From Thermodesulfovibrionia bacterium (GTDB lineage Bacteria > Nitrospirota > Thermodesulfovibrionia > UBA6902), in the NCBI GenBank assembly GCA_947259645.1, contig CAMYND010000039.1, positions 1-43,256 on the forward strand: 43,256 nucleotides of DNA. The letters run 5' to 3'. The notes beneath the pieces were generated by a model. The model saw only the letters and a list, made by a program, of their open reading frames with translations. It had not been told where the DNA came from and ran no database searches. Below are positions 1-43,256 of this stretch, piece by piece. Both the position numbers and the translations under genes were made by a program. Position 1 is the stretch's first letter. Every line of letters begins with the position of its first letter.

Positions 1-860
1 GCAAGCTGGACATCATCGGGCCAGATCCAGATGCGATAGGGTTCGGGTATATTGAAATAGTTTTCCGGGCCATAGAGCTTTCGATCTCGCATGTCGGTAC
101 AGTAGCGTATTCGCCAGCCGAGTTGCTCCGGATAGGATAGTGAGGCGCCATCAACCATCTTTTTTGTTATCCTGTAAAGCTTTTCGCACATACGGTATTC
201 GTAGCCGGGGAGAGATACGTCGTTTTGATATTGCCCTATCCCATCTTCCTTAGCCTTCACCGCCATCTCAAGAAATAGCGGCAGATCCAGCTCTCCGGGA
301 ATGCTTGGAAATATGATAAACGGCGCGGCCCATCCGCTTTCAATCATGTCGAGGTTAAATGTCGCTCGCTCACGACGGGTCATTTGTTTACGCTCCCTGG
401 CACTGTACGAAGGAGCAACATACGCCAACAATCGTCCGTAGTTATCAAATGGTGAATCAGCAGTACGAATAAAGAGATTTCGTTTTTTATTCGAATCTGG
501 TTTCGTCAACCTCTCTTCTATCTTGAGCTTATGGAAAGCACTCGCCTCTTTGCCCTGCATAAATTGCAGAGTGCCTGCGTCAATGTTTTCCAGTTTCGGC
601 AAAATATAATCACGAAAACCTGCCGTTACAGGTGAAATGCCATTTGTAATCCATTCTGCAAGCTGACTAAACTTATTATCAACATTCGCGGCGCCATTGA
701 GGGACTTCGCTGTAACTTCCGGCGTATCAATAGAGAGCATACGAACAGGCATACGGATATTCGGGGTATCACCATCAGACACATCTACCAGAGATTTCGC
801 ACCTAACGACGGCATATTTTCCCCTGCCGGGGTCCATAATACTTGAGTAGGTTCTATCAT
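1..860 (-). CDS. Staphylococcal nuclease-like (SNase/TNase) protein, partial
   Basis: Incomplete at its C-terminus, which runs off the left edge; about 286 codons are visible. The start ATG at 860 has a GGAGGT ribosome-binding site three bases upstream. The N-terminal part matches the SNase fold: DGDT at residues 29-32, VRMLSIDTPE at 39-48 and YGRLLAYV at 141-148. These supply counterparts of the Staphylococcus nuclease metal and catalytic residues (Asp29 or Asp31, Arg40, Asp45, Thr46, Glu48, Arg143). Family knowledge: Ca2+-dependent phosphodiesterases of DNA and RNA. The segment between the two motif blocks (residues 50-140) is longer than in the small secreted nucleases. No signal peptide is evident, so a cytoplasmic role is possible. 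The msrP stump lies 120 bp upstream on the same strand. Confidence 0.72.
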   Translation of the reverse strand, partial: MIEPTQVLWTPAGENMPSLGAKSLVDVSDGDTPNIRMPVRMLSIDTPEVTAKSLNGAANVDNKFSQLAEWITNGISPVTAGFRDYILPKLENIDAGTLQFMQGKEASAFHKLKIEERLTKPDSNKKRNLFIRTADSPFDNYGRLLAYVAPSYSARERKQMTRRERATFNLDMIESGWAAPFIIFPSIPGELDLPLFLEMAVKAKEDGIGQYQNDVSLPGYEYRMCEKLYRITKKMVDGASLSYPEQLGWRIRYCTDMRDRKLYGPENYFNIPEPYRIWIWPDDVQL

Positions 861-980
861 CTGACCTCCATAATATAGGGTGAACAATCTTTATATATTC
901 AAACCTAAGAAGTCTTTTTAATCCCCGGGCAGACCACCATCCTTTGATTGATACAAGTTGGCCACATATTCGCCATGCCG

Positions 981-1175
981 TTATATATAACCGTTGGCCG
1001 CCGTTCGTTTGTCCCGAGCACGGGAACTGATATTGATGCTGTTACAGCCCTGTATGAGTCCCAGGGTTCCCATACCGGCAATACCGAGGCCCTTCAGAAA
1101 CTTTCTCCTGTTCATATACACGTCTTCGGGTGTAATCTCCTTTGAAGGCAGGTCAAACTTCTTTTTTCGAGACAT
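981..1175 (-). pseudogene. 5' stump of msrP/yedY (methionine sulfoxide reductase catalytic subunit)
   Basis: A 64-codon reading frame with an AAGGAGG site before its ATG. The first roughly 40 residues look like the N-terminus of MsrP/YedY, the periplasmic molybdopterin enzyme: a charged start, the EITPEDVY segment, and the twin-arginine signal NRRKFLKGLG followed by a hydrophobic stretch. Intact family members are about 300 residues. Here the frame ends after the signal region (ISSRARDKRTAANGYI) and nothing downstream encodes the catalytic Cys or cofactor-binding residues. I read it as the remnant of a large deletion with a start site still intact. A small TAT-exported peptide is a less likely alternative. 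Confidence 0.62.
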
Positions 1176-1289
1176 GGCGCCCCTCCTTATTCCTTATAGT
1201 CATTATACCAGCAGAGGAGACCGGGGATAGAATATGAAAAATGGGGGGTGTCAGGTTTTCGTTTTACAGATAATGCAGTTCAATGAAAG

Positions 1290-1631
1290 TCATCCTCTCG
1301 GCCAATACATTATTATGCCAACACCCAAAAGGGCTACTACACCGCCGATAATGTCGTATCTGTCCGGAGTTATCTCATCTATCTTCCAACCCCATAAAAT
1401 AGATAAAGCGATAAATACACCTCCATAAGCTGCGTAAACGCGACCAAAATGAGCTGGTTGTAAAGTAGGGACGATCCCATAAAGCACCAAAATGGCTGAG
1501 CCCATTAATGCATAGGTAATAGGTTTGCCTTCTCTCAGCCACAACCAAACAAGATAACCCCCTCCAATTTCACAAAGACCGGCTAAAAGAAAATAGCCTA
1601 TTGATTTAAATATTCCAATTGTTTCCATCAT
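1290..1631 (-). CDS. ynfA: YnfA/UPF0060 family small membrane protein
   Basis: A 113-residue, four-helix inner membrane protein of the YnfA (UPF0060) family, distantly related to small multidrug resistance transporters. Recognisable features are the first helix with [21 protein letters not shown], the [20 protein letters not shown] segment and the C-terminal [19 protein letters not shown] helix; length and ending fit a complete protein. The transported substrate is not settled for the family. No clear ribosome-binding site precedes the tandem ATGs (1631 or 1628). The gene begins 12 bp after GTTAGGT, which resembles an integron attC end box, so it may once have been a gene cassette. Confidence 0.85.
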
Positions 1632-1640
1632 ATTTTATTC

Positions 1641-1657
1641 TTCGACCTAACGCACAC
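1641..1657 (-). other. Possible attC end box upstream of ynfA
   Basis: On the minus strand the sequence reads GCGTGTGCGTTAGGTC, which fits the R' end (GTTRRRY) of an integron attC site, and the ynfA start follows almost at once. The rest of the site is missing: the copy is cut by a GGTGGTGTCAGGTCTAC repeat at 1660-1676. The short match makes this suggestive only. Confidence 0.35.
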
Positions 1658-1659
1658 GC

Positions 1660-1680
1660 GGGTGGTGTCAGGTCTACACA
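1660..1680 (+). repeat. Dispersed GGTGGTGTCAGGTCTAC element
   Basis: One of the best copies of the intergenic core repeat that recurs through the window. A partial copy lies at 1243-1256. Here it sits between the 3' end of the next gene and the attC-like box before ynfA. Confidence 0.75.
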
Positions 1681-1704
1681 GGCTGTTGACGATATTAATC
1701 CCCT

Positions 1705-2034
1705 TCAATTTTCACCCACTTCCCCAGCACAGTGCTGAGGAGTGTTAACCATAAACATACCAGCCTCCATCGCCTCAGACATTTCGAGCCCGCTTCTCAG
1801 CTTTGCAGTTTTTTCATCGTCATGATTCATGGTGGCAACAAGAAAAGCAAAGCCACGTGGCGTTAACCTCTCATCCGCTTTTTTTGCCAGACATTCGCAA
1901 GTGGGGCCTCCCAGATTGTAAGCTGAACCACAGGCCTTAGCAAATGCATTAATGTCATTAGCTCCACTGCTCTCTCCATAACCATTCAACGCCAGGATAA
2001 ATACTGAAATCAATAAAACATATGTAATTTTCAT
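1705..2034 (-). CDS. Small secreted Cys-containing protein of unknown function
   Basis: A 109-residue protein with a good GGGAGGAAT site before its ATG. Residues 1-22 form a plausible Sec signal peptide (MKITYVLLISVFILALNGYG). The mature part has four Cys: CGSAYN, CEC in the GGPTCECLAKKA segment, and CAGE near the C-terminus. This suggests disulfides or a metal site in the periplasm. The middle is predicted helical. I do not recognise the family and propose no function. Confidence 0.6.
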   Translation of the reverse strand: MKITYVLLISVFILALNGYGESSGANDINAFAKACGSAYNLGGPTCECLAKKADERLTPRGFAFLVATMNHDDEKTAKLRSGLEMSEAMEAGMFMVNTPQHCAGEVGEN

Positions 2035-2077
2035 AATTCCTCCCTTTTCAATTCGGACGTTTTGATTGGTATTTCAA

Positions 2078-2297
2078 TTACGATATCCCCCCTGCCTTAA
2101 CCCCGTTTCGTGCGACTTAATAGTGAATAATCTGAATGAGATGAGGCTATTATAACCACCGGATTTTTGAGAAAGCAATGAAAAAATGCAGTTTAGTTTT
2201 CTTAATTATCCCGCCATTGGCTGCTTCAGGATTGAGCGAAATTAAGACAGAGAACAACGAATGACGAATTACGAATGACGAAATGAGGAGACATCAG
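2078..2297. repeat. Long intergenic repeat block, copy A (second copy at 28813-29025)
   Basis: About 220 bp that matches 28813-29025 along almost its whole length with small indels. Shared landmarks are the TTAACCCCGTTTCGTGC start, CTATTATAACCACCGG, TTTTTGAGAAAGCAATGA, a CCCGCCATTG stretch and a terminal run of ACGAATG-like heptamers ending in GACGAAATGA. Nothing in it looks coding. It fills the 430 bp spacer upstream of the aldo/keto reductase and is the main content of that spacer. Confidence 0.8.
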
Positions 2298-2463
2298 AGC
2301 CTGTTATTCATGAATTCCTGTGCATCTTTTCCTGACCCTGACTCTGTGATAGACTGATTTTATATAAGCATCTTTCATACACACAGCGAAGCGGGGGTGT
2401 ATCATTTCGGTGTGTGCCGGCTGATGTTTCGAAAACTCTGTACAGGACAACAGGAGGTGAGGT

Positions 2464-3759
2464 ATGAATCGTCGTGATTTCCTAAAGACATCTGCAGCGG
2501 CAACCGCAGCCTTTGCGGGCGCTCCACTGCGGGCAGCTGCCAATACGGAAAAACCAATGATCAGGAGGTACCAGGAAATCGGGAAGACCGGCCTGAAGAT
2601 GAGCGACATCTCAATGGGCAGTGTCAGATTCACTGCTGCGTCTCTTGTACTGCGCGGCGTGGACAGGGGGATAAACTATATTGATACCTCTGCTGACTAC
2701 GGTCAGGCCGAAAAGTATATCGGTGAGGCAATGAAGAAGATCCAGCGCGATAAGATTATCCTGGCTTCTAAGTTCTGCAGACCCCGTAATCTCGGCGGGC
2801 ACCTCCGGTACGGGAGCACGAAAGAGGACTACATTCAGGCTATCGATGAGAGTCTTTCACGGCTGAGAACAGACTATCTGGATTTCTGTTTCGTCCATGC
2901 GATAGGTTCGGTAAGCACGGATTTGGAGGAAGAGAAGAAACGCCTGCTGGACGAAGAGATGCTCTCAGCTGCTGCAGTGCTGAAGAAAGCGGGTAAGATC
3001 CGCTTTCTTGGTGTTTCATCCCATGGCCCCAACAACATGGAGGAGCTTCTCACGATAGCGGTGCGATCAGGCCACTTCGATGTGATCATGCCTACGTTCA
3101 ATTTCATGCACTTTTCAGATATACCGGAGGTGCTAAAAGAGGTACGAGGACGCATTCTGGAAAGGCAGAAGAAAAAGAGGTCGTGGGTACAGAAGATGGA
3201 TTTTCTAAAGGAGGCGAAAAAAAGAGGGATCGGCATTATTGCGATGAAGACACTGGCCGGAGAGAGGGATTTCAGCTTCTCCAGTAAGGGGGTGCCGTTC
3301 CAGCCGGCGGCCTTTAAATGGGTACTGAGCCACCCCGAGATAAGCGGGCTCGTGGTAACCTTTAAGACCATTTCCCAATTCGACCTCTATCTCACCGCCT
3401 CGGGAGAGAGATTCACTGCTGCAGATGCGAGGACACTCAGTGAATACGCTGAGCGATATACGAACGAGTATTGCAGGACGGGATGCAGTGACTGTGAGTC
3501 GGCATGCCCTGAGGGCGTGGAAATCGCGACGACGTTCCGCTACGATATGTATTTCAGGGATTACGGGATGGAGAAGACGGCAATGGAGTCCTATGCCGCT
3601 CTCAGGAAGAAAGCCGGGGACTGCCGTACCTGTGAAGACGAATCCTGTGCAGGCGCATGTCCTTACGGTTTATCAGTAAAGAGGCTCCTCCATGAGGCAC
3701 ACGAAACCCTCTCATTCAGTGCATGCGGCGGACGCGGGAAATCAGATCGCAACGTGTAA
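2464..3759 (+). CDS. TAT-exported aldo/keto reductase with C-terminal 4Fe-4S domain
   Basis: A 431-residue oxidoreductase with a strong AGGAGGTGAGGT ribosome-binding site. Residues 1-26 are a twin-arginine signal (NRRDFLKTS, then Ala-rich). An aldo/keto reductase barrel follows (about 32-320) with the family tetrad: Asp74 and Tyr79 in YIDTSADYG, Lys103 in ILASKF and His145 in FVHAIG. The C-terminal region has two Cys clusters, CRTGCSDCESACPEG at 337-351 and CRTCEDESCAGACPYG at 387-402, typical of 4Fe-4S-containing members of this superfamily. TAT export suggests that a cofactor is loaded in the cytoplasm and that the enzyme works in the periplasm. The substrate is unknown. It is monocistronic, with a terminator about 115 bp downstream. 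Confidence 0.88.
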   Translation: MNRRDFLKTSAAATAAFAGAPLRAAANTEKPMIRRYQEIGKTGLKMSDISMGSVRFTAASLVLRGVDRGINYIDTSADYGQAEKYIGEAMKKIQRDKIILASKFCRPRNLGGHLRYGSTKEDYIQAIDESLSRLRTDYLDFCFVHAIGSVSTDLEEEKKRLLDEEMLSAAAVLKKAGKIRFLGVSSHGPNNMEELLTIAVRSGHFDVIMPTFNFMHFSDIPEVLKEVRGRILERQKKKRSWVQKMDFLKEAKKRGIGIIAMKTLAGERDFSFSSKGVPFQPAAFKWVLSHPEISGLVVTFKTISQFDLYLTASGERFTAADARTLSEYAERYTNEYCRTGCSDCESACPEGVEIATTFRYDMYFRDYGMEKTAMESYAALRKKAGDCRTCEDESCAGACPYGLSVKRLLHEAHETLSFSACGGRGKSDRNV

Positions 3760-3874
3760 AGGAAGATAAAAAATGCCTCTAAATACGATTCATCAATATG
3801 TTGCCTTATACCAAATTGATGATAAGAGAGGACAACCGTTATAAATTAAAGCAATTATAATTGCGTAAAAATAA

Positions 3875-3914
3875 AAACGCCCTCTTGGTATTAAACCAAT
3901 GGGCGTTTCTTTTA
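3875..3914. terminator. Bidirectional intrinsic terminator
   Basis: AAACGCCC pairs with GGGCGTTT, with an inner TTGGT/ACCAA extension. An A-rich flank on the left and a T-rich flank on the right allow termination from both sides. It serves the convergent aldo/keto reductase and DUF1059 genes. Confidence 0.85.
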
Positions 3915-3938
3915 ATCTAAATGCCGAGATTATCCAAA

Positions 3939-4133
3939 CTATGATGAAGCAGTTCCTTCTTTGAACTCTTTCAGGATTTTTTCTCGAAATTCCGGGGTAT
4001 CTTCATATCCGTGAACTTTTGCGCCATGTTGAACAACTGCTTCTAAAAGTTCCTCGTCAGTATCAGCGGATAGTGAAACGGTACATTTAACATCACCTGG
4101 GTAATCTCTACAATCAATATATTTTCTTGCCAT
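3939..4133 (-). CDS. DUF1059 family small protein
   Basis: A 64-residue protein starting at the ATG at 4133, which has an AAAGGAGT site; a longer frame upstream lacks one. It matches DUF1059: MARKYIDCRDYPGD at the start with conserved Cys8 and the CTVSLSADTDEELLEAVVQH core, then HGAKVHGY. These small cytoplasmic proteins are widespread and uncharacterised. It is a single gene ending at a bidirectional terminator. Confidence 0.82.
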   Translation of the reverse strand: MARKYIDCRDYPGDVKCTVSLSADTDEELLEAVVQHGAKVHGYEDTPEFREKILKEFKEGTASS

Positions 4134-4327
4134 GATAGACTCCTTTCTTTTTATAACTGCTCTTAACACTAAATTATGCTCATTAGAATCATATTACTAT
4201 GATATAAGTCATATAATTCCTCAATTAAAAGATTTCGATCGCTAATCTTCAGGTGTGAGAAAAATCAGAATTGAAACTGTCATCTAAGAGTCAATAATCT
4301 GCTATAAAGCTGAAACGGGGAGGTCCA

Positions 4328-4717
4328 TCATGTTATCGTCATCTTGCCACTTTCATGAGCCTTCTTTACTATATCGTTGATTTCTTCATATTTGAATGGT
4401 TTCTCAATATAAGCGCTTATCCCCAATCTGATACACCCATGCTGCATACTCTTTTCTTTCGCACCTGAAGCTATGATAATGGTTGTATCTTCATCTTCAA
4501 GATATTGTCTTATTTTTTTTAATATGAAATATCCATTCAGTTCTTCAAGCCCTATATCCAGAATTATAATGTCAGGACTCCAGGACTCATAAATTGTCAA
4601 TGCATCATATCCATCACTAGTTAATTTTTTCTCATACTCATAGTCAGGCAATGCTTCCTCATAGACCTGTTGCAAAACTGGATCGTCCTCTACTATTAAT
4701 ATTTTAATTTTTCTCAT
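4328..4717 (-). CDS. Stand-alone response regulator receiver domain
   Basis: A 129-residue CheY-like receiver with no output domain. It has the acidic pocket Glu10-Asp11-Asp12 (ILIVEDDP), the phospho-acceptor Asp54 in IIILDIG, the switch Ser in IIIASGAKEK and the conserved Lys in IEKPF. It probably relays phosphate from a histidine kinase encoded elsewhere; no kinase is adjacent, so the pathway cannot be named. It is monocistronic. Confidence 0.87.
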   Translation of the reverse strand: MRKIKILIVEDDPVLQQVYEEALPDYEYEKKLTSDGYDALTIYESWSPDIIILDIGLEELNGYFILKKIRQYLEDEDTTIIIASGAKEKSMQHGCIRLGISAYIEKPFKYEEINDIVKKAHESGKMTIT

Positions 4718-5117
4718 AATGTAAGCTTGCCCTCTAGGATGATAGTTCTAAACGTATGGTTTCTGCATAGTGCTCCATGTATTCTGTGGATTTCTTTATC
4801 CATAACATATATTTATTATCGGATTTTTTTCGATAATTCTTAAAATTATGGGTGGTGTCATGTCCACGCAGTTCACAAGAAATTGCGAATGTTGAATGAC
4901 GAAATGGGAGGGATAACAGCGATAGATAAACCTAGAATGTCGACGGAAACCTGACAATACCCATTGCCTCAATGACCACCCCGACAGATTTGTGTAATTA
5001 TAATCAATCTTAATAATGAATTAAATCGGCTGTCAACAGAGAATAATTTCTGTATAATGTGTAGACCTGAGCCCACCCGTTAATATCAGGATTTTGATTA
5101 AGAACAGGAGAAATAAA
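4718..5117. other. Gene-free spacer with repeat-core copies
   Basis: About 400 bp without a supported gene. It holds a plus-oriented repeat core at 4850-4870, a short ACGAAATG-type remnant near 4886-4905 and an inverted core copy at 5061-5079. A TATAAT at 5053-5058 could be a -10 box for the YHS gene, but I see no good -35 at the right distance. Confidence 0.6.
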
Positions 5118-5582
5118 ATGATTATCAGCAGTCGAACTATTTTGTGGGTTATCGCAGCAGCGATATTCTTGAGCAGTGCTTCTCCGTTGTATGCCGGAGA
5201 ACAAAGTGAAATATATGCGAACTGGAGAGGATATGCGATAAAGGGTTATGATCCTGTGGCTTTTCACAAGGATAGCAAACCAATCAAGGGATCCAAAAAA
5301 TATCAGTTCAGGTGGAAGGATGCCAAATGGCGGTTTGCCAGCGCTGAGCATCGGGATCTTTTTAAAGCAAATCCTGAGAAATTCGCTCCCCGGTACGGCG
5401 GATATTGTGCCTGGGCTGTTTCACAGGGATACACGGCGAGTGTTGATCCGAAGAACGCCTGGACAATCGTTGAGGATAAACTCTATCTTAACTATAGCGT
5501 TGAGATCAAAAGGGAATGGGAGAAGGATATCCCGGGTAACATCAAGAAAGCTGATACAAATTGGCCGGGTGTGTTGAAATAA
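5118..5582 (+). CDS. Secreted YHS-domain protein
   Basis: A 154-residue protein. The ATG at 5118 is preferred because AGGAG lies 7 bp upstream and a signal peptide starts there (through ASPLYAGEQ). The mature part is a single YHS-type domain: GYAIKGYDPVAFH, KYQFRWKDAKWRFAS, EHRDLFKANPEKFAPRYGGY and CAWAVSQGYTA. Proteins of this kind (family knowledge) are periplasmic and are thought to handle metals or associate with heme or copper enzymes. One Cys (in GGYCAWAV) is retained. It is monocistronic and followed by a GC-rich hairpin. Confidence 0.83.
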   Translation: MIISSRTILWVIAAAIFLSSASPLYAGEQSEIYANWRGYAIKGYDPVAFHKDSKPIKGSKKYQFRWKDAKWRFASAEHRDLFKANPEKFAPRYGGYCAWAVSQGYTASVDPKNAWTIVEDKLYLNYSVEIKREWEKDIPGNIKKADTNWPGVLK

Positions 5583-5612
5583 CTGGTGTGTGCAATCTCT
5601 ATTCTTCAGCAT

Positions 5613-5635
5613 GCGGGGTCAGGACTTGACCCCGC
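5613..5635. terminator. GC-rich hairpin downstream of the YHS gene
   Basis: Perfect arms GCGGGGTC and GACCCCGC flank a 7-base loop. There is no T-tract, so termination is uncertain. The sequence resembles the dispersed repeat core and may be a degenerate copy. Confidence 0.45.
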
Positions 5636-5714
5636 ACCCTGCCTACCCTAAGACCCTGCCCATATTTTATTTAAGGTAATGTTTTTAATTTCATTTCCTG
5701 CTTTCTCATAGATT

Positions 5715-5834
5715 TTAAATTTTACCTATTAAGATAAATACAGCCACGCAGATCACCAGGACGATTGTATTGTACGATAACGCCAGATACTCAACCGTTT
5801 TCCCGAATCCCTTATCCCCATCATCTGTTTTCAT
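5715..5834 (-). CDS. Small single-pass membrane protein, 39 residues
   Basis: Found by reading the spacer. The ATG at 5834 follows an AGGAAGG site; the product starts MKTDDGDKGFGKTVEYLAL and continues into one hydrophobic helix (NTIVLVICVAVFILIG), ending GKI. A good ribosome site, a charged N-terminus and a single membrane segment support a real small gene. I do not recognise a family, and there is no operon partner. Confidence 0.5.
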   Translation of the reverse strand: MKTDDGDKGFGKTVEYLALSYNTIVLVICVAVFILIGKI

Positions 5835-6025
5835 TTTCCCTTCCTCCTTTCCTTTCTGAGGTGAATCCCTGTTATCTCATGAGTCCATTATCATAAGATC
5901 AGGAAATGAAGTAAAGGTAATATTCACATCTTGATGATGAGCAGATTTGCAGTGTGCGTCTTGCAGTATTCTTTACCTTGGTTTACTAGCTTTACAAAAC
6001 AGGGCCTGAGACTACTCACTTACTT

Positions 6026-6748
6026 CTAATAGAACCTTTTTTGTCTTGATATTTTGCCGACTATCCATCCCACAAAAAACACACCTCCGCCGGCTAAGAA
6101 CCACCATATCATCTGTGAGCGCTTAAGATCATCATTCTCATTCCGGAGTCGATCAGTATCAGTTATCAATTCGCTGTTGGACCTTTTAAGACTGTCACGC
6201 TCTTTCACAATTTGAATAACATCTTTCGAATCCTTCATTAAGGCGTTATATCGTTCGGTAATCCCTTTAAGCTCTCGGTCGGTCTGTTCTGCCTTTCCTT
6301 CACTTGTGGACACGTTCTGCCTGAGATCCCTTATCATCTTGTTATGGTCTGACTTGGTTGCACTGAGTTGATTTTGAAGTGATCCGCTGTCTTCTTTGTA
6401 CTGTTTGATCTCTCTGTTTAATCGGGCTATCTTTCTTTCCAGACCCGCTATAATTACAGATTTTGGTGTTTCCCCGGTTATATATTGTTTCAGCGCCCAA
6501 CCCTCAATGCCGTCCTCTGTTATGACTCTCAGGTAACCTTCGCTCTCTTCGAGAATCTCAAGAGGAGTACCTGTTTTAAGCGTTTTAATAATTTTATATT
6601 GACTGCCCTTGCCTCCCCGCAGAGTAATAACAAGTTCATCAGACACATATTGGGTTTCGGCACAGACAATTCCAACAGACACGGTAAAAGAAAAAACCAT
6701 TATTAAAAAGATGATTAATTTTAATCGCAAGATTTGACTCATCCTCAT
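6026..6748 (-). CDS. Bacterial SH3-domain protein with coiled coil and C-terminal membrane anchor
   Basis: A 240-residue protein of the TIGR04211/YgiM type. The ATG at 6748 is chosen because GGAGGG precedes it; the longer frame has no such site. Order: signal peptide (about 1-31, ending VGIVCAE), SH3b domain (TQYVSDELVITLRGGKGSQYKI through GWALKQYI), a heptad-rich coiled coil (about 100-205), a transmembrane helix (MIWWFLAGGGVFFVGWIVG) and a basic tail. The family is tethered to the inner membrane with SH3 in the periplasm and is linked to envelope or surface polysaccharide functions in other bacteria. It is monocistronic. Confidence 0.82.
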   Translation of the reverse strand: MRMSQILRLKLIIFLIMVFSFTVSVGIVCAETQYVSDELVITLRGGKGSQYKIIKTLKTGTPLEILEESEGYLRVITEDGIEGWALKQYITGETPKSVIIAGLERKIARLNREIKQYKEDSGSLQNQLSATKSDHNKMIRDLRQNVSTSEGKAEQTDRELKGITERYNALMKDSKDVIQIVKERDSLKRSNSELITDTDRLRNENDDLKRSQMIWWFLAGGGVFFVGWIVGKISRQKRFY

Positions 6749-6988
6749 AGCTGCCCTCCACATAATAAAGCCACGTATGGCTGTTATAGTAAACACTATA
6801 CTATAAAGATTATATATGATAGGTATTTAAATGTTAAACAAAAACAAATAACCTCTCGCAAAGAGTGAGGCCGAATCTTTAATTGTGACAGATTACATAT
6901 ATCTGATTCGACATTATCGGTATAATCAATTATCATAAATATACGGAGCGCGAGCAGCAGAGCAAACGTATTCCGAAGGTGTGAGCAG

Positions 6989-7183
6989 ATGTTTATAGCC
7001 GTAGTGAATTGGGAAAAATGCACGGGATGTGGTGATTGTGTAGACGCCTGCCCGGTCAAATGTTTTGAGATAGAAGACGGCAAGTGCCTGCCGTACCGGG
7101 CGACCCATTGCATCGACTGCGGCAACTGCCCGGATATCTGCCCTGAAGACGCCATAGGGATCGCCACCGGCTGGGGCGGCTAA
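6989..7183 (+). CDS. 2[4Fe-4S] dicluster ferredoxin
   Basis: A 64-residue ferredoxin with both CxxCxxCxxxC motifs intact: Cys11, 14, 17, 21 and Cys41, 44, 47, 51, each followed by Pro. It is a low-potential cytoplasmic electron carrier of the type common in anaerobes. An extra Cys at 25 (VKCFEI) and another at 33 are present. The partner enzyme cannot be told from context because the gene stands alone. The start has a GAAGGTG site. Confidence 0.92.
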   Translation: MFIAVVNWEKCTGCGDCVDACPVKCFEIEDGKCLPYRATHCIDCGNCPDICPEDAIGIATGWGG

Positions 7184-7198
7184 GCAGTCCGCTTACTT

Positions 7199-7240
7199 CG
7201 TCATTCGGTATTCGTGATTCGTCAATCGCTATTCTCCTTC
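7199..7240 (-). repeat. Heptamer-type intergenic repeat
   Basis: A run of CATTCGT-like units (TTCGTCATTCGGTATTCGTG and onward), the inverted form of the ACGAATN heptamers seen elsewhere. It lies in the 270 bp spacer between the ferredoxin and the large membrane protein. Confidence 0.7.
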
Positions 7241-7455
7241 CTCATTTTAAATTTCCATGCCCCCTGACATTTGTATTGTTACCTATAAAGATTCGAACTG
7301 AAAATCAGCAGTGAAACCGTCATCTTTCCTGAAGAATGGACACCTGTAACAGAGTAGATAATTGATGAATTTCAGCCGGTCAGTGATACAGATCACAGTG
7401 TACTTCAGATAAAGCAGTTATATTTGAGTAAAGCAACAACGCAAAGGAGACTTCT

Positions 7456-9630
7456 ATGTATAGACATCATCAACATTTAATGGAAGAAGACACCTGGGAT
7501 AGAAAGCCAAAAAAGCCATCCGAATGTCCAGGCAAGAAACCACCTGAAAGCCAGCCACATCAAAAAAACTCGCAAACACAACTTAATTCTCCTGCCGCCA
7601 CGGTACCGGAAGCCAGGAATCCCCTGCTGGCAGATGATACTCCGGAGAATGCTGTCCCGGAAACAAAACCTCCGGCGCCAATGAAAGGTGCGCAGATTAC
7701 TGAAGAGCAGAATGAAAAAAAGCCCCTGACCAAACAGAAAACCGAGAAACTGGACATCTTTGAATCAAGGCGCTCTCCTGTTAAAAAAGGGGCAAAAACA
7801 AGAAAAAGAAGGAAACACAAATGGATTCTTCTCATTGCCGGATTCATCACCAGCATGATTTCAGGGGTCACTACCTATACATGGTTAGAACGACAAGACA
7901 ATATTAAATTCACCTCCTCTCTGGAACGCGTTTCAGAGGATTTTGCAAAAGCCCCTCAGCTTGACAGGTACATCATTAGCACAATAGAAGACACAGACCT
8001 TTCTGCTGATGATGTTATGGATCAGGAAGATCATCCTGAATATCTCAATGAAGGCACAATGACTGGAGCTTTGGAGGCTGATGAAGACATAGTGGCGGAT
8101 GAAGATGATAATGAGTTTGCGGCAATTATGTCTGCGGATACTCTGGAGATGGAAATTGCCGGCAATGATCCCATCCCCGCCATTCATGAACCAGATAACA
8201 CGGCATTCGATGAAGACAATAAGGCTGATGCAGTGGATGTTACATCAGGCACAAAGGAAGCATTAACCGTAGTGAGTACGAACGCTGAATCGGACAGTCG
8301 GGACATGGCCGCCCAACGTCACTTGAAAGAGAATACGGCTCTGACTATGAAACAGCCTCCTGCACAGTCGAACGAACAGACAGCTAGTGCTGATGAAAAT
8401 GATAGCATGATAAAAGAAAAACCTCTGGTAAGCGCGGAGCCGGAGTCAGATGCTCCCGTTCGTTCTCTACAGAAAGATAAAATCGATCAACTGGCGCAGA
8501 TTCTGGCATCAAGTAATAGTGACACTCCTGAAACACGGATTGACCTGACCGATACAATACAACCGGGTAACGAAAATGAAGTGGTTGATGACACTTCATA
8601 TCTCTTCACCGAAAGTTCAGGCCCCGCACCAGGGGAACTGGTGTCCGAGATACAGAAGCTTCACGGCACGGGCGACACAAATGAGGTCAGTGTATCGAAT
8701 AAATTCCTTGAAAAGGAGCAGAAAGATATATCCGTACAGAATCAGAACGTGGAGCAGCTCCTACAGGCAGAAGTTCCCGCCCTTATTATATCTGAGTCAG
8801 CGATTCACAAACCGATGCAAGCTGCACTGTTAATAAGCAGCCTGCCCGGGAGGCAATCCGTATCTCTTCAGATAGCTCATGAGGATGAACAGGCAGATAC
8901 TCATCATAAAGGAGAGAAGCAAGCTCTTGAGGCGACTCCGGCAATAGTAAAAAAGAGTATTCAGCAAGCAGGCCTGGGGCATAAAGGGTCGGTATTGTTG
9001 GCACAGCATAAAGAATCCGTACCTGTAACCGATGCTTATAATTTTCAGCCTGTAAAGACTGTGGCTCTGAAGGAGATGTCTGTCACCTATGAGGACGAGT
9101 TTAATGACCACGCCAATAATTGGCCGGAATATAACAATGACAAAGCATCTGTTTTGATCGAAGAAGGAGAATATCGCCTCGAACACAAGGCTCAATCCGG
9201 CTCACATATTGTTCTCCATCCCTATGGCGTTCCCAATAACATGAATTATGTGATTCATGCAGTTATCAGTTCGGTTCGTGGTTCAGGAAAGAACGCCTAC
9301 GGGTTTGTTCTTGGCGGAAAAGACACCGATAACAATTATTCGTTTCAGATTCATAGTGATAATTCTTATACTGTGAAAAAGAGAAACGGCGGATATGAAG
9401 AAGAACTTGTCGGGGGGCACATTGATAATGTGTTTATCGGCCAGAGTTCAGGAACAACACTCAAAGTAGTCAAACTGAATAATAAAGTGCGTTTTTATCT
9501 GGATGGCTACTATATTGATGAACTCTTAAATGTGGAATTTCCCGGTGATAAGGTCGGCTTCCTTGTTGAAGGAAAGATTAGAATAGCCGTTGATGCGACA
9601 CGAACAGAAATAAAATTCAGCAGTAATTAG
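7456..9630 (+). CDS. Large single-pass membrane protein with lectin/glucanase-like C-terminal domain
   Basis: A 724-residue protein with an AAAGGAG site. Residues 1-120 are cytoplasmic, Pro/Lys-rich and low-complexity, ending in a very basic patch (KKGAKTRKRRKHK). One transmembrane helix follows (about 123-144). A long acidic Asp/Glu/Ala/Thr-rich region with no clear fold spans about 145-530. The last 190 residues look like a concanavalin-type jelly roll: DEFNDHANNWPEY, YVIHAVIS, YGFVLGG, NNYSFQIHSDNSYTVKKR, VRFYLDGYYIDEL and DKVGFLVEG. This resembles the 3-keto-disaccharide hydrolase/LamG-like group. The inferred topology is type II, with a flexible stalk presenting a sugar-binding-like domain in the periplasm. 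The family as a whole is not recognised. Confidence 0.68.
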   Translation: MYRHHQHLMEEDTWDRKPKKPSECPGKKPPESQPHQKNSQTQLNSPAATVPEARNPLLADDTPENAVPETKPPAPMKGAQITEEQNEKKPLTKQKTEKLDIFESRRSPVKKGAKTRKRRKHKWILLIAGFITSMISGVTTYTWLERQDNIKFTSSLERVSEDFAKAPQLDRYIISTIEDTDLSADDVMDQEDHPEYLNEGTMTGALEADEDIVADEDDNEFAAIMSADTLEMEIAGNDPIPAIHEPDNTAFDEDNKADAVDVTSGTKEALTVVSTNAESDSRDMAAQRHLKENTALTMKQPPAQSNEQTASADENDSMIKEKPLVSAEPESDAPVRSLQKDKIDQLAQILASSNSDTPETRIDLTDTIQPGNENEVVDDTSYLFTESSGPAPGELVSEIQKLHGTGDTNEVSVSNKFLEKEQKDISVQNQNVEQLLQAEVPALIISESAIHKPMQAALLISSLPGRQSVSLQIAHEDEQADTHHKGEKQALEATPAIVKKSIQQAGLGHKGSVLLAQHKESVPVTDAYNFQPVKTVALKEMSVTYEDEFNDHANNWPEYNNDKASVLIEEGEYRLEHKAQSGSHIVLHPYGVPNNMNYVIHAVISSVRGSGKNAYGFVLGGKDTDNNYSFQIHSDNSYTVKKRNGGYEEELVGGHIDNVFIGQSSGTTLKVVKLNNKVRFYLDGYYIDELLNVEFPGDKVGFLVEGKIRIAVDATRTEIKFSSN

Positions 9631-9699
9631 AAGAAGGATAAAATAGTTTTTTCTCATTATTTATAGGCAATTATTGTTGGTCAGGCATAACTCCCTCAA

Positions 9700-9900
9700 C
9701 TGGTATGTCATCCTCCGGCCTGATGCTGAGGTTCCGGTAATTTAAATAAAAAATAGATTCCCCGATCAAGTCGGAGAATGACACCAATAGGGATGATTAC
9801 AAATATCTAATGAGGAAATGAGGACGGAGATTAACGATTGACGATTGACGATTGACGATTGACGAATGTTGGAGTAAGGAGGTGGTGTCAGGACTAGATT
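9700..9900. repeat. Repeat cluster: degenerate block, heptamer array and core element
   Basis: In the 326 bp spacer after the membrane protein gene. A degenerate relative of the 18.5 kb repeat block lies at about 9706-9785 (GTCATCCTCCGG and later ATTCCCCGA). At 9834-9868 four exact ACGATTG heptamers and one ACGAATG lie in tandem. A GGTGGTGTCAGG core follows at 9881-9892. No gene is visible. Confidence 0.75.
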
Positions 9901-9956
9901 TTACCGTTTTGCATGAAGATTGGAGACCTGAGACTCATCAACAATTTGTCACAAAA

Positions 9957-10319
9957 TCACTCGTAATAAATAAGCAGAGCGCCTGTTGAATCAGTCTCCT
10001 GGCTGAAAGAGGACGGTTCACTTAAAGGGACCTCAAGGATCAGGAGTTCGCTGCCTGCTGGCAGCCACGGGGCCCTCATTACCGGCAAAGTGTCATCTAT
10101 AACAATCGGAACTGCGGACGTGTTTTCTTTCTGAATCCATGAAGAAGTGCGGTTGCGATCCGCTATGCCGGAGCTGAGCGAACCATTTGCCACCTGATCA
10201 ATATCCGCTTTCATAAAAGGAGTCTTACTCAGCGGGGAGGCATTCGCGGGATCAGTTATCATAATAGCTAAACTTACTATCATCAAACATACGCTTGTTA
10301 ATTTGATCACTTTCTCCAT
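9957..10319 (-). CDS. Small secreted protein of unknown function
   Basis: A 120-residue protein starting at the ATG at 10319, where a signal peptide begins (MEKVIKLTSVCLMIVSLAIM, with likely cleavage after ANA). The mature part is polar, with no Cys, and a moderately hydrophobic C-terminal half (MRAPWLPAGSELLILEVPLSE) ending in TGALLIYYE. No family is recognised. The gene is alone; a longer upstream frame has no ribosome site. Confidence 0.5.
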   Translation of the reverse strand: MEKVIKLTSVCLMIVSLAIMITDPANASPLSKTPFMKADIDQVANGSLSSGIADRNRTSSWIQKENTSAVPIVIDDTLPVMRAPWLPAGSELLILEVPLSEPSSFSQETDSTGALLIYYE

Positions 10320-10725
10320 TTCATATTCTCTTTTTATTGCCTGAATCATCATACCAACACATTGCAAGACATTTATATGGGACTAGAGAGATGTTGTTTA
10401 TATAAAAGCAATTTTAATGCCAAATCTTAACAGATTGATTTTATAGATAAAATATCGAATTACTTATTTATTAAGTGTAAAATCATTTAATATTGTAAAC
10501 ACAATTGACACCTTGGCGTTTGACCTCTGATGTTTTGAGAAGCGGGGAAGGCGGGAGAGGAGGTTATGGGATCTCATGATTGGATGTTATGACGGCTCAG
10601 GCAGGTGGAATGGGTCTTTTATAAATGAGGATATTTTCATGGGGCAGATCCGTTGATATCTATTCTTTTATATGAAATGTCACGATAAAGGAATCAACCT
10701 TATTCATTTTTTGTATACTTAATTT
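10320..10725. other. Gene-free spacer containing a purine-rich repeat
   Basis: About 400 bp with no supported ORF. Its first part is AT-rich. Positions 10527-10585 (GAGAAGCGGGGAAGGCGGG, then GAGGAGGTTATGGGATC) match 12594-12652 with small indels, giving one more two-copy intergenic repeat. A TATACT at 10714-10719 ends 6 bases before the ATG of the DUF1284 gene. Confidence 0.6.
10714..10719 (+). promoter_or_regulatory. Possible -10 box immediately before the DUF1284 start
   Basis: TATACT ends 6 bases before the ATG at 10726 and there is no ribosome-binding site between them. If used, the message would be leaderless or nearly so. The -35 region is not convincing. Confidence 0.35.
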
Positions 10726-11145
10726 ATGCTTTCACTCAGAGGACATCACCTTGTTTGTCTGCACTTCTTTTCTGGAGAAGGGTATGACGAGGCCTTTATA
10801 AGAAACCTTCGAAATATAATGTCCCGGGCAGCTGATGAGGATCTAACCATAACATCCGGAGCTGATGATGTCTGTACATCCTGCCTGCATCTTACAGAGG
10901 GAAGATGTAATTTCAGAGAAAATGCCGACGTGGAAATCCGGGAAATGGACAAAAAGGCACTGGACCTCCTGGATCTGTCTGATACTGGGCAAACAAGATG
11001 GGACGAGCTGCGGGAACTGGTGCGGAATATCTTCCCTCAATGGTATTCCCGATTTTGCTCAGACTGCGACTGGAGAGAGACATGTGAAAAGAACGTTTTT
11101 TATCGGAAGATGTTGAAGAATAAGGCACCCCTGTTCAAAATTTAA
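10726..11145 (+). CDS. DUF1284 domain protein
   Basis: A 139-residue protein that starts with the family signature LRGHHLVCLHFFSGEGY and continues with FIRNLRNIM. It is rich in Cys: CTSC at about 51-54, CNF, then CSDCDWRETCEK near the C-terminus. The spacing suggests an Fe-S or zinc site, but the family is uncharacterised. It is cytoplasmic by sequence. The ATG lies directly behind a TATACT hexamer with no Shine-Dalgarno, so leaderless translation is possible. Confidence 0.85.
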   Translation: MLSLRGHHLVCLHFFSGEGYDEAFIRNLRNIMSRAADEDLTITSGADDVCTSCLHLTEGRCNFRENADVEIREMDKKALDLLDLSDTGQTRWDELRELVRNIFPQWYSRFCSDCDWRETCEKNVFYRKMLKNKAPLFKI

Positions 11146-11166
11146 GCCTGACCCCGGACACGGTGA

Positions 11167-11361
11167 TTAATCAAGTATCTTCTTGACCCGGCCTATATCT
11201 CCGCTCTCAAGGCGAACTTTAATTCCGTGAGAATGAACAAGTGACTTTGTTAAAATGTCCCGTATAATTCCTTCAGTCAGTTTCCCGCTCCGCTGATCCT
11301 TTTTTAATACGATAAGAACACGCAACCCCGGTTTTAAATCAGTACGACTGGTGCCATCCAT
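11167..11361 (-). CDS. ywbE: YwbE family protein (DUF2196)
   Basis: A 64-residue protein. The ATG at 11361 has a GGGAGGAC site upstream; the longer frame does not. It matches YwbE closely: LKPGLRVLIVLKKDQRSGKL, GIIRDILTKSLVHSHGIKVR and LESGDIGRVKKIL. The function of this small, basic KOW-like protein is unknown. It converges with the DUF1284 gene 21 bp away. Confidence 0.88.
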   Translation of the reverse strand: MDGTSRTDLKPGLRVLIVLKKDQRSGKLTEGIIRDILTKSLVHSHGIKVRLESGDIGRVKKILD

Positions 11362-11584
11362 AAATTTGTCCTCCCTCTGTTTTCTGCAGAGCCATACGCT
11401 GCAAAGATACACCGTCGATCAGTTCAGAAGCCCCAAAGGCAATATTCAGTTATTTCAAACTTACCAGCGCCATATTTCACTCCGGATTACGTGATACGCG
11501 ATGAAGCTGATTGGTATGTGTGTACAGCCGGGCATTGTTTACATTTAAGACGGGCAGGGACTACAGTTTGAACCGTCATTTCAA

Positions 11585-12049
11585 TTAATTATTTGTGCGA
11601 TATTTAAGCTGCACACCTTTGAGAAAATTACGCAATACCTGATCTTTACAGGCACGGTAGTGCTTGTGATCGTGTCTGCGGAAAAAGGCGCTTAACTCGT
11701 GTTTACTGATGCTCACACTCGTGAGACTCAGAATTTCCATTATGTCTTCGGCTTTCAGGTTTAATGCGATTTTTAATTTTCTGAAAATGATATTGTTATT
11801 TAAACGCTGCTCTGGTTGGGGTTGCGGCCCTTCTTTTTTGCCTCGTTTATCGATAATAAAACCATTGAGAAAAACCGCCAGCTGCCTGTCGCTGCATGTC
11901 TGATACGCAGGATCATCATCTTTTTTTAACCAATAGCTGACCTGCTCCTGCGTTACCTGATGATCAGCTAAGCCAAATAGAGCAATGATTTTCGAATCGT
12001 TATAGTTGAAGGCATAGCGGATACGACGCAAGATGTCGTTATTGGTCAA
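11585..12049 (-). CDS. DUF1456 (YehS-like) protein
   Basis: A 154-residue cytoplasmic protein made of two related halves. Each begins with an N(D/N)(D/I)ILRRIRYAFN-type segment (residues 3-16 and a second at about 88-100, NNNIIFRKLKIALNL), followed by a repeat about 30 residues later (YWLKKDDDPAY and FFRRHDHKHY). This duplication is diagnostic for DUF1456. The start is a TTG at 12049 with GGAG 9 bases upstream. Function is unknown. The family is common in gamma-proteobacteria, so transfer is possible, but nothing local proves it. Confidence 0.86.
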   Translation of the reverse strand: MTNNDILRRIRYAFNYNDSKIIALFGLADHQVTQEQVSYWLKKDDDPAYQTCSDRQLAVFLNGFIIDKRGKKEGPQPQPEQRLNNNIIFRKLKIALNLKAEDIMEILSLTSVSISKHELSAFFRRHDHKHYRACKDQVLRNFLKGVQLKYRTNN

Positions 12050-12120
12050 GAGTATGCTCCGGTCAAAACTGGTGTTGCGTCAGGCCTTCATTATTTATAT
12101 GCCGGCCCGACACCCCAGGC

Positions 12121-12447
12121 TTATTCTATGTTTGCGCCGACAATCGCTGCCATCTGCATCATGTTGATGGTCTGTCCCTCTTTCAGCTGCGTAAGGTCAG
12201 TGAGCTTGCCTGATTTGCTTTTGGATTTTGTGTTTTTGAAGATCGGGAGCAATTTAGCATCAGCCACAATGAACTTGCCTGCATTCTCAGGCTTTCCATT
12301 TTCAGACTTTGTCTGAAGCCCATTCGCCTTAATATAGTCCCACAGTTTCTTGGTGATCTCTGTCCTGGGGAGTTCTGCTGCTCCCAGAAAATCTGCCAGC
12401 TCATTTTTCAGTTTTACCGGCTTACTCAATCCTTTTGCTTCTGCCAT
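12121..12447 (-). CDS. SWIB/MDM2 domain protein
   Basis: A 108-residue protein with an AAAGGAG site. The SWIB fold runs through most of it: LADFLGAAELPRTEITKKLW, YIKANGLQ, the basic KNTKSKSKSGKL loop and the terminal hydrophobic helix NMMQMAAIVGANI. In eukaryotes the domain sits in chromatin remodellers. Bacterial stand-alone copies, including those fused to topoisomerase in Chlamydia, are thought to bind DNA or condense it. The Asn-Gly-rich region around residue 50 (TKSENGKPENAGKFIVADAKL) fits family members. It is monocistronic. Confidence 0.87.
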   Translation of the reverse strand: MAEAKGLSKPVKLKNELADFLGAAELPRTEITKKLWDYIKANGLQTKSENGKPENAGKFIVADAKLLPIFKNTKSKSKSGKLTDLTQLKEGQTINMMQMAAIVGANIE

Positions 12448-12823
12448 TGTTAACTCCTTTGTATTAAGATTTACATTAAATTATCGTCATGACGAGAACT
12501 ATTCACTCGTTCCTGTATTCATCTGTCAATCAGCTAATATAGCACGTAAGTTTACTACATCGGGGCTAAATATTGCTAATTTTCGATGGTTCAGATGAGA
12601 AGCGGGAAAGGAGGGAAGGCGGGAAAAGGAGGTAATGGAATCAAACGATTGAACAGTGGAACATTCATTATATTTACCGAATTAGCATGAAAAAGCGAAT
12701 GAAAACAGCGGTTGAGCAGCAGCCTGTAATGATAAGCCCCTACGGACAAAGATAATTTTTTCAATGAGTTTTTAAAATATGAATGTTATATAATAGCGAA
12801 AATTAAAAAAAGGGGTAAGAGTC
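12448..12823. other. Gene-free spacer containing the second purine-rich repeat copy
   Basis: The 375 bp spacer holds no supported gene. Positions 12594-12652 are the second copy of the AGAAGCGGG/GGAAGGCGGG repeat seen at 10527-10585. A TATAAT at 12789-12794 is a possible -10 box for the following gene; no matching -35 is clear. Confidence 0.55.
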
Positions 12824-13177
12824 ATGATTAAAAAGATCTTAATTATTGTTGTGTTATCGTTCATGCTTCTTCAAAGCACGACATTTGCGCTCGAAACAGA
12901 AGGAGAAGTTCTGTTCAGGGATTCACTGTATGGTGCGGCAATAGGGGCATTACTGGGCAGCGCCTTTTATCTCGCAGACCAGGATGACTTTGCAGAAAAG
13001 TTTGCTTCGGGAGTAATCATTGGTACTGTTGGTGGTTTGATTTTTGGGATTGTCGAAACCAGCAGTTTTGTAGAAATCGAAAAAGACAAGGTCAAATTCG
13101 CTGTCCCTACGCCTATCATAGAAAATAAGAATAAAGGGATTCAATATTCAGCCTCTCTATTCAAGACTAAATTTTAA
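12824..13177 (+). CDS. Small glycine-zipper membrane or envelope protein
   Basis: A 117-residue protein with an AGGGGTAAGAG site. A signal peptide covers residues 1-23 (MIKKILIIVVLSFMLLQSTT, cleavage near FA-LE). Two Gly-rich hydrophobic stretches follow, GAAIGALLGSAFYLA and GVIIGTVGGLIFGIV, separated by an acidic loop. This resembles glycine-zipper outer membrane or inner membrane proteins. The C-terminus is basic and polar. No named family is recognised. It converges with the OmpA-like lipoprotein gene. Confidence 0.6.
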   Translation: MIKKILIIVVLSFMLLQSTTFALETEGEVLFRDSLYGAAIGALLGSAFYLADQDDFAEKFASGVIIGTVGGLIFGIVETSSFVEIEKDKVKFAVPTPIIENKNKGIQYSASLFKTKF

Positions 13178-13204
13178 CTATTTCAATAAAGGGATATGGG
13201 CCTG

Positions 13205-13226
13205 ACCCCCCGGACAAGACCGGGGG
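13205..13226. terminator. GC-rich hairpin between convergent genes
   Basis: CCCCCGG and CCGGGGG pair around a 6-base loop between the glycine-zipper gene and the OmpA-like gene. No T-tract follows. The flank reads GGGCCTGACCCCC, so it may derive from the dispersed repeat core. Confidence 0.45.
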
Positions 13227-13682
13227 TTACCTTGGCATTATCAGAATGTCTACGCGCCGGTTCTGTTCTCTGCCCACTGCCGTATCATTTGATGCAATCG
13301 GCCTTGAGCCACCGTGGCCAATGGTTTTGATTGCTGACGATTCAATATCACCCTTGTAAATCATGTAGTTTTTTACTGCATCAGCTCTTTGATGCGAAAG
13401 ACGATGATTCTCTTCTTTCGATCCTAAATTATCCGTATGCCCTTCGATCAGAACAGATGACCCGGGATAGCCTTTAATGAGATCAATAACACTATCCAGT
13501 TTTCCCTTATCATTTTCACTGATTACAGCTTTATCCCCTTCAAAAAAAAGGTGAAGAGTTACCTTCTCAAATTTCTGTGGCGGAGTTGGCAGGGATGATC
13601 TCATACCGGAGCAGCCAAGCATGAAGCCAAAAATTGATAAGCAGACGATTAAAAGACTTATTTTCAGGAACCGGTCTTGCAT
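13227..13682 (-). CDS. OmpA/Pal-family peptidoglycan-associated lipoprotein
   Basis: A 151-residue protein starting at the ATG at 13682 with a TAGGAGG site. It has a lipoprotein signal with the lipobox LGCSG (Cys24), then an OmpA C-terminal domain: a LHLFFEGDKAVIS strand, SSVLIEGHTDNLGS, RLSHQRADAVKNYM, IKTIGHGGSRP and REQNRRVDILI. The TD and NRRVDI residues that hold diaminopimelate are present. It should sit in the outer membrane and bind peptidoglycan. It is shorter than full porin-type OmpA and stands alone, without tol genes. Confidence 0.88.
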   Translation of the reverse strand: MQDRFLKISLLIVCLSIFGFMLGCSGMRSSLPTPPQKFEKVTLHLFFEGDKAVISENDKGKLDSVIDLIKGYPGSSVLIEGHTDNLGSKEENHRLSHQRADAVKNYMIYKGDIESSAIKTIGHGGSRPIASNDTAVGREQNRRVDILIMPR

Positions 13683-13861
13683 TTTGAAACCTCCTATAAA
13701 TACAACTGTCTGTTGTTTATAACACCACCTACTATTATTGCCCCGCACTTACACGGTGTACATCCGCAAGAATAACACATATATATTAAATCTTTTTCAT
13801 CCGGTTTCAAATCAGTAATGCTGACGGTTAACTTAATTGTATATTATTAATTTTATGAACT

Positions 13862-13881
13862 GCGCAGACCTGAGACCACCC
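13862..13881 (-). repeat. Repeat core abutting the carB stop codon
   Basis: An inverted copy (GCAGACCTGAGACCACCC) of the dispersed core ends about 2 bases beyond the carB stop codon at 13883-13885. Confidence 0.65.
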
Positions 13882-13882
13882 A

Positions 13883-16800
13883 TTACCCAATATCAGCGTG
13901 ATATTCCTGAAGACTTTTTACTTCGCTCTTTTTCTCCCGGAATGCCGTGATCCCTTTGGCAGCGGCAATCGCTGCCGCGGTTGATGTGATATACGGCAAA
14001 CTGTGTTTGATCGCTGCCTTACGGATATAGGAATCATCAATGGCGCTGCGTTTGCCTATGGGAGTGTTAATTACAAGCTGTATTTCACCGTTCTCAATTG
14101 CGTCTATCAGGTTTGGACGTCCTTCATGGCGTTTAAGTATCAGTTCGGCTTTTATGTTGTTATCGGCCAGATATTGGCACGTTCCCTCTGTAGCCCTGAT
14201 AGTAAAGCCGGCCTTCGCAAAACCCTGTGCTGCTTCAATTACCCCGGCCCTGTCCCTTCTTGATACGGAAATCAGAACAGCACCTTCCAGAGGCAGTTTA
14301 AGCTTGGTAGCCTCCTGGGCTTTATAAAAAGCGCGGCCTGAATCCGCGGCCATACCGAGCACTTCCCCGGTTGATCGCATTTCCGGACCAAGTAACGGGT
14401 CGACCTCCGGAAACATGTTGAATGGAAAAACCGCTTCCTTAACACCAAAATGAGGTATCGGCCTCCGTTTGAGATTGAGGTCGCTCAATTTCTTCCCAAG
14501 TAATATCTGCGTTGCAAGACGAGCCATTGCAATGTTGCAAACCTTGCTTACCAGAGGTACGGTCCGGCTCGCCCGTGGATTTGCCTCAAGTACATATACA
14601 ACATCATCCGCAATAGCATACTGAATATTCATCAATCCCACTACATTAAATTCCACTGCTATTTTTTTTGTAAACTCTTCAATAGTTTCAATATGTTTCT
14701 GAGGGATGCTGACAGGAGGAATGACACATGCCGAATCACCCGAGTGAACACCGGCAAGCTCAATGTGCTCCATAACCGCAGGGACAAAGGCGTCAGTACC
14801 GTCGGCAATAGCATCTGCCTCTGCCTCTATCGCGTCCTCCAGAAATTGTTCAATCAGGATGGGCCGTTCGGGCGATACATCCACCGCTGCGGAAACGTAT
14901 TCCCTCAGCCCTTCCTCATCATAAACCACTTCCATGCCCCTCCCCCCAAGAACGAATGAAGGACGGACGATAAGGGGATAACCGATTTCCCCGGCAATTG
15001 CACATGCCTCATCAACAGTGCTCGCCATACCCGATCTGGGCTGGGGGATGCCCAGGTCTTGCATGATCTTGCGGAAATGGTCGCGATCCTCTGCCAATTC
15101 AATAGTCCTGGGGCTTGTTCCGAGAATCTTAACTCCGGCAGCTTCGAGTTCTGCAGCAATGTTCAAAGGGGTCTGCCCCCCGAACTGGACAACAACGCCT
15201 TCAGGTTTTTCTTTCTCATAAATGGCCAGAACGTCTTCAACCGTCAACGGTTCAAAATAAAGTTTATCAGACGTATCATAGTCGGTTGAGACCGTCTCCG
15301 GATTACAGTTCACCATCACGGTCTCAAACCCCTCGTCACGGAGCGCAAAGGCTGCATGAACGCAGCAGTAATCAAATTCTATACCCTGCCCGATACGGTT
15401 TGGCCCGCCGCCAAGCACCATGATCTTGCGGTTTGGACTTACATCAACCTGGTCGGGCGCATTATATGTTGAAAAATAGTACGCCGCGTTTTCCACTCCA
15501 CTAACAGGCACTGGCTCCCATCCTTCCACTACCCCAAGTGATGTCCGTTTTGCACGGATGTCACCCTCCGGAACATTAAGTATCTGTGAAAGGTATTTAT
15601 CGGCGAAGCCGTCCTTTTTCGCTTGAATCAGAAGTTCATCCGGCGGCATCTTGCCTTTATGTTCCAGAAGTTTTTCTTCCAAATCCACCAGCTCCTTCAT
15701 TTGCTCGATAAACCACGCTTTAATATGGGTCTTTTTATGAAGTGCATCAACATCAGCCCCTTTGCGAAGCGCTTCATACATGATAAACTGACGCTCGCTG
15801 GAAGGCTCGCTCAGCATATCCATAAGATCGTCCAGAGATTTTTCATGGAAGTCCTTAGCAAAGCCGAGTCCATAGCGGCTGTTTTCAAGTGATCGAATCG
15901 ATTTCTGAAAGGATTCCTTGTAGTTTTTCCCTATGCTCATGACTTCGCCGACAGCCCGCATCTGCGTGCCCAGTTTATCCTCAACACCCTTGAATTTTTC
16001 GAATGCCCAACGGCAGAATTTAACGACTACATAGTCTCCTGAAGGAGTGTATTTCTCAAGCGTACCGTCGCGCCAGTAGGGAATTTCATCCATTGTAAGT
16101 CCCCCTGCCAGCATAGATGAAACAAGTGCGATAGGAAAACCGGTAGCTTTGGATGCCAGGGCGGATGAGCGTGAGGTCCGGGGATTGATTTCGATCACAA
16201 CTACCCGTCCGGTTTCAGGATCATGGGCAAACTGAACATTGGTGCCCCCGATAACTTCAATCGCTTCCACGATATCATAGGAATATTTTTGCAGCTTCTT
16301 CTGCAGTTCAGGAGCAATTGTCAGCATTGGAGCGGTACAAAAAGAGTCCCCGGTATGTACACCCATTGCATCGACATTTTCGATAAAGCAGACGGTTATT
16401 TTCTGGTTCTTTGCATCACGCACAACTTCAAGTTCCAGTTCTTCCCATCCAAGCACGGACTCTTCCACCAGAACCTGGTGGACAAGACTTACGGCCAAGC
16501 CGCGGTTCACAATGGTACGCAGTTCCTCCATATTATAAACCAGACCTCCTCCTGTGCCGCCCATTGTATATGCGGGACGGATTACAACGGGCAATTTGAA
16601 TTTTTCGGCAATTTTTTCAGCCTGTTCAAGACTGTTAGCAACCTCACCCCTTGGCATTTCAATGCCTAAGCGGTCCATGGTGTCCTTAAATGCCTGCCGG
16701 TCCTCTCCCCTTTCAATCGCATCAACATTGACACCAATGACCTTTACCCCGTATTTATCAAGTACTCCTGTCTTTGCCAGTTCTGAAGAAAGGTTTAGTC

Positions 16801-17083
16801 CGGTCTGGCCCCCGAGGTTCGGAAGGAGTGCGTCAGGACGCTCCCTGGCAATAATTTCAGTCATGTATTCAAGGGTAAGAGGCTCTATATATGTGACGTC
16901 AGCCATACCGGGGTCGGTCATGATTGTGGCCGGGTTCGAGTTAACCAGTAAAATCTCATATCCAAGCTTTCTCAGTGCCTTGCATGCCTGAGTCCCCGAG
17001 TAATCAAACTCACATGCCTGACCGATTACAATTGGTCCTGAACTAATAATCATTACCTTTTTAATATCATCACGTCTGGGCAT
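13883..17083 (-). CDS. carB: Carbamoyl phosphate synthase large subunit
   Basis: A 1066-residue, full-length CarB with an AAGGAGG site. It catalyses carbamoyl phosphate synthesis from glutamine-derived ammonia, bicarbonate and two ATP for pyrimidine and arginine biosynthesis. Two ATP-grasp halves are present. The first begins at [20 protein letters not shown] and includes [10 protein letters not shown] and [18 protein letters not shown]. The second begins near [20 protein letters not shown] and includes [12 protein letters not shown] and [15 protein letters not shown]. The C-terminal methylglyoxal-synthase-like regulatory domain ([19 protein letters not shown]) binds effectors in other bacteria. 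The partner carA is not adjacent. A repeat core lies immediately after the stop codon. Confidence 0.97.
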   Translation of the reverse strand: [1066 protein letters not shown]

Positions 17084-17450
17084 ATGAACCCTCCTTAATA
17101 GTTATAAAAATAGTGAGTTTGTATCAAATCTACAATATAACAACTCGTTTGTAAAGAAAAAAGGGAGATGTCGGTATGACCCGATTCCGGGAAGATAATC
17201 AGTTTCATTCAGGAATCAATCAATATCGACTTGTTCTAAACTGTTTTAATAATAACAAGTACAGAAGGTATTTTAGTGGCTAAATTAAGGGTGAATATTT
17301 AATTTAAAAGCATTCATTTGGCGGGAGCGTGAGAGAATCGAAGACAAACGGGATAGTGATTTTAAAGGGTTTTTTACCCCATGCACTGTTGGTTTACTGT
17401 TGGTACCTGTCTGGGATTGAAACGACTATATGAATAAATCGTCAAATAGA
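17084..17450. other. Gene-free spacer with a CTGTTGG direct repeat
   Basis: About 370 bp without a supported gene. At 17384-17403 it contains CACTGTTGGTTTACTGTTGG, a sequence with an internal CTGTTGG direct repeat that recurs at 34895-34914 and 37372-37391. In all three places it lies within about 150 bp downstream of a minus-strand gene. Confidence 0.55.
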
Positions 17451-18185
17451 TTATTCCTCTAAGCCTGCTTCTCTTAGCATCAACTTCCTGCCATGAGGGC
17501 ATACGGGAATGCACTGCCCGCAGAAGGTATATTCAACGCCCGGCACCTTCATATACCTGAGCGTATTCTGATGGCACTTATCGAGGTCGATAGCCTCATT
17601 GCGGCTTGAATAATGTAACTCCGTATTTACATTCCTGATCGCTCCAGCCGGGCAAGCCTCGGCGCACTTCGTGCATTTACCGCACCGGTTTTTGACAGGG
17701 TAATCAAACTCAAGCGGCATATCGGTCAGAACTGAAGAGAGCCTGACCCTCGGACCGTATTCAGGTGTAACAAGAAGAAGGCTCTTGCCCTGCCACCCCA
17801 GTCCGGCCATTACTGCTATTGCCTTGTGAGATACGCTGCCTTCAGTGCCGCCCTCAACGAGTTTCTGAGAAGCAGGCACAGCCTCTGCCCGGTAACCCAG
17901 ACTATGTATGTGATTGACAATCTCTTCAGTAATGCCATTGAGCCTTGCGTTTATATTCCTGCAATCAGATGCATACGCAGGCGTGGGCTCTCCACTCATT
18001 GCAGCAACTGCACTCATATCAAGCGGTATGGCAATTGAAATGGCTGCGGTATAAGATTTCATAAGGTCCGGGGGGCTCGTTTTAAGACCTTCTTTAAGCG
18101 GGCCAAGATCAGCAATGCCTACAATCGCCGCCCCTTTTTGCAGGCAGAACTTCTTGATACCTAATGTTGATTCGATCAGTTTCAT
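17451..18185 (-). CDS. QueG-like 4Fe-4S double-cluster protein
   Basis: A 244-residue protein related to epoxyqueuosine reductase and to Fe-S proteins near reductive dehalogenases, but shorter. Two cluster motifs are visible: CGKCTKCAEACPAGAI at 168-183, and Cys204 with the CGQCIPVCPHGRK block at 222-234. The N-terminal part (AAIVGIADLGPLKEG; SHKAIAVMAGLGWQGKSLLLV; YGPRVRLSSVLTD) keeps the core that holds cobalamin in QueG. The C-terminal HEAT-like domain of QueG is absent. It is probably a cytoplasmic redox protein; queuosine function is doubtful. It is monocistronic, with no clear ribosome site at the ATG. Confidence 0.78.
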   Translation of the reverse strand: MKLIESTLGIKKFCLQKGAAIVGIADLGPLKEGLKTSPPDLMKSYTAAISIAIPLDMSAVAAMSGEPTPAYASDCRNINARLNGITEEIVNHIHSLGYRAEAVPASQKLVEGGTEGSVSHKAIAVMAGLGWQGKSLLLVTPEYGPRVRLSSVLTDMPLEFDYPVKNRCGKCTKCAEACPAGAIRNVNTELHYSSRNEAIDLDKCHQNTLRYMKVPGVEYTFCGQCIPVCPHGRKLMLREAGLEE

Positions 18186-18410
18186 GTTCTAAGCTGTTAT
18201 GCCTTGTTTATTATAAATTGATTTACTCATTATATTTACGTGGCCTGCTGCTTTTGAAGCCGATTGGAGATTTCCTTTCCAAGTCTATGAGCTTCCTCTG
18301 TAAATTTAACATTAGATAAATTAACATAGCACTCCCAGGCAAATTATGTTGAAGCAGAAGCTACATTTATATTTTATATTTTTTTACCGTATGGAAATCA
18401 TTGGCGAGCA

Positions 18411-18430
18411 GGTGGTGTCAGGTCTTCGCA
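18411..18430 (+). repeat. Dispersed GGTGGTGTCAGG element with 3' module
   Basis: A core copy followed by a 22 bp module at 18431-18452 that is identical to 19899-19920. It lies in the 510 bp gene-free spacer between the QueG-like gene and the 322-residue unknown gene. Confidence 0.75.
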
Positions 18431-18503
18431 TTTCAGATAAGAAAAGAATTTATTTGCGGTAGCCGCTAAAAGCGATTACAGATCTTGTGTACACCCTGCA
18501 CGG

Positions 18504-18676
18504 TCAGCTTAGCTACCTAAACCCTCTTGTCATCCTCCGGCTTGACCGGAGGATTCAGTATTTAAAGACAACTCTAGAGTCCCCGAAACTTTTACTTAGA
18601 AAGCATAATGATTGTTCTTAATGATAAAAATAGTAATTTAGTCCCTACTGAAATGCGTAGACACGACACCACCCAT
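18504..18676. repeat. 173-bp repeat block, copy A (copy B at 25834-26006)
   Basis: Aligned base by base without a gap, this matches 25834-26006 with roughly 14 differences (about 92% identity by eye). It contains a perfect hairpin, ATCCTCCGG/CCGGAGGAT at 18532-18554, an AT-rich middle and an inverted repeat core at its right end. It is not coding. Confidence 0.88.
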
Positions 18677-18698
18677 TTGCACCCACTATGTAACGCGC

Positions 18699-19667
18699 TT
18701 ATCCTCCTGCTTTTTCCTCAAGCTTGTCCAATTCTCCCGGACCGGAAACAGCCACATCTACAATTACTTTCGGGATTGAGCTCTGTTCGCTCATCACCCG
18801 GATCTCATCTTCTTTATCAGTAAAATCCATTATTTCACGAATGGACTCGATATATTCAAGTATCTGGTCGTTAGACATATTGTCCAGGGAAGGACCTTCA
18901 GCCTCGGCCTTCTTTTTCGCAGCCTCTTCTTCGGCAAGTCTCTGTTTTTCCTTCAGCTCCTCCTCCATAGCCTTCTTCACACCGTCGATCGTAGCCTGGT
19001 CAAGCCCGCAGACCTCAATCATTAATTCATCAGTCACATTTTCATTAATCAGCTTTTTGACCACGTCTTCATCTGATTTTCCCTCGCCCTCTACAAACAG
19101 CGATTTGACTCTGGCTTTCTCGGCGAGCTCAGCTTCCACAGCTGCGTTTACTCGTTTAAATTCCTCTTCCGAAATACCCATCCTGTTAACGATTACATCA
19201 GGTGCCACACCATCGGCGATCAGATAGCGGATTCCCTCTTCTCCACCCAGCTCCTTTGCTCTGGCGATATACAGATCCAGCCGGGTTTTATTGACAATAT
19301 GAAGGATATCCGCTTTGCGGTCATACTCCTTGAGTGCAGGCCATGAATCTGCCAGACTTGCTGTAAGACTGGCCGTTGCCGTGCGGGGATTAGTAAGGTC
19401 TTCCAATTTAAGAGCGGACACAGCTGAATTAAAATCCTCCATCATGGCCTTTCCGACCTTGATTCTTTCATCCAGGGCCCCCCGCAGCTGAAGCAGATTA
19501 CCCCCGTTTTTCGAAACATTATGACCAGTATCATCAAGGGCTTTCGCCATTTGAGCAATGGTCTGTTCAAGATTACCGGCTTCGAGGTCACCGGCACTCA
19601 AGCCGAAGATCTTCTCCTCAATCAGCAGCCAGAGAGGTTGTTTTTCTGTCTTCTCGTTCGTTGTCAT
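18699..19667 (-). CDS. Cytoplasmic coiled-coil protein of unknown function
   Basis: A 322-residue protein. The ATG at 19667 follows AAGGAGATATACA; the longer frame has no ribosome site. No signal or membrane segment is seen. The first 110 residues are helical (LEAGNLEQTIAQMAKALDD). A segment near residue 140-190 reads ADGVAPDVIVNRMGISEEEF, and a Glu/Lys/Ala-rich coiled coil spans about 225-265. Two repeated motifs look alike, ADGVAPDVIVNRMG and NENVTDELMIEVCG, suggesting small helical repeats. It does not match a family I know. It is monocistronic. Confidence 0.55.
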   Translation of the reverse strand: MTTNEKTEKQPLWLLIEEKIFGLSAGDLEAGNLEQTIAQMAKALDDTGHNVSKNGGNLLQLRGALDERIKVGKAMMEDFNSAVSALKLEDLTNPRTATASLTASLADSWPALKEYDRKADILHIVNKTRLDLYIARAKELGGEEGIRYLIADGVAPDVIVNRMGISEEEFKRVNAAVEAELAEKARVKSLFVEGEGKSDEDVVKKLINENVTDELMIEVCGLDQATIDGVKKAMEEELKEKQRLAEEEAAKKKAEAEGPSLDNMSNDQILEYIESIREIMDFTDKEDEIRVMSEQSSIPKVIVDVAVSGPGELDKLEEKAGG

Positions 19668-19898
19668 TGTATATCTCCTTTTGTAGTAATATCCGGGAAA
19701 TTTCTGAAATTGATAAAAACAGACTTTCAATTCAGAGTGCATAATAACATAAAAACTGCTGATCCATAAACATTCTTTATTACTTATCTCGTAACATTTC
19801 AATCTCTTTGAGCATTTTTCTATTATTTTTCAAGAGAATGCCAAACCGTCTGCCAGACAAATTACATGAATCTCTGCCTTGTATCGGAGATCTGCTGA

Positions 19899-20034
19899 TT
19901 TCAGATAAGAAAAGAATTTACCTGAAGCAGCCAATGGCGGGATAGCTAAGTTTTGATTTCGTCATTCGGTAATCGTCATTCGTTATTCTCTTCTGAAATG
20001 CGTAGACCTGACACTACCCATAAATGTGACCGGC
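19899..20034. repeat. Composite repeat, copy A (copy B at 26546-26631)
   Basis: CCTGAAGCAGCCAATGGCGG starts the shared part at 19921 (26546 in copy B), and an inverted core GTAGACCTGACACTACCC ends it. Copy A has one extra 14-bp CATTCGG/CGTCATTC stretch, so the heptamer-like units differ in number between copies. Its first block is the reverse complement of part of the 2078-2297 repeat. It accounts for much of the 476 bp spacer before the SLC13 gene. Confidence 0.85.
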
Positions 20035-20144
20035 AGTGGTGCCTACCTGCACCAGAAACTCGAAAAGCCGGTTTTGTTGCGGACTTCCTTCAATTCAGAT
20101 AATATATGGCCATTGACACCCTTCATCAAAAATGAGCCCGGTGA

Positions 20145-21518
20145 ATGAGTAATAATTTAAACAAAATGATTGTCAGCGTCCTGATTGCCGGCTATATGCT
20201 CTGCGGGATATTCGGCATTTTTTCAGCCTTCGGCATGGAGAAACCCGAGCAAATAGCTTTTGTGATCCTGCTGGTCGGAGCCACTCTCTGGATATCAGAG
20301 GCTGTCCCCCTTTTTGTTACCAGTCTTATAATTTTATTTCTTGCCAAAGTCTGGCTGCTGGATGTCATCCGGGAGAGCGGCACAAAAATATCGGATACTG
20401 TATTTCTGGCGCCATTTTTCTCGAATATAATTTTGCTTTTTCTTGGAGGATTCGTTCTCTCCTCGGCGCTTCATAAGTATCGGATTGACGAAGATATTGC
20501 ACACAGGATTATCTCAAAAACTGGTCATTCCATCCCACTGTTAATCGCCGGAATCATGGCAATCACCGCTTTTCTCTCCATGTGGTTGAGCAATACAGCA
20601 ACAACAGCCATGATGCTGGCGTTGTGCGTGCCGATCGCAAATAAACTGCCGGGGGATGATAAATACAGGAAAGCGATTGTGCTGGCCATTCCTTTTGCCG
20701 CAAACGTCGGTGGCCTGGGGACCCCTATCGGAACACCCCCAAATGCGATCGCGATACAGTACATGCAGAACGCCGGGATTGCCCCGAGCTTCGGCATGTG
20801 GATGCTTTTAGGCATACCCGCCGTGATTATAATGCTGGTAATTCTCTGGTCAATATTGATGTTTTTCTATCGTGGGACCGCAAAGAGTATCGAACTAAAA
20901 GAGACTTCTGCTGAATCCGTTTACACTCCGAAGGCGAAATTTGTCATCGGTATTACGCTGCTGACTGTTACAGGATGGATGACCGGGCCTCTGCATGGCC
21001 ATTCATCAGGTACGGTGGCTCTCATTCCTGTCCTTGTCCTGTTCGGTTTGGGTTTTCTGACTGTCAGGGACCTGCGACTACTCTCATGGGATGTATTATT
21101 GTTAATGGGAGGCGGCCTCTGTCTGGGAAAGATTATAGCGACTGCCGGTCTGGCGGACTGGTTGATCATCCGTCTGCCTCTGCAGGATGCCAGTCCCTAT
21201 ATGCTGGCTGTGATCTTCGGCATTGTGGCATGCGTCATGTCTTCAATGATGAGTAATACGGCAACAGCCAATCTTATTATGCCTATTATTATCGGATTGA
21301 GTGTCACCAACATGTCCCCGATTCTGGTTGGAACAGCATTTTCATGCTCTATTGCCATGGCCCTGCCGGTCTCGACACCGCCAAATGCCCTGGCCTTCAG
21401 CACCGAGCAATTCAATGTGAAGGAGCTGCTCAAACCGGGCTTAATCGGCACGCTTGCAGGGCTGATTTTGACTTTTACGGCAGGTTGGTGGTGGTGGAAA
21501 TTTGTAGGTCTCAACTGA
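20145..21518 (+). CDS. SLC13/DASS family sodium-dependent anion symporter
   Basis: A 457-residue inner membrane transporter with about 11 hydrophobic segments. It has the paired SNT and TPPN signatures of the divalent anion:Na+ symporter family in both halves: SNTATTAMM and GTPIGTPPNAIA in the first, SNTATANLIMP and STPPNALAF in the second. Family substrates are dicarboxylates, sulfate, phosphate or citrate; which one applies here cannot be read from sequence. The start at 20145 has only a weak ribosome site, and Met8 is an alternative. It is followed by a small zinc-ribbon-like gene 68 bp downstream. Confidence 0.9.
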   Translation: MSNNLNKMIVSVLIAGYMLCGIFGIFSAFGMEKPEQIAFVILLVGATLWISEAVPLFVTSLIILFLAKVWLLDVIRESGTKISDTVFLAPFFSNIILLFLGGFVLSSALHKYRIDEDIAHRIISKTGHSIPLLIAGIMAITAFLSMWLSNTATTAMMLALCVPIANKLPGDDKYRKAIVLAIPFAANVGGLGTPIGTPPNAIAIQYMQNAGIAPSFGMWMLLGIPAVIIMLVILWSILMFFYRGTAKSIELKETSAESVYTPKAKFVIGITLLTVTGWMTGPLHGHSSGTVALIPVLVLFGLGFLTVRDLRLLSWDVLLLMGGGLCLGKIIATAGLADWLIIRLPLQDASPYMLAVIFGIVACVMSSMMSNTATANLIMPIIIGLSVTNMSPILVGTAFSCSIAMALPVSTPPNALAFSTEQFNVKELLKPGLIGTLAGLILTFTAGWWWWKFVGLN

Positions 21519-21586
21519 CAGTTTGCAATAATGTCCTTACTCCAGTTCAGGACTGCAAAGTATTATTGTTTGAGAGGAGGTAACAA

Positions 21587-21898
21587 ATGGAAGTACACAG
21601 GCAGCAGTGCCAGAAATGCAAATCATTCAACATGAGGAATATACTCGTACGTAATCCTGGAGAGCAGCAAATGGTTTATGTATACTGCGTGGATTGTCGG
21701 GAATTTGTCGCGCTTTACAAGTTGAGAGATTATTACCATCACGGAAAGGGAATCGAGTCATACCTCAGATCACACGGGGCCGGCGAGGTAGAAAGCGGGC
21801 GTCACATGCTGGCTGATTTCAAAGAGGTTCAGGAAAGCACTGTGGAGGGTTTTGAGAAGGTCATCGAACAACTTAAAAAAGAAGGAAAAGACACCTGA
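21587..21898 (+). CDS. Small protein with a zinc-ribbon-like CxxC pair
   Basis: A 103-residue protein with a GAGGAGGTAACAA site. CQKC at about 8-11 and CVDC at about 34-37 could chelate one zinc. The rest is helical (YLRSHGAGEVESGRHMLADF and FEKVIEQLKKEGKD). No known family. It may be cotranscribed with the symporter upstream, but the 68 bp gap leaves this open. Confidence 0.6.
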   Translation: MEVHRQQCQKCKSFNMRNILVRNPGEQQMVYVYCVDCREFVALYKLRDYYHHGKGIESYLRSHGAGEVESGRHMLADFKEVQESTVEGFEKVIEQLKKEGKDT

Positions 21899-22054
21899 TC
21901 TTCCCCGTTGCAGAACCATCTCCAGGTCCGGGTTATTTAAAAACATTCTGTGTATAATGAAAACATCCTGGAGTTAGGGATACTGCACCGGCTGCAAGCA
22001 CGGCACTATGACACTTCACAATTGATAAGAACTCAGCAACAATAGGAGAGAACA

Positions 22055-22456
22055 ATGGACCTGAAAGAGTATTTTGTAAATAAAAAGGGAACAGGAGTGC
22101 TTGCGAGCGCTGATTCAGAGGGAAAGGTTAATACGGCCATTTATTCCCGTCCACACGTTTTTGATGATGGCACGATTGCATTTATAATGCGTCAGAGATT
22201 GACCCATCATAACCTTCAGTCCAATCCTTACGCTTCATACCTTTTCCGCGAAAGCGGGCCAGGATACACGGGAATAAGACTTCACCTGAAAAAAATAAAT
22301 GAAGAAACTGAATCACCTCTTATTGCAGAAATGACAAGGGGAAGTTTAACACCTGAAAAGGACAGGGCAAAGGGGCCAAAGTATCTCGTGCAATTCAGCA
22401 TCGAAAAGACACTGCCGCTTATAGGCAGCGTAGAGCTGACACCACCCGCTTATTAA
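22055..22456 (+). CDS. Pyridoxamine 5'-phosphate oxidase-like flavin-binding protein
   Basis: A 133-residue split-barrel protein with an AGGAGAG site. [20 protein letters not shown], the RPHVF segment and [21 protein letters not shown] match the PNPOx-like fold that binds FMN or heme. Members act as flavin reductases or general stress proteins; the substrate is unknown. The last residues (VELTPPAY) are encoded partly by an inverted repeat core (GTAGAGCTGACACCACCC), so the C-terminus may have been changed by the repeat. Its stop codon overlaps that of the convergent UPF0210 gene. Confidence 0.8.
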
Positions 22457-23817
22457 TTCTTTAACGACTGCAGGGGAGCAGGAATACGCCCGCCTCTTTT
22501 AATAAACTTGTCTGCCGAAACCTGACTCACCGGCATGACCGGCGCTTTTCCCAGCAGTCCGCCAAAGTTCACAAAGTCACCTACCTTCTTGTTTGGAGCA
22601 GGGATGATTCTCACTGCAGTCGTTTTGTTATTGGCACAGCCGATAGCCATTTCATCGGCTATAATTGCGGCCAGGGTTTCAGCGCTTGTGTCACCCGGGA
22701 TAGCTATCATATCAAGGCCCACAGAGCAGACGCTTGTCATTGCTTCAAGTTTCTCAATGGTAATGGCTCCAGATTCTGCTGCTTTGATCATGGATGCGTC
22801 TTCACTTACCGGTATGAATGCACCGGAGAGGCCGCCAACTGATGAGGAGGCAAAGAGGCCGCCTTTTTTCACAGCATCGTTGAGCATCATCAGTGCGGCT
22901 GTTGAGCCGGGCGCCCCGGGCATGGCAAGGCCCATTATCTCCAGGATCTGACCGACAGAGTCGCCTTCTGCAGGTGTGGGCGCAAGAGAAAGGTCAAGAT
23001 TACCAAAAACAACTCCCAGGTGTTCAGCCAGCTTCTTTCCGATCAGCTCACCTGCCCGGGTAATTTTAAAGGCACACTTTTTAATTGTCTCAGCAACCTC
23101 ACCAAGACCAGCATCGGGCCCGAGTTTTTCGAGAGCACGACGTACAGCCCCGGGGCCACTTACCCCGACGAGTATCGCACTTTCGCACTCACCCACACCA
23201 TAGTATCCTCCAGCCATAAACGGGTTGTCTTCAACGGGATTGGCAAAAAGCACCAGTTTTGCACAACCGATTCCATCATTTTTGGCTGTACGCCCGGCAG
23301 TGTCTTTAATTACCTGGCTCATTGTGTAGCATCCATCCATGTTTATGCCGGATTTGGTAGACGCGAGTATAACAGATGCACAAAATCGGCTCGTGGTGGA
23401 CAGCACTTCCGGCATCGCTTCAATCAGGGCCCTGTCAATGGATGTCTCGCCCTTCTGTATCATTGCGGTGTAACCTCCGACAAAGTCGACACCGACCTCA
23501 GCAGCTGCACTATCTACAGCATGTGCAACCTCTACGAATGCAGACGGTTTGGCCAGCGGAACCACAAGGGAGATGGGCGTGAGGCTGATTCTTTTGTTCA
23601 CGATGGGAATTCCATATTCGTTCGCAACAAAATCGGTTTTTTTACTCAGATCTGCACTCTTTGCCATTATTTTCTCACGTACTTTGCGGGCACAAACAGC
23701 AGGGTCAGGATCGGAACAATCAAGAAGAGAGATGCCCAGAGTCACTGTTCTTATATCCAGCTTATCTTCGGCGATCATGCCGATCGTTTCAAGTATCTCT
23801 TCACTGGTGAATTTCAT
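22453..23817 (-). CDS. UPF0210 (PFL family, DUF711) protein
   Basis: A 454-residue cytoplasmic protein of the DUF711/UPF0210 family, structurally related to pyruvate formate-lyase-like barrels. It has the family's N-terminal block ([33 protein letters not shown]), the [20 protein letters not shown] block, [21 protein letters not shown] and a Gly-rich C-terminal half. The biochemical reaction is not established. It lies 8 bp after the ACT-domain gene, the conserved partner of this family, so the two are cotranscribed. Length and both ends are typical. Confidence 0.92.
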
Positions 23818-23825
23818 GTCAAACC

Positions 23826-24113
23826 CTATACCCTATGCATGTACTGAAACACTTCCGTGTCCTGAACGGTAACATCAAGAGACATGCCTTTGATGGATGC
23901 TTTAAGCTCATTGGTTATTGCGGGCAGGGAAAGGCTGGAGCCCACCCTGTCAGCCAGCAGCGTCATGGCAAAAATTCCCTCACCAAGTATCTTCTGGTTA
24001 ATATCGATAATGTTGATTTTGTTTTCAGCAAGAACGGTGGCTATTTTGGCAACGATTCCAACCTCATCTTTGCCGATTACAGTGACAACAATACATTTCT
24101 TATTCTTTCCCAT
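23826..24113 (-). CDS. ACT-domain protein (UPF0237)
   Basis: A 95-residue, single ACT-type regulatory domain: [40 protein letters not shown] and a C-terminal helix-strand pair. The ATG at 24113 follows AAAGGATAG; the TTG at 24116 is the other option. UPF0237 proteins pair with UPF0210 in many bacteria and presumably sense a small ligand, possibly an amino acid, for that partner. It is first in the two-gene operon. Confidence 0.9.
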
Positions 24114-24199
24114 CAACTATCCTTTTTAATTGGGTTAAAAACACTTATCTATATATTATTCAGAAACTGCAATTGTTATTTTACACTATTTGCAAAGCG

Positions 24200-24213
24200 G
24201 GTGGTGTCAGATC
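24200..24213 (+). repeat. Dispersed GGTGGTGTCAG core
   Basis: A short core copy in the divergent spacer between the ACT operon and the kinase-like gene, 27 bases before the candidate -10 box. Confidence 0.65.
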
Positions 24214-24239
24214 CCCGATCCGTCCCGAATTTCAAGTGC

Positions 24240-24245
24240 TATAAT
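24240..24245 (+). promoter_or_regulatory. Candidate -10 box directly before the kinase-like gene
   Basis: TATAAT matches the sigma-70 -10 consensus and ends 6 bases before the ATG at 24252. No ribosome-binding site lies between. The arrangement predicts a leaderless transcript. A -35 hexamer at the expected distance is poor. Confidence 0.45.
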
Positions 24246-24251
24246 TTACAT

Positions 24252-25247
24252 ATGGCAAACAAACATGACAATATCCGGAAAGAGGAATACACAGAGGAAG
24301 AACTACGGGGGATGATGTTGTCCTGGCTGCCGCCTTCCCGAGTGCCTGAAAGCGTCAGGATAATTACCGATACATCGAATTTTCACATGGTGGATTTCGA
24401 TGATGTGGTCATCCTGGGCGGACGGCCCTATCTTATAAGGCACTGCGAGCGCGAGGGCCGCTTCACCATTGATGAGCAGCCCAAGTTCTGGGTAAAGAGG
24501 GCGATAGACCTGACAGACGGGAGCAAAAAGGTCATAAAGATGGTCTTCCATGAAAAGTTCACCACGAGCGTGGGAGGACTGACTTTCAAATTTTTCCGGA
24601 GTCCGAAAAAAGAGGCGAGAATACTTGACTTGGTTAGGGGACATCCGAAATTCATGCAGGGCTTCAGCGTCAAAGACACAGAAGGCAACATTGTAAGGAT
24701 CATTGACTATATTCCGGGCAGCACAATCGATAACCGGATAGAGGCGCAGGCAAAAGGGCATAAGGAGTATTATTACAACCATTTTCCGGATATATTCAGT
24801 GAGTTCATATCTCTGGTGGAAGCCATTAAATTTCTTCATGACAATGGAGAGAAGCACGGTGACATAAGGCGCGACCATATCATATACGGCAGTAGTGAAG
24901 GCATGTATCGCTGGATAGACTTTGACTATAATTACTGGCACCAGGAAAACATGTTCAGCTACGATATCTTTGGGCTCGGCAACGTGCTGATATATCTCGC
25001 AGGGCAGGGGAATGTAACTGCCTGGCACCTGAAGGAAAATGCCCCCTCTGTACTGGAAAAGATCGGTCAAGATGACATGAATATAGTTTTCAGGCACAGA
25101 GTCGCAAATTTACAAAAGATCTATCCTTATATAAGTGATCAGCTCGCTTTTGTTTTGAAGCACTTTTCGGGCGGAGTCGATACTTTTTATTCTGATACGG
25201 GAGAGTTTCTGGACAACCTTTATGAGACACAGAAGGATCTCATTTAA
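24252..25247 (+). CDS. Protein-kinase-like protein
   Basis: A 331-residue cytoplasmic protein with a kinase fold. A Lys in KKVIKMVFHEKF could be the ATP-binding lysine. The catalytic loop reads HGDIRRDHI (His-x-Asp kept), and WIDFDYN stands where DFG is expected. This DFD variant and the Arg-rich loop recall bacterial lipopolysaccharide or small-molecule kinases rather than Hanks-type Ser/Thr kinases, so the substrate may be a sugar or protein. The first 80 residues precede the fold. The start at 24252 is chosen because the longer frame runs through a promoter-like region. A universal stress protein follows 22 bp downstream. Confidence 0.75.
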   Translation: MANKHDNIRKEEYTEEELRGMMLSWLPPSRVPESVRIITDTSNFHMVDFDDVVILGGRPYLIRHCEREGRFTIDEQPKFWVKRAIDLTDGSKKVIKMVFHEKFTTSVGGLTFKFFRSPKKEARILDLVRGHPKFMQGFSVKDTEGNIVRIIDYIPGSTIDNRIEAQAKGHKEYYYNHFPDIFSEFISLVEAIKFLHDNGEKHGDIRRDHIIYGSSEGMYRWIDFDYNYWHQENMFSYDIFGLGNVLIYLAGQGNVTAWHLKENAPSVLEKIGQDDMNIVFRHRVANLQKIYPYISDQLAFVLKHFSGGVDTFYSDTGEFLDNLYETQKDLI

Positions 25248-25269
25248 CCAAATTAACGGGAGGAACAGC

Positions 25270-25755
25270 ATGCAAAGTGACAGCGGCAAACAGGCAGATC
25301 AGACCAAAGACAGGCATATCCTCGTGGCATTGGACAGGTCGGAGAATGCTAAAAAGGCAGCACTGTATGTGGCAGATTTTCTGGGCGGTATGCCAGGATT
25401 CCGGGTAACCCTTCTCAGTATAGTTCCAGAACCGTCAGAAGACTATTTTGAGACCGGTGAGCAACGGAAAGCCTGGATTGAAGAGGAAAGTTCCGGGGCA
25501 GAGAAACTGCTCCGAAACTACCGCGAAATGCTCATACAATCCGGTTTCAGTGAAGACAAGGTCAGGATGAAAGTGGATGTAAAGAACTGCCCATCCATCG
25601 CTGACTGTATTCTTGACGATCAGAAGAAGCTCGGATGCTGCACGATCGTCATGGGCAGGCGGGGGATATCGAAAAAAGAAGAGTTTCTCTGCGGCAGCAC
25701 GTCGAGCACGGTCCTGCATTGCGGAAAGAACTGCGCTGTCTGGGTGATCGAATAA
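25270..25755 (+). CDS. Universal stress protein (UspA family)
   Basis: A 161-residue Usp domain protein. The ATG at 25270 has a GGGAGGAAC site; a longer frame overlaps the kinase gene. HILVALDRSENAKKAALY forms the first strand and helix, and MGRRGISKKEEFLCGSTSS contains the ATP-binding pattern G-2x-G-9x-G-S. The protein is likely an ATP-binding stress regulator. Only 22 bp separate it from the kinase-like gene, so the two are probably coexpressed and may act in one stress pathway; that link is an inference. Confidence 0.9.
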   Translation: MQSDSGKQADQTKDRHILVALDRSENAKKAALYVADFLGGMPGFRVTLLSIVPEPSEDYFETGEQRKAWIEEESSGAEKLLRNYREMLIQSGFSEDKVRMKVDVKNCPSIADCILDDQKKLGCCTIVMGRRGISKKEEFLCGSTSSTVLHCGKNCAVWVIE

Positions 25756-25765
25756 ACAAGACCCA

Positions 25766-25837
25766 CGGGTGGTGGGCGGTGTCACTCATTTAAAGGATCG
25801 TTGTCAAGCAAAAAAGCACCCCTACAGGTGGTGTCAG
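25766..25837 (+). repeat. Two adjacent repeat-core copies
   Basis: GGTGGGCGGTGTCA at 25766-25784 and AGGTGGTGTCAGC at 25826-25837 follow the stress protein gene. The second runs straight into the 173-bp repeat block. Confidence 0.6.
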
Positions 25838-26006
25838 CTTAGCTACCTAAACCCTCTTGTCATCCTCCGGCTTGACCAGAGGATCCAGTATTTAAAGATA
25901 ACTCCAGATTCCCCGACACTTTTACTTAGAAAGCATAATGATTGTTCTTCATGATAAAAATAGCAATTTAGTACTTACTGAAATGCGTAAACCTGACACC
26001 GACCAT
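25834..26006. repeat. 173-bp repeat block, copy B (copy A at 18504-18676)
   Basis: Gap-free match to 18504-18676. The hairpin is slightly degenerate here (CCAGAGGAT in place of CCGGAGGAT). An inverted core ends the block. It is joined directly to the next heptamer-type and core copies. Confidence 0.88.
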
Positions 26007-26007
26007 T

Positions 26008-26077
26008 GATTTCGTCATTCAGCATTCGTGATTCGTCATTCGTTATTCTCTTCTGAAATGTGTAGACCTGACACCGG
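26008..26077 (-). repeat. Heptamer run plus inverted core
   Basis: TTTCGTCATTCAGCATTCGTG and following CATTCG units end in TTCTGAAATGTGTAGACCTG ACACC. This is the same modular order as at 19965-20022 and 26582-26630. Confidence 0.75.
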
Positions 26078-26186
26078 AACGATACTTCTTTATCGTAATT
26101 CGTAATAGATAATTAGTAATTATTGTTGCCTTCATTGTGTAGAATAAAACTCAAGTTGATAATCTCTACTCTAAGGAGTTGGCGAT

Positions 26187-26348
26187 ATGAAAATAACTAC
26201 AAAAATAATAATTCAACTGATTTGTTTAGGGATCGTTGATATCGTAATTCCAATACCCATACTCGGAATTATCCTTATATACGTTGTTCTTCAGAAACCT
26301 CCATGGTTCAGAGATGCGGTAAATAAGATTTATGGACATAACCGCTGA
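26187..26348 (+). CDS. Small hydrophobic membrane protein, 53 residues
   Basis: Found by reading the spacer. The ATG at 26187 has an AAGGAG site 8 bases upstream. The product starts MKITTKIIIQLICLGIVDIV, is followed by IPIPILGIILIYVVLQ and ends in a short polar tail (WFRDAVNKIYGHNR). It would span the membrane once or twice. No family is recognised. A perfect 21-bp palindrome lies 35 bp downstream. Confidence 0.6.
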   Translation: MKITTKIIIQLICLGIVDIVIPIPILGIILIYVVLQKPPWFRDAVNKIYGHNR

Positions 26349-26382
26349 AAATATGTGATCCTTTTCTCCATATTCTTATTAT

Positions 26383-26403
26383 TATCGAGGTCCGACCTCG
26401 ATA
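26383..26403. promoter_or_regulatory. Perfect 21-bp palindrome
   Basis: Arms TATCGAGGTC and GACCTCGATA around a single C. No T-tract follows, so a dimeric protein-binding site is as likely as a terminator. It lies after the small membrane protein gene, and I see no gene of the right orientation immediately next to it. Confidence 0.5.
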
Positions 26404-26487
26404 GAGTATGTATACGCAGTGGCCAATAGAGCCAAAAGCCACCCGCCTGTGATTGTTCATCTTTGCTATCAGGATATTTTAACGTAA

Positions 26488-26507
26488 GGGCGTAGCATGC
26501 TGCGCCC
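26488..26507. repeat. REP-like palindrome
   Basis: GGGCGTAGCATGCTGCGCCC is an almost perfect inverted repeat of the widespread intergenic palindrome kind. Only one copy was noticed in the window. Confidence 0.5.
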
Positions 26508-26545
26508 CTACAATAATTATGTTAACCCTCACACTTCCTTTCAAT

Positions 26546-26631
26546 CCTGAAGCAGCCAATGGCGGGATAGTTAAGTCTTGATTTCGTCATTCGTTATTCT
26601 CTTCTGAATTGCGTAGACCTGACACTACCCA
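26546..26631. repeat. Composite repeat, copy B (copy A at 19921-20034)
   Basis: Shares the CCTGAAGCAGCCAATGGCGG block, TTTCGTCATTCG units and the terminal GTAGACCTGACACTACCC core with copy A. Its right half lies inside the 3' end of the VF530 gene and encodes that protein's last 15 residues. Confidence 0.85.
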
Positions 26632-26829
26632 TAAGTCCTCGACTTTCTTCCTTGCCCAAGGCGTCTTTCGCAGGAACTTGAGGCTGGACTTCACTGAGGG
26701 ATCGTTGATGAAGCACTGGATATTAATACGTTTGCCTAACGCGTCCCAGCCATAATGCTCAACCAGGCTGTTCACAATCTGCTCCAGGGTCACGCCATGC
26801 AGTGGGTTATTGGGTTGTTGTTCGCTCAT
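26587..26829 (-). CDS. VF530 family (DUF2132) DNA-binding-like protein with repeat-encoded C-terminus
   Basis: An 80-residue protein. Residues 1-66 match the VF530/DUF2132 family ([56 protein letters not shown]), a small all-helical fold proposed to bind DNA. The last residues ([15 protein letters not shown]) are translated from the intergenic composite repeat, so the native end has been replaced. It follows the methyltransferase gene by 9 bp and is probably cotranscribed. Families such as this are common in gamma-proteobacteria, consistent with acquisition. Confidence 0.85.
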
Positions 26830-26838
26830 GAGCCGGCC

Positions 26839-27495
26839 TTAGTCCTTCTTATTGAGCAATATCACATCATTGGCGACGAAGTTGAGTTCGGCATTGAAGC
26901 GCTGCGCGAGGTATTCAAAGGTGCTCTGACTATAAAAGCAAATATGCGTCATATCGCGAATATAGTGCCACTGACTGAAAGCGTGTTTAGCAATCACCAG
27001 CTTAGTCATAATACCCAGCCAACCGCCTCGTTTTAACATCGTAAACAATGCTGCAAAATCCTTATTGGGATCGTGCAAATGTTCCACTACTTCAGTGGCG
27101 CATATGAAATCATATTTTTTATAAAACACCGAAGGATCGTTGTAATAAAATGGGTCATAGAGATCCATCTGCTGACATCGCTCTTCTAATAGGACTGACA
27201 GGGTCGGACCTGGCCCACAACCAAAATCCAATCCTTTTTGTTTTGAATCCAGTTTCTCCAATAGTGGCATACTTAATCGAGATAAGAATTGGCGATAGCC
27301 CTGATCCTGTGCATCGTTTTCATGCAAATCATAAGTTGCCCTTTCATCTTCAGCGCTCAGCCAATAGCGCTTCGGGACAAAGACCAATTTACAATTAAAA
27401 CAGCGCAGGTAGATTCTTTTTTTATCCTCGAAATATGAATCTATATCTTCACTACTGCACAAGGGACAATGGGTCTCATCACATTTGGTTTTCAT
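26839..27495 (-). CDS. Class I SAM-dependent methyltransferase with N-terminal Cys pairs
   Basis: A 218-residue protein. CPLC at about 11-14 and CFNC at about 32-35 probably form a zinc ribbon. Then follow the SAM-binding motif LDFGCGPGPT, an acidic strand end (MDLYDPFYY) and ICATEVVEHLHDPNKDF, as in the Methyltransf_23 group. A metal-ribbon type of this kind often modifies small molecules or sugars; the substrate is unknown. It starts 138 bp after the attC-like site at 27633-27767 and shares a transcript with the VF530 gene, so both may be cassette cargo. Confidence 0.82.
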   Translation of the reverse strand: MKTKCDETHCPLCSSEDIDSYFEDKKRIYLRCFNCKLVFVPKRYWLSAEDERATYDLHENDAQDQGYRQFLSRLSMPLLEKLDSKQKGLDFGCGPGPTLSVLLEERCQQMDLYDPFYYNDPSVFYKKYDFICATEVVEHLHDPNKDFAALFTMLKRGGWLGIMTKLVIAKHAFSQWHYIRDMTHICFYSQSTFEYLAQRFNAELNFVANDVILLNKKD

Positions 27496-27632
27496 CTATT
27501 TCGGGCCTATTATCCCAAATCACAGCCATATATTTAGCTCCATACGATTGGGAGCAATAAAACTTGCTGTAACAATTACACCGTCATGCAGTTCATATTA
27601 AATTTCGAGTAATGACATATGCACCTATACTC

Positions 27633-27767
27633 ACATAACGATGCACTGGCTGACGAGTGCCACTGTATGTCTTCAAATTGCATCTAAACTAATTTGCAAT
27701 ACTCAAACCAACTATTTGCTGATAAAGTGTCTTGTTGTACTCGTTCATGTCCAGTAGCTGGTTATGT
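27633..27767 (-). other. attC-like recombination site E
   Basis: A 135-bp imperfect palindrome. The ends are perfect complements: ACATAAC at 27633-27639 and GTTATGT at 27761-27767. Inner arms also match: ACTGG at 27645 with CCAGT near 27751, and CGAGT at 27654 with ACTCG near 27739. This layout is that of an integron attC on the minus strand (R boxes outside, L boxes inside, a long variable middle). It lies 79 bp after the stop of the triple-repeat gene and before the methyltransferase gene. Confidence 0.6.
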
Positions 27768-27845
27768 TTCATTTATTATGCTATTGTCGGTGTTTTCCCC
27801 AGAATGGGAAGCGCAATGTACTATTAATATGTTATATATGTTGTG

Positions 27846-28751
27846 CTACCAACCGGAAACAGTGAATGACCATTTAGTTGGTTTTCTGTCAGTAAGAGTA
27901 TATTCAATAAAAGGTTTACATTGTCCTCTTTCTATGTGATCGACTGTTACCACTTCATTCCAAATGATATTATTCTTACTACTCAATGCATAAAACCTTA
28001 TGAATACATCGTTACGGGTCTCCTTAGAGTCATTGCAAATTTTGCCCTTAAAACGTTTATCCTTAAATGAAATATCTTTATAGGATATTTCATCGCTAAT
28101 TCTCCCGGATTTAATATTTTCATTACTAATTACTTTATTTATACCAAACAATATATTTGAGGGGTCTTCGAAAAGGATAGAAAATATGTGTCTTGATATT
28201 TCGTGACAGTCTGCAGGCGGCAATTCGTTAATTACAATATCCTTTCTCCAGACAATTTCTTTATTATTGGCTATGCCGAATATGCTTATCATGAGATCAT
28301 CTAGTGTATTTCCGCTTCGGTTGCATATCGTTGCCTCAAGCTCTCGTCCCTTAAGTATAATATTATCAAAGTAAATGTCCTGATTACGATTATTTGTATC
28401 AATAAACTCAGAGTCTTGTCCGGTGAAATAAGTGAATTTCAATTTATAAGGTCTCTTCAGAATATCAGCGATTTTGATAAAATGTGAGCATTGCATGGGA
28501 CCAATTTTTTCTACAAGAATTGTTTCAGTCCATAGCTCCTTACCGCTGTAGTTAACTGCAATTGCGTTGACGAAGACTTCGTTAAAATAACGACTTGTTT
28601 TATTACAAAACTCCCCTTCTATTCTTCCGTTTACCATTCTTACATTTTCGCATTCAAAATTATCATACGCAAGAATTGGAGAAGAGAATAAAATAAAATA
28701 TAATAGAGGACTAGCGATTGTTGCAATAATGATAAATGATGGTTTTTTCAT
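27846..28751 (-). CDS. Secreted protein with three tandem homologous domains
   Basis: A 301-residue protein with a signal peptide (about 1-28, cleavage near PILAYD). Three domains of about 85-95 residues repeat one pattern: a charged strand, (E/K)GxxCN, a V/I-rich strand with F or A, a Trp (ELWTETI, EIVWRKDIV, NIIWNEVVTV) and a Cys near CSHF, CHEI or CKPF. Each domain thus has two Cys, at similar spacing (GEFCN...CSHF; ATICN...CHEI; GKICN...CKPF), suggesting one disulfide per domain. It resembles Ig-like or FxLYD-like secreted folds, but I cannot name it. The AT-rich composition and the flanking attC-like site suggest a cassette. Confidence 0.6.
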   Translation of the reverse strand: MKKPSFIIIATIASPLLYFILFSSPILAYDNFECENVRMVNGRIEGEFCNKTSRYFNEVFVNAIAVNYSGKELWTETILVEKIGPMQCSHFIKIADILKRPYKLKFTYFTGQDSEFIDTNNRNQDIYFDNIILKGRELEATICNRSGNTLDDLMISIFGIANNKEIVWRKDIVINELPPADCHEISRHIFSILFEDPSNILFGINKVISNENIKSGRISDEISYKDISFKDKRFKGKICNDSKETRNDVFIRFYALSSKNNIIWNEVVTVDHIERGQCKPFIEYTLTDRKPTKWSFTVSGW

Positions 28752-28812
28752 GTTTATCGATATTGAAAACTATCATCCTGCAATATATTGGGAATTAATG
28801 ATTCTCACGAAT

Positions 28813-29025
28813 TACGATGTACCCCCTACCCTTAACCCCGTTTCGTGCTGCTTACGTAGTGAAGACTTTAGAAATGATGTGGCTATTATAACCACCGGTT
28901 TTTTGAGAAAGCAATGATAAATGCATTTGAGCTTTCTTAATTGTCCCGCCATTGAATGTTTCAGGATTGCGCTAAATTAAGACAGAGAACGACGATTGAC
29001 GAATGACGAAATGAAAAAACATCAG
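28813..29025. repeat. Long intergenic repeat block, copy B (copy A at 2078-2297)
   Basis: Matches copy A along about 210 bp. At its left it is preceded by a 60 bp segment (28758-28817) that recurs at 31303-31367, and at its right by a GGCTTGAATGTGTAG tail shared with 31446-31460. It fills the 383 bp spacer before the Bax inhibitor gene; no gene is seen in it. Confidence 0.8.
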
Positions 29026-29134
29026 CAAGAGGCTTGAATGTGTAGCTGGTGGAGTCAAACCTACATTATACATTCTACGGGATTTTCTAAATGTATAATG
29101 CAGGATTGATACCATTATTATTAGGACGCAATCC

Positions 29135-29881
29135 TTACCTTCTGCTTCTCAGCTTCGCAAGCAATCTGAGCATCTCAATATAAAGCCAGACAAGCGTCAC
29201 TATCAATCCGAAGGCTGCGTACCATTCCATGAATTTGGGGGCACCCCTTTCGGACCCGTGCTCGATAAAGTCAAAATCCAGGACCAGGTTCAAGGCCGCA
29301 ATTACGACGACTGCGAGACTGAAAAGGATTCCGATCGGACCGCTGTCGTGGATGAAGGGGACCGTGATACCGAAAAAACCGAGGATAATGCTCGCTACGT
29401 ATATAAGCATGATGCTCCCGGTCGCGGCAACGACACCGAGCTTGAAATTTTCCGTTGCTTTTATGAGTCCCGATCTATAGGCGAAAAGCAGCGCGAAGAG
29501 GGTCCCGAACGTCAGGCCGACAGCCTGAATGACGATCCCAGGATAGCGGGCTTCAAATATGGAAGAGATCCCGCCGATAAACAACCCTTCAAGCAGCGCA
29601 TAAATCGGGGCCGTTATTGGTGCCGCGGTTTTTTTAAATATGGTAATAAGCGCAACAACTAAACCGCCGATCGCTCCCCCTATCATCCAGGGCATCACCG
29701 CAGCCGGATTGCCGGAGGTGTAAAACATGTTCCAGGTCCACCCGGCGGTAAGCAGCAGGCAGCAGAGCAGTATTGCCGTTTTATTCACCGTCCCCTGGAT
29801 AGTCATCGACTCCGCAGTGTCTGCCCGCGAAGTGTACTCCTGAAATGTTTTGGTATTTAATGCGGGATTTGCAGTTCTCAT
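29135..29881 (-). CDS. Bax inhibitor-1 family membrane protein
   Basis: A 248-residue, seven-helix protein of the bacterial Bax inhibitor-1/YbhL group (pfam12811 subgroup). It opens with the family block NPALNTKTFQEYTS and TIQGTVNKTAILL; later ALLEGLFIGGISSIFE, GLTFGTLFALLFAYRSGLIK and the acidic site in NLVLDFDFIEHG are typical. Members in other organisms are calcium-leak or pH-sensitive channels. An AAGGAGCG site precedes the ATG. It lies between attC-like site A and a repeat block, so it may be either a cassette gene or the chromosomal neighbour. Confidence 0.88.
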   Translation of the reverse strand: MRTANPALNTKTFQEYTSRADTAESMTIQGTVNKTAILLCCLLLTAGWTWNMFYTSGNPAAVMPWMIGGAIGGLVVALITIFKKTAAPITAPIYALLEGLFIGGISSIFEARYPGIVIQAVGLTFGTLFALLFAYRSGLIKATENFKLGVVAATGSIMLIYVASIILGFFGITVPFIHDSGPIGILFSLAVVVIAALNLVLDFDFIEHGSERGAPKFMEWYAAFGLIVTLVWLYIEMLRLLAKLRSRR

Positions 29882-29974
29882 TTTAACGCTCCTTATATTT
29901 ATCGGAATGATATTTCCAGAATCGAATGGGCATATCGTCAGTTATCATCAGAGCTTGAATACTATGTTTTTTTG

Positions 29975-30092
29975 AAGATAGCCTGAGTCAGTGATGCAGA
30001 CCATGTAGCATATAAACAGGGTGAAAACCGATTTGCAGAATATAAACTAATGCGTCCTCAAATCGTTACCGCTGGCCTGCATTCACTTAGAT
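29975..30092 (-). other. attC-like recombination site A
   Basis: The TAA stop of the DUF5661 gene lies in the left box (minus-strand ATCTAAG). The far half (GTCTGCATCACTGACTCAGG) is nearly the same as in site C. The final GTTRRRY box is lost: the sequence turns to TATCTTC exactly where site C has GTTAGGT, as expected at the edge of a decaying array. Confidence 0.5.
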
Positions 30093-30530
30093 GCCTTTAA
30101 TCTGATCTTCTACCGCTTTATTGAGTGCCTTTTGTGCTTCTATTAGTTTTATATATTTAGATTCTATTTTCTCCATATTCTTAGATTTGATTGCCTTTAA
30201 TAAGTCGCCCTCTATTTCAGCAACGTCAATTCTACGATAGTAATCCATTGTTTCTTTAAGATGGGCTATGACAATCTTACCCGTTAAGACTGGATGGTTA
30301 TTTGTCACATTTGCATCATCAAAACGAGTACCGTGCTCAAGCTCAACTTCCAACCCTATCCTAAACTCTTCAAGGGGAATATCCATTGATTTTGTATTTA
30401 CAATTTCAAGGATTGTGGTTGCTTCTGTGTCTGAAACCGATGGGTCTGTCTTTTTCGTCCAATCACTCAACCCAATTTCTTTGCAAACTTTTCTTACCTC
30501 TTCAGTAGTAACGTATTCATGCAATTTCAT
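30087..30530 (-). CDS. DUF5661 family protein
   Basis: A 147-residue cytoplasmic protein with an AAAGGAGAG site. The middle block (EEFRIGLEVELEHGTRFDDA, NVTNNHPVLTGKIVIAHL and DYYRRID) matches DUF5661, whose function is unknown but which is frequent in phages and mobile regions. Residues 115-147 form a Lys/Glu-rich helix. The start codon lies 22 bases after the GTTAAAT box of attC-like site B and the stop lies in site A, so the gene is bounded exactly as an integron cassette. Confidence 0.78.
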   Translation of the reverse strand: MKLHEYVTTEEVRKVCKEIGLSDWTKKTDPSVSDTEATTILEIVNTKSMDIPLEEFRIGLEVELEHGTRFDDANVTNNHPVLTGKIVIAHLKETMDYYRRIDVAEIEGDLLKAIKSKNMEKIESKYIKLIEAQKALNKAVEDQIKGI

Positions 30531-30551
30531 AATGCTCTCCTTTTTTGATGC

Positions 30552-30683
30552 ATTTAACGACTAGCTTACTGATGCGTAACCCAACTTATATCAGTAAGCC
30601 AATAAACCAATTTGCACCTCTCAAAAAATCGCTCTCAAAATGGTCGTTGCTGGTACGCATTCAAGTGCAGCAACTGGTTAGAA
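30552..30683 (-). other. attC-like recombination site B
   Basis: A 132-bp imperfect palindrome. On the minus strand it begins TTCTAAC just after the BrnA stop and ends GTTAAAT (a full GTTRRRY match). Inner arms share GATGCGTA and TACGCATTC. The DUF5661 gene starts directly after the end box. It is part of a 238-bp segment that recurs at 34066-34303. Confidence 0.65.
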
Positions 30684-30688
30684 TTTTC

Positions 30689-30913
30689 TTATGATGCTTT
30701 TTCAAGGCGCTCAGCTACCCATACCTTTATGATTGATTGACGAGGAACCCCTAATCTTTTTGCCTCTTTATCCAGTTGCTGTATCATCCACAGAGGAAAA
30801 TCTACATTAACACGCTTTTGTTCCTGATCAGGCCTTCTTGCCTTGGAAGTGTCAAGATTCTTGGTGATATCTTCACCTTTATCAAATTTCTTCTCAATCT
30901 CTTTAGCTTTCAT
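30689..30913 (-). CDS. BrnA/CopG-type antitoxin
   Basis: A 74-residue antitoxin. The first 30 residues are polar (toxin-binding region). The C-terminal part is a ribbon-helix-helix domain: RVNVDFPLWMIQQLDKEAKR and LGVPRQSIIKVWVAERLEK. It pairs with the BrnT-type toxin gene upstream, whose end it overlaps by 11 bp, and should neutralise the toxin and repress the operon. attC-like site B follows its stop by 6 bases. Residues 43-74 recur almost unchanged at 34207-34305. Confidence 0.88.
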   Translation of the reverse strand: MKAKEIEKKFDKGEDITKNLDTSKARRPDQEQKRVNVDFPLWMIQQLDKEAKRLGVPRQSIIKVWVAERLEKAS

Positions 30914-31163
30914 ATATCATAACCTCCTCTTTTCTGGACCAGCGCACAGAAATTATTCTTATGTTTTCTCCTCTGTACGTAATGATCCCTGACCAGTGCT
31001 TTCCTAATATCTGTCCAATTACCAAATACCGTGGTTCATCAGACGTTTTAATTGGAATTTCAATTAAGTCAGGGGCTTTCCATAATTCCTGGGCTTCAAT
31101 AAAATCTATCTCATATTTTTCTTTATTTCTTTCCCTTTTGTTACTATCATACTCAAATCTCAT
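30903..31163 (-). CDS. BrnT family ribonuclease toxin
   Basis: An 86-residue RelE-like RNase of the BrnT family: FEYDSNKRERNKEKYEIDF at the start, then EAQELWKAPDLIEIP, RYLVIGQILGKHWSGIITYR and ENIRIISVRWSRKEEVMIYE, with the basic RIISVRWSRKEE block typical of the active site. Its message is probably cut by the toxin under stress and controlled by the BrnA partner 3' to it. No Shine-Dalgarno precedes the ATG; a -10 box lies close upstream. Confidence 0.88.
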   Translation of the reverse strand: MRFEYDSNKRERNKEKYEIDFIEAQELWKAPDLIEIPIKTSDEPRYLVIGQILGKHWSGIITYRGENIRIISVRWSRKEEVMIYES

Positions 31164-31172
31164 TGTATAGTT

Positions 31173-31200
31173 ATTATGCCTTAATTATATTAATTAGCAA
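31173..31200 (-). promoter_or_regulatory. Promoter for the first BrnT-BrnA operon
   Basis: Minus-strand TTGCTA (31200-31195) and CATAAT (31178-31173) are 16 bp apart. The expected transcription start falls about 3 bases before the BrnT ATG at 31163, so the transcript would be almost leaderless. Confidence 0.45.
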
Positions 31201-31302
31201 TATTTTATTTTATTTTTCAATTCTAGCAAATATCATCTTGCAGTCACTAATTCCTGAAAAATCGACTGTTACTAATATTAAATATTTTACTGTCACTATA
31301 TC

Positions 31303-31460
31303 CAATATTGAAAACTTTCATTTTGTAATATGCTGAATATTAATGATTCTCACGAATTACGAATTACGAATTACGAATTACGATTGACGATTGACGATTG
31401 ACGATTGACGAACGACGAATGACGAAATGAGGAGACATCAGCGAGAGGCTTGAATGTGTA
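31303..31460. repeat. Heptamer array with flanking repeat modules
   Basis: A left module (31303-31367) is shared with 28758-28817. It is followed by the longest heptamer run in the window: ACGAATT four times, ACGATTG four times, then ACGAACG, ACGAATG and ACGAAAT (about 31352-31428). A right module (GGCTTGAATGTGTAG) is shared with the end of the 28813 block. It occupies most of the 474 bp spacer. Confidence 0.85.
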
Positions 31461-31498
31461 GCACGCTGAGTAACTGAACGACGCGGACTTAAGATAGT

Positions 31499-31533
31499 TG
31501 GTGGTGTCAGGTCTACGATTGTTTGGTGTCAGG
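31499..31533 (+). repeat. Double repeat core
   Basis: A full GGTGGTGTCAGGTCTAC copy at 31500-31516 is followed at once by a second partial copy (GGTGTCAGG, 31524-31532). Confidence 0.7.
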
Positions 31534-31637
31534 TAAATTCAGATCAACGGCAGTAATTTCTAAAACAAAGCAAGAACCTGATTAAAGGACAGCTCCACCG
31601 GATACACTGGACTAGTACAGAGACAAACAGCAGATTA

Positions 31638-32996
31638 TCACTCCAGCATGTACTGGATACTGGATGTCGCTGTCGGGTAGGCATAGATGGCATTCCTGAC
31701 CTGACCTGCTGTCAGTCCGTTCTGCATCGCAAGGGCAAAGACATTAATCAGGTCATCTGCATGACTGTCCAGAATATGGGCTCCGATTATTTTTTCTGTT
31801 CCGTTTTCAATGAGCACCCTGAATCCTGCACAGTGCTCCCCAACACGCTGATTGTGCAGCCAGACCGATGTGTCCCTTTCGTTTACACGAAAATCCAGAC
31901 CTTGTTTCACGGCAACCTCCTCCTGCATCCCTACTGATGCCAGCCGGGGAAGGGCAAAAACAACATGAGGCACACAGCTGTAGTCTGGTCGCGAGGTACC
32001 CGCTCCATGGACAAGGTTTTCCGCAGCAACCCTGGCCTCCTTCATTGCTACCGGAGTAAGAGGGACACCTCCCGCAACTGCATCACCAGCAGCATAGACC
32101 TGACTGTTTGAAGTGCTTTGTAGGCAGCTGTCCACCAGGATACCGTCCGGTGAGTATTCGACTCCCCCTGTTTCGAGATCCATATCCTCTATATCCGGGA
32201 TCCTGCCCGCTCCATGGACAACGAGATCAGCGGCATACTCCTGCTTCCCAGCTGCTGTCTCTGCGATAATCGCAAGCGATCCGTTACGCTTCTCGATCTT
32301 TTTTGGTTCAGCCTCAAGCGCAAAGGTAATGCCAGCTGCCGCCGATGCCTCTACGAGCTTTTCGGCCAGGACCGGATCGAAGCCCTTGAGCACCCGCCTT
32401 CCCCGGCTCATTATGGTCACATCGCTCCCGCAACGGGCAGCCAAATGGGCATACTCAAATGAAATAAAACCTCCGCCGACAAAAAGTATCCTTTGAGGAA
32501 GTTTCTCAAGATATAAAAACTGACCGCTATCAGTTATGTGATTTTCACCTTCAATGCCCAGCGGACGGGGCCGTGCACCTGAGCCGATATGAATATATCT
32601 GCCCTCCAGAAGAGTGTCTCCTGCCTGAATCCTGTCCCTGCCAACAAAACGGGCCGCTCCGAAGTAAAGGTCGATTCCCGATTCCCGGAGGGACCGCTCT
32701 CCTTCTTCAGGATAGGCACCGGTCAGCTGGTTCTTGAACTTCATTAACCGTGACCATGAAACCGACCCGGGCATGTCAGCAACACCGGCGGCTTTCATTC
32801 GGCTGTTGAAGTCAGCTAGTTCAGCCCCTGTGATAAGGACTTTTTTCGGAACACAGCCCCAGATAGCACAGGTACCGCCCACTTTGCTTTTTTCAACAAT
32901 AGCCACCCGCCATCCAGCCCGTGCCGCTACTTCTGCAACAATTTTCCCTGCATCGCCGGTACCGACAACAACAAGGTCATATTTCTTCCCGTCCAT
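31638..32996 (-). CDS. NAD(P)/FAD-dependent disulfide oxidoreductase (glutathione reductase-like)
   Basis: A 452-residue flavoprotein of the class I pyridine nucleotide-disulfide oxidoreductases. The ATG at 32996 has AAGGAGG; the longer frame does not. It has YDLVVVGTGDAGK (FAD Rossmann), the redox motif GGTCAIWGCVPKK with two Cys, FVGGGFISFEYAHLA (NAD(P) site), VYAAGDA (second FAD motif) and a C-terminal dimerisation domain. The usual active-site His-Glu near the C-terminus is not obvious: the end reads AYPTATSSIQYML, with Tyr-Pro-Thr in place of the HPT of the family. Substrate unknown. It is not a cassette gene by its flanks, although it lies within the cassette region. Confidence 0.88.
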   Translation of the reverse strand: MDGKKYDLVVVGTGDAGKIVAEVAARAGWRVAIVEKSKVGGTCAIWGCVPKKVLITGAELADFNSRMKAAGVADMPGSVSWSRLMKFKNQLTGAYPEEGERSLRESGIDLYFGAARFVGRDRIQAGDTLLEGRYIHIGSGARPRPLGIEGENHITDSGQFLYLEKLPQRILFVGGGFISFEYAHLAARCGSDVTIMSRGRRVLKGFDPVLAEKLVEASAAAGITFALEAEPKKIEKRNGSLAIIAETAAGKQEYAADLVVHGAGRIPDIEDMDLETGGVEYSPDGILVDSCLQSTSNSQVYAAGDAVAGGVPLTPVAMKEARVAAENLVHGAGTSRPDYSCVPHVVFALPRLASVGMQEEVAVKQGLDFRVNERDTSVWLHNQRVGEHCAGFRVLIENGTEKIIGAHILDSHADDLINVFALAMQNGLTAGQVRNAIYAYPTATSSIQYMLE

Positions 32997-33037
32997 AAAT
33001 TCGCCCCTCCTTTTCACACCGCATAATAAGGCCGTGG

Positions 33038-33323
33038 TTAACTGATATGGGTTGCCCGGCCCTGAAGTGAGCGTCGGGTATTTTTTGAAAACGGGGACCA
33101 AGCTTCAGGAAACTGTAGAATAAGTTGCATGGATTTATAAACTTCTTCACCTGAAATTGCTTTTTCTCTGCCACTTCTGAAATCTGTAATTCTTTCCTCT
33201 GCTTCCTTAGCCCATAATTCATCAATTTCTTTGGTAAGTTGATCAAAAACAGATTTTTTCAAGTGAACCAGACGGTTCAATAATAATTATCCCCTCGTCT
33301 CTTAAGATTTCAATTGAAATCAT
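33038..33323 (-). pseudogene. Mosaic remnant: STAS N-terminus, antitoxin C-terminus and ParE fragment
   Basis: Reading from an ATG at 33323 with AAGGAG, the first 23 residues (MISIEILRDEGIIIIEPSGS...) are the start of a SpoIIAA-like STAS protein. A one-base shift in the A-run near 33255 ends that frame after 26 residues. In the other frame the text continues as STAS (SVFDQLTKEID), then becomes the C-terminus of an addiction-module antitoxin (ELWAKEAEERITDFRSGREK, AISGEEVYKSM), and then a ParE/RelE toxin piece (QFPEAWSPFSKNTRR). Three gene pieces are thus fused; none is functional. The remnant begins 20 bp after attC-like site C. Confidence 0.6.
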
Positions 33324-33343
33324 TATATTCTCCTTGATTTGAG

Positions 33344-33473
33344 ACCTAACGCCTGCGTCGGTGATGCAGACCATGAAGCATGTAAACGTGCTTAAAACTG
33401 ATTTGCACTTCTTAAATCTTTGCCAGCAAAAAAGGTCCCCGCTGTCACGCATTCGATCCAATGGCTGTTTATA
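33344..33473 (-). other. attC-like recombination site C
   Basis: A 130-bp imperfect palindrome between the CopG antitoxin stop and the mosaic remnant. On the minus strand it ends in GTTAGGT, a perfect GTTRRRY. The left box is degenerate (TATAAAC). Inner arms match as GGTGATGC and GAATGCG with offsets. It has 20 bp leading to the next start codon with a ribosome site, as in gene cassettes. Confidence 0.6.
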
Positions 33474-33746
33474 TCAAGTCTTTTTTTCAGTAAGGCGACC
33501 TGATATAAACTTGTGCAGTATGCTCGAAATCAGTGTTTGATAGGGAAGTCCTTCTTCAACTGCCTTTTTTTGAAGTCCAACCAGATCTTTCTCGGAAATC
33601 CTGATATTAACTCTCTTGTCCTTGCGAAATGTTGCCTTGGCATATTCCTGGTATTTTTTTATTTTCCCTTTGGCTCCACGAACAGATTTCCACTCCCCTT
33701 TTTCTACTGATTCAAGTATTGTTTTTTCTTCTTTACTCATTTTCAT
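33474..33746 (-). CDS. CopG/BrnA-type antitoxin
   Basis: A 90-residue antitoxin related to COG5304. The first half (EEKTILESVEKGEWKSVRG and KKYQEYAKATFRK) is polar and helical; the second half is a ribbon-helix-helix domain (RVNIRISEKDLVGLQKKAVE, EGLPYQTLISSILHKFISGR). It follows the toxin gene by 1 bp, so translational coupling is likely, and it should repress the shared promoter through the palindromes at 34018-34039. attC-like site C starts at its stop codon. Confidence 0.85.
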   Translation of the reverse strand: MKMSKEEKTILESVEKGEWKSVRGAKGKIKKYQEYAKATFRKDKRVNIRISEKDLVGLQKKAVEEGLPYQTLISSILHKFISGRLTEKKT

Positions 33747-33747
33747 C

Positions 33748-34020
33748 TCAATCTCCCAAATACTTTTTAGTCATCTTCCGACTGGGGATAATGGTCTTTA
33801 AAAAAACAATCTCACTATCCTCGACAAAAGGGACAAGATACACATAGTCATCTATGTCAACGATGAATATATTCTGATTAGGATATTTCGATTTATTGGG
33901 ATGTTCAATGACATCAAGCAATCCATTATGCATTATGCAGAAAACAACCTCTTCAAATGATATGCCTCTGTCTTTGATTAATTCTTCGTTTTTCTCGTTG
34001 TTCCAATCAAAGTATTTCAC
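33748..34020 (-). CDS. BrnT-superfamily toxin
   Basis: A 90-residue protein paired with the CopG antitoxin. KYFDWNNEKNEELIKDRG and ISFEEVVFCIMHNGLLDVIE, then IFIVDIDDYVYLVPFVED and IVFLKTIIPSRKMTKKYL, match the BrnT-like toxin group usually found with COG5304 antitoxins. Family members are RNases that inhibit translation. The start is a GTG at 34020. No ribosome-binding site precedes it and the promoter's expected start point coincides with the GTG, so it may be leaderless. Confidence 0.8.
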   Translation of the reverse strand: MKYFDWNNEKNEELIKDRGISFEEVVFCIMHNGLLDVIEHPNKSKYPNQNIFIVDIDDYVYLVPFVEDSEIVFLKTIIPSRKMTKKYLGD

Positions 34021-34055
34021 AATTTTATTGTGCTACAATGTGTGCCTATTGTCAA
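34018..34055 (-). promoter_or_regulatory. Promoter and operator of the second BrnT-CopG operon
   Basis: Minus-strand TTGACA (34055-34050) and CACAAT (34032-34027) are 17 bp apart. Two inverted repeats overlap the -10 and the start: CACAAT/ATTGTG at 34018-34032 and ATTGT/ACAAT at 34027-34039. They are placed where a ribbon-helix-helix antitoxin would bind to autoregulate. Confidence 0.6.
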
Positions 34056-34069
34056 CTTTATTATTTAAG

Positions 34070-34201
34070 ATATAACGACAAGCATACTGATGCGTACGTC
34101 AACCTGTATCAGTAAGCCAATAAACCAATTTGCACCTCTCAAGAAATCGCTTTCAAAATGGTCGTTGCTGGTACGCATTCAAGTGCAGCGGCTGGTTAGA
34201 A
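34070..34201 (-). other. attC-like recombination site D
   Basis: A 132-bp imperfect palindrome nearly identical to site B. On the minus strand it begins with TTCTAAC after the BrnA-stump stop and ends in GTTATAT, a one-mismatch GTTRRRY. The next gene on that strand is the BrnT-superfamily toxin. Together with site C it bounds a 726-bp cassette. Confidence 0.62.
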
Positions 34202-34206
34202 TTTTC

Positions 34207-34305
34207 TTATGATGCTTTTTCAAGGCGCTCAGCTACCCATACCTTTATGATTGATTGACGAGGAGCCCCTAATCTTTTTGCCTCTTTATCCAGTTGCTGT
34301 ATTAT
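34207..34305 (-). pseudogene. BrnA antitoxin C-terminal stump
   Basis: The last 32 codons of a BrnA antitoxin, ending EAKRLGAPRQSIIKVWVAER LEKAS, with one Val-to-Ala change from the intact copy at 30689-30913. The upstream part is replaced by the 3' end of the secreted protein gene at 34305. No start codon remains. The toxin gene is gone. Confidence 0.8.
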
Positions 34306-34814
34306 TATTCTTCTATTCCAGGTTGAATTGCTTCATACACAAAACTCAAGGGTGTAGCTACGGGCGTTTCAAAAGACAGCAATGCTTCTTGTGCCGGCGC
34401 TACTTCAAGATTATGACTGGTGATCCCAATACAGGATCCACGTCGAGGAAGTACGCTGTTGAGTTGAACATTTGCTGGCTCCGCAGACTCATGAAAATAA
34501 AAGTTATCTTGATTTTTTATAAGTCTATTTCTGCTTAATCTGTAATAGATATATGCAGGTCCTGTACAGTCAGTGTTTTCAAAATATAAGTAGTCCCCGT
34601 AAAAATTGCCATCATGAGTAAGAATAGCTGTTTTCTCATACGATGGAATGAGTATTTGGACAGCAATGCCATCCACTCCATTGTAGAGAAGCGTCCCTAA
34701 ATACTGACCGTCTCCGTCATACACACTCACTTCTGCCTGTGATTTAGTTGTACCAGTAATTAAAAAGACCGCTGAAACGGTAAGGACGACAACGAATATT
34801 CTAATTGTCTTCAT
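34305..34814 (-). CDS. Secreted protein of unknown function
   Basis: A 169-residue protein with a GGAGGATATC site and a signal peptide (about 1-27, cleavage near SQAEV). The mature part is rich in beta strands: VYDGDGQYLGTLLYNGVDGI, YFENTDCTGPAYIYYR and RGSCIGIT. Cys83 and a second Cys near residue 127 may pair. Other bacteria encode proteins with the same YDxxGxxxG and ENTDCTG pattern, but the function is unknown. The C-terminus abuts the BrnA stump, and a CTGTTGG-type repeat lies 80 bp upstream of the ABC operon end. Confidence 0.6.
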   Translation of the reverse strand: MKTIRIFVVVLTVSAVFLITGTTKSQAEVSVYDGDGQYLGTLLYNGVDGIAVQILIPSYEKTAILTHDGNFYGDYLYFENTDCTGPAYIYYRLSRNRLIKNQDNFYFHESAEPANVQLNSVLPRRGSCIGITSHNLEVAPAQEALLSFETPVATPLSFVYEAIQPGIEE

Positions 34815-34894
34815 AACGATATCCTCCTGCTTGTCCGCCTTGTTTTGTGAGAAAGAAGTGCCTATAAATATTATATCACGGTTTTTTAACCATG

Positions 34895-34914
34895 CACTGT
34901 TGATTTGCTGTTAG
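34895..34914 (+). repeat. CTGTTGG-type repeat
   Basis: CACTGTTGATTTGCTGTTAG, with CATGCA before it as at 17381; it is the most divergent of three copies and lies 33 bp downstream of the ABC permease stop. Confidence 0.6.
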
Positions 34915-34946
34915 TATAAATTGGAGGGAAGGTAAGGGTTCAATCA

Positions 34947-36473
34947 TCATGCCATTGATTTTAGGCGTAATCCTTTCGGCACGAGCAGCCTTTCTGCAAG
35001 TTCAAATGCTCCCTGAACGAGCAACGCCAGAATTGCTGCCGGCAGTGCTCCCTGAAGAATCAGTCCCACATCATCCAGACGAATGCCTGTGAGAATGGGC
35101 TGTCCATATCCACCGGCGCCGATAAGCGCACCAAGAGTCGCTGTTCCTACATTAATGACAGCAGACGTTTTTATGCCGGCCAGAATGGACCGGGACGCCA
35201 TGGGAACTTCTACTATTCTGAGGCGCGCACCGGCAGAAAGCCCTATCGCTTCAGATGATTCCCGGATATGCAGAGGTATATCATGGATTCCGGTATACGT
35301 ATTACGAACAATAGGCAAAAGACTGTAGAGGAAAAGTGCTGCAATGGCAGGGGGGCCTCCAATACCGAGAAGGGGGATCATAAACACAAGGAGAGCTAAG
35401 GAGGGGATGGTCTGGATGATACCGACACAGCTGAGAATAAACTGGCCCAGTTTCGCCTTCTTCGCGGCAATAATCCCGAGCGGTATTGATACGCTGATAG
35501 CAGCTATCAGCGATATGCCTACCATGAAAAGGTGCTCATATGTATGCTGCCAGAAACGACTACTTATTTTTTCCCCGCTCACCTCTGTATCTATCGATAA
35601 GCGGGCAGAAAGAAAATCAGCGGCAATTCTGGCTTCCGGTATTTTGTCCAGTTTGGCTCTCGCATTCATCGTTATCATTTCCGGCTCAGAGATTAATCCA
35701 TTGAGCTGGGAAAGGGCAGACACAATCCCCGGCGCGCGGGCTTCCAGATCATCACGATAAAGAATCAGGGCTTTATATTCAGGGAAATGCCTTAAGTCAT
35801 CTGTCAGCGTCTGCAGCTTGTAATACTGGATTTCAGCATCGGTCGCATAAAGGTCCATCACGTCGATATCGCCGCTCTGCAGTCCGCGATATGCAAGATC
35901 ATGATCCATTCCGCGAACATTTTTTTGGGGCAGGGAGTAGCGCTCTTTCAGGCTCGGCCAGCCGTCGCCGCGGGCCATAAATTCATTTCCAAAACCCAGG
36001 CTCAGTTCAGGATGATTCTGTAGATCAGAGATCCTTCGAATCCCGAGCTTCTTCGCTACTTCAGGCCTCATGCCTATCACATATGTATTGTTGAATCCTA
36101 ACGGCCCGGTCATCCGAATACCCTTTTCGGAGAGGGCACGACGAATTTCCTCTTCACTCTCTATTCCGAGACCCGCGAATATTTCCCTGCTTATGGTGCC
36201 GGTATATTCCGGGTACATGTCTATTTCACCCTTCAACAGGGCACTCCAGAGAACACGGGTGCCTCCCAGCTCCCTTCGGTGGATCGGCTTCAGCGCTCTG
36301 TCTTCAGCAAGATGGGAGACAATCTCTCCCAGGATTACGGATTCAGTAAATTTTTTTGACCCTATCGTTACGGTGACGGACTGTTCGCCATATAAAACAA
36401 GTGGAGTAAACAGGGTCGTCATACAAAGAATGCAGATAATACTGAAATAATTTCTGATCATCTTCATAGTCAC
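34947..36473 (-). CDS. Osmoprotectant ABC transporter, fused substrate-binding and permease protein
   Basis: A 508-residue fusion. Residues 1-30 form a signal peptide or first helix, and about 32-290 the OpuAC-type glycine betaine/choline-binding domain (VTIGSKKFTESVILGEIVSH, GGTRVLWSALLKGEIDMYPE, YTGTI). The last 200 residues are the permease with the ABC permease EAA-like loop (SSEAIGLSAGARLRIVEVPM) and GALIGAGGYGQPILTG. Members import betaine-type solutes. It starts at GTG overlapping the stop of the ATPase gene by 4 bp, so the two genes are translated together. An ATG 6 bp further in is the alternative start. Confidence 0.92.
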   Translation of the reverse strand: MTMKMIRNYFSIICILCMTTLFTPLVLYGEQSVTVTIGSKKFTESVILGEIVSHLAEDRALKPIHRRELGGTRVLWSALLKGEIDMYPEYTGTISREIFAGLGIESEEEIRRALSEKGIRMTGPLGFNNTYVIGMRPEVAKKLGIRRISDLQNHPELSLGFGNEFMARGDGWPSLKERYSLPQKNVRGMDHDLAYRGLQSGDIDVMDLYATDAEIQYYKLQTLTDDLRHFPEYKALILYRDDLEARAPGIVSALSQLNGLISEPEMITMNARAKLDKIPEARIAADFLSARLSIDTEVSGEKISSRFWQHTYEHLFMVGISLIAAISVSIPLGIIAAKKAKLGQFILSCVGIIQTIPSLALLVFMIPLLGIGGPPAIAALFLYSLLPIVRNTYTGIHDIPLHIRESSEAIGLSAGARLRIVEVPMASRSILAGIKTSAVINVGTATLGALIGAGGYGQPILTGIRLDDVGLILQGALPAAILALLVQGAFELAERLLVPKGLRLKSMA

Positions 36474-37216
36474 TTTGCTCTCACACTTTCAAGAGGGCTG
36501 CGCTGGGCGTTAATAAACTGAGTAACAAAGGGATCCGTCGGAGAAAAAACCAGGTCTTCAGGGGTCCCTTTCTGGATTATTATTCCCTCCCGCAACAAAA
36601 CAATCTCATCGCCGAAAAAACATGCTTCACCAATATCATGGGTAACGAGAATTACCGTTTTTTTCAGGGCTTGAAAAATTTCTTTCAACTCTTTCTGAAG
36701 ATCCGCCCGAATCATGGGGTCCAGTGCACCGAGGGGTTCATCAAGGAGAAGAACGCTCGGATCAAGTATCAGAGACCGCATGAGGCTCACCCTCTGCTGC
36801 TGGCCTCCAGACAGCTGCACAGGATAACGGTTTAGACCGTCACGGGGAAACTGCGTAAGTTCGAGCAATTCATCCAGGCGTGCTTCAATACGGTCAGCAC
36901 TCCATTTCAGGTAGCCCGCCATGACCGTAATATTCTGGCGGGCTGTCAGATGCGGGAAAAGACCACCCTCCTGAATAACATATCCCATTTTTCTGCGGAG
37001 AGCGAAGACGGTGTTACGTGCTACAGGCATTCCATCGAACTCAACAGTACCGCTGTCCTGTTCTGTCAGCCCGATGATGAGACGAAGCAGCGTGGACTTA
37101 CCGCAGCCGCTCGGGCCGATTAACACCGTTGTTTTGCCGCCGCCGCATGTGAGCGTGAAAGACTTCAGTGCCCGAGTCTGGCCAAATGTTTTGGTGACAT
37201 TATTTAACTCAATCAT
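36470..37216 (-). CDS. Osmoprotectant ABC transporter ATP-binding protein
   Basis: A 248-residue ABC ATPase of the OpuCA/ProV group: Walker A GPSGCGKST at 34-42, Q-loop in GYVIQEGGLFPH, signature LSGGQQQR, Walker B VLLLDEPLGALD and the switch His in VTHDIGEA. No CBS domains follow, so the osmosensing tail of OpuA-type ATPases is missing. It drives uptake through the fused permease encoded next. Confidence 0.94.
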   Translation of the reverse strand: MIELNNVTKTFGQTRALKSFTLTCGGGKTTVLIGPSGCGKSTLLRLIIGLTEQDSGTVEFDGMPVARNTVFALRRKMGYVIQEGGLFPHLTARQNITVMAGYLKWSADRIEARLDELLELTQFPRDGLNRYPVQLSGGQQQRVSLMRSLILDPSVLLLDEPLGALDPMIRADLQKELKEIFQALKKTVILVTHDIGEACFFGDEIVLLREGIIIQKGTPEDLVFSPTDPFVTQFINAQRSPLESVRAK

Positions 37217-37371
37217 AAAATTACGAAATGACTCAAGATCTTAATACGTTGATACATTGTACCTTATTAGAATAAAACCTTTACTTTATATTGAAATATT
37301 TTGTCTCGCACCAGGAGAGGAGGCAGAATACGGATTATCAGTCTTAAACTGCTACTATGGATAGATCAATT

Positions 37372-37391
37372 CACTGTTGGTTTACTGTTGG
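37372..37391 (+). repeat. CTGTTGG-type repeat
   Basis: CACTGTTGGTTTACTGTTGG is identical over 20 bases to 17384-17403. It lies 115 bp downstream of the ZIP gene stop, in a 289 bp spacer that shows nothing else. Confidence 0.75.
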
Positions 37392-37505
37392 GAGAAATCA
37401 GGGTCGGTGAAGATTATATGCATGAATCAATAACGTTGCCCGGGATCTGCACGTAGTGATTTAAGAGTAAAAATATAGACTGCCATCATTTCCCTGAACT
37501 TATAT

Positions 37506-38267
37506 TTAATGGCCTGTTTTCATAAGAATATAAAAGACCATAAATCCGAGCGCTGTTATCAGGCCAATAAATGATTGTGCTTCCTCGAATGCTTCCGGGA
37601 TCATTGTTTCAGCTACCATTGACAATATGCCTCCTGCAGCAAAGGCAGTGATAAATGCATTAATTGTTTGCGGGAAATTGCCAAAAACTGAATAACCGAG
37701 CACTCCTGCAATGCCTGTCAATAATGTTATACCACCCCATATACCAAATATGTATAGCGCGGAGCGGCCTGACTTTTTCATTCCTGATGCACTGGCTAAG
37801 CCTTCAGGGATATTCGCCAGGAAAAATCCTATCAGGACGCTCTTACCTATTGCAGTACCACCAGCCAGGGAGATGCCGACAATAATAGCTTCCGGTATGC
37901 TGTCCATGATTGACCCTACTGCAATCGCGAGGTCATTCCCTCCCTTTTTAAACTCGTCAAACTGCACAATGCATTCTGAACAGCGCTTTCTGTGCTTGGC
38001 ACCTCTTCCAGAAAGGAACCAGTTAGCAGTACTGAATAAAACTGCGCCTGTGAGAAATCCTGTGATTGCTGTTGTCATGCCTCCATGAACATATGCTTTT
38101 TCGATCAGGTCAAAGGCAAGGACAGCAATGAGTACTCCGCCTCCGAAGCCCATTACTGTAGCAACCAGACGATGACGGGGATTAAAAAAATAGCTTGTTA
38201 AGGCCCCTATTATCAGGCCGGAACCAACAACCAGACCCCAAAAAAATGCCTCTATCCAACCCGTCAA
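37506..38267 (-). CDS. ZIP family divalent metal transporter
   Basis: A 253-residue inner membrane protein with about eight helices, starting at a TTG 5 bases after AAGGAGGT. Helix IV-like GSIMDSIPEAIIVG and helix V-like FFLANIPEGL carry the metal-ligand pairs of ZIP carriers, and a Cys-rich loop (KHRKRCSECIVQFDEF) replaces the usual His-rich one. The last helices include AGGILSMVAETMIPEAFEE. Probable substrates are Zn2+ or Fe2+. It is monocistronic. Confidence 0.9.
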   Translation of the reverse strand: MTGWIEAFFWGLVVGSGLIIGALTSYFFNPRHRLVATVMGFGGGVLIAVLAFDLIEKAYVHGGMTTAITGFLTGAVLFSTANWFLSGRGAKHRKRCSECIVQFDEFKKGGNDLAIAVGSIMDSIPEAIIVGISLAGGTAIGKSVLIGFFLANIPEGLASASGMKKSGRSALYIFGIWGGITLLTGIAGVLGYSVFGNFPQTINAFITAFAAGGILSMVAETMIPEAFEEAQSFIGLITALGFMVFYILMKTGH

Positions 38268-38456
38268 TCTTTACCTCCTTGCTGAGTAATTGTAATAAGG
38301 TGCCTGCTTTATATTCATATTTCCATAAAAGTCTATCACCTGGTTAAAGTATAACACCATATCATTAATAGTCAGTCTGAAAATCATGTATTCAATACAT
38401 GATAATGAAGTAAACAGATCCTGACTGATATCAGCACAGATCTATGCTAAACATTC

Positions 38457-40418
38457 TTATTTTTTTAACGAGTTGAATTTATCAGTATACTGCAGAACTG
38501 CCCACACAAAGGAGGAATGGCTCCAGGTAAGCGGTGAAACAGAGAGGGGAGAGCTGTTTACAGGGTGAACCTGCTCTGCAAGCACACCGGAAGGGAGTGC
38601 ATTCTTCGCACACCATTGAAGATAAGGAATAGCCTCGCAGAGATCCTGAAGGCTTTCTGCACGGGCTATATAATATTCTGCCAGCCAGAGAGTTGAAATA
38701 AACCAGGGATTCCCGGGGATTCCCTCTGGGCTGTCGTCCGGCCGATGATAAACATCATTCTGGTATCGGGCACATCCTTCAACAGGGGTATTGAGCCACA
38801 ACTGCTGTTGGATTGCCTCCATGGTTTCGACCATCCTCGGATCTCTTGGAGGCAATACTCCCAGGACAACGATAGCAGATAAACTGACGTCGATTACCTC
38901 ATCTAATTCATAGCCTTTGCCCTTTCTGTACCCGGAGCGGGCGTACCGCTTCAGTTTTTTGTGGTAGAGATATTTAGTAAGTCCCGCTTTTATTTCTTCG
39001 GCTGTTTTGTCATATTTCTCTGCCAGTAATACATCCTGAAAGAGTCTTGCAAAATTCCCTGCTGCCCGGAGACCGGCAATCACTGACGCTACAGTATAGG
39101 TGTGCACTCCATAACGCTCCTCCCAGAGATCATAGCTGGGGATGGGCAATTTGGTCTTTGGATCACGGTGATTTACCATAAAGTCGGCAGACTTTTTAAT
39201 AAGCGAATCATAGAGCGGCCTGATGAACTCTATGTCTTTAGAACACTGATAGTGTATCCACAGGGACCAGAGAATCAAAGCCGTAGAGTCCTCCTGTATA
39301 GGCAGGACTGCCTTTCCATGCACAAGCCAGGGATGCCAGTTGCTTGCCAGTGATCCATCAGGATTGTAATGCTGGTAAAGATACCCGTCCTCGGTGATAA
39401 CACGGGCGCAAAATTCAAAAAATTTCATGCACACATGGGTGTAACCGGCCTTTGCCAGTGCAGCGGCTACAAAGGCTCCGTCGCGTCCCCACATGTAAGA
39501 ATATGTATCACCTGCAAAACGGACTATATCCGAATCATTTGCAGCGGTAATTGCGCCCCTGTTGTCTATCTGGGTCCTTAAAACAAGAAGGCTGCGATTG
39601 TATATGTCAATGATAGATTCGGGCAAATCTCCGAAGGACCTGGCTTCTTTTGTGACCCACGCTTTCCAGTAATCAGATGTGCGTTTAATCAACTCATCGG
39701 GCGTCTTCTCTATCACATCCCGGTTCAGTTGGGCCACCTCATCGTAATGCGTGCCTGCAGCAATCCAGTAATGCGCCGCAGCTTTCCCCCCTGGAGGCAC
39801 ATGCAGCCATATGCCAATAGCAGAGTCAGCAGAACCCCATGAAATCTGGTTCCCGCTGAGCTCTCCATCTTCAGCATCTTTCCATACTCCTTCCCGGCCC
39901 GGCACTTCCTTGTCACCGCAGGCATAGTGATTTACACCATACTTCCCGGACTTGCAGCAATTTATAAGAAAGTAACGGTTGGCTTTATAGTGAATGATCG
40001 AACGAGGGCGCGGATCAAAATAGGCTGTGTCTCCGATATCATAACCGTAAAGATGAAAGTCGTGACAGAAAAAGAGCCTGACCTGACGCTCATTATCCTG
40101 AAGATTTTCAACCTCGATTTTTTTAATATATATATTCAGGTCTACATCAACCACATCATGGCAGCGCAGTTCCAGGCCCAGTGACTTGTTTTTCAGAATA
40201 ACATCAGTAACAAGGCTGTCATCGTGATATCTTAAGTCCTTTTCCCATTCAGGGCCCATCCATGAACAGCGGCCATCCACCCACACTCCGAACCGGAAAG
40301 GATCACCCTTTGAATGGTTTTCCTGTCCTATAAAGGGAAAATACACATCCCTGATCTGGTAATCCGAATCAAAGTTAAAAAGAAGATTGCCGTTGCTTAC
40401 AGGAAGATCTTTAGGCAT
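38457..40418 (-). CDS. Glycoside hydrolase family 15 (glucoamylase-type)
   Basis: A 653-residue cytoplasmic enzyme (no signal peptide). Residues about 1-270 form the N-terminal beta-domain (FPFIGQENHSKGDPFRFGVW); the (alpha/alpha)6 barrel follows. Motifs: YMWGRDGAFVAAALAKAGYT, the general acid in DLWEERYGVHTYT at 430-442 (Glu433 or 434) and the general base Glu615 in LAEQVHP; then PLTWSHSSFV. GH15 enzymes release glucose from alpha-glucans or trehalose. The gene begins 6 bp after the GT4 stop, so the two are one operon. Cytosolic location suggests action on an intracellular storage glucan or trehalose. Confidence 0.93.
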   Translation of the reverse strand: MPKDLPVSNGNLLFNFDSDYQIRDVYFPFIGQENHSKGDPFRFGVWVDGRCSWMGPEWEKDLRYHDDSLVTDVILKNKSLGLELRCHDVVDVDLNIYIKKIEVENLQDNERQVRLFFCHDFHLYGYDIGDTAYFDPRPRSIIHYKANRYFLINCCKSGKYGVNHYACGDKEVPGREGVWKDAEDGELSGNQISWGSADSAIGIWLHVPPGGKAAAHYWIAAGTHYDEVAQLNRDVIEKTPDELIKRTSDYWKAWVTKEARSFGDLPESIIDIYNRSLLVLRTQIDNRGAITAANDSDIVRFAGDTYSYMWGRDGAFVAAALAKAGYTHVCMKFFEFCARVITEDGYLYQHYNPDGSLASNWHPWLVHGKAVLPIQEDSTALILWSLWIHYQCSKDIEFIRPLYDSLIKKSADFMVNHRDPKTKLPIPSYDLWEERYGVHTYTVASVIAGLRAAGNFARLFQDVLLAEKYDKTAEEIKAGLTKYLYHKKLKRYARSGYRKGKGYELDEVIDVSLSAIVVLGVLPPRDPRMVETMEAIQQQLWLNTPVEGCARYQNDVYHRPDDSPEGIPGNPWFISTLWLAEYYIARAESLQDLCEAIPYLQWCAKNALPSGVLAEQVHPVNSSPLSVSPLTWSHSSFVWAVLQYTDKFNSLKK

Positions 40419-40424
40419 GATATC

Positions 40425-41687
40425 CTATGCAGCCTTTGTGTCGCTGGGTACAGGTTTTAATGGCTGGCCGGATAACTGCCTGCAAGGGCTATCTGATATT
40501 TTTTGATCACCCAGTATCTGATGATATAATTCTGAATAGTTCAGGGCCATACTTTTTATAGAGAAATTATTCTGCACGTGTCTCCTGCAATCGCCGGGAT
40601 CGATACTATCGATTCGACTGACTGCTTCAATCATGCCATTCATGGAATCTACTACAAACCCGGTTGTCCCGTCCACTACTATTTCCGGAACAGCGCCTTT
40701 ATTGAAAGCAATAACCGGCGTACCGCACGCCATTGACTCGACAAGGACCAGACCGAACGGCTCGCCCCACTGTATTGGGAATAATGTAGCCCGGGCATGC
40801 CGGTACCACTGCTTTTTATGCTCGCTGTTGATTTCTCCTATGTAGATGATCTGCTTGTCGCAATCCAGTAACGGTTTTATTACCTTGCTGTAATAGTCAC
40901 TATCAACCGGATGCCTGTTGACATCAACTGACAAGTCTATTGATCTCTTCAGGCCTTCAAAAAAGACCCGGTCAAGGGGTTTGTTCTGGACATTGCCGGC
41001 AATGATCAATTTAGAACCTGTGCGTTTTGCAACTTCTATGGCCCTGTCCTGTCCCTTGTCACTGGTTACCCTGCCGATAGTGAATAAATAACTCCCCTTA
41101 TCCGGCTCATCTTTTACAGGGAACTCTTCAACGTCAATGCCGTGATGCACAACATTCTCTGAGTTCACCAGATGATTATACTGCCTTTTCTGATATTCGC
41201 TTATGGCAGCACAATATACCAGGGGAGATGATAGAAGAGGACTGCACCAGCGTTGATAATCCCCTCCCAATAAGCTGTCTTTTGTGGACACGTGAAGAGT
41301 CATTACAATTGGTATGCCCATGTTGAATACACTGTCATACATGAACTCAACAGCTTTTGCATCGTGGGTGTGAATGATGTCAATATCGCCCATCCCTGCC
41401 CGGTATAATGCATTTGCAAAGTGCATATTCGCAGTCTGTCTCTGTTCCGGAGTATTAACGCTCCAGTAGTCACCGATATTTTGATCAACAGTTACGCAAT
41501 GTTCCCCGGCAACTATAGAATCACCTGAACAGGCAACGATCGAACGGTGACCTAAAGCATGCAGTCCTTTATCGACATTGTAGATGACAGTTTCAATTGG
41601 CCCATAACCAAGATCAGGACTGATCGGCTGGTTAAGTGTTGCCACATGCAGCACTGTCAGTTTTTCATGCTTTGTATTTATAGTCAT
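40425..41687 (-). CDS. Family 4 glycosyltransferase
   Basis: A 420-residue GT-B enzyme. The ATG at 41687 is supported by a GGAGAGA site; the longer frame adds 17 residues without one. It has the GYGPIETVIYNV acceptor-side loop, an N-terminal domain ending near IIHTHDAKAVEFMYD, and a C-terminal nucleotide-sugar domain with FTIGRVTSDKGQDRAIEVA and the EX7E pair in EPFGLVLVE (near 309-317). It transfers a sugar from a nucleotide donor; the acceptor is not known. The downstream GH15 gene suggests an alpha-glucan or disaccharide route. Confidence 0.92.
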   Translation of the reverse strand: MTINTKHEKLTVLHVATLNQPISPDLGYGPIETVIYNVDKGLHALGHRSIVACSGDSIVAGEHCVTVDQNIGDYWSVNTPEQRQTANMHFANALYRAGMGDIDIIHTHDAKAVEFMYDSVFNMGIPIVMTLHVSTKDSLLGGDYQRWCSPLLSSPLVYCAAISEYQKRQYNHLVNSENVVHHGIDVEEFPVKDEPDKGSYLFTIGRVTSDKGQDRAIEVAKRTGSKLIIAGNVQNKPLDRVFFEGLKRSIDLSVDVNRHPVDSDYYSKVIKPLLDCDKQIIYIGEINSEHKKQWYRHARATLFPIQWGEPFGLVLVESMACGTPVIAFNKGAVPEIVVDGTTGFVVDSMNGMIEAVSRIDSIDPGDCRRHVQNNFSIKSMALNYSELYHQILGDQKISDSPCRQLSGQPLKPVPSDTKAA

Positions 41688-41756
41688 TATGTATCTCTCC
41701 ATGTCTGACCGGGAATGAATGGCCAAACTATCCCTCAAATGTTTTTTTGATGAAAC

Positions 41757-41794
41757 AAAAAAAGCCTCACGGCTCTAAACGCCGAGAGGCTTTT
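41757..41794 (-). terminator. Strong terminator hairpin upstream of the GT4 operon
   Basis: On the minus strand, AAAGCCTCTCGGC pairs with GCCGTGAGGCTTT (one mismatch) and is followed by a run of Ts. It lies 70 bp before the GT4 start on the same strand. It either ends an unannotated upstream RNA or attenuates the operon. Confidence 0.8.
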
Positions 41795-41980
41795 CCAACT
41801 TTTAAAGTCACTTTAACAGTAACACACTTTCAGTTTAATAGATATCAAATATATGCATTACTGATTGAATCTCTTCACATTCTATTTGCAATCAACACGT
41901 TACAAATCCGCACTCCTGCATTTATGCGATATTGGCCAGGACTGCCCTGCCTCCGACTTGTGCTGCTGTACTGATTTACC

Positions 41981-42010
41981 TTGACTCACTTGTTAAAGAC
42001 ATGTTATGGT
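41981..42010 (+). promoter_or_regulatory. Candidate promoter of the cold-shock gene
   Basis: TTGACT at 41981-41986 and TATGGT at 42005-42010 are separated by 18 bp. The resulting leader would be about 115 bases, matching the long 5' UTRs typical of cold-shock genes. Confidence 0.45.
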
Positions 42011-42042
42011 TAGATTAGAGTTTTAGAAGTTTTTGTCGTTTA

Positions 42043-42082
42043 CAAGGCCACGAAGATTTTTTGATCTGTGTGGCCTTTTTTA
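42043..42082 (+). terminator. Terminator-like hairpin inside the cold-shock leader
   Basis: GGCCAC at 42046-42051 pairs with GTGGCC at 42070-42075, with an inner AGAT/ATCT, and six Ts follow. It lies between the candidate promoter and the coding region and ends 50 bp before the start codon. Confidence 0.75.
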
Positions 42083-42131
42083 TTGTTGAGACCTTCTGAG
42101 ATTTTAATTTAATGATAAGGAGGTAAGCAAT

Positions 42132-42332
42132 ATGAACCAGGGAACTGTAAAATGGTTTAACGACAGCAAAGGTTTTGGATTTATTTCGTGTGAAGACGGA
42201 AGCGACGCTTTTGTGCATCATACGTCAATCCAGGGCGACGGATTTAAATCGCTTGTCGAAGGTGACTCAGTCAGCTTTGATACTGAAAATGGCGAAAAAG
42301 GCCCAAAGGCTATTAATGTCGTAAAACTGTAA
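42132..42332 (+). CDS. Cold-shock (CspA-family) protein
   Basis: A 66-residue OB-fold nucleic acid chaperone with AAGGAGGTAAGCAA ahead of the ATG. RNP1 is KGFGFI and RNP2 is [21 protein letters not shown] and the C-terminal PKAINVVKL complete the fold. It binds single-stranded RNA and unwinds structure in the cold. The Val of the usual VFVH is replaced by Ala (DAFVHH). Confidence 0.95.
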
Positions 42333-42344
42333 TTAACCGGAAAG

Positions 42345-42371
42345 GGCCCCTTTCAATGAAAGGGGTCTTTT
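42345..42371 (+). terminator. Intrinsic terminator after the cold-shock gene
   Basis: GGCCCCTTTC pairs with GAAAGGGGTC around a 3-base loop, followed by TTTT. Confidence 0.88.
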
Positions 42372-42389
42372 CATTTGATAAGGAACAAT

Positions 42390-42623
42390 GTGAACCATTT
42401 AGGGAAGGACCTGAGAGACGTAACCGTTATTCTAAAAGAAAAGTACTATAACGGGAGTGAGTCAGTAAGAACATTCAAATGCAAGAGCGGCTCCGGCTGT
42501 ACACCGGATTCAACCGGCAATGAAATCAGAGGCACTTTTGCAGACGGTGAGAAGGGCAGAATCGAAAGCTACGAGATTGAAAAGGCTGAAGAGCTTGATT
42601 CAGGAGACATATGGAAAAGATAA
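42390..42623 (+). CDS. Small protein of unknown function upstream of mgsA
   Basis: A 77-residue protein. The GTG at 42390 follows AAGGAA by about 5 bases, a better choice than the TTG 15 bp earlier. It is polar and beta-rich (VTVILKEKYYNGSESVRTFK, then GNEIRGTFADGEKGRIESYE). One pair of Cys lies in KCKSGSGCTP. No family is recognised. It overlaps the start of mgsA by 13 bp, so it is cotranscribed and may be translationally coupled to it. Confidence 0.6.
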   Translation: MNHLGKDLRDVTVILKEKYYNGSESVRTFKCKSGSGCTPDSTGNEIRGTFADGEKGRIESYEIEKAEELDSGDIWKR

Positions 42624-43081
42624 AAAATATAGCGCTTGTGGCTCATGATAACCGCAAAAAAGATTTGATCGCATGGGTTGAATGGAATTATGCATCAATA
42701 ATTGAACATAAATTAATTTGCACCGGGACAACAGGTAAAATGGTTGAGCAGGCGCTCAAAAAGAAGCTTGAGAAAGAGGATATGGATTTTCAGATCACAA
42801 AATTAAAATCCGGCCCGCTTGGCGGTGATCAACAGTTGGGTGCCATGATTGCTGAAGGCAAAGTCGATGTAATTATATTCCTCTGGGACCCAATGGAGCC
42901 TCAACCTCATGATGTTGATGTGAAGGCCTTATTGCGTATTGCCGTTCTTTATAACATCCCCACAGCATGTAATCGCGCCACCGCAGATTTCCTGATTTCA
43001 TCATCATTGATAGGGCAGGAATACTCTCCTGTAACAAAAGATTATGAATCATATATCACAAGGGATGTAAACCTGGGATAA
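42611..43081 (+). CDS. mgsA: Methylglyoxal synthase
   Basis: A 156-residue enzyme that converts dihydroxyacetone phosphate to methylglyoxal and phosphate. It has the substrate-phosphate loop CTGTTGKM, the catalytic region SGPLGGDQQLGAMI with the general-base Asp, IFLWDPMEPQPHDVD with the second Asp and a His, and IPTACNRATADFLI. An AGGAG site lies inside the upstream gene. The pathway relieves phosphate starvation or carbon overflow; methylglyoxal is then detoxified elsewhere. Confidence 0.95.
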   Translation: MEKIKNIALVAHDNRKKDLIAWVEWNYASIIEHKLICTGTTGKMVEQALKKKLEKEDMDFQITKLKSGPLGGDQQLGAMIAEGKVDVIIFLWDPMEPQPHDVDVKALLRIAVLYNIPTACNRATADFLISSSLIGQEYSPVTKDYESYITRDVNLG

Positions 43082-43256
43082 GCTGCACCTGACGTTAAAT
43101 GGCAAATAATAATAATTCTTGAGTTTCCCCTCTTATCAATAATTTTTTCAGTCTGTATTCCGCTGATTGAATGCAATTACAAGTAAGGTCGTATCTTTAC
43201 CTGTGAGCGTTTTGCTTCTTTTCATCCAATAAGTAGAGGAGACACCCATATAATTT

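Follow-up and report, generated by a model that had tools for sequence, protein, structure and literature searches.

A protein with three FxLYD-like units, probably exported, as likely cargo of a partly decayed integron cassette cluster in a Thermodesulfovibrionia bacterium

Introduction

A gene on the minus strand at 27846-28751, encoding a 301-aa and probably secreted protein of three tandem FxLYD-like units, is probably the cargo of an integron cassette whose attC recombination site (site E, 27633-27767, minus strand) directly follows it. On this reading, which we consider likely as a whole, the locus is a partly decayed integron cassette cluster, and the protein is an FxLYD-like exported binding or structural protein. 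Its functional part taken alone is tentative, at somewhat less than even confidence, and draws on the protein sequence and a predicted fold. The window analysed is the whole 43,256-nt stretch of contig CAMYND010000039.1 (GenBank assembly GCA_947259645.1), and coordinates given without a contig or locus name refer to it.

Site models and sequence sets

Five sites of the window, A, B, C, D and E, all on the minus strand, align over their full length. Model R1 was made from sites A, B, C and E and searched in 37 genomes of the family, the source genome included, with 91 candidates scored per genome; on its E-values, which are rough, it gave matches at E <= 1 in 36 of the 37 genomes and at E <= 1e-5 in 31. 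The source genome has 27 matches at E <= 1, including a row on contig C21. This other attC row (L078, G000:C21, 267-10949) contains several cassettes that resemble PIN-domain toxin genes by eye.

Model R2 was made from 18 sites of other genomes, hand-picked from the upper part of the R1 list. It contains no window sequence, though the search that yielded its sites used R1, to which site E contributes as one of four. In these 18 sites 90.6% of cells are paired, and changes on both sides occur in 12 of 25 pairs; cells with such a double change number 49, where shuffles average 15.0 and none of 500 comes as high.

The cassette set comprises 61 ORFs, each flanked in the fetched loci by two successive attC sites with less than 3 kb between them. 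It was built from 84 of 88 R1 hits, leaving out those of loci L083, L085 and L077 and the weakest of L089. For profile comparison (hhalign), the profile of the protein's units was set against four FxLYD domains from the same bacterial family.

The attC sites

R2 gives site E 106.4 bits (E 1.7e-24) when the minus strand is read, against 23.0 bits for the plus strand. From this score we take site E to be an integron attC site by homology, the site of the window closest to those of the relatives, its better strand being that of the upstream gene. The other window sites score 78.9 (C), 71.4 (A), 67.9 (B) and 58.1 bits (D). Taken by themselves, four of the window sites covary weakly (their paired percentage is reached in 26 of 500 shuffles and their covariation score in 22 of 500), so that the case for attC rests on the 18 sites of the relatives. 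In those genomes such sites share contigs with IntI genes scoring over the curated cut-off, in opposite orientation (for example G003:C34, G007:C51, G014:C20, G027:C100 and G035:C202), and 18 of the 37 genomes of the family have an IntI over this cut-off. By sequence comparison, site E belongs to the attC family that adjoins intact integron integrases in related genomes.

The 135 bp of site E form an inverted repeat that is predicted to fold. Read on the gene strand, it consists of R'' (ACATAAC), a 5-nt spacer, an L box, a variable stem-loop, a second L box and R' (GTTATGT). The ends are complementary at 7 of 7 positions; the spacer is mostly unpaired and is followed inward by the pairs ACTGG/CCAGT (5 bp), TGA/TCA and CGAGT/ACTCG, and the 5' (left, gene-strand) arm is longer by 3 nt. 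The consensus of attC R boxes is RYYYAAC/GTTRRRY. Each R box of site E matches it at 6 of 7 positions, with the core AAC/GTT exact and one base departing. Site E thus shares with the attC sites of chromosomal integrons the type of ends, the unpaired spacer, the L boxes with unequal arms, the long variable loop, the position after a gene and, in relatives, the location beside IntI. It differs from them in that its contig yielded no integron integrase and that its cluster is broken by chromosomal-type genes.

The bottom strand of site E folds slightly better than the gene strand (-37.1 versus -33.1), as it does at site A, whereas at B, C and D it does not. Site E leads the window in a scan for R boxes and arm energy but does not stand out from three shuffled sequences, so the proof of the site rests on homology and not on the palindrome. 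Rfam gave no match in 25500-35000 nor anywhere else in the window. An earlier note on this DNA, made from the letters alone, had described an inverted repeat with perfectly complementary 7-bp ends at exactly 27633-27767, had called it attC-like and the best such site in the window, and had placed it after its gene. The repeat is there as described, the model from the relatives gives it the highest score in the window, and gene and site stand in the correct orientation, both on the minus strand.

Four further attC sites, one of them degenerate, lie upstream of site E on the same strand. The degenerate one is site D (29975-30095 by alignment, 29974-30105 by R2), both R boxes of which are unrecognisable. 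Site C (30552-30683) follows a BrnT toxin gene and a 74-aa antitoxin-like ORF, site B (33344-33474) follows a BrnT-like/CopG-like pair, and site A (34070-34201) lies within a copy of the site C region.

The duplicated segment is 236 bp long (30552-30787 and 34070-34305, 94% identical) and carries the 3' end of a CopG/BrnA-like antitoxin ORF with its attC; the 34-kb copy forms a stub that follows an unrelated gene for a signal-peptide-type protein. A small ORF at 33038-33280 looks like a toxin-antitoxin gene of RelB/RelE type that was truncated where the oxidoreductase segment begins or ends. Short repeats at 26477-26510 and 26542-26575, one of them with a palindrome, lie beside VF530 and methyltransferase genes, and the second recurs inverted at 28936-28969.

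The integrase

No integron integrase was found on the window's contig. The sole IntI-type integrase of the genome that exceeds the curated cut-off is at 9086-10357 of locus L013 (G000:C103). Compared with three relatives it is without 37 internal residues, including the GKGxKDR stretch, which is the location of the catalytic Lys in tyrosine recombinases; further upstream in its frame, the N-terminal part of the integrase is matched a second time, weakly. Contig C103 showed no attC. Beside this gene are another tyrosine recombinase and a gene that is presumably transposase-like.

Judged from its sequence, the C103 integrase is most likely inactive. Since it is without the 37 residues, the cassettes are probably fixed, unless an IntI comes in trans; and as the assembly is in 131 contigs, a missed IntI gene is possible.

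The three-unit protein

The stop codon of the gene lies 78 nt before site E on the same strand, the canonical order of gene, then attC. The N terminus (residues 1-28, MKKPSF...SSPILA; 28668-28751, minus strand) is signal-peptide-like in sequence and by a crude hydrophobicity filter, from which we infer that the protein is probably exported via Sec. Three units follow, all defined by their mutual alignment: unit 1 at 28422-28667 (C49, W74, C88 and an extra C34), unit 2 at 28134-28385 (C143, W168, C182) and unit 3 at 27849-28094 (C239, W264, C278).

Compared in pairs, the units give Smith-Waterman scores of 66, 87 and 105, whereas shuffles average about 25 and none of 2000 reaches any of the three. 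The units are well diverged, unit 3 being 19% and unit 1 12% identical to unit 2 in the alignment; the spacing C-x24-W-x13-C is identical in all three. The signal peptide and three tandem domains that the earlier note had proposed are therefore present, at least as a signal-peptide-like N terminus and as three segments that do align, failure to align having been its own counter-test. Its description of one Trp and two Cys per unit at similar spacing understates the match in spacing and falls short in the count: unit 1 has the extra C34, and unit 3 also has W294 and W301.

Domain family and fold

The NCBIfam model NF038353 (FxLYD domain) matches the protein in two stretches with 21.9 bits (E 1.2e-4) against a curated cut-off of 23. 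Among the single units, unit 3 matches alone (E 0.032), with no match for units 1 and 2; six-frame searches of the source genome with this model gave no match, nor did Pfam match the protein at E 10. In the profile comparison the unit profile matches FxLYD with a probability of 82.3 and a score of 32.9, where the best of 200 column shuffles reaches 15.9, the reversed profile 10.9 and the best of 60 other cassette proteins, with their first 30 residues removed, 16.2.

The units share with the FxLYD domain a similar length, a core of the 'GxIxNxS' type and the match between profiles. They differ in falling under the cut-off, in an added conserved Cys pair and Trp, in occurring as three tandem copies, and in the motif: FxLYD gives the domain its name, and it is absent from the units, in which the corresponding strand reads FVNAIAVNYSG, MISIFGIANNK and FIRFYALSSKN. 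By sequence we call the units FxLYD-like and do not assign them as members of NF038353, because its curated cut-off was missed. The earlier note had not recognised the family; this can now be replaced by an FxLYD-like type, under the cut-off as it is.

A model of a single unit, predicted from three alignment rows with unit 2 as the first, is a beta sandwich (pLDDT 81.9, pTM 0.67), which supplies the structure prediction that the earlier note had proposed; the full-length model from a single sequence is poor (pLDDT 51.6). The unit model has six strands (residues 4-12, 15-22, 28-38, 44-55, 59-66 and 77-84). In this predicted structure C21 falls near the end of the second strand and C60 near the start of the fifth. 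Strands 2 and 5 are neighbours in an Ig-type sheet, and a disulfide between these positions is accordingly likely in the model: each unit would probably be closed by one disulfide, running from the Cys before a conserved Asn at the end of strand 2 to the start of strand 5.

That the units belong to another family of Ig-type fold (DUF1425-like, CARDB-like or new), with no more than a general fold in common with FxLYD, is an unlikely but serious alternative. The missed NF038353 cut-off and the missing motif speak for it, as do the structure comparisons, in which the best Foldseek match is the DUF1425 protein 3o0l (E 7.4e-3, TM 0.61) and VIA-align puts GH2 sandwich domains first (Z 10.4). These Foldseek matches are weak and mixed, none reaching E <= 0.001, and Z values of 8-10 are common to many unrelated sandwiches; 3o0l and the GH2 domains share the beta-sandwich fold with the units, but the statistics are weak, no sequence similarity to them was shown and their contexts are unrelated. 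Against this alternative stands the profile score to FxLYD, double the best value among the shuffles and the other cassette proteins compared, and we retain the FxLYD-like assignment.

Distribution

A protein search of 199 other relatives, including one other genome of the genus, gave no convincing match; its three non-self matches (E 0.0015-0.0055), two of them running through stop codons, were judged to be chance. The unit profile gave one match in 229 other genomes of the class (E 0.007, across three stops), no convincing relative, and in a sample of 395 genomes of the phylum, 394 besides the source genome, its own match stood alone at E <= 0.001. No relative was found in genome contig collections (two scans), viral contigs, plasmids and phages, and the PDB profile search yielded no usable one. 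PHROGs gave one match, at E 0.075, and PADLOC none.

By sequence, then, the protein is an orphan at the search depths used. The earlier note had proposed a profile search with one unit and a look for the same gene beside attC sites elsewhere; the profile has been run, and it found no relative among the 394 phylum genomes in which such a gene could be placed. Nor was the gene seen in a fixed chromosomal context, which that note had named as evidence against its proposal, in the 199 other relatives, a result that reflects absent relatives and not compared contexts.

The 5' side of the gene

Between attC D and the three-unit gene lie a gene for a BaxI_1 family membrane protein, apparently of chromosomal type (29135-29881, minus strand), and, adjoining the three-unit gene, a repeat block of 383 bp (28752-29134, minus strand). 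With these two in place the cassette's 5' side is not clean, and a simple edge seems to be lost. From the start codon to the next attC (D) there are 1224 nt and another gene, the third-largest gap of 61, and the R2 scan found no attC between BaxI and the three-unit gene.

The same contig carries further, partial copies of the repeat block (2076-2297, 31305-31362 and 31407-31462), and two other contigs have shorter ones. The pair at 31.3-31.5 kb stands between a chromosomal-type pyridine nucleotide-disulphide oxidoreductase gene (31638-33101) and the BrnT gene. In two places the block stands between a chromosomal-type gene of higher GC content and an AT-rich cassette gene. The GC content is 0.332 in the three-unit gene, 0.349-0.36 in other cassette genes and 0.517 in BaxI. 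We infer that chromosomal-type DNA was inserted into the cassette row at two places.

Three further genomes of the family have BaxI. By blastn, the DNA that the window has in common with G011 covers 29133-29950 (BaxI with its leader); it breaks off at the stop codon of BaxI on one side and some 25 bp short of attC D on the other. The BaxI stretch is likewise shared by the fetched contig of G001, while that of G011 matches the window over another 37 bp, at 36196-36232. A 324-bp stretch of the window (42015-42335), without an Rfam match, is 78% identical in G008 (L077 15000-15320), where it lies about 0.7 kb from BaxI, against 12 kb here. No empty site could be demonstrated in the comparison of synteny with the relatives that carry BaxI.

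It is fairly unlikely, with this 5' side in view, that the gene was never captured by an integron and is a local, non-cassette gene left beside a lone attC remnant by rearrangement at the repeat blocks. The lack of an attC between BaxI and the gene, the 1224-nt gap and the recurrence elsewhere on the contig of the block directly upstream are what such a history would leave. Yet gene and site E are on one strand and 78 nt apart, the GC content of the gene is near that of the neighbouring cassette genes, and the 199 other relatives, the one of the same genus among them, have no convincing match to it. We therefore keep to the reading of the gene as a cassette whose 5' side was altered.

Secreted proteins as cassette cargo

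The earlier note regarded secreted proteins as unusual cassette cargo, a view that finds no support here. By a crude filter, 14 of the 61 cassette ORFs have a signal-peptide-like start and no membrane segment further on; two resemble PIN-domain proteins by reading and are false, which leaves about 12 of 61, the window gene included. PMC9668308 calls secreted cassette cargo common in bacteria. Secreted cargo thus does not look unusual, and the three-unit protein would be ordinary cassette cargo.

A relative, G005, carries a second exported protein of FxLYD type in a cassette (G005:C50). This lipoprotein with an FxLYD domain (355 aa, L101:5604-6671) lies between attC 6695-6823 and attC 5458-5587, starting 23 nt after the one and stopping 16 nt before the other, a clean cassette. 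It is like the three-unit protein in being exported, of FxLYD type and in an attC cassette of the same family; it differs in being longer, with a single FxLYD match at its end, in its lipoprotein-type start and in having no Cys pair in the FxLYD part. The identical 355-aa protein, with the same attC scores, occurs in G135, of another family (L106, G135:C81, 545-1910). Recent transfer or mis-binning of its contig may account for that copy, which was not counted as a second case. Scanning 14 FxLYD loci in 13 genomes of the class with R2, with flanks of at most about 1.5 kb on each side beyond which an attC would be missed, located attC sites only at the G005 locus and its G135 copy. A literature search found nothing on the FxLYD domain, and nothing joining integron gene cassettes or attC with immunoglobulin-like domains.

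Cargo of this kind might act otherwise than as a structural or adhesive protein: once secreted it could serve in inhibition or immunity, for example towards a protease or an envelope-acting toxin of a competitor, which we think improbable. Exported cargo is proposed in PMC9668308 to serve interactions with the surroundings, and the unit has a weak fold match to the Bacillus proteinase inhibitor 3isy (E 1.9e-2). This inhibitor, however, superposes badly (rmsd 12.3), PADLOC gave no match, and among the Pfam-scanned neighbours no effector-type gene lies directly beside the three-unit gene.

As to the site itself, a terminator or chance palindrome in place of attC E, in keeping with a palindrome and energy scan that does not beat three shuffles, is in practice refuted by the 106.4 bits from R2, a model without a window site, and finds no Rfam match in the window to lean on.

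Proposed history and meaning

What we propose is a small, partly decayed cassette cluster on a contig without an integrase. Site E, folded as the bottom strand, would once have been recombined by IntI, carrying the three-unit gene in. Later, insertion or rearrangement may have placed the BaxI-like gene and the repeat block between the gene and attC D. By now the cassette would be fixed, the only IntI of the genome over the cut-off being without its 37-residue internal stretch. The protein, after Sec export, would consist of three Ig-type FxLYD-like sandwiches, each probably with one disulfide. Its most likely role would be a non-enzymatic one, that of a rigid protein for binding or structure located in the envelope or at the surface.

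On this account an uncharacterised and probably exported protein is tied to integron cargo and given a likely domain type, which takes one protein out of the 'unknown function' share of cassette cargo. Both the attC model for the whole family and the list of cassettes suggest that cassettes of this group regularly carry secreted proteins. A bolder proposal, which we hold to be doubtful though worth stating, is that the protein founds a disulfide-stapled branch of FxLYD (fixed C-x24-W-x13-C) spread by integrons, and that exported Ig-type proteins are a recurrent cargo reshaping the cell surface of the family. If true, this would provide an example, open to testing, of single-gene cassettes as the vehicles in which surface proteins move.
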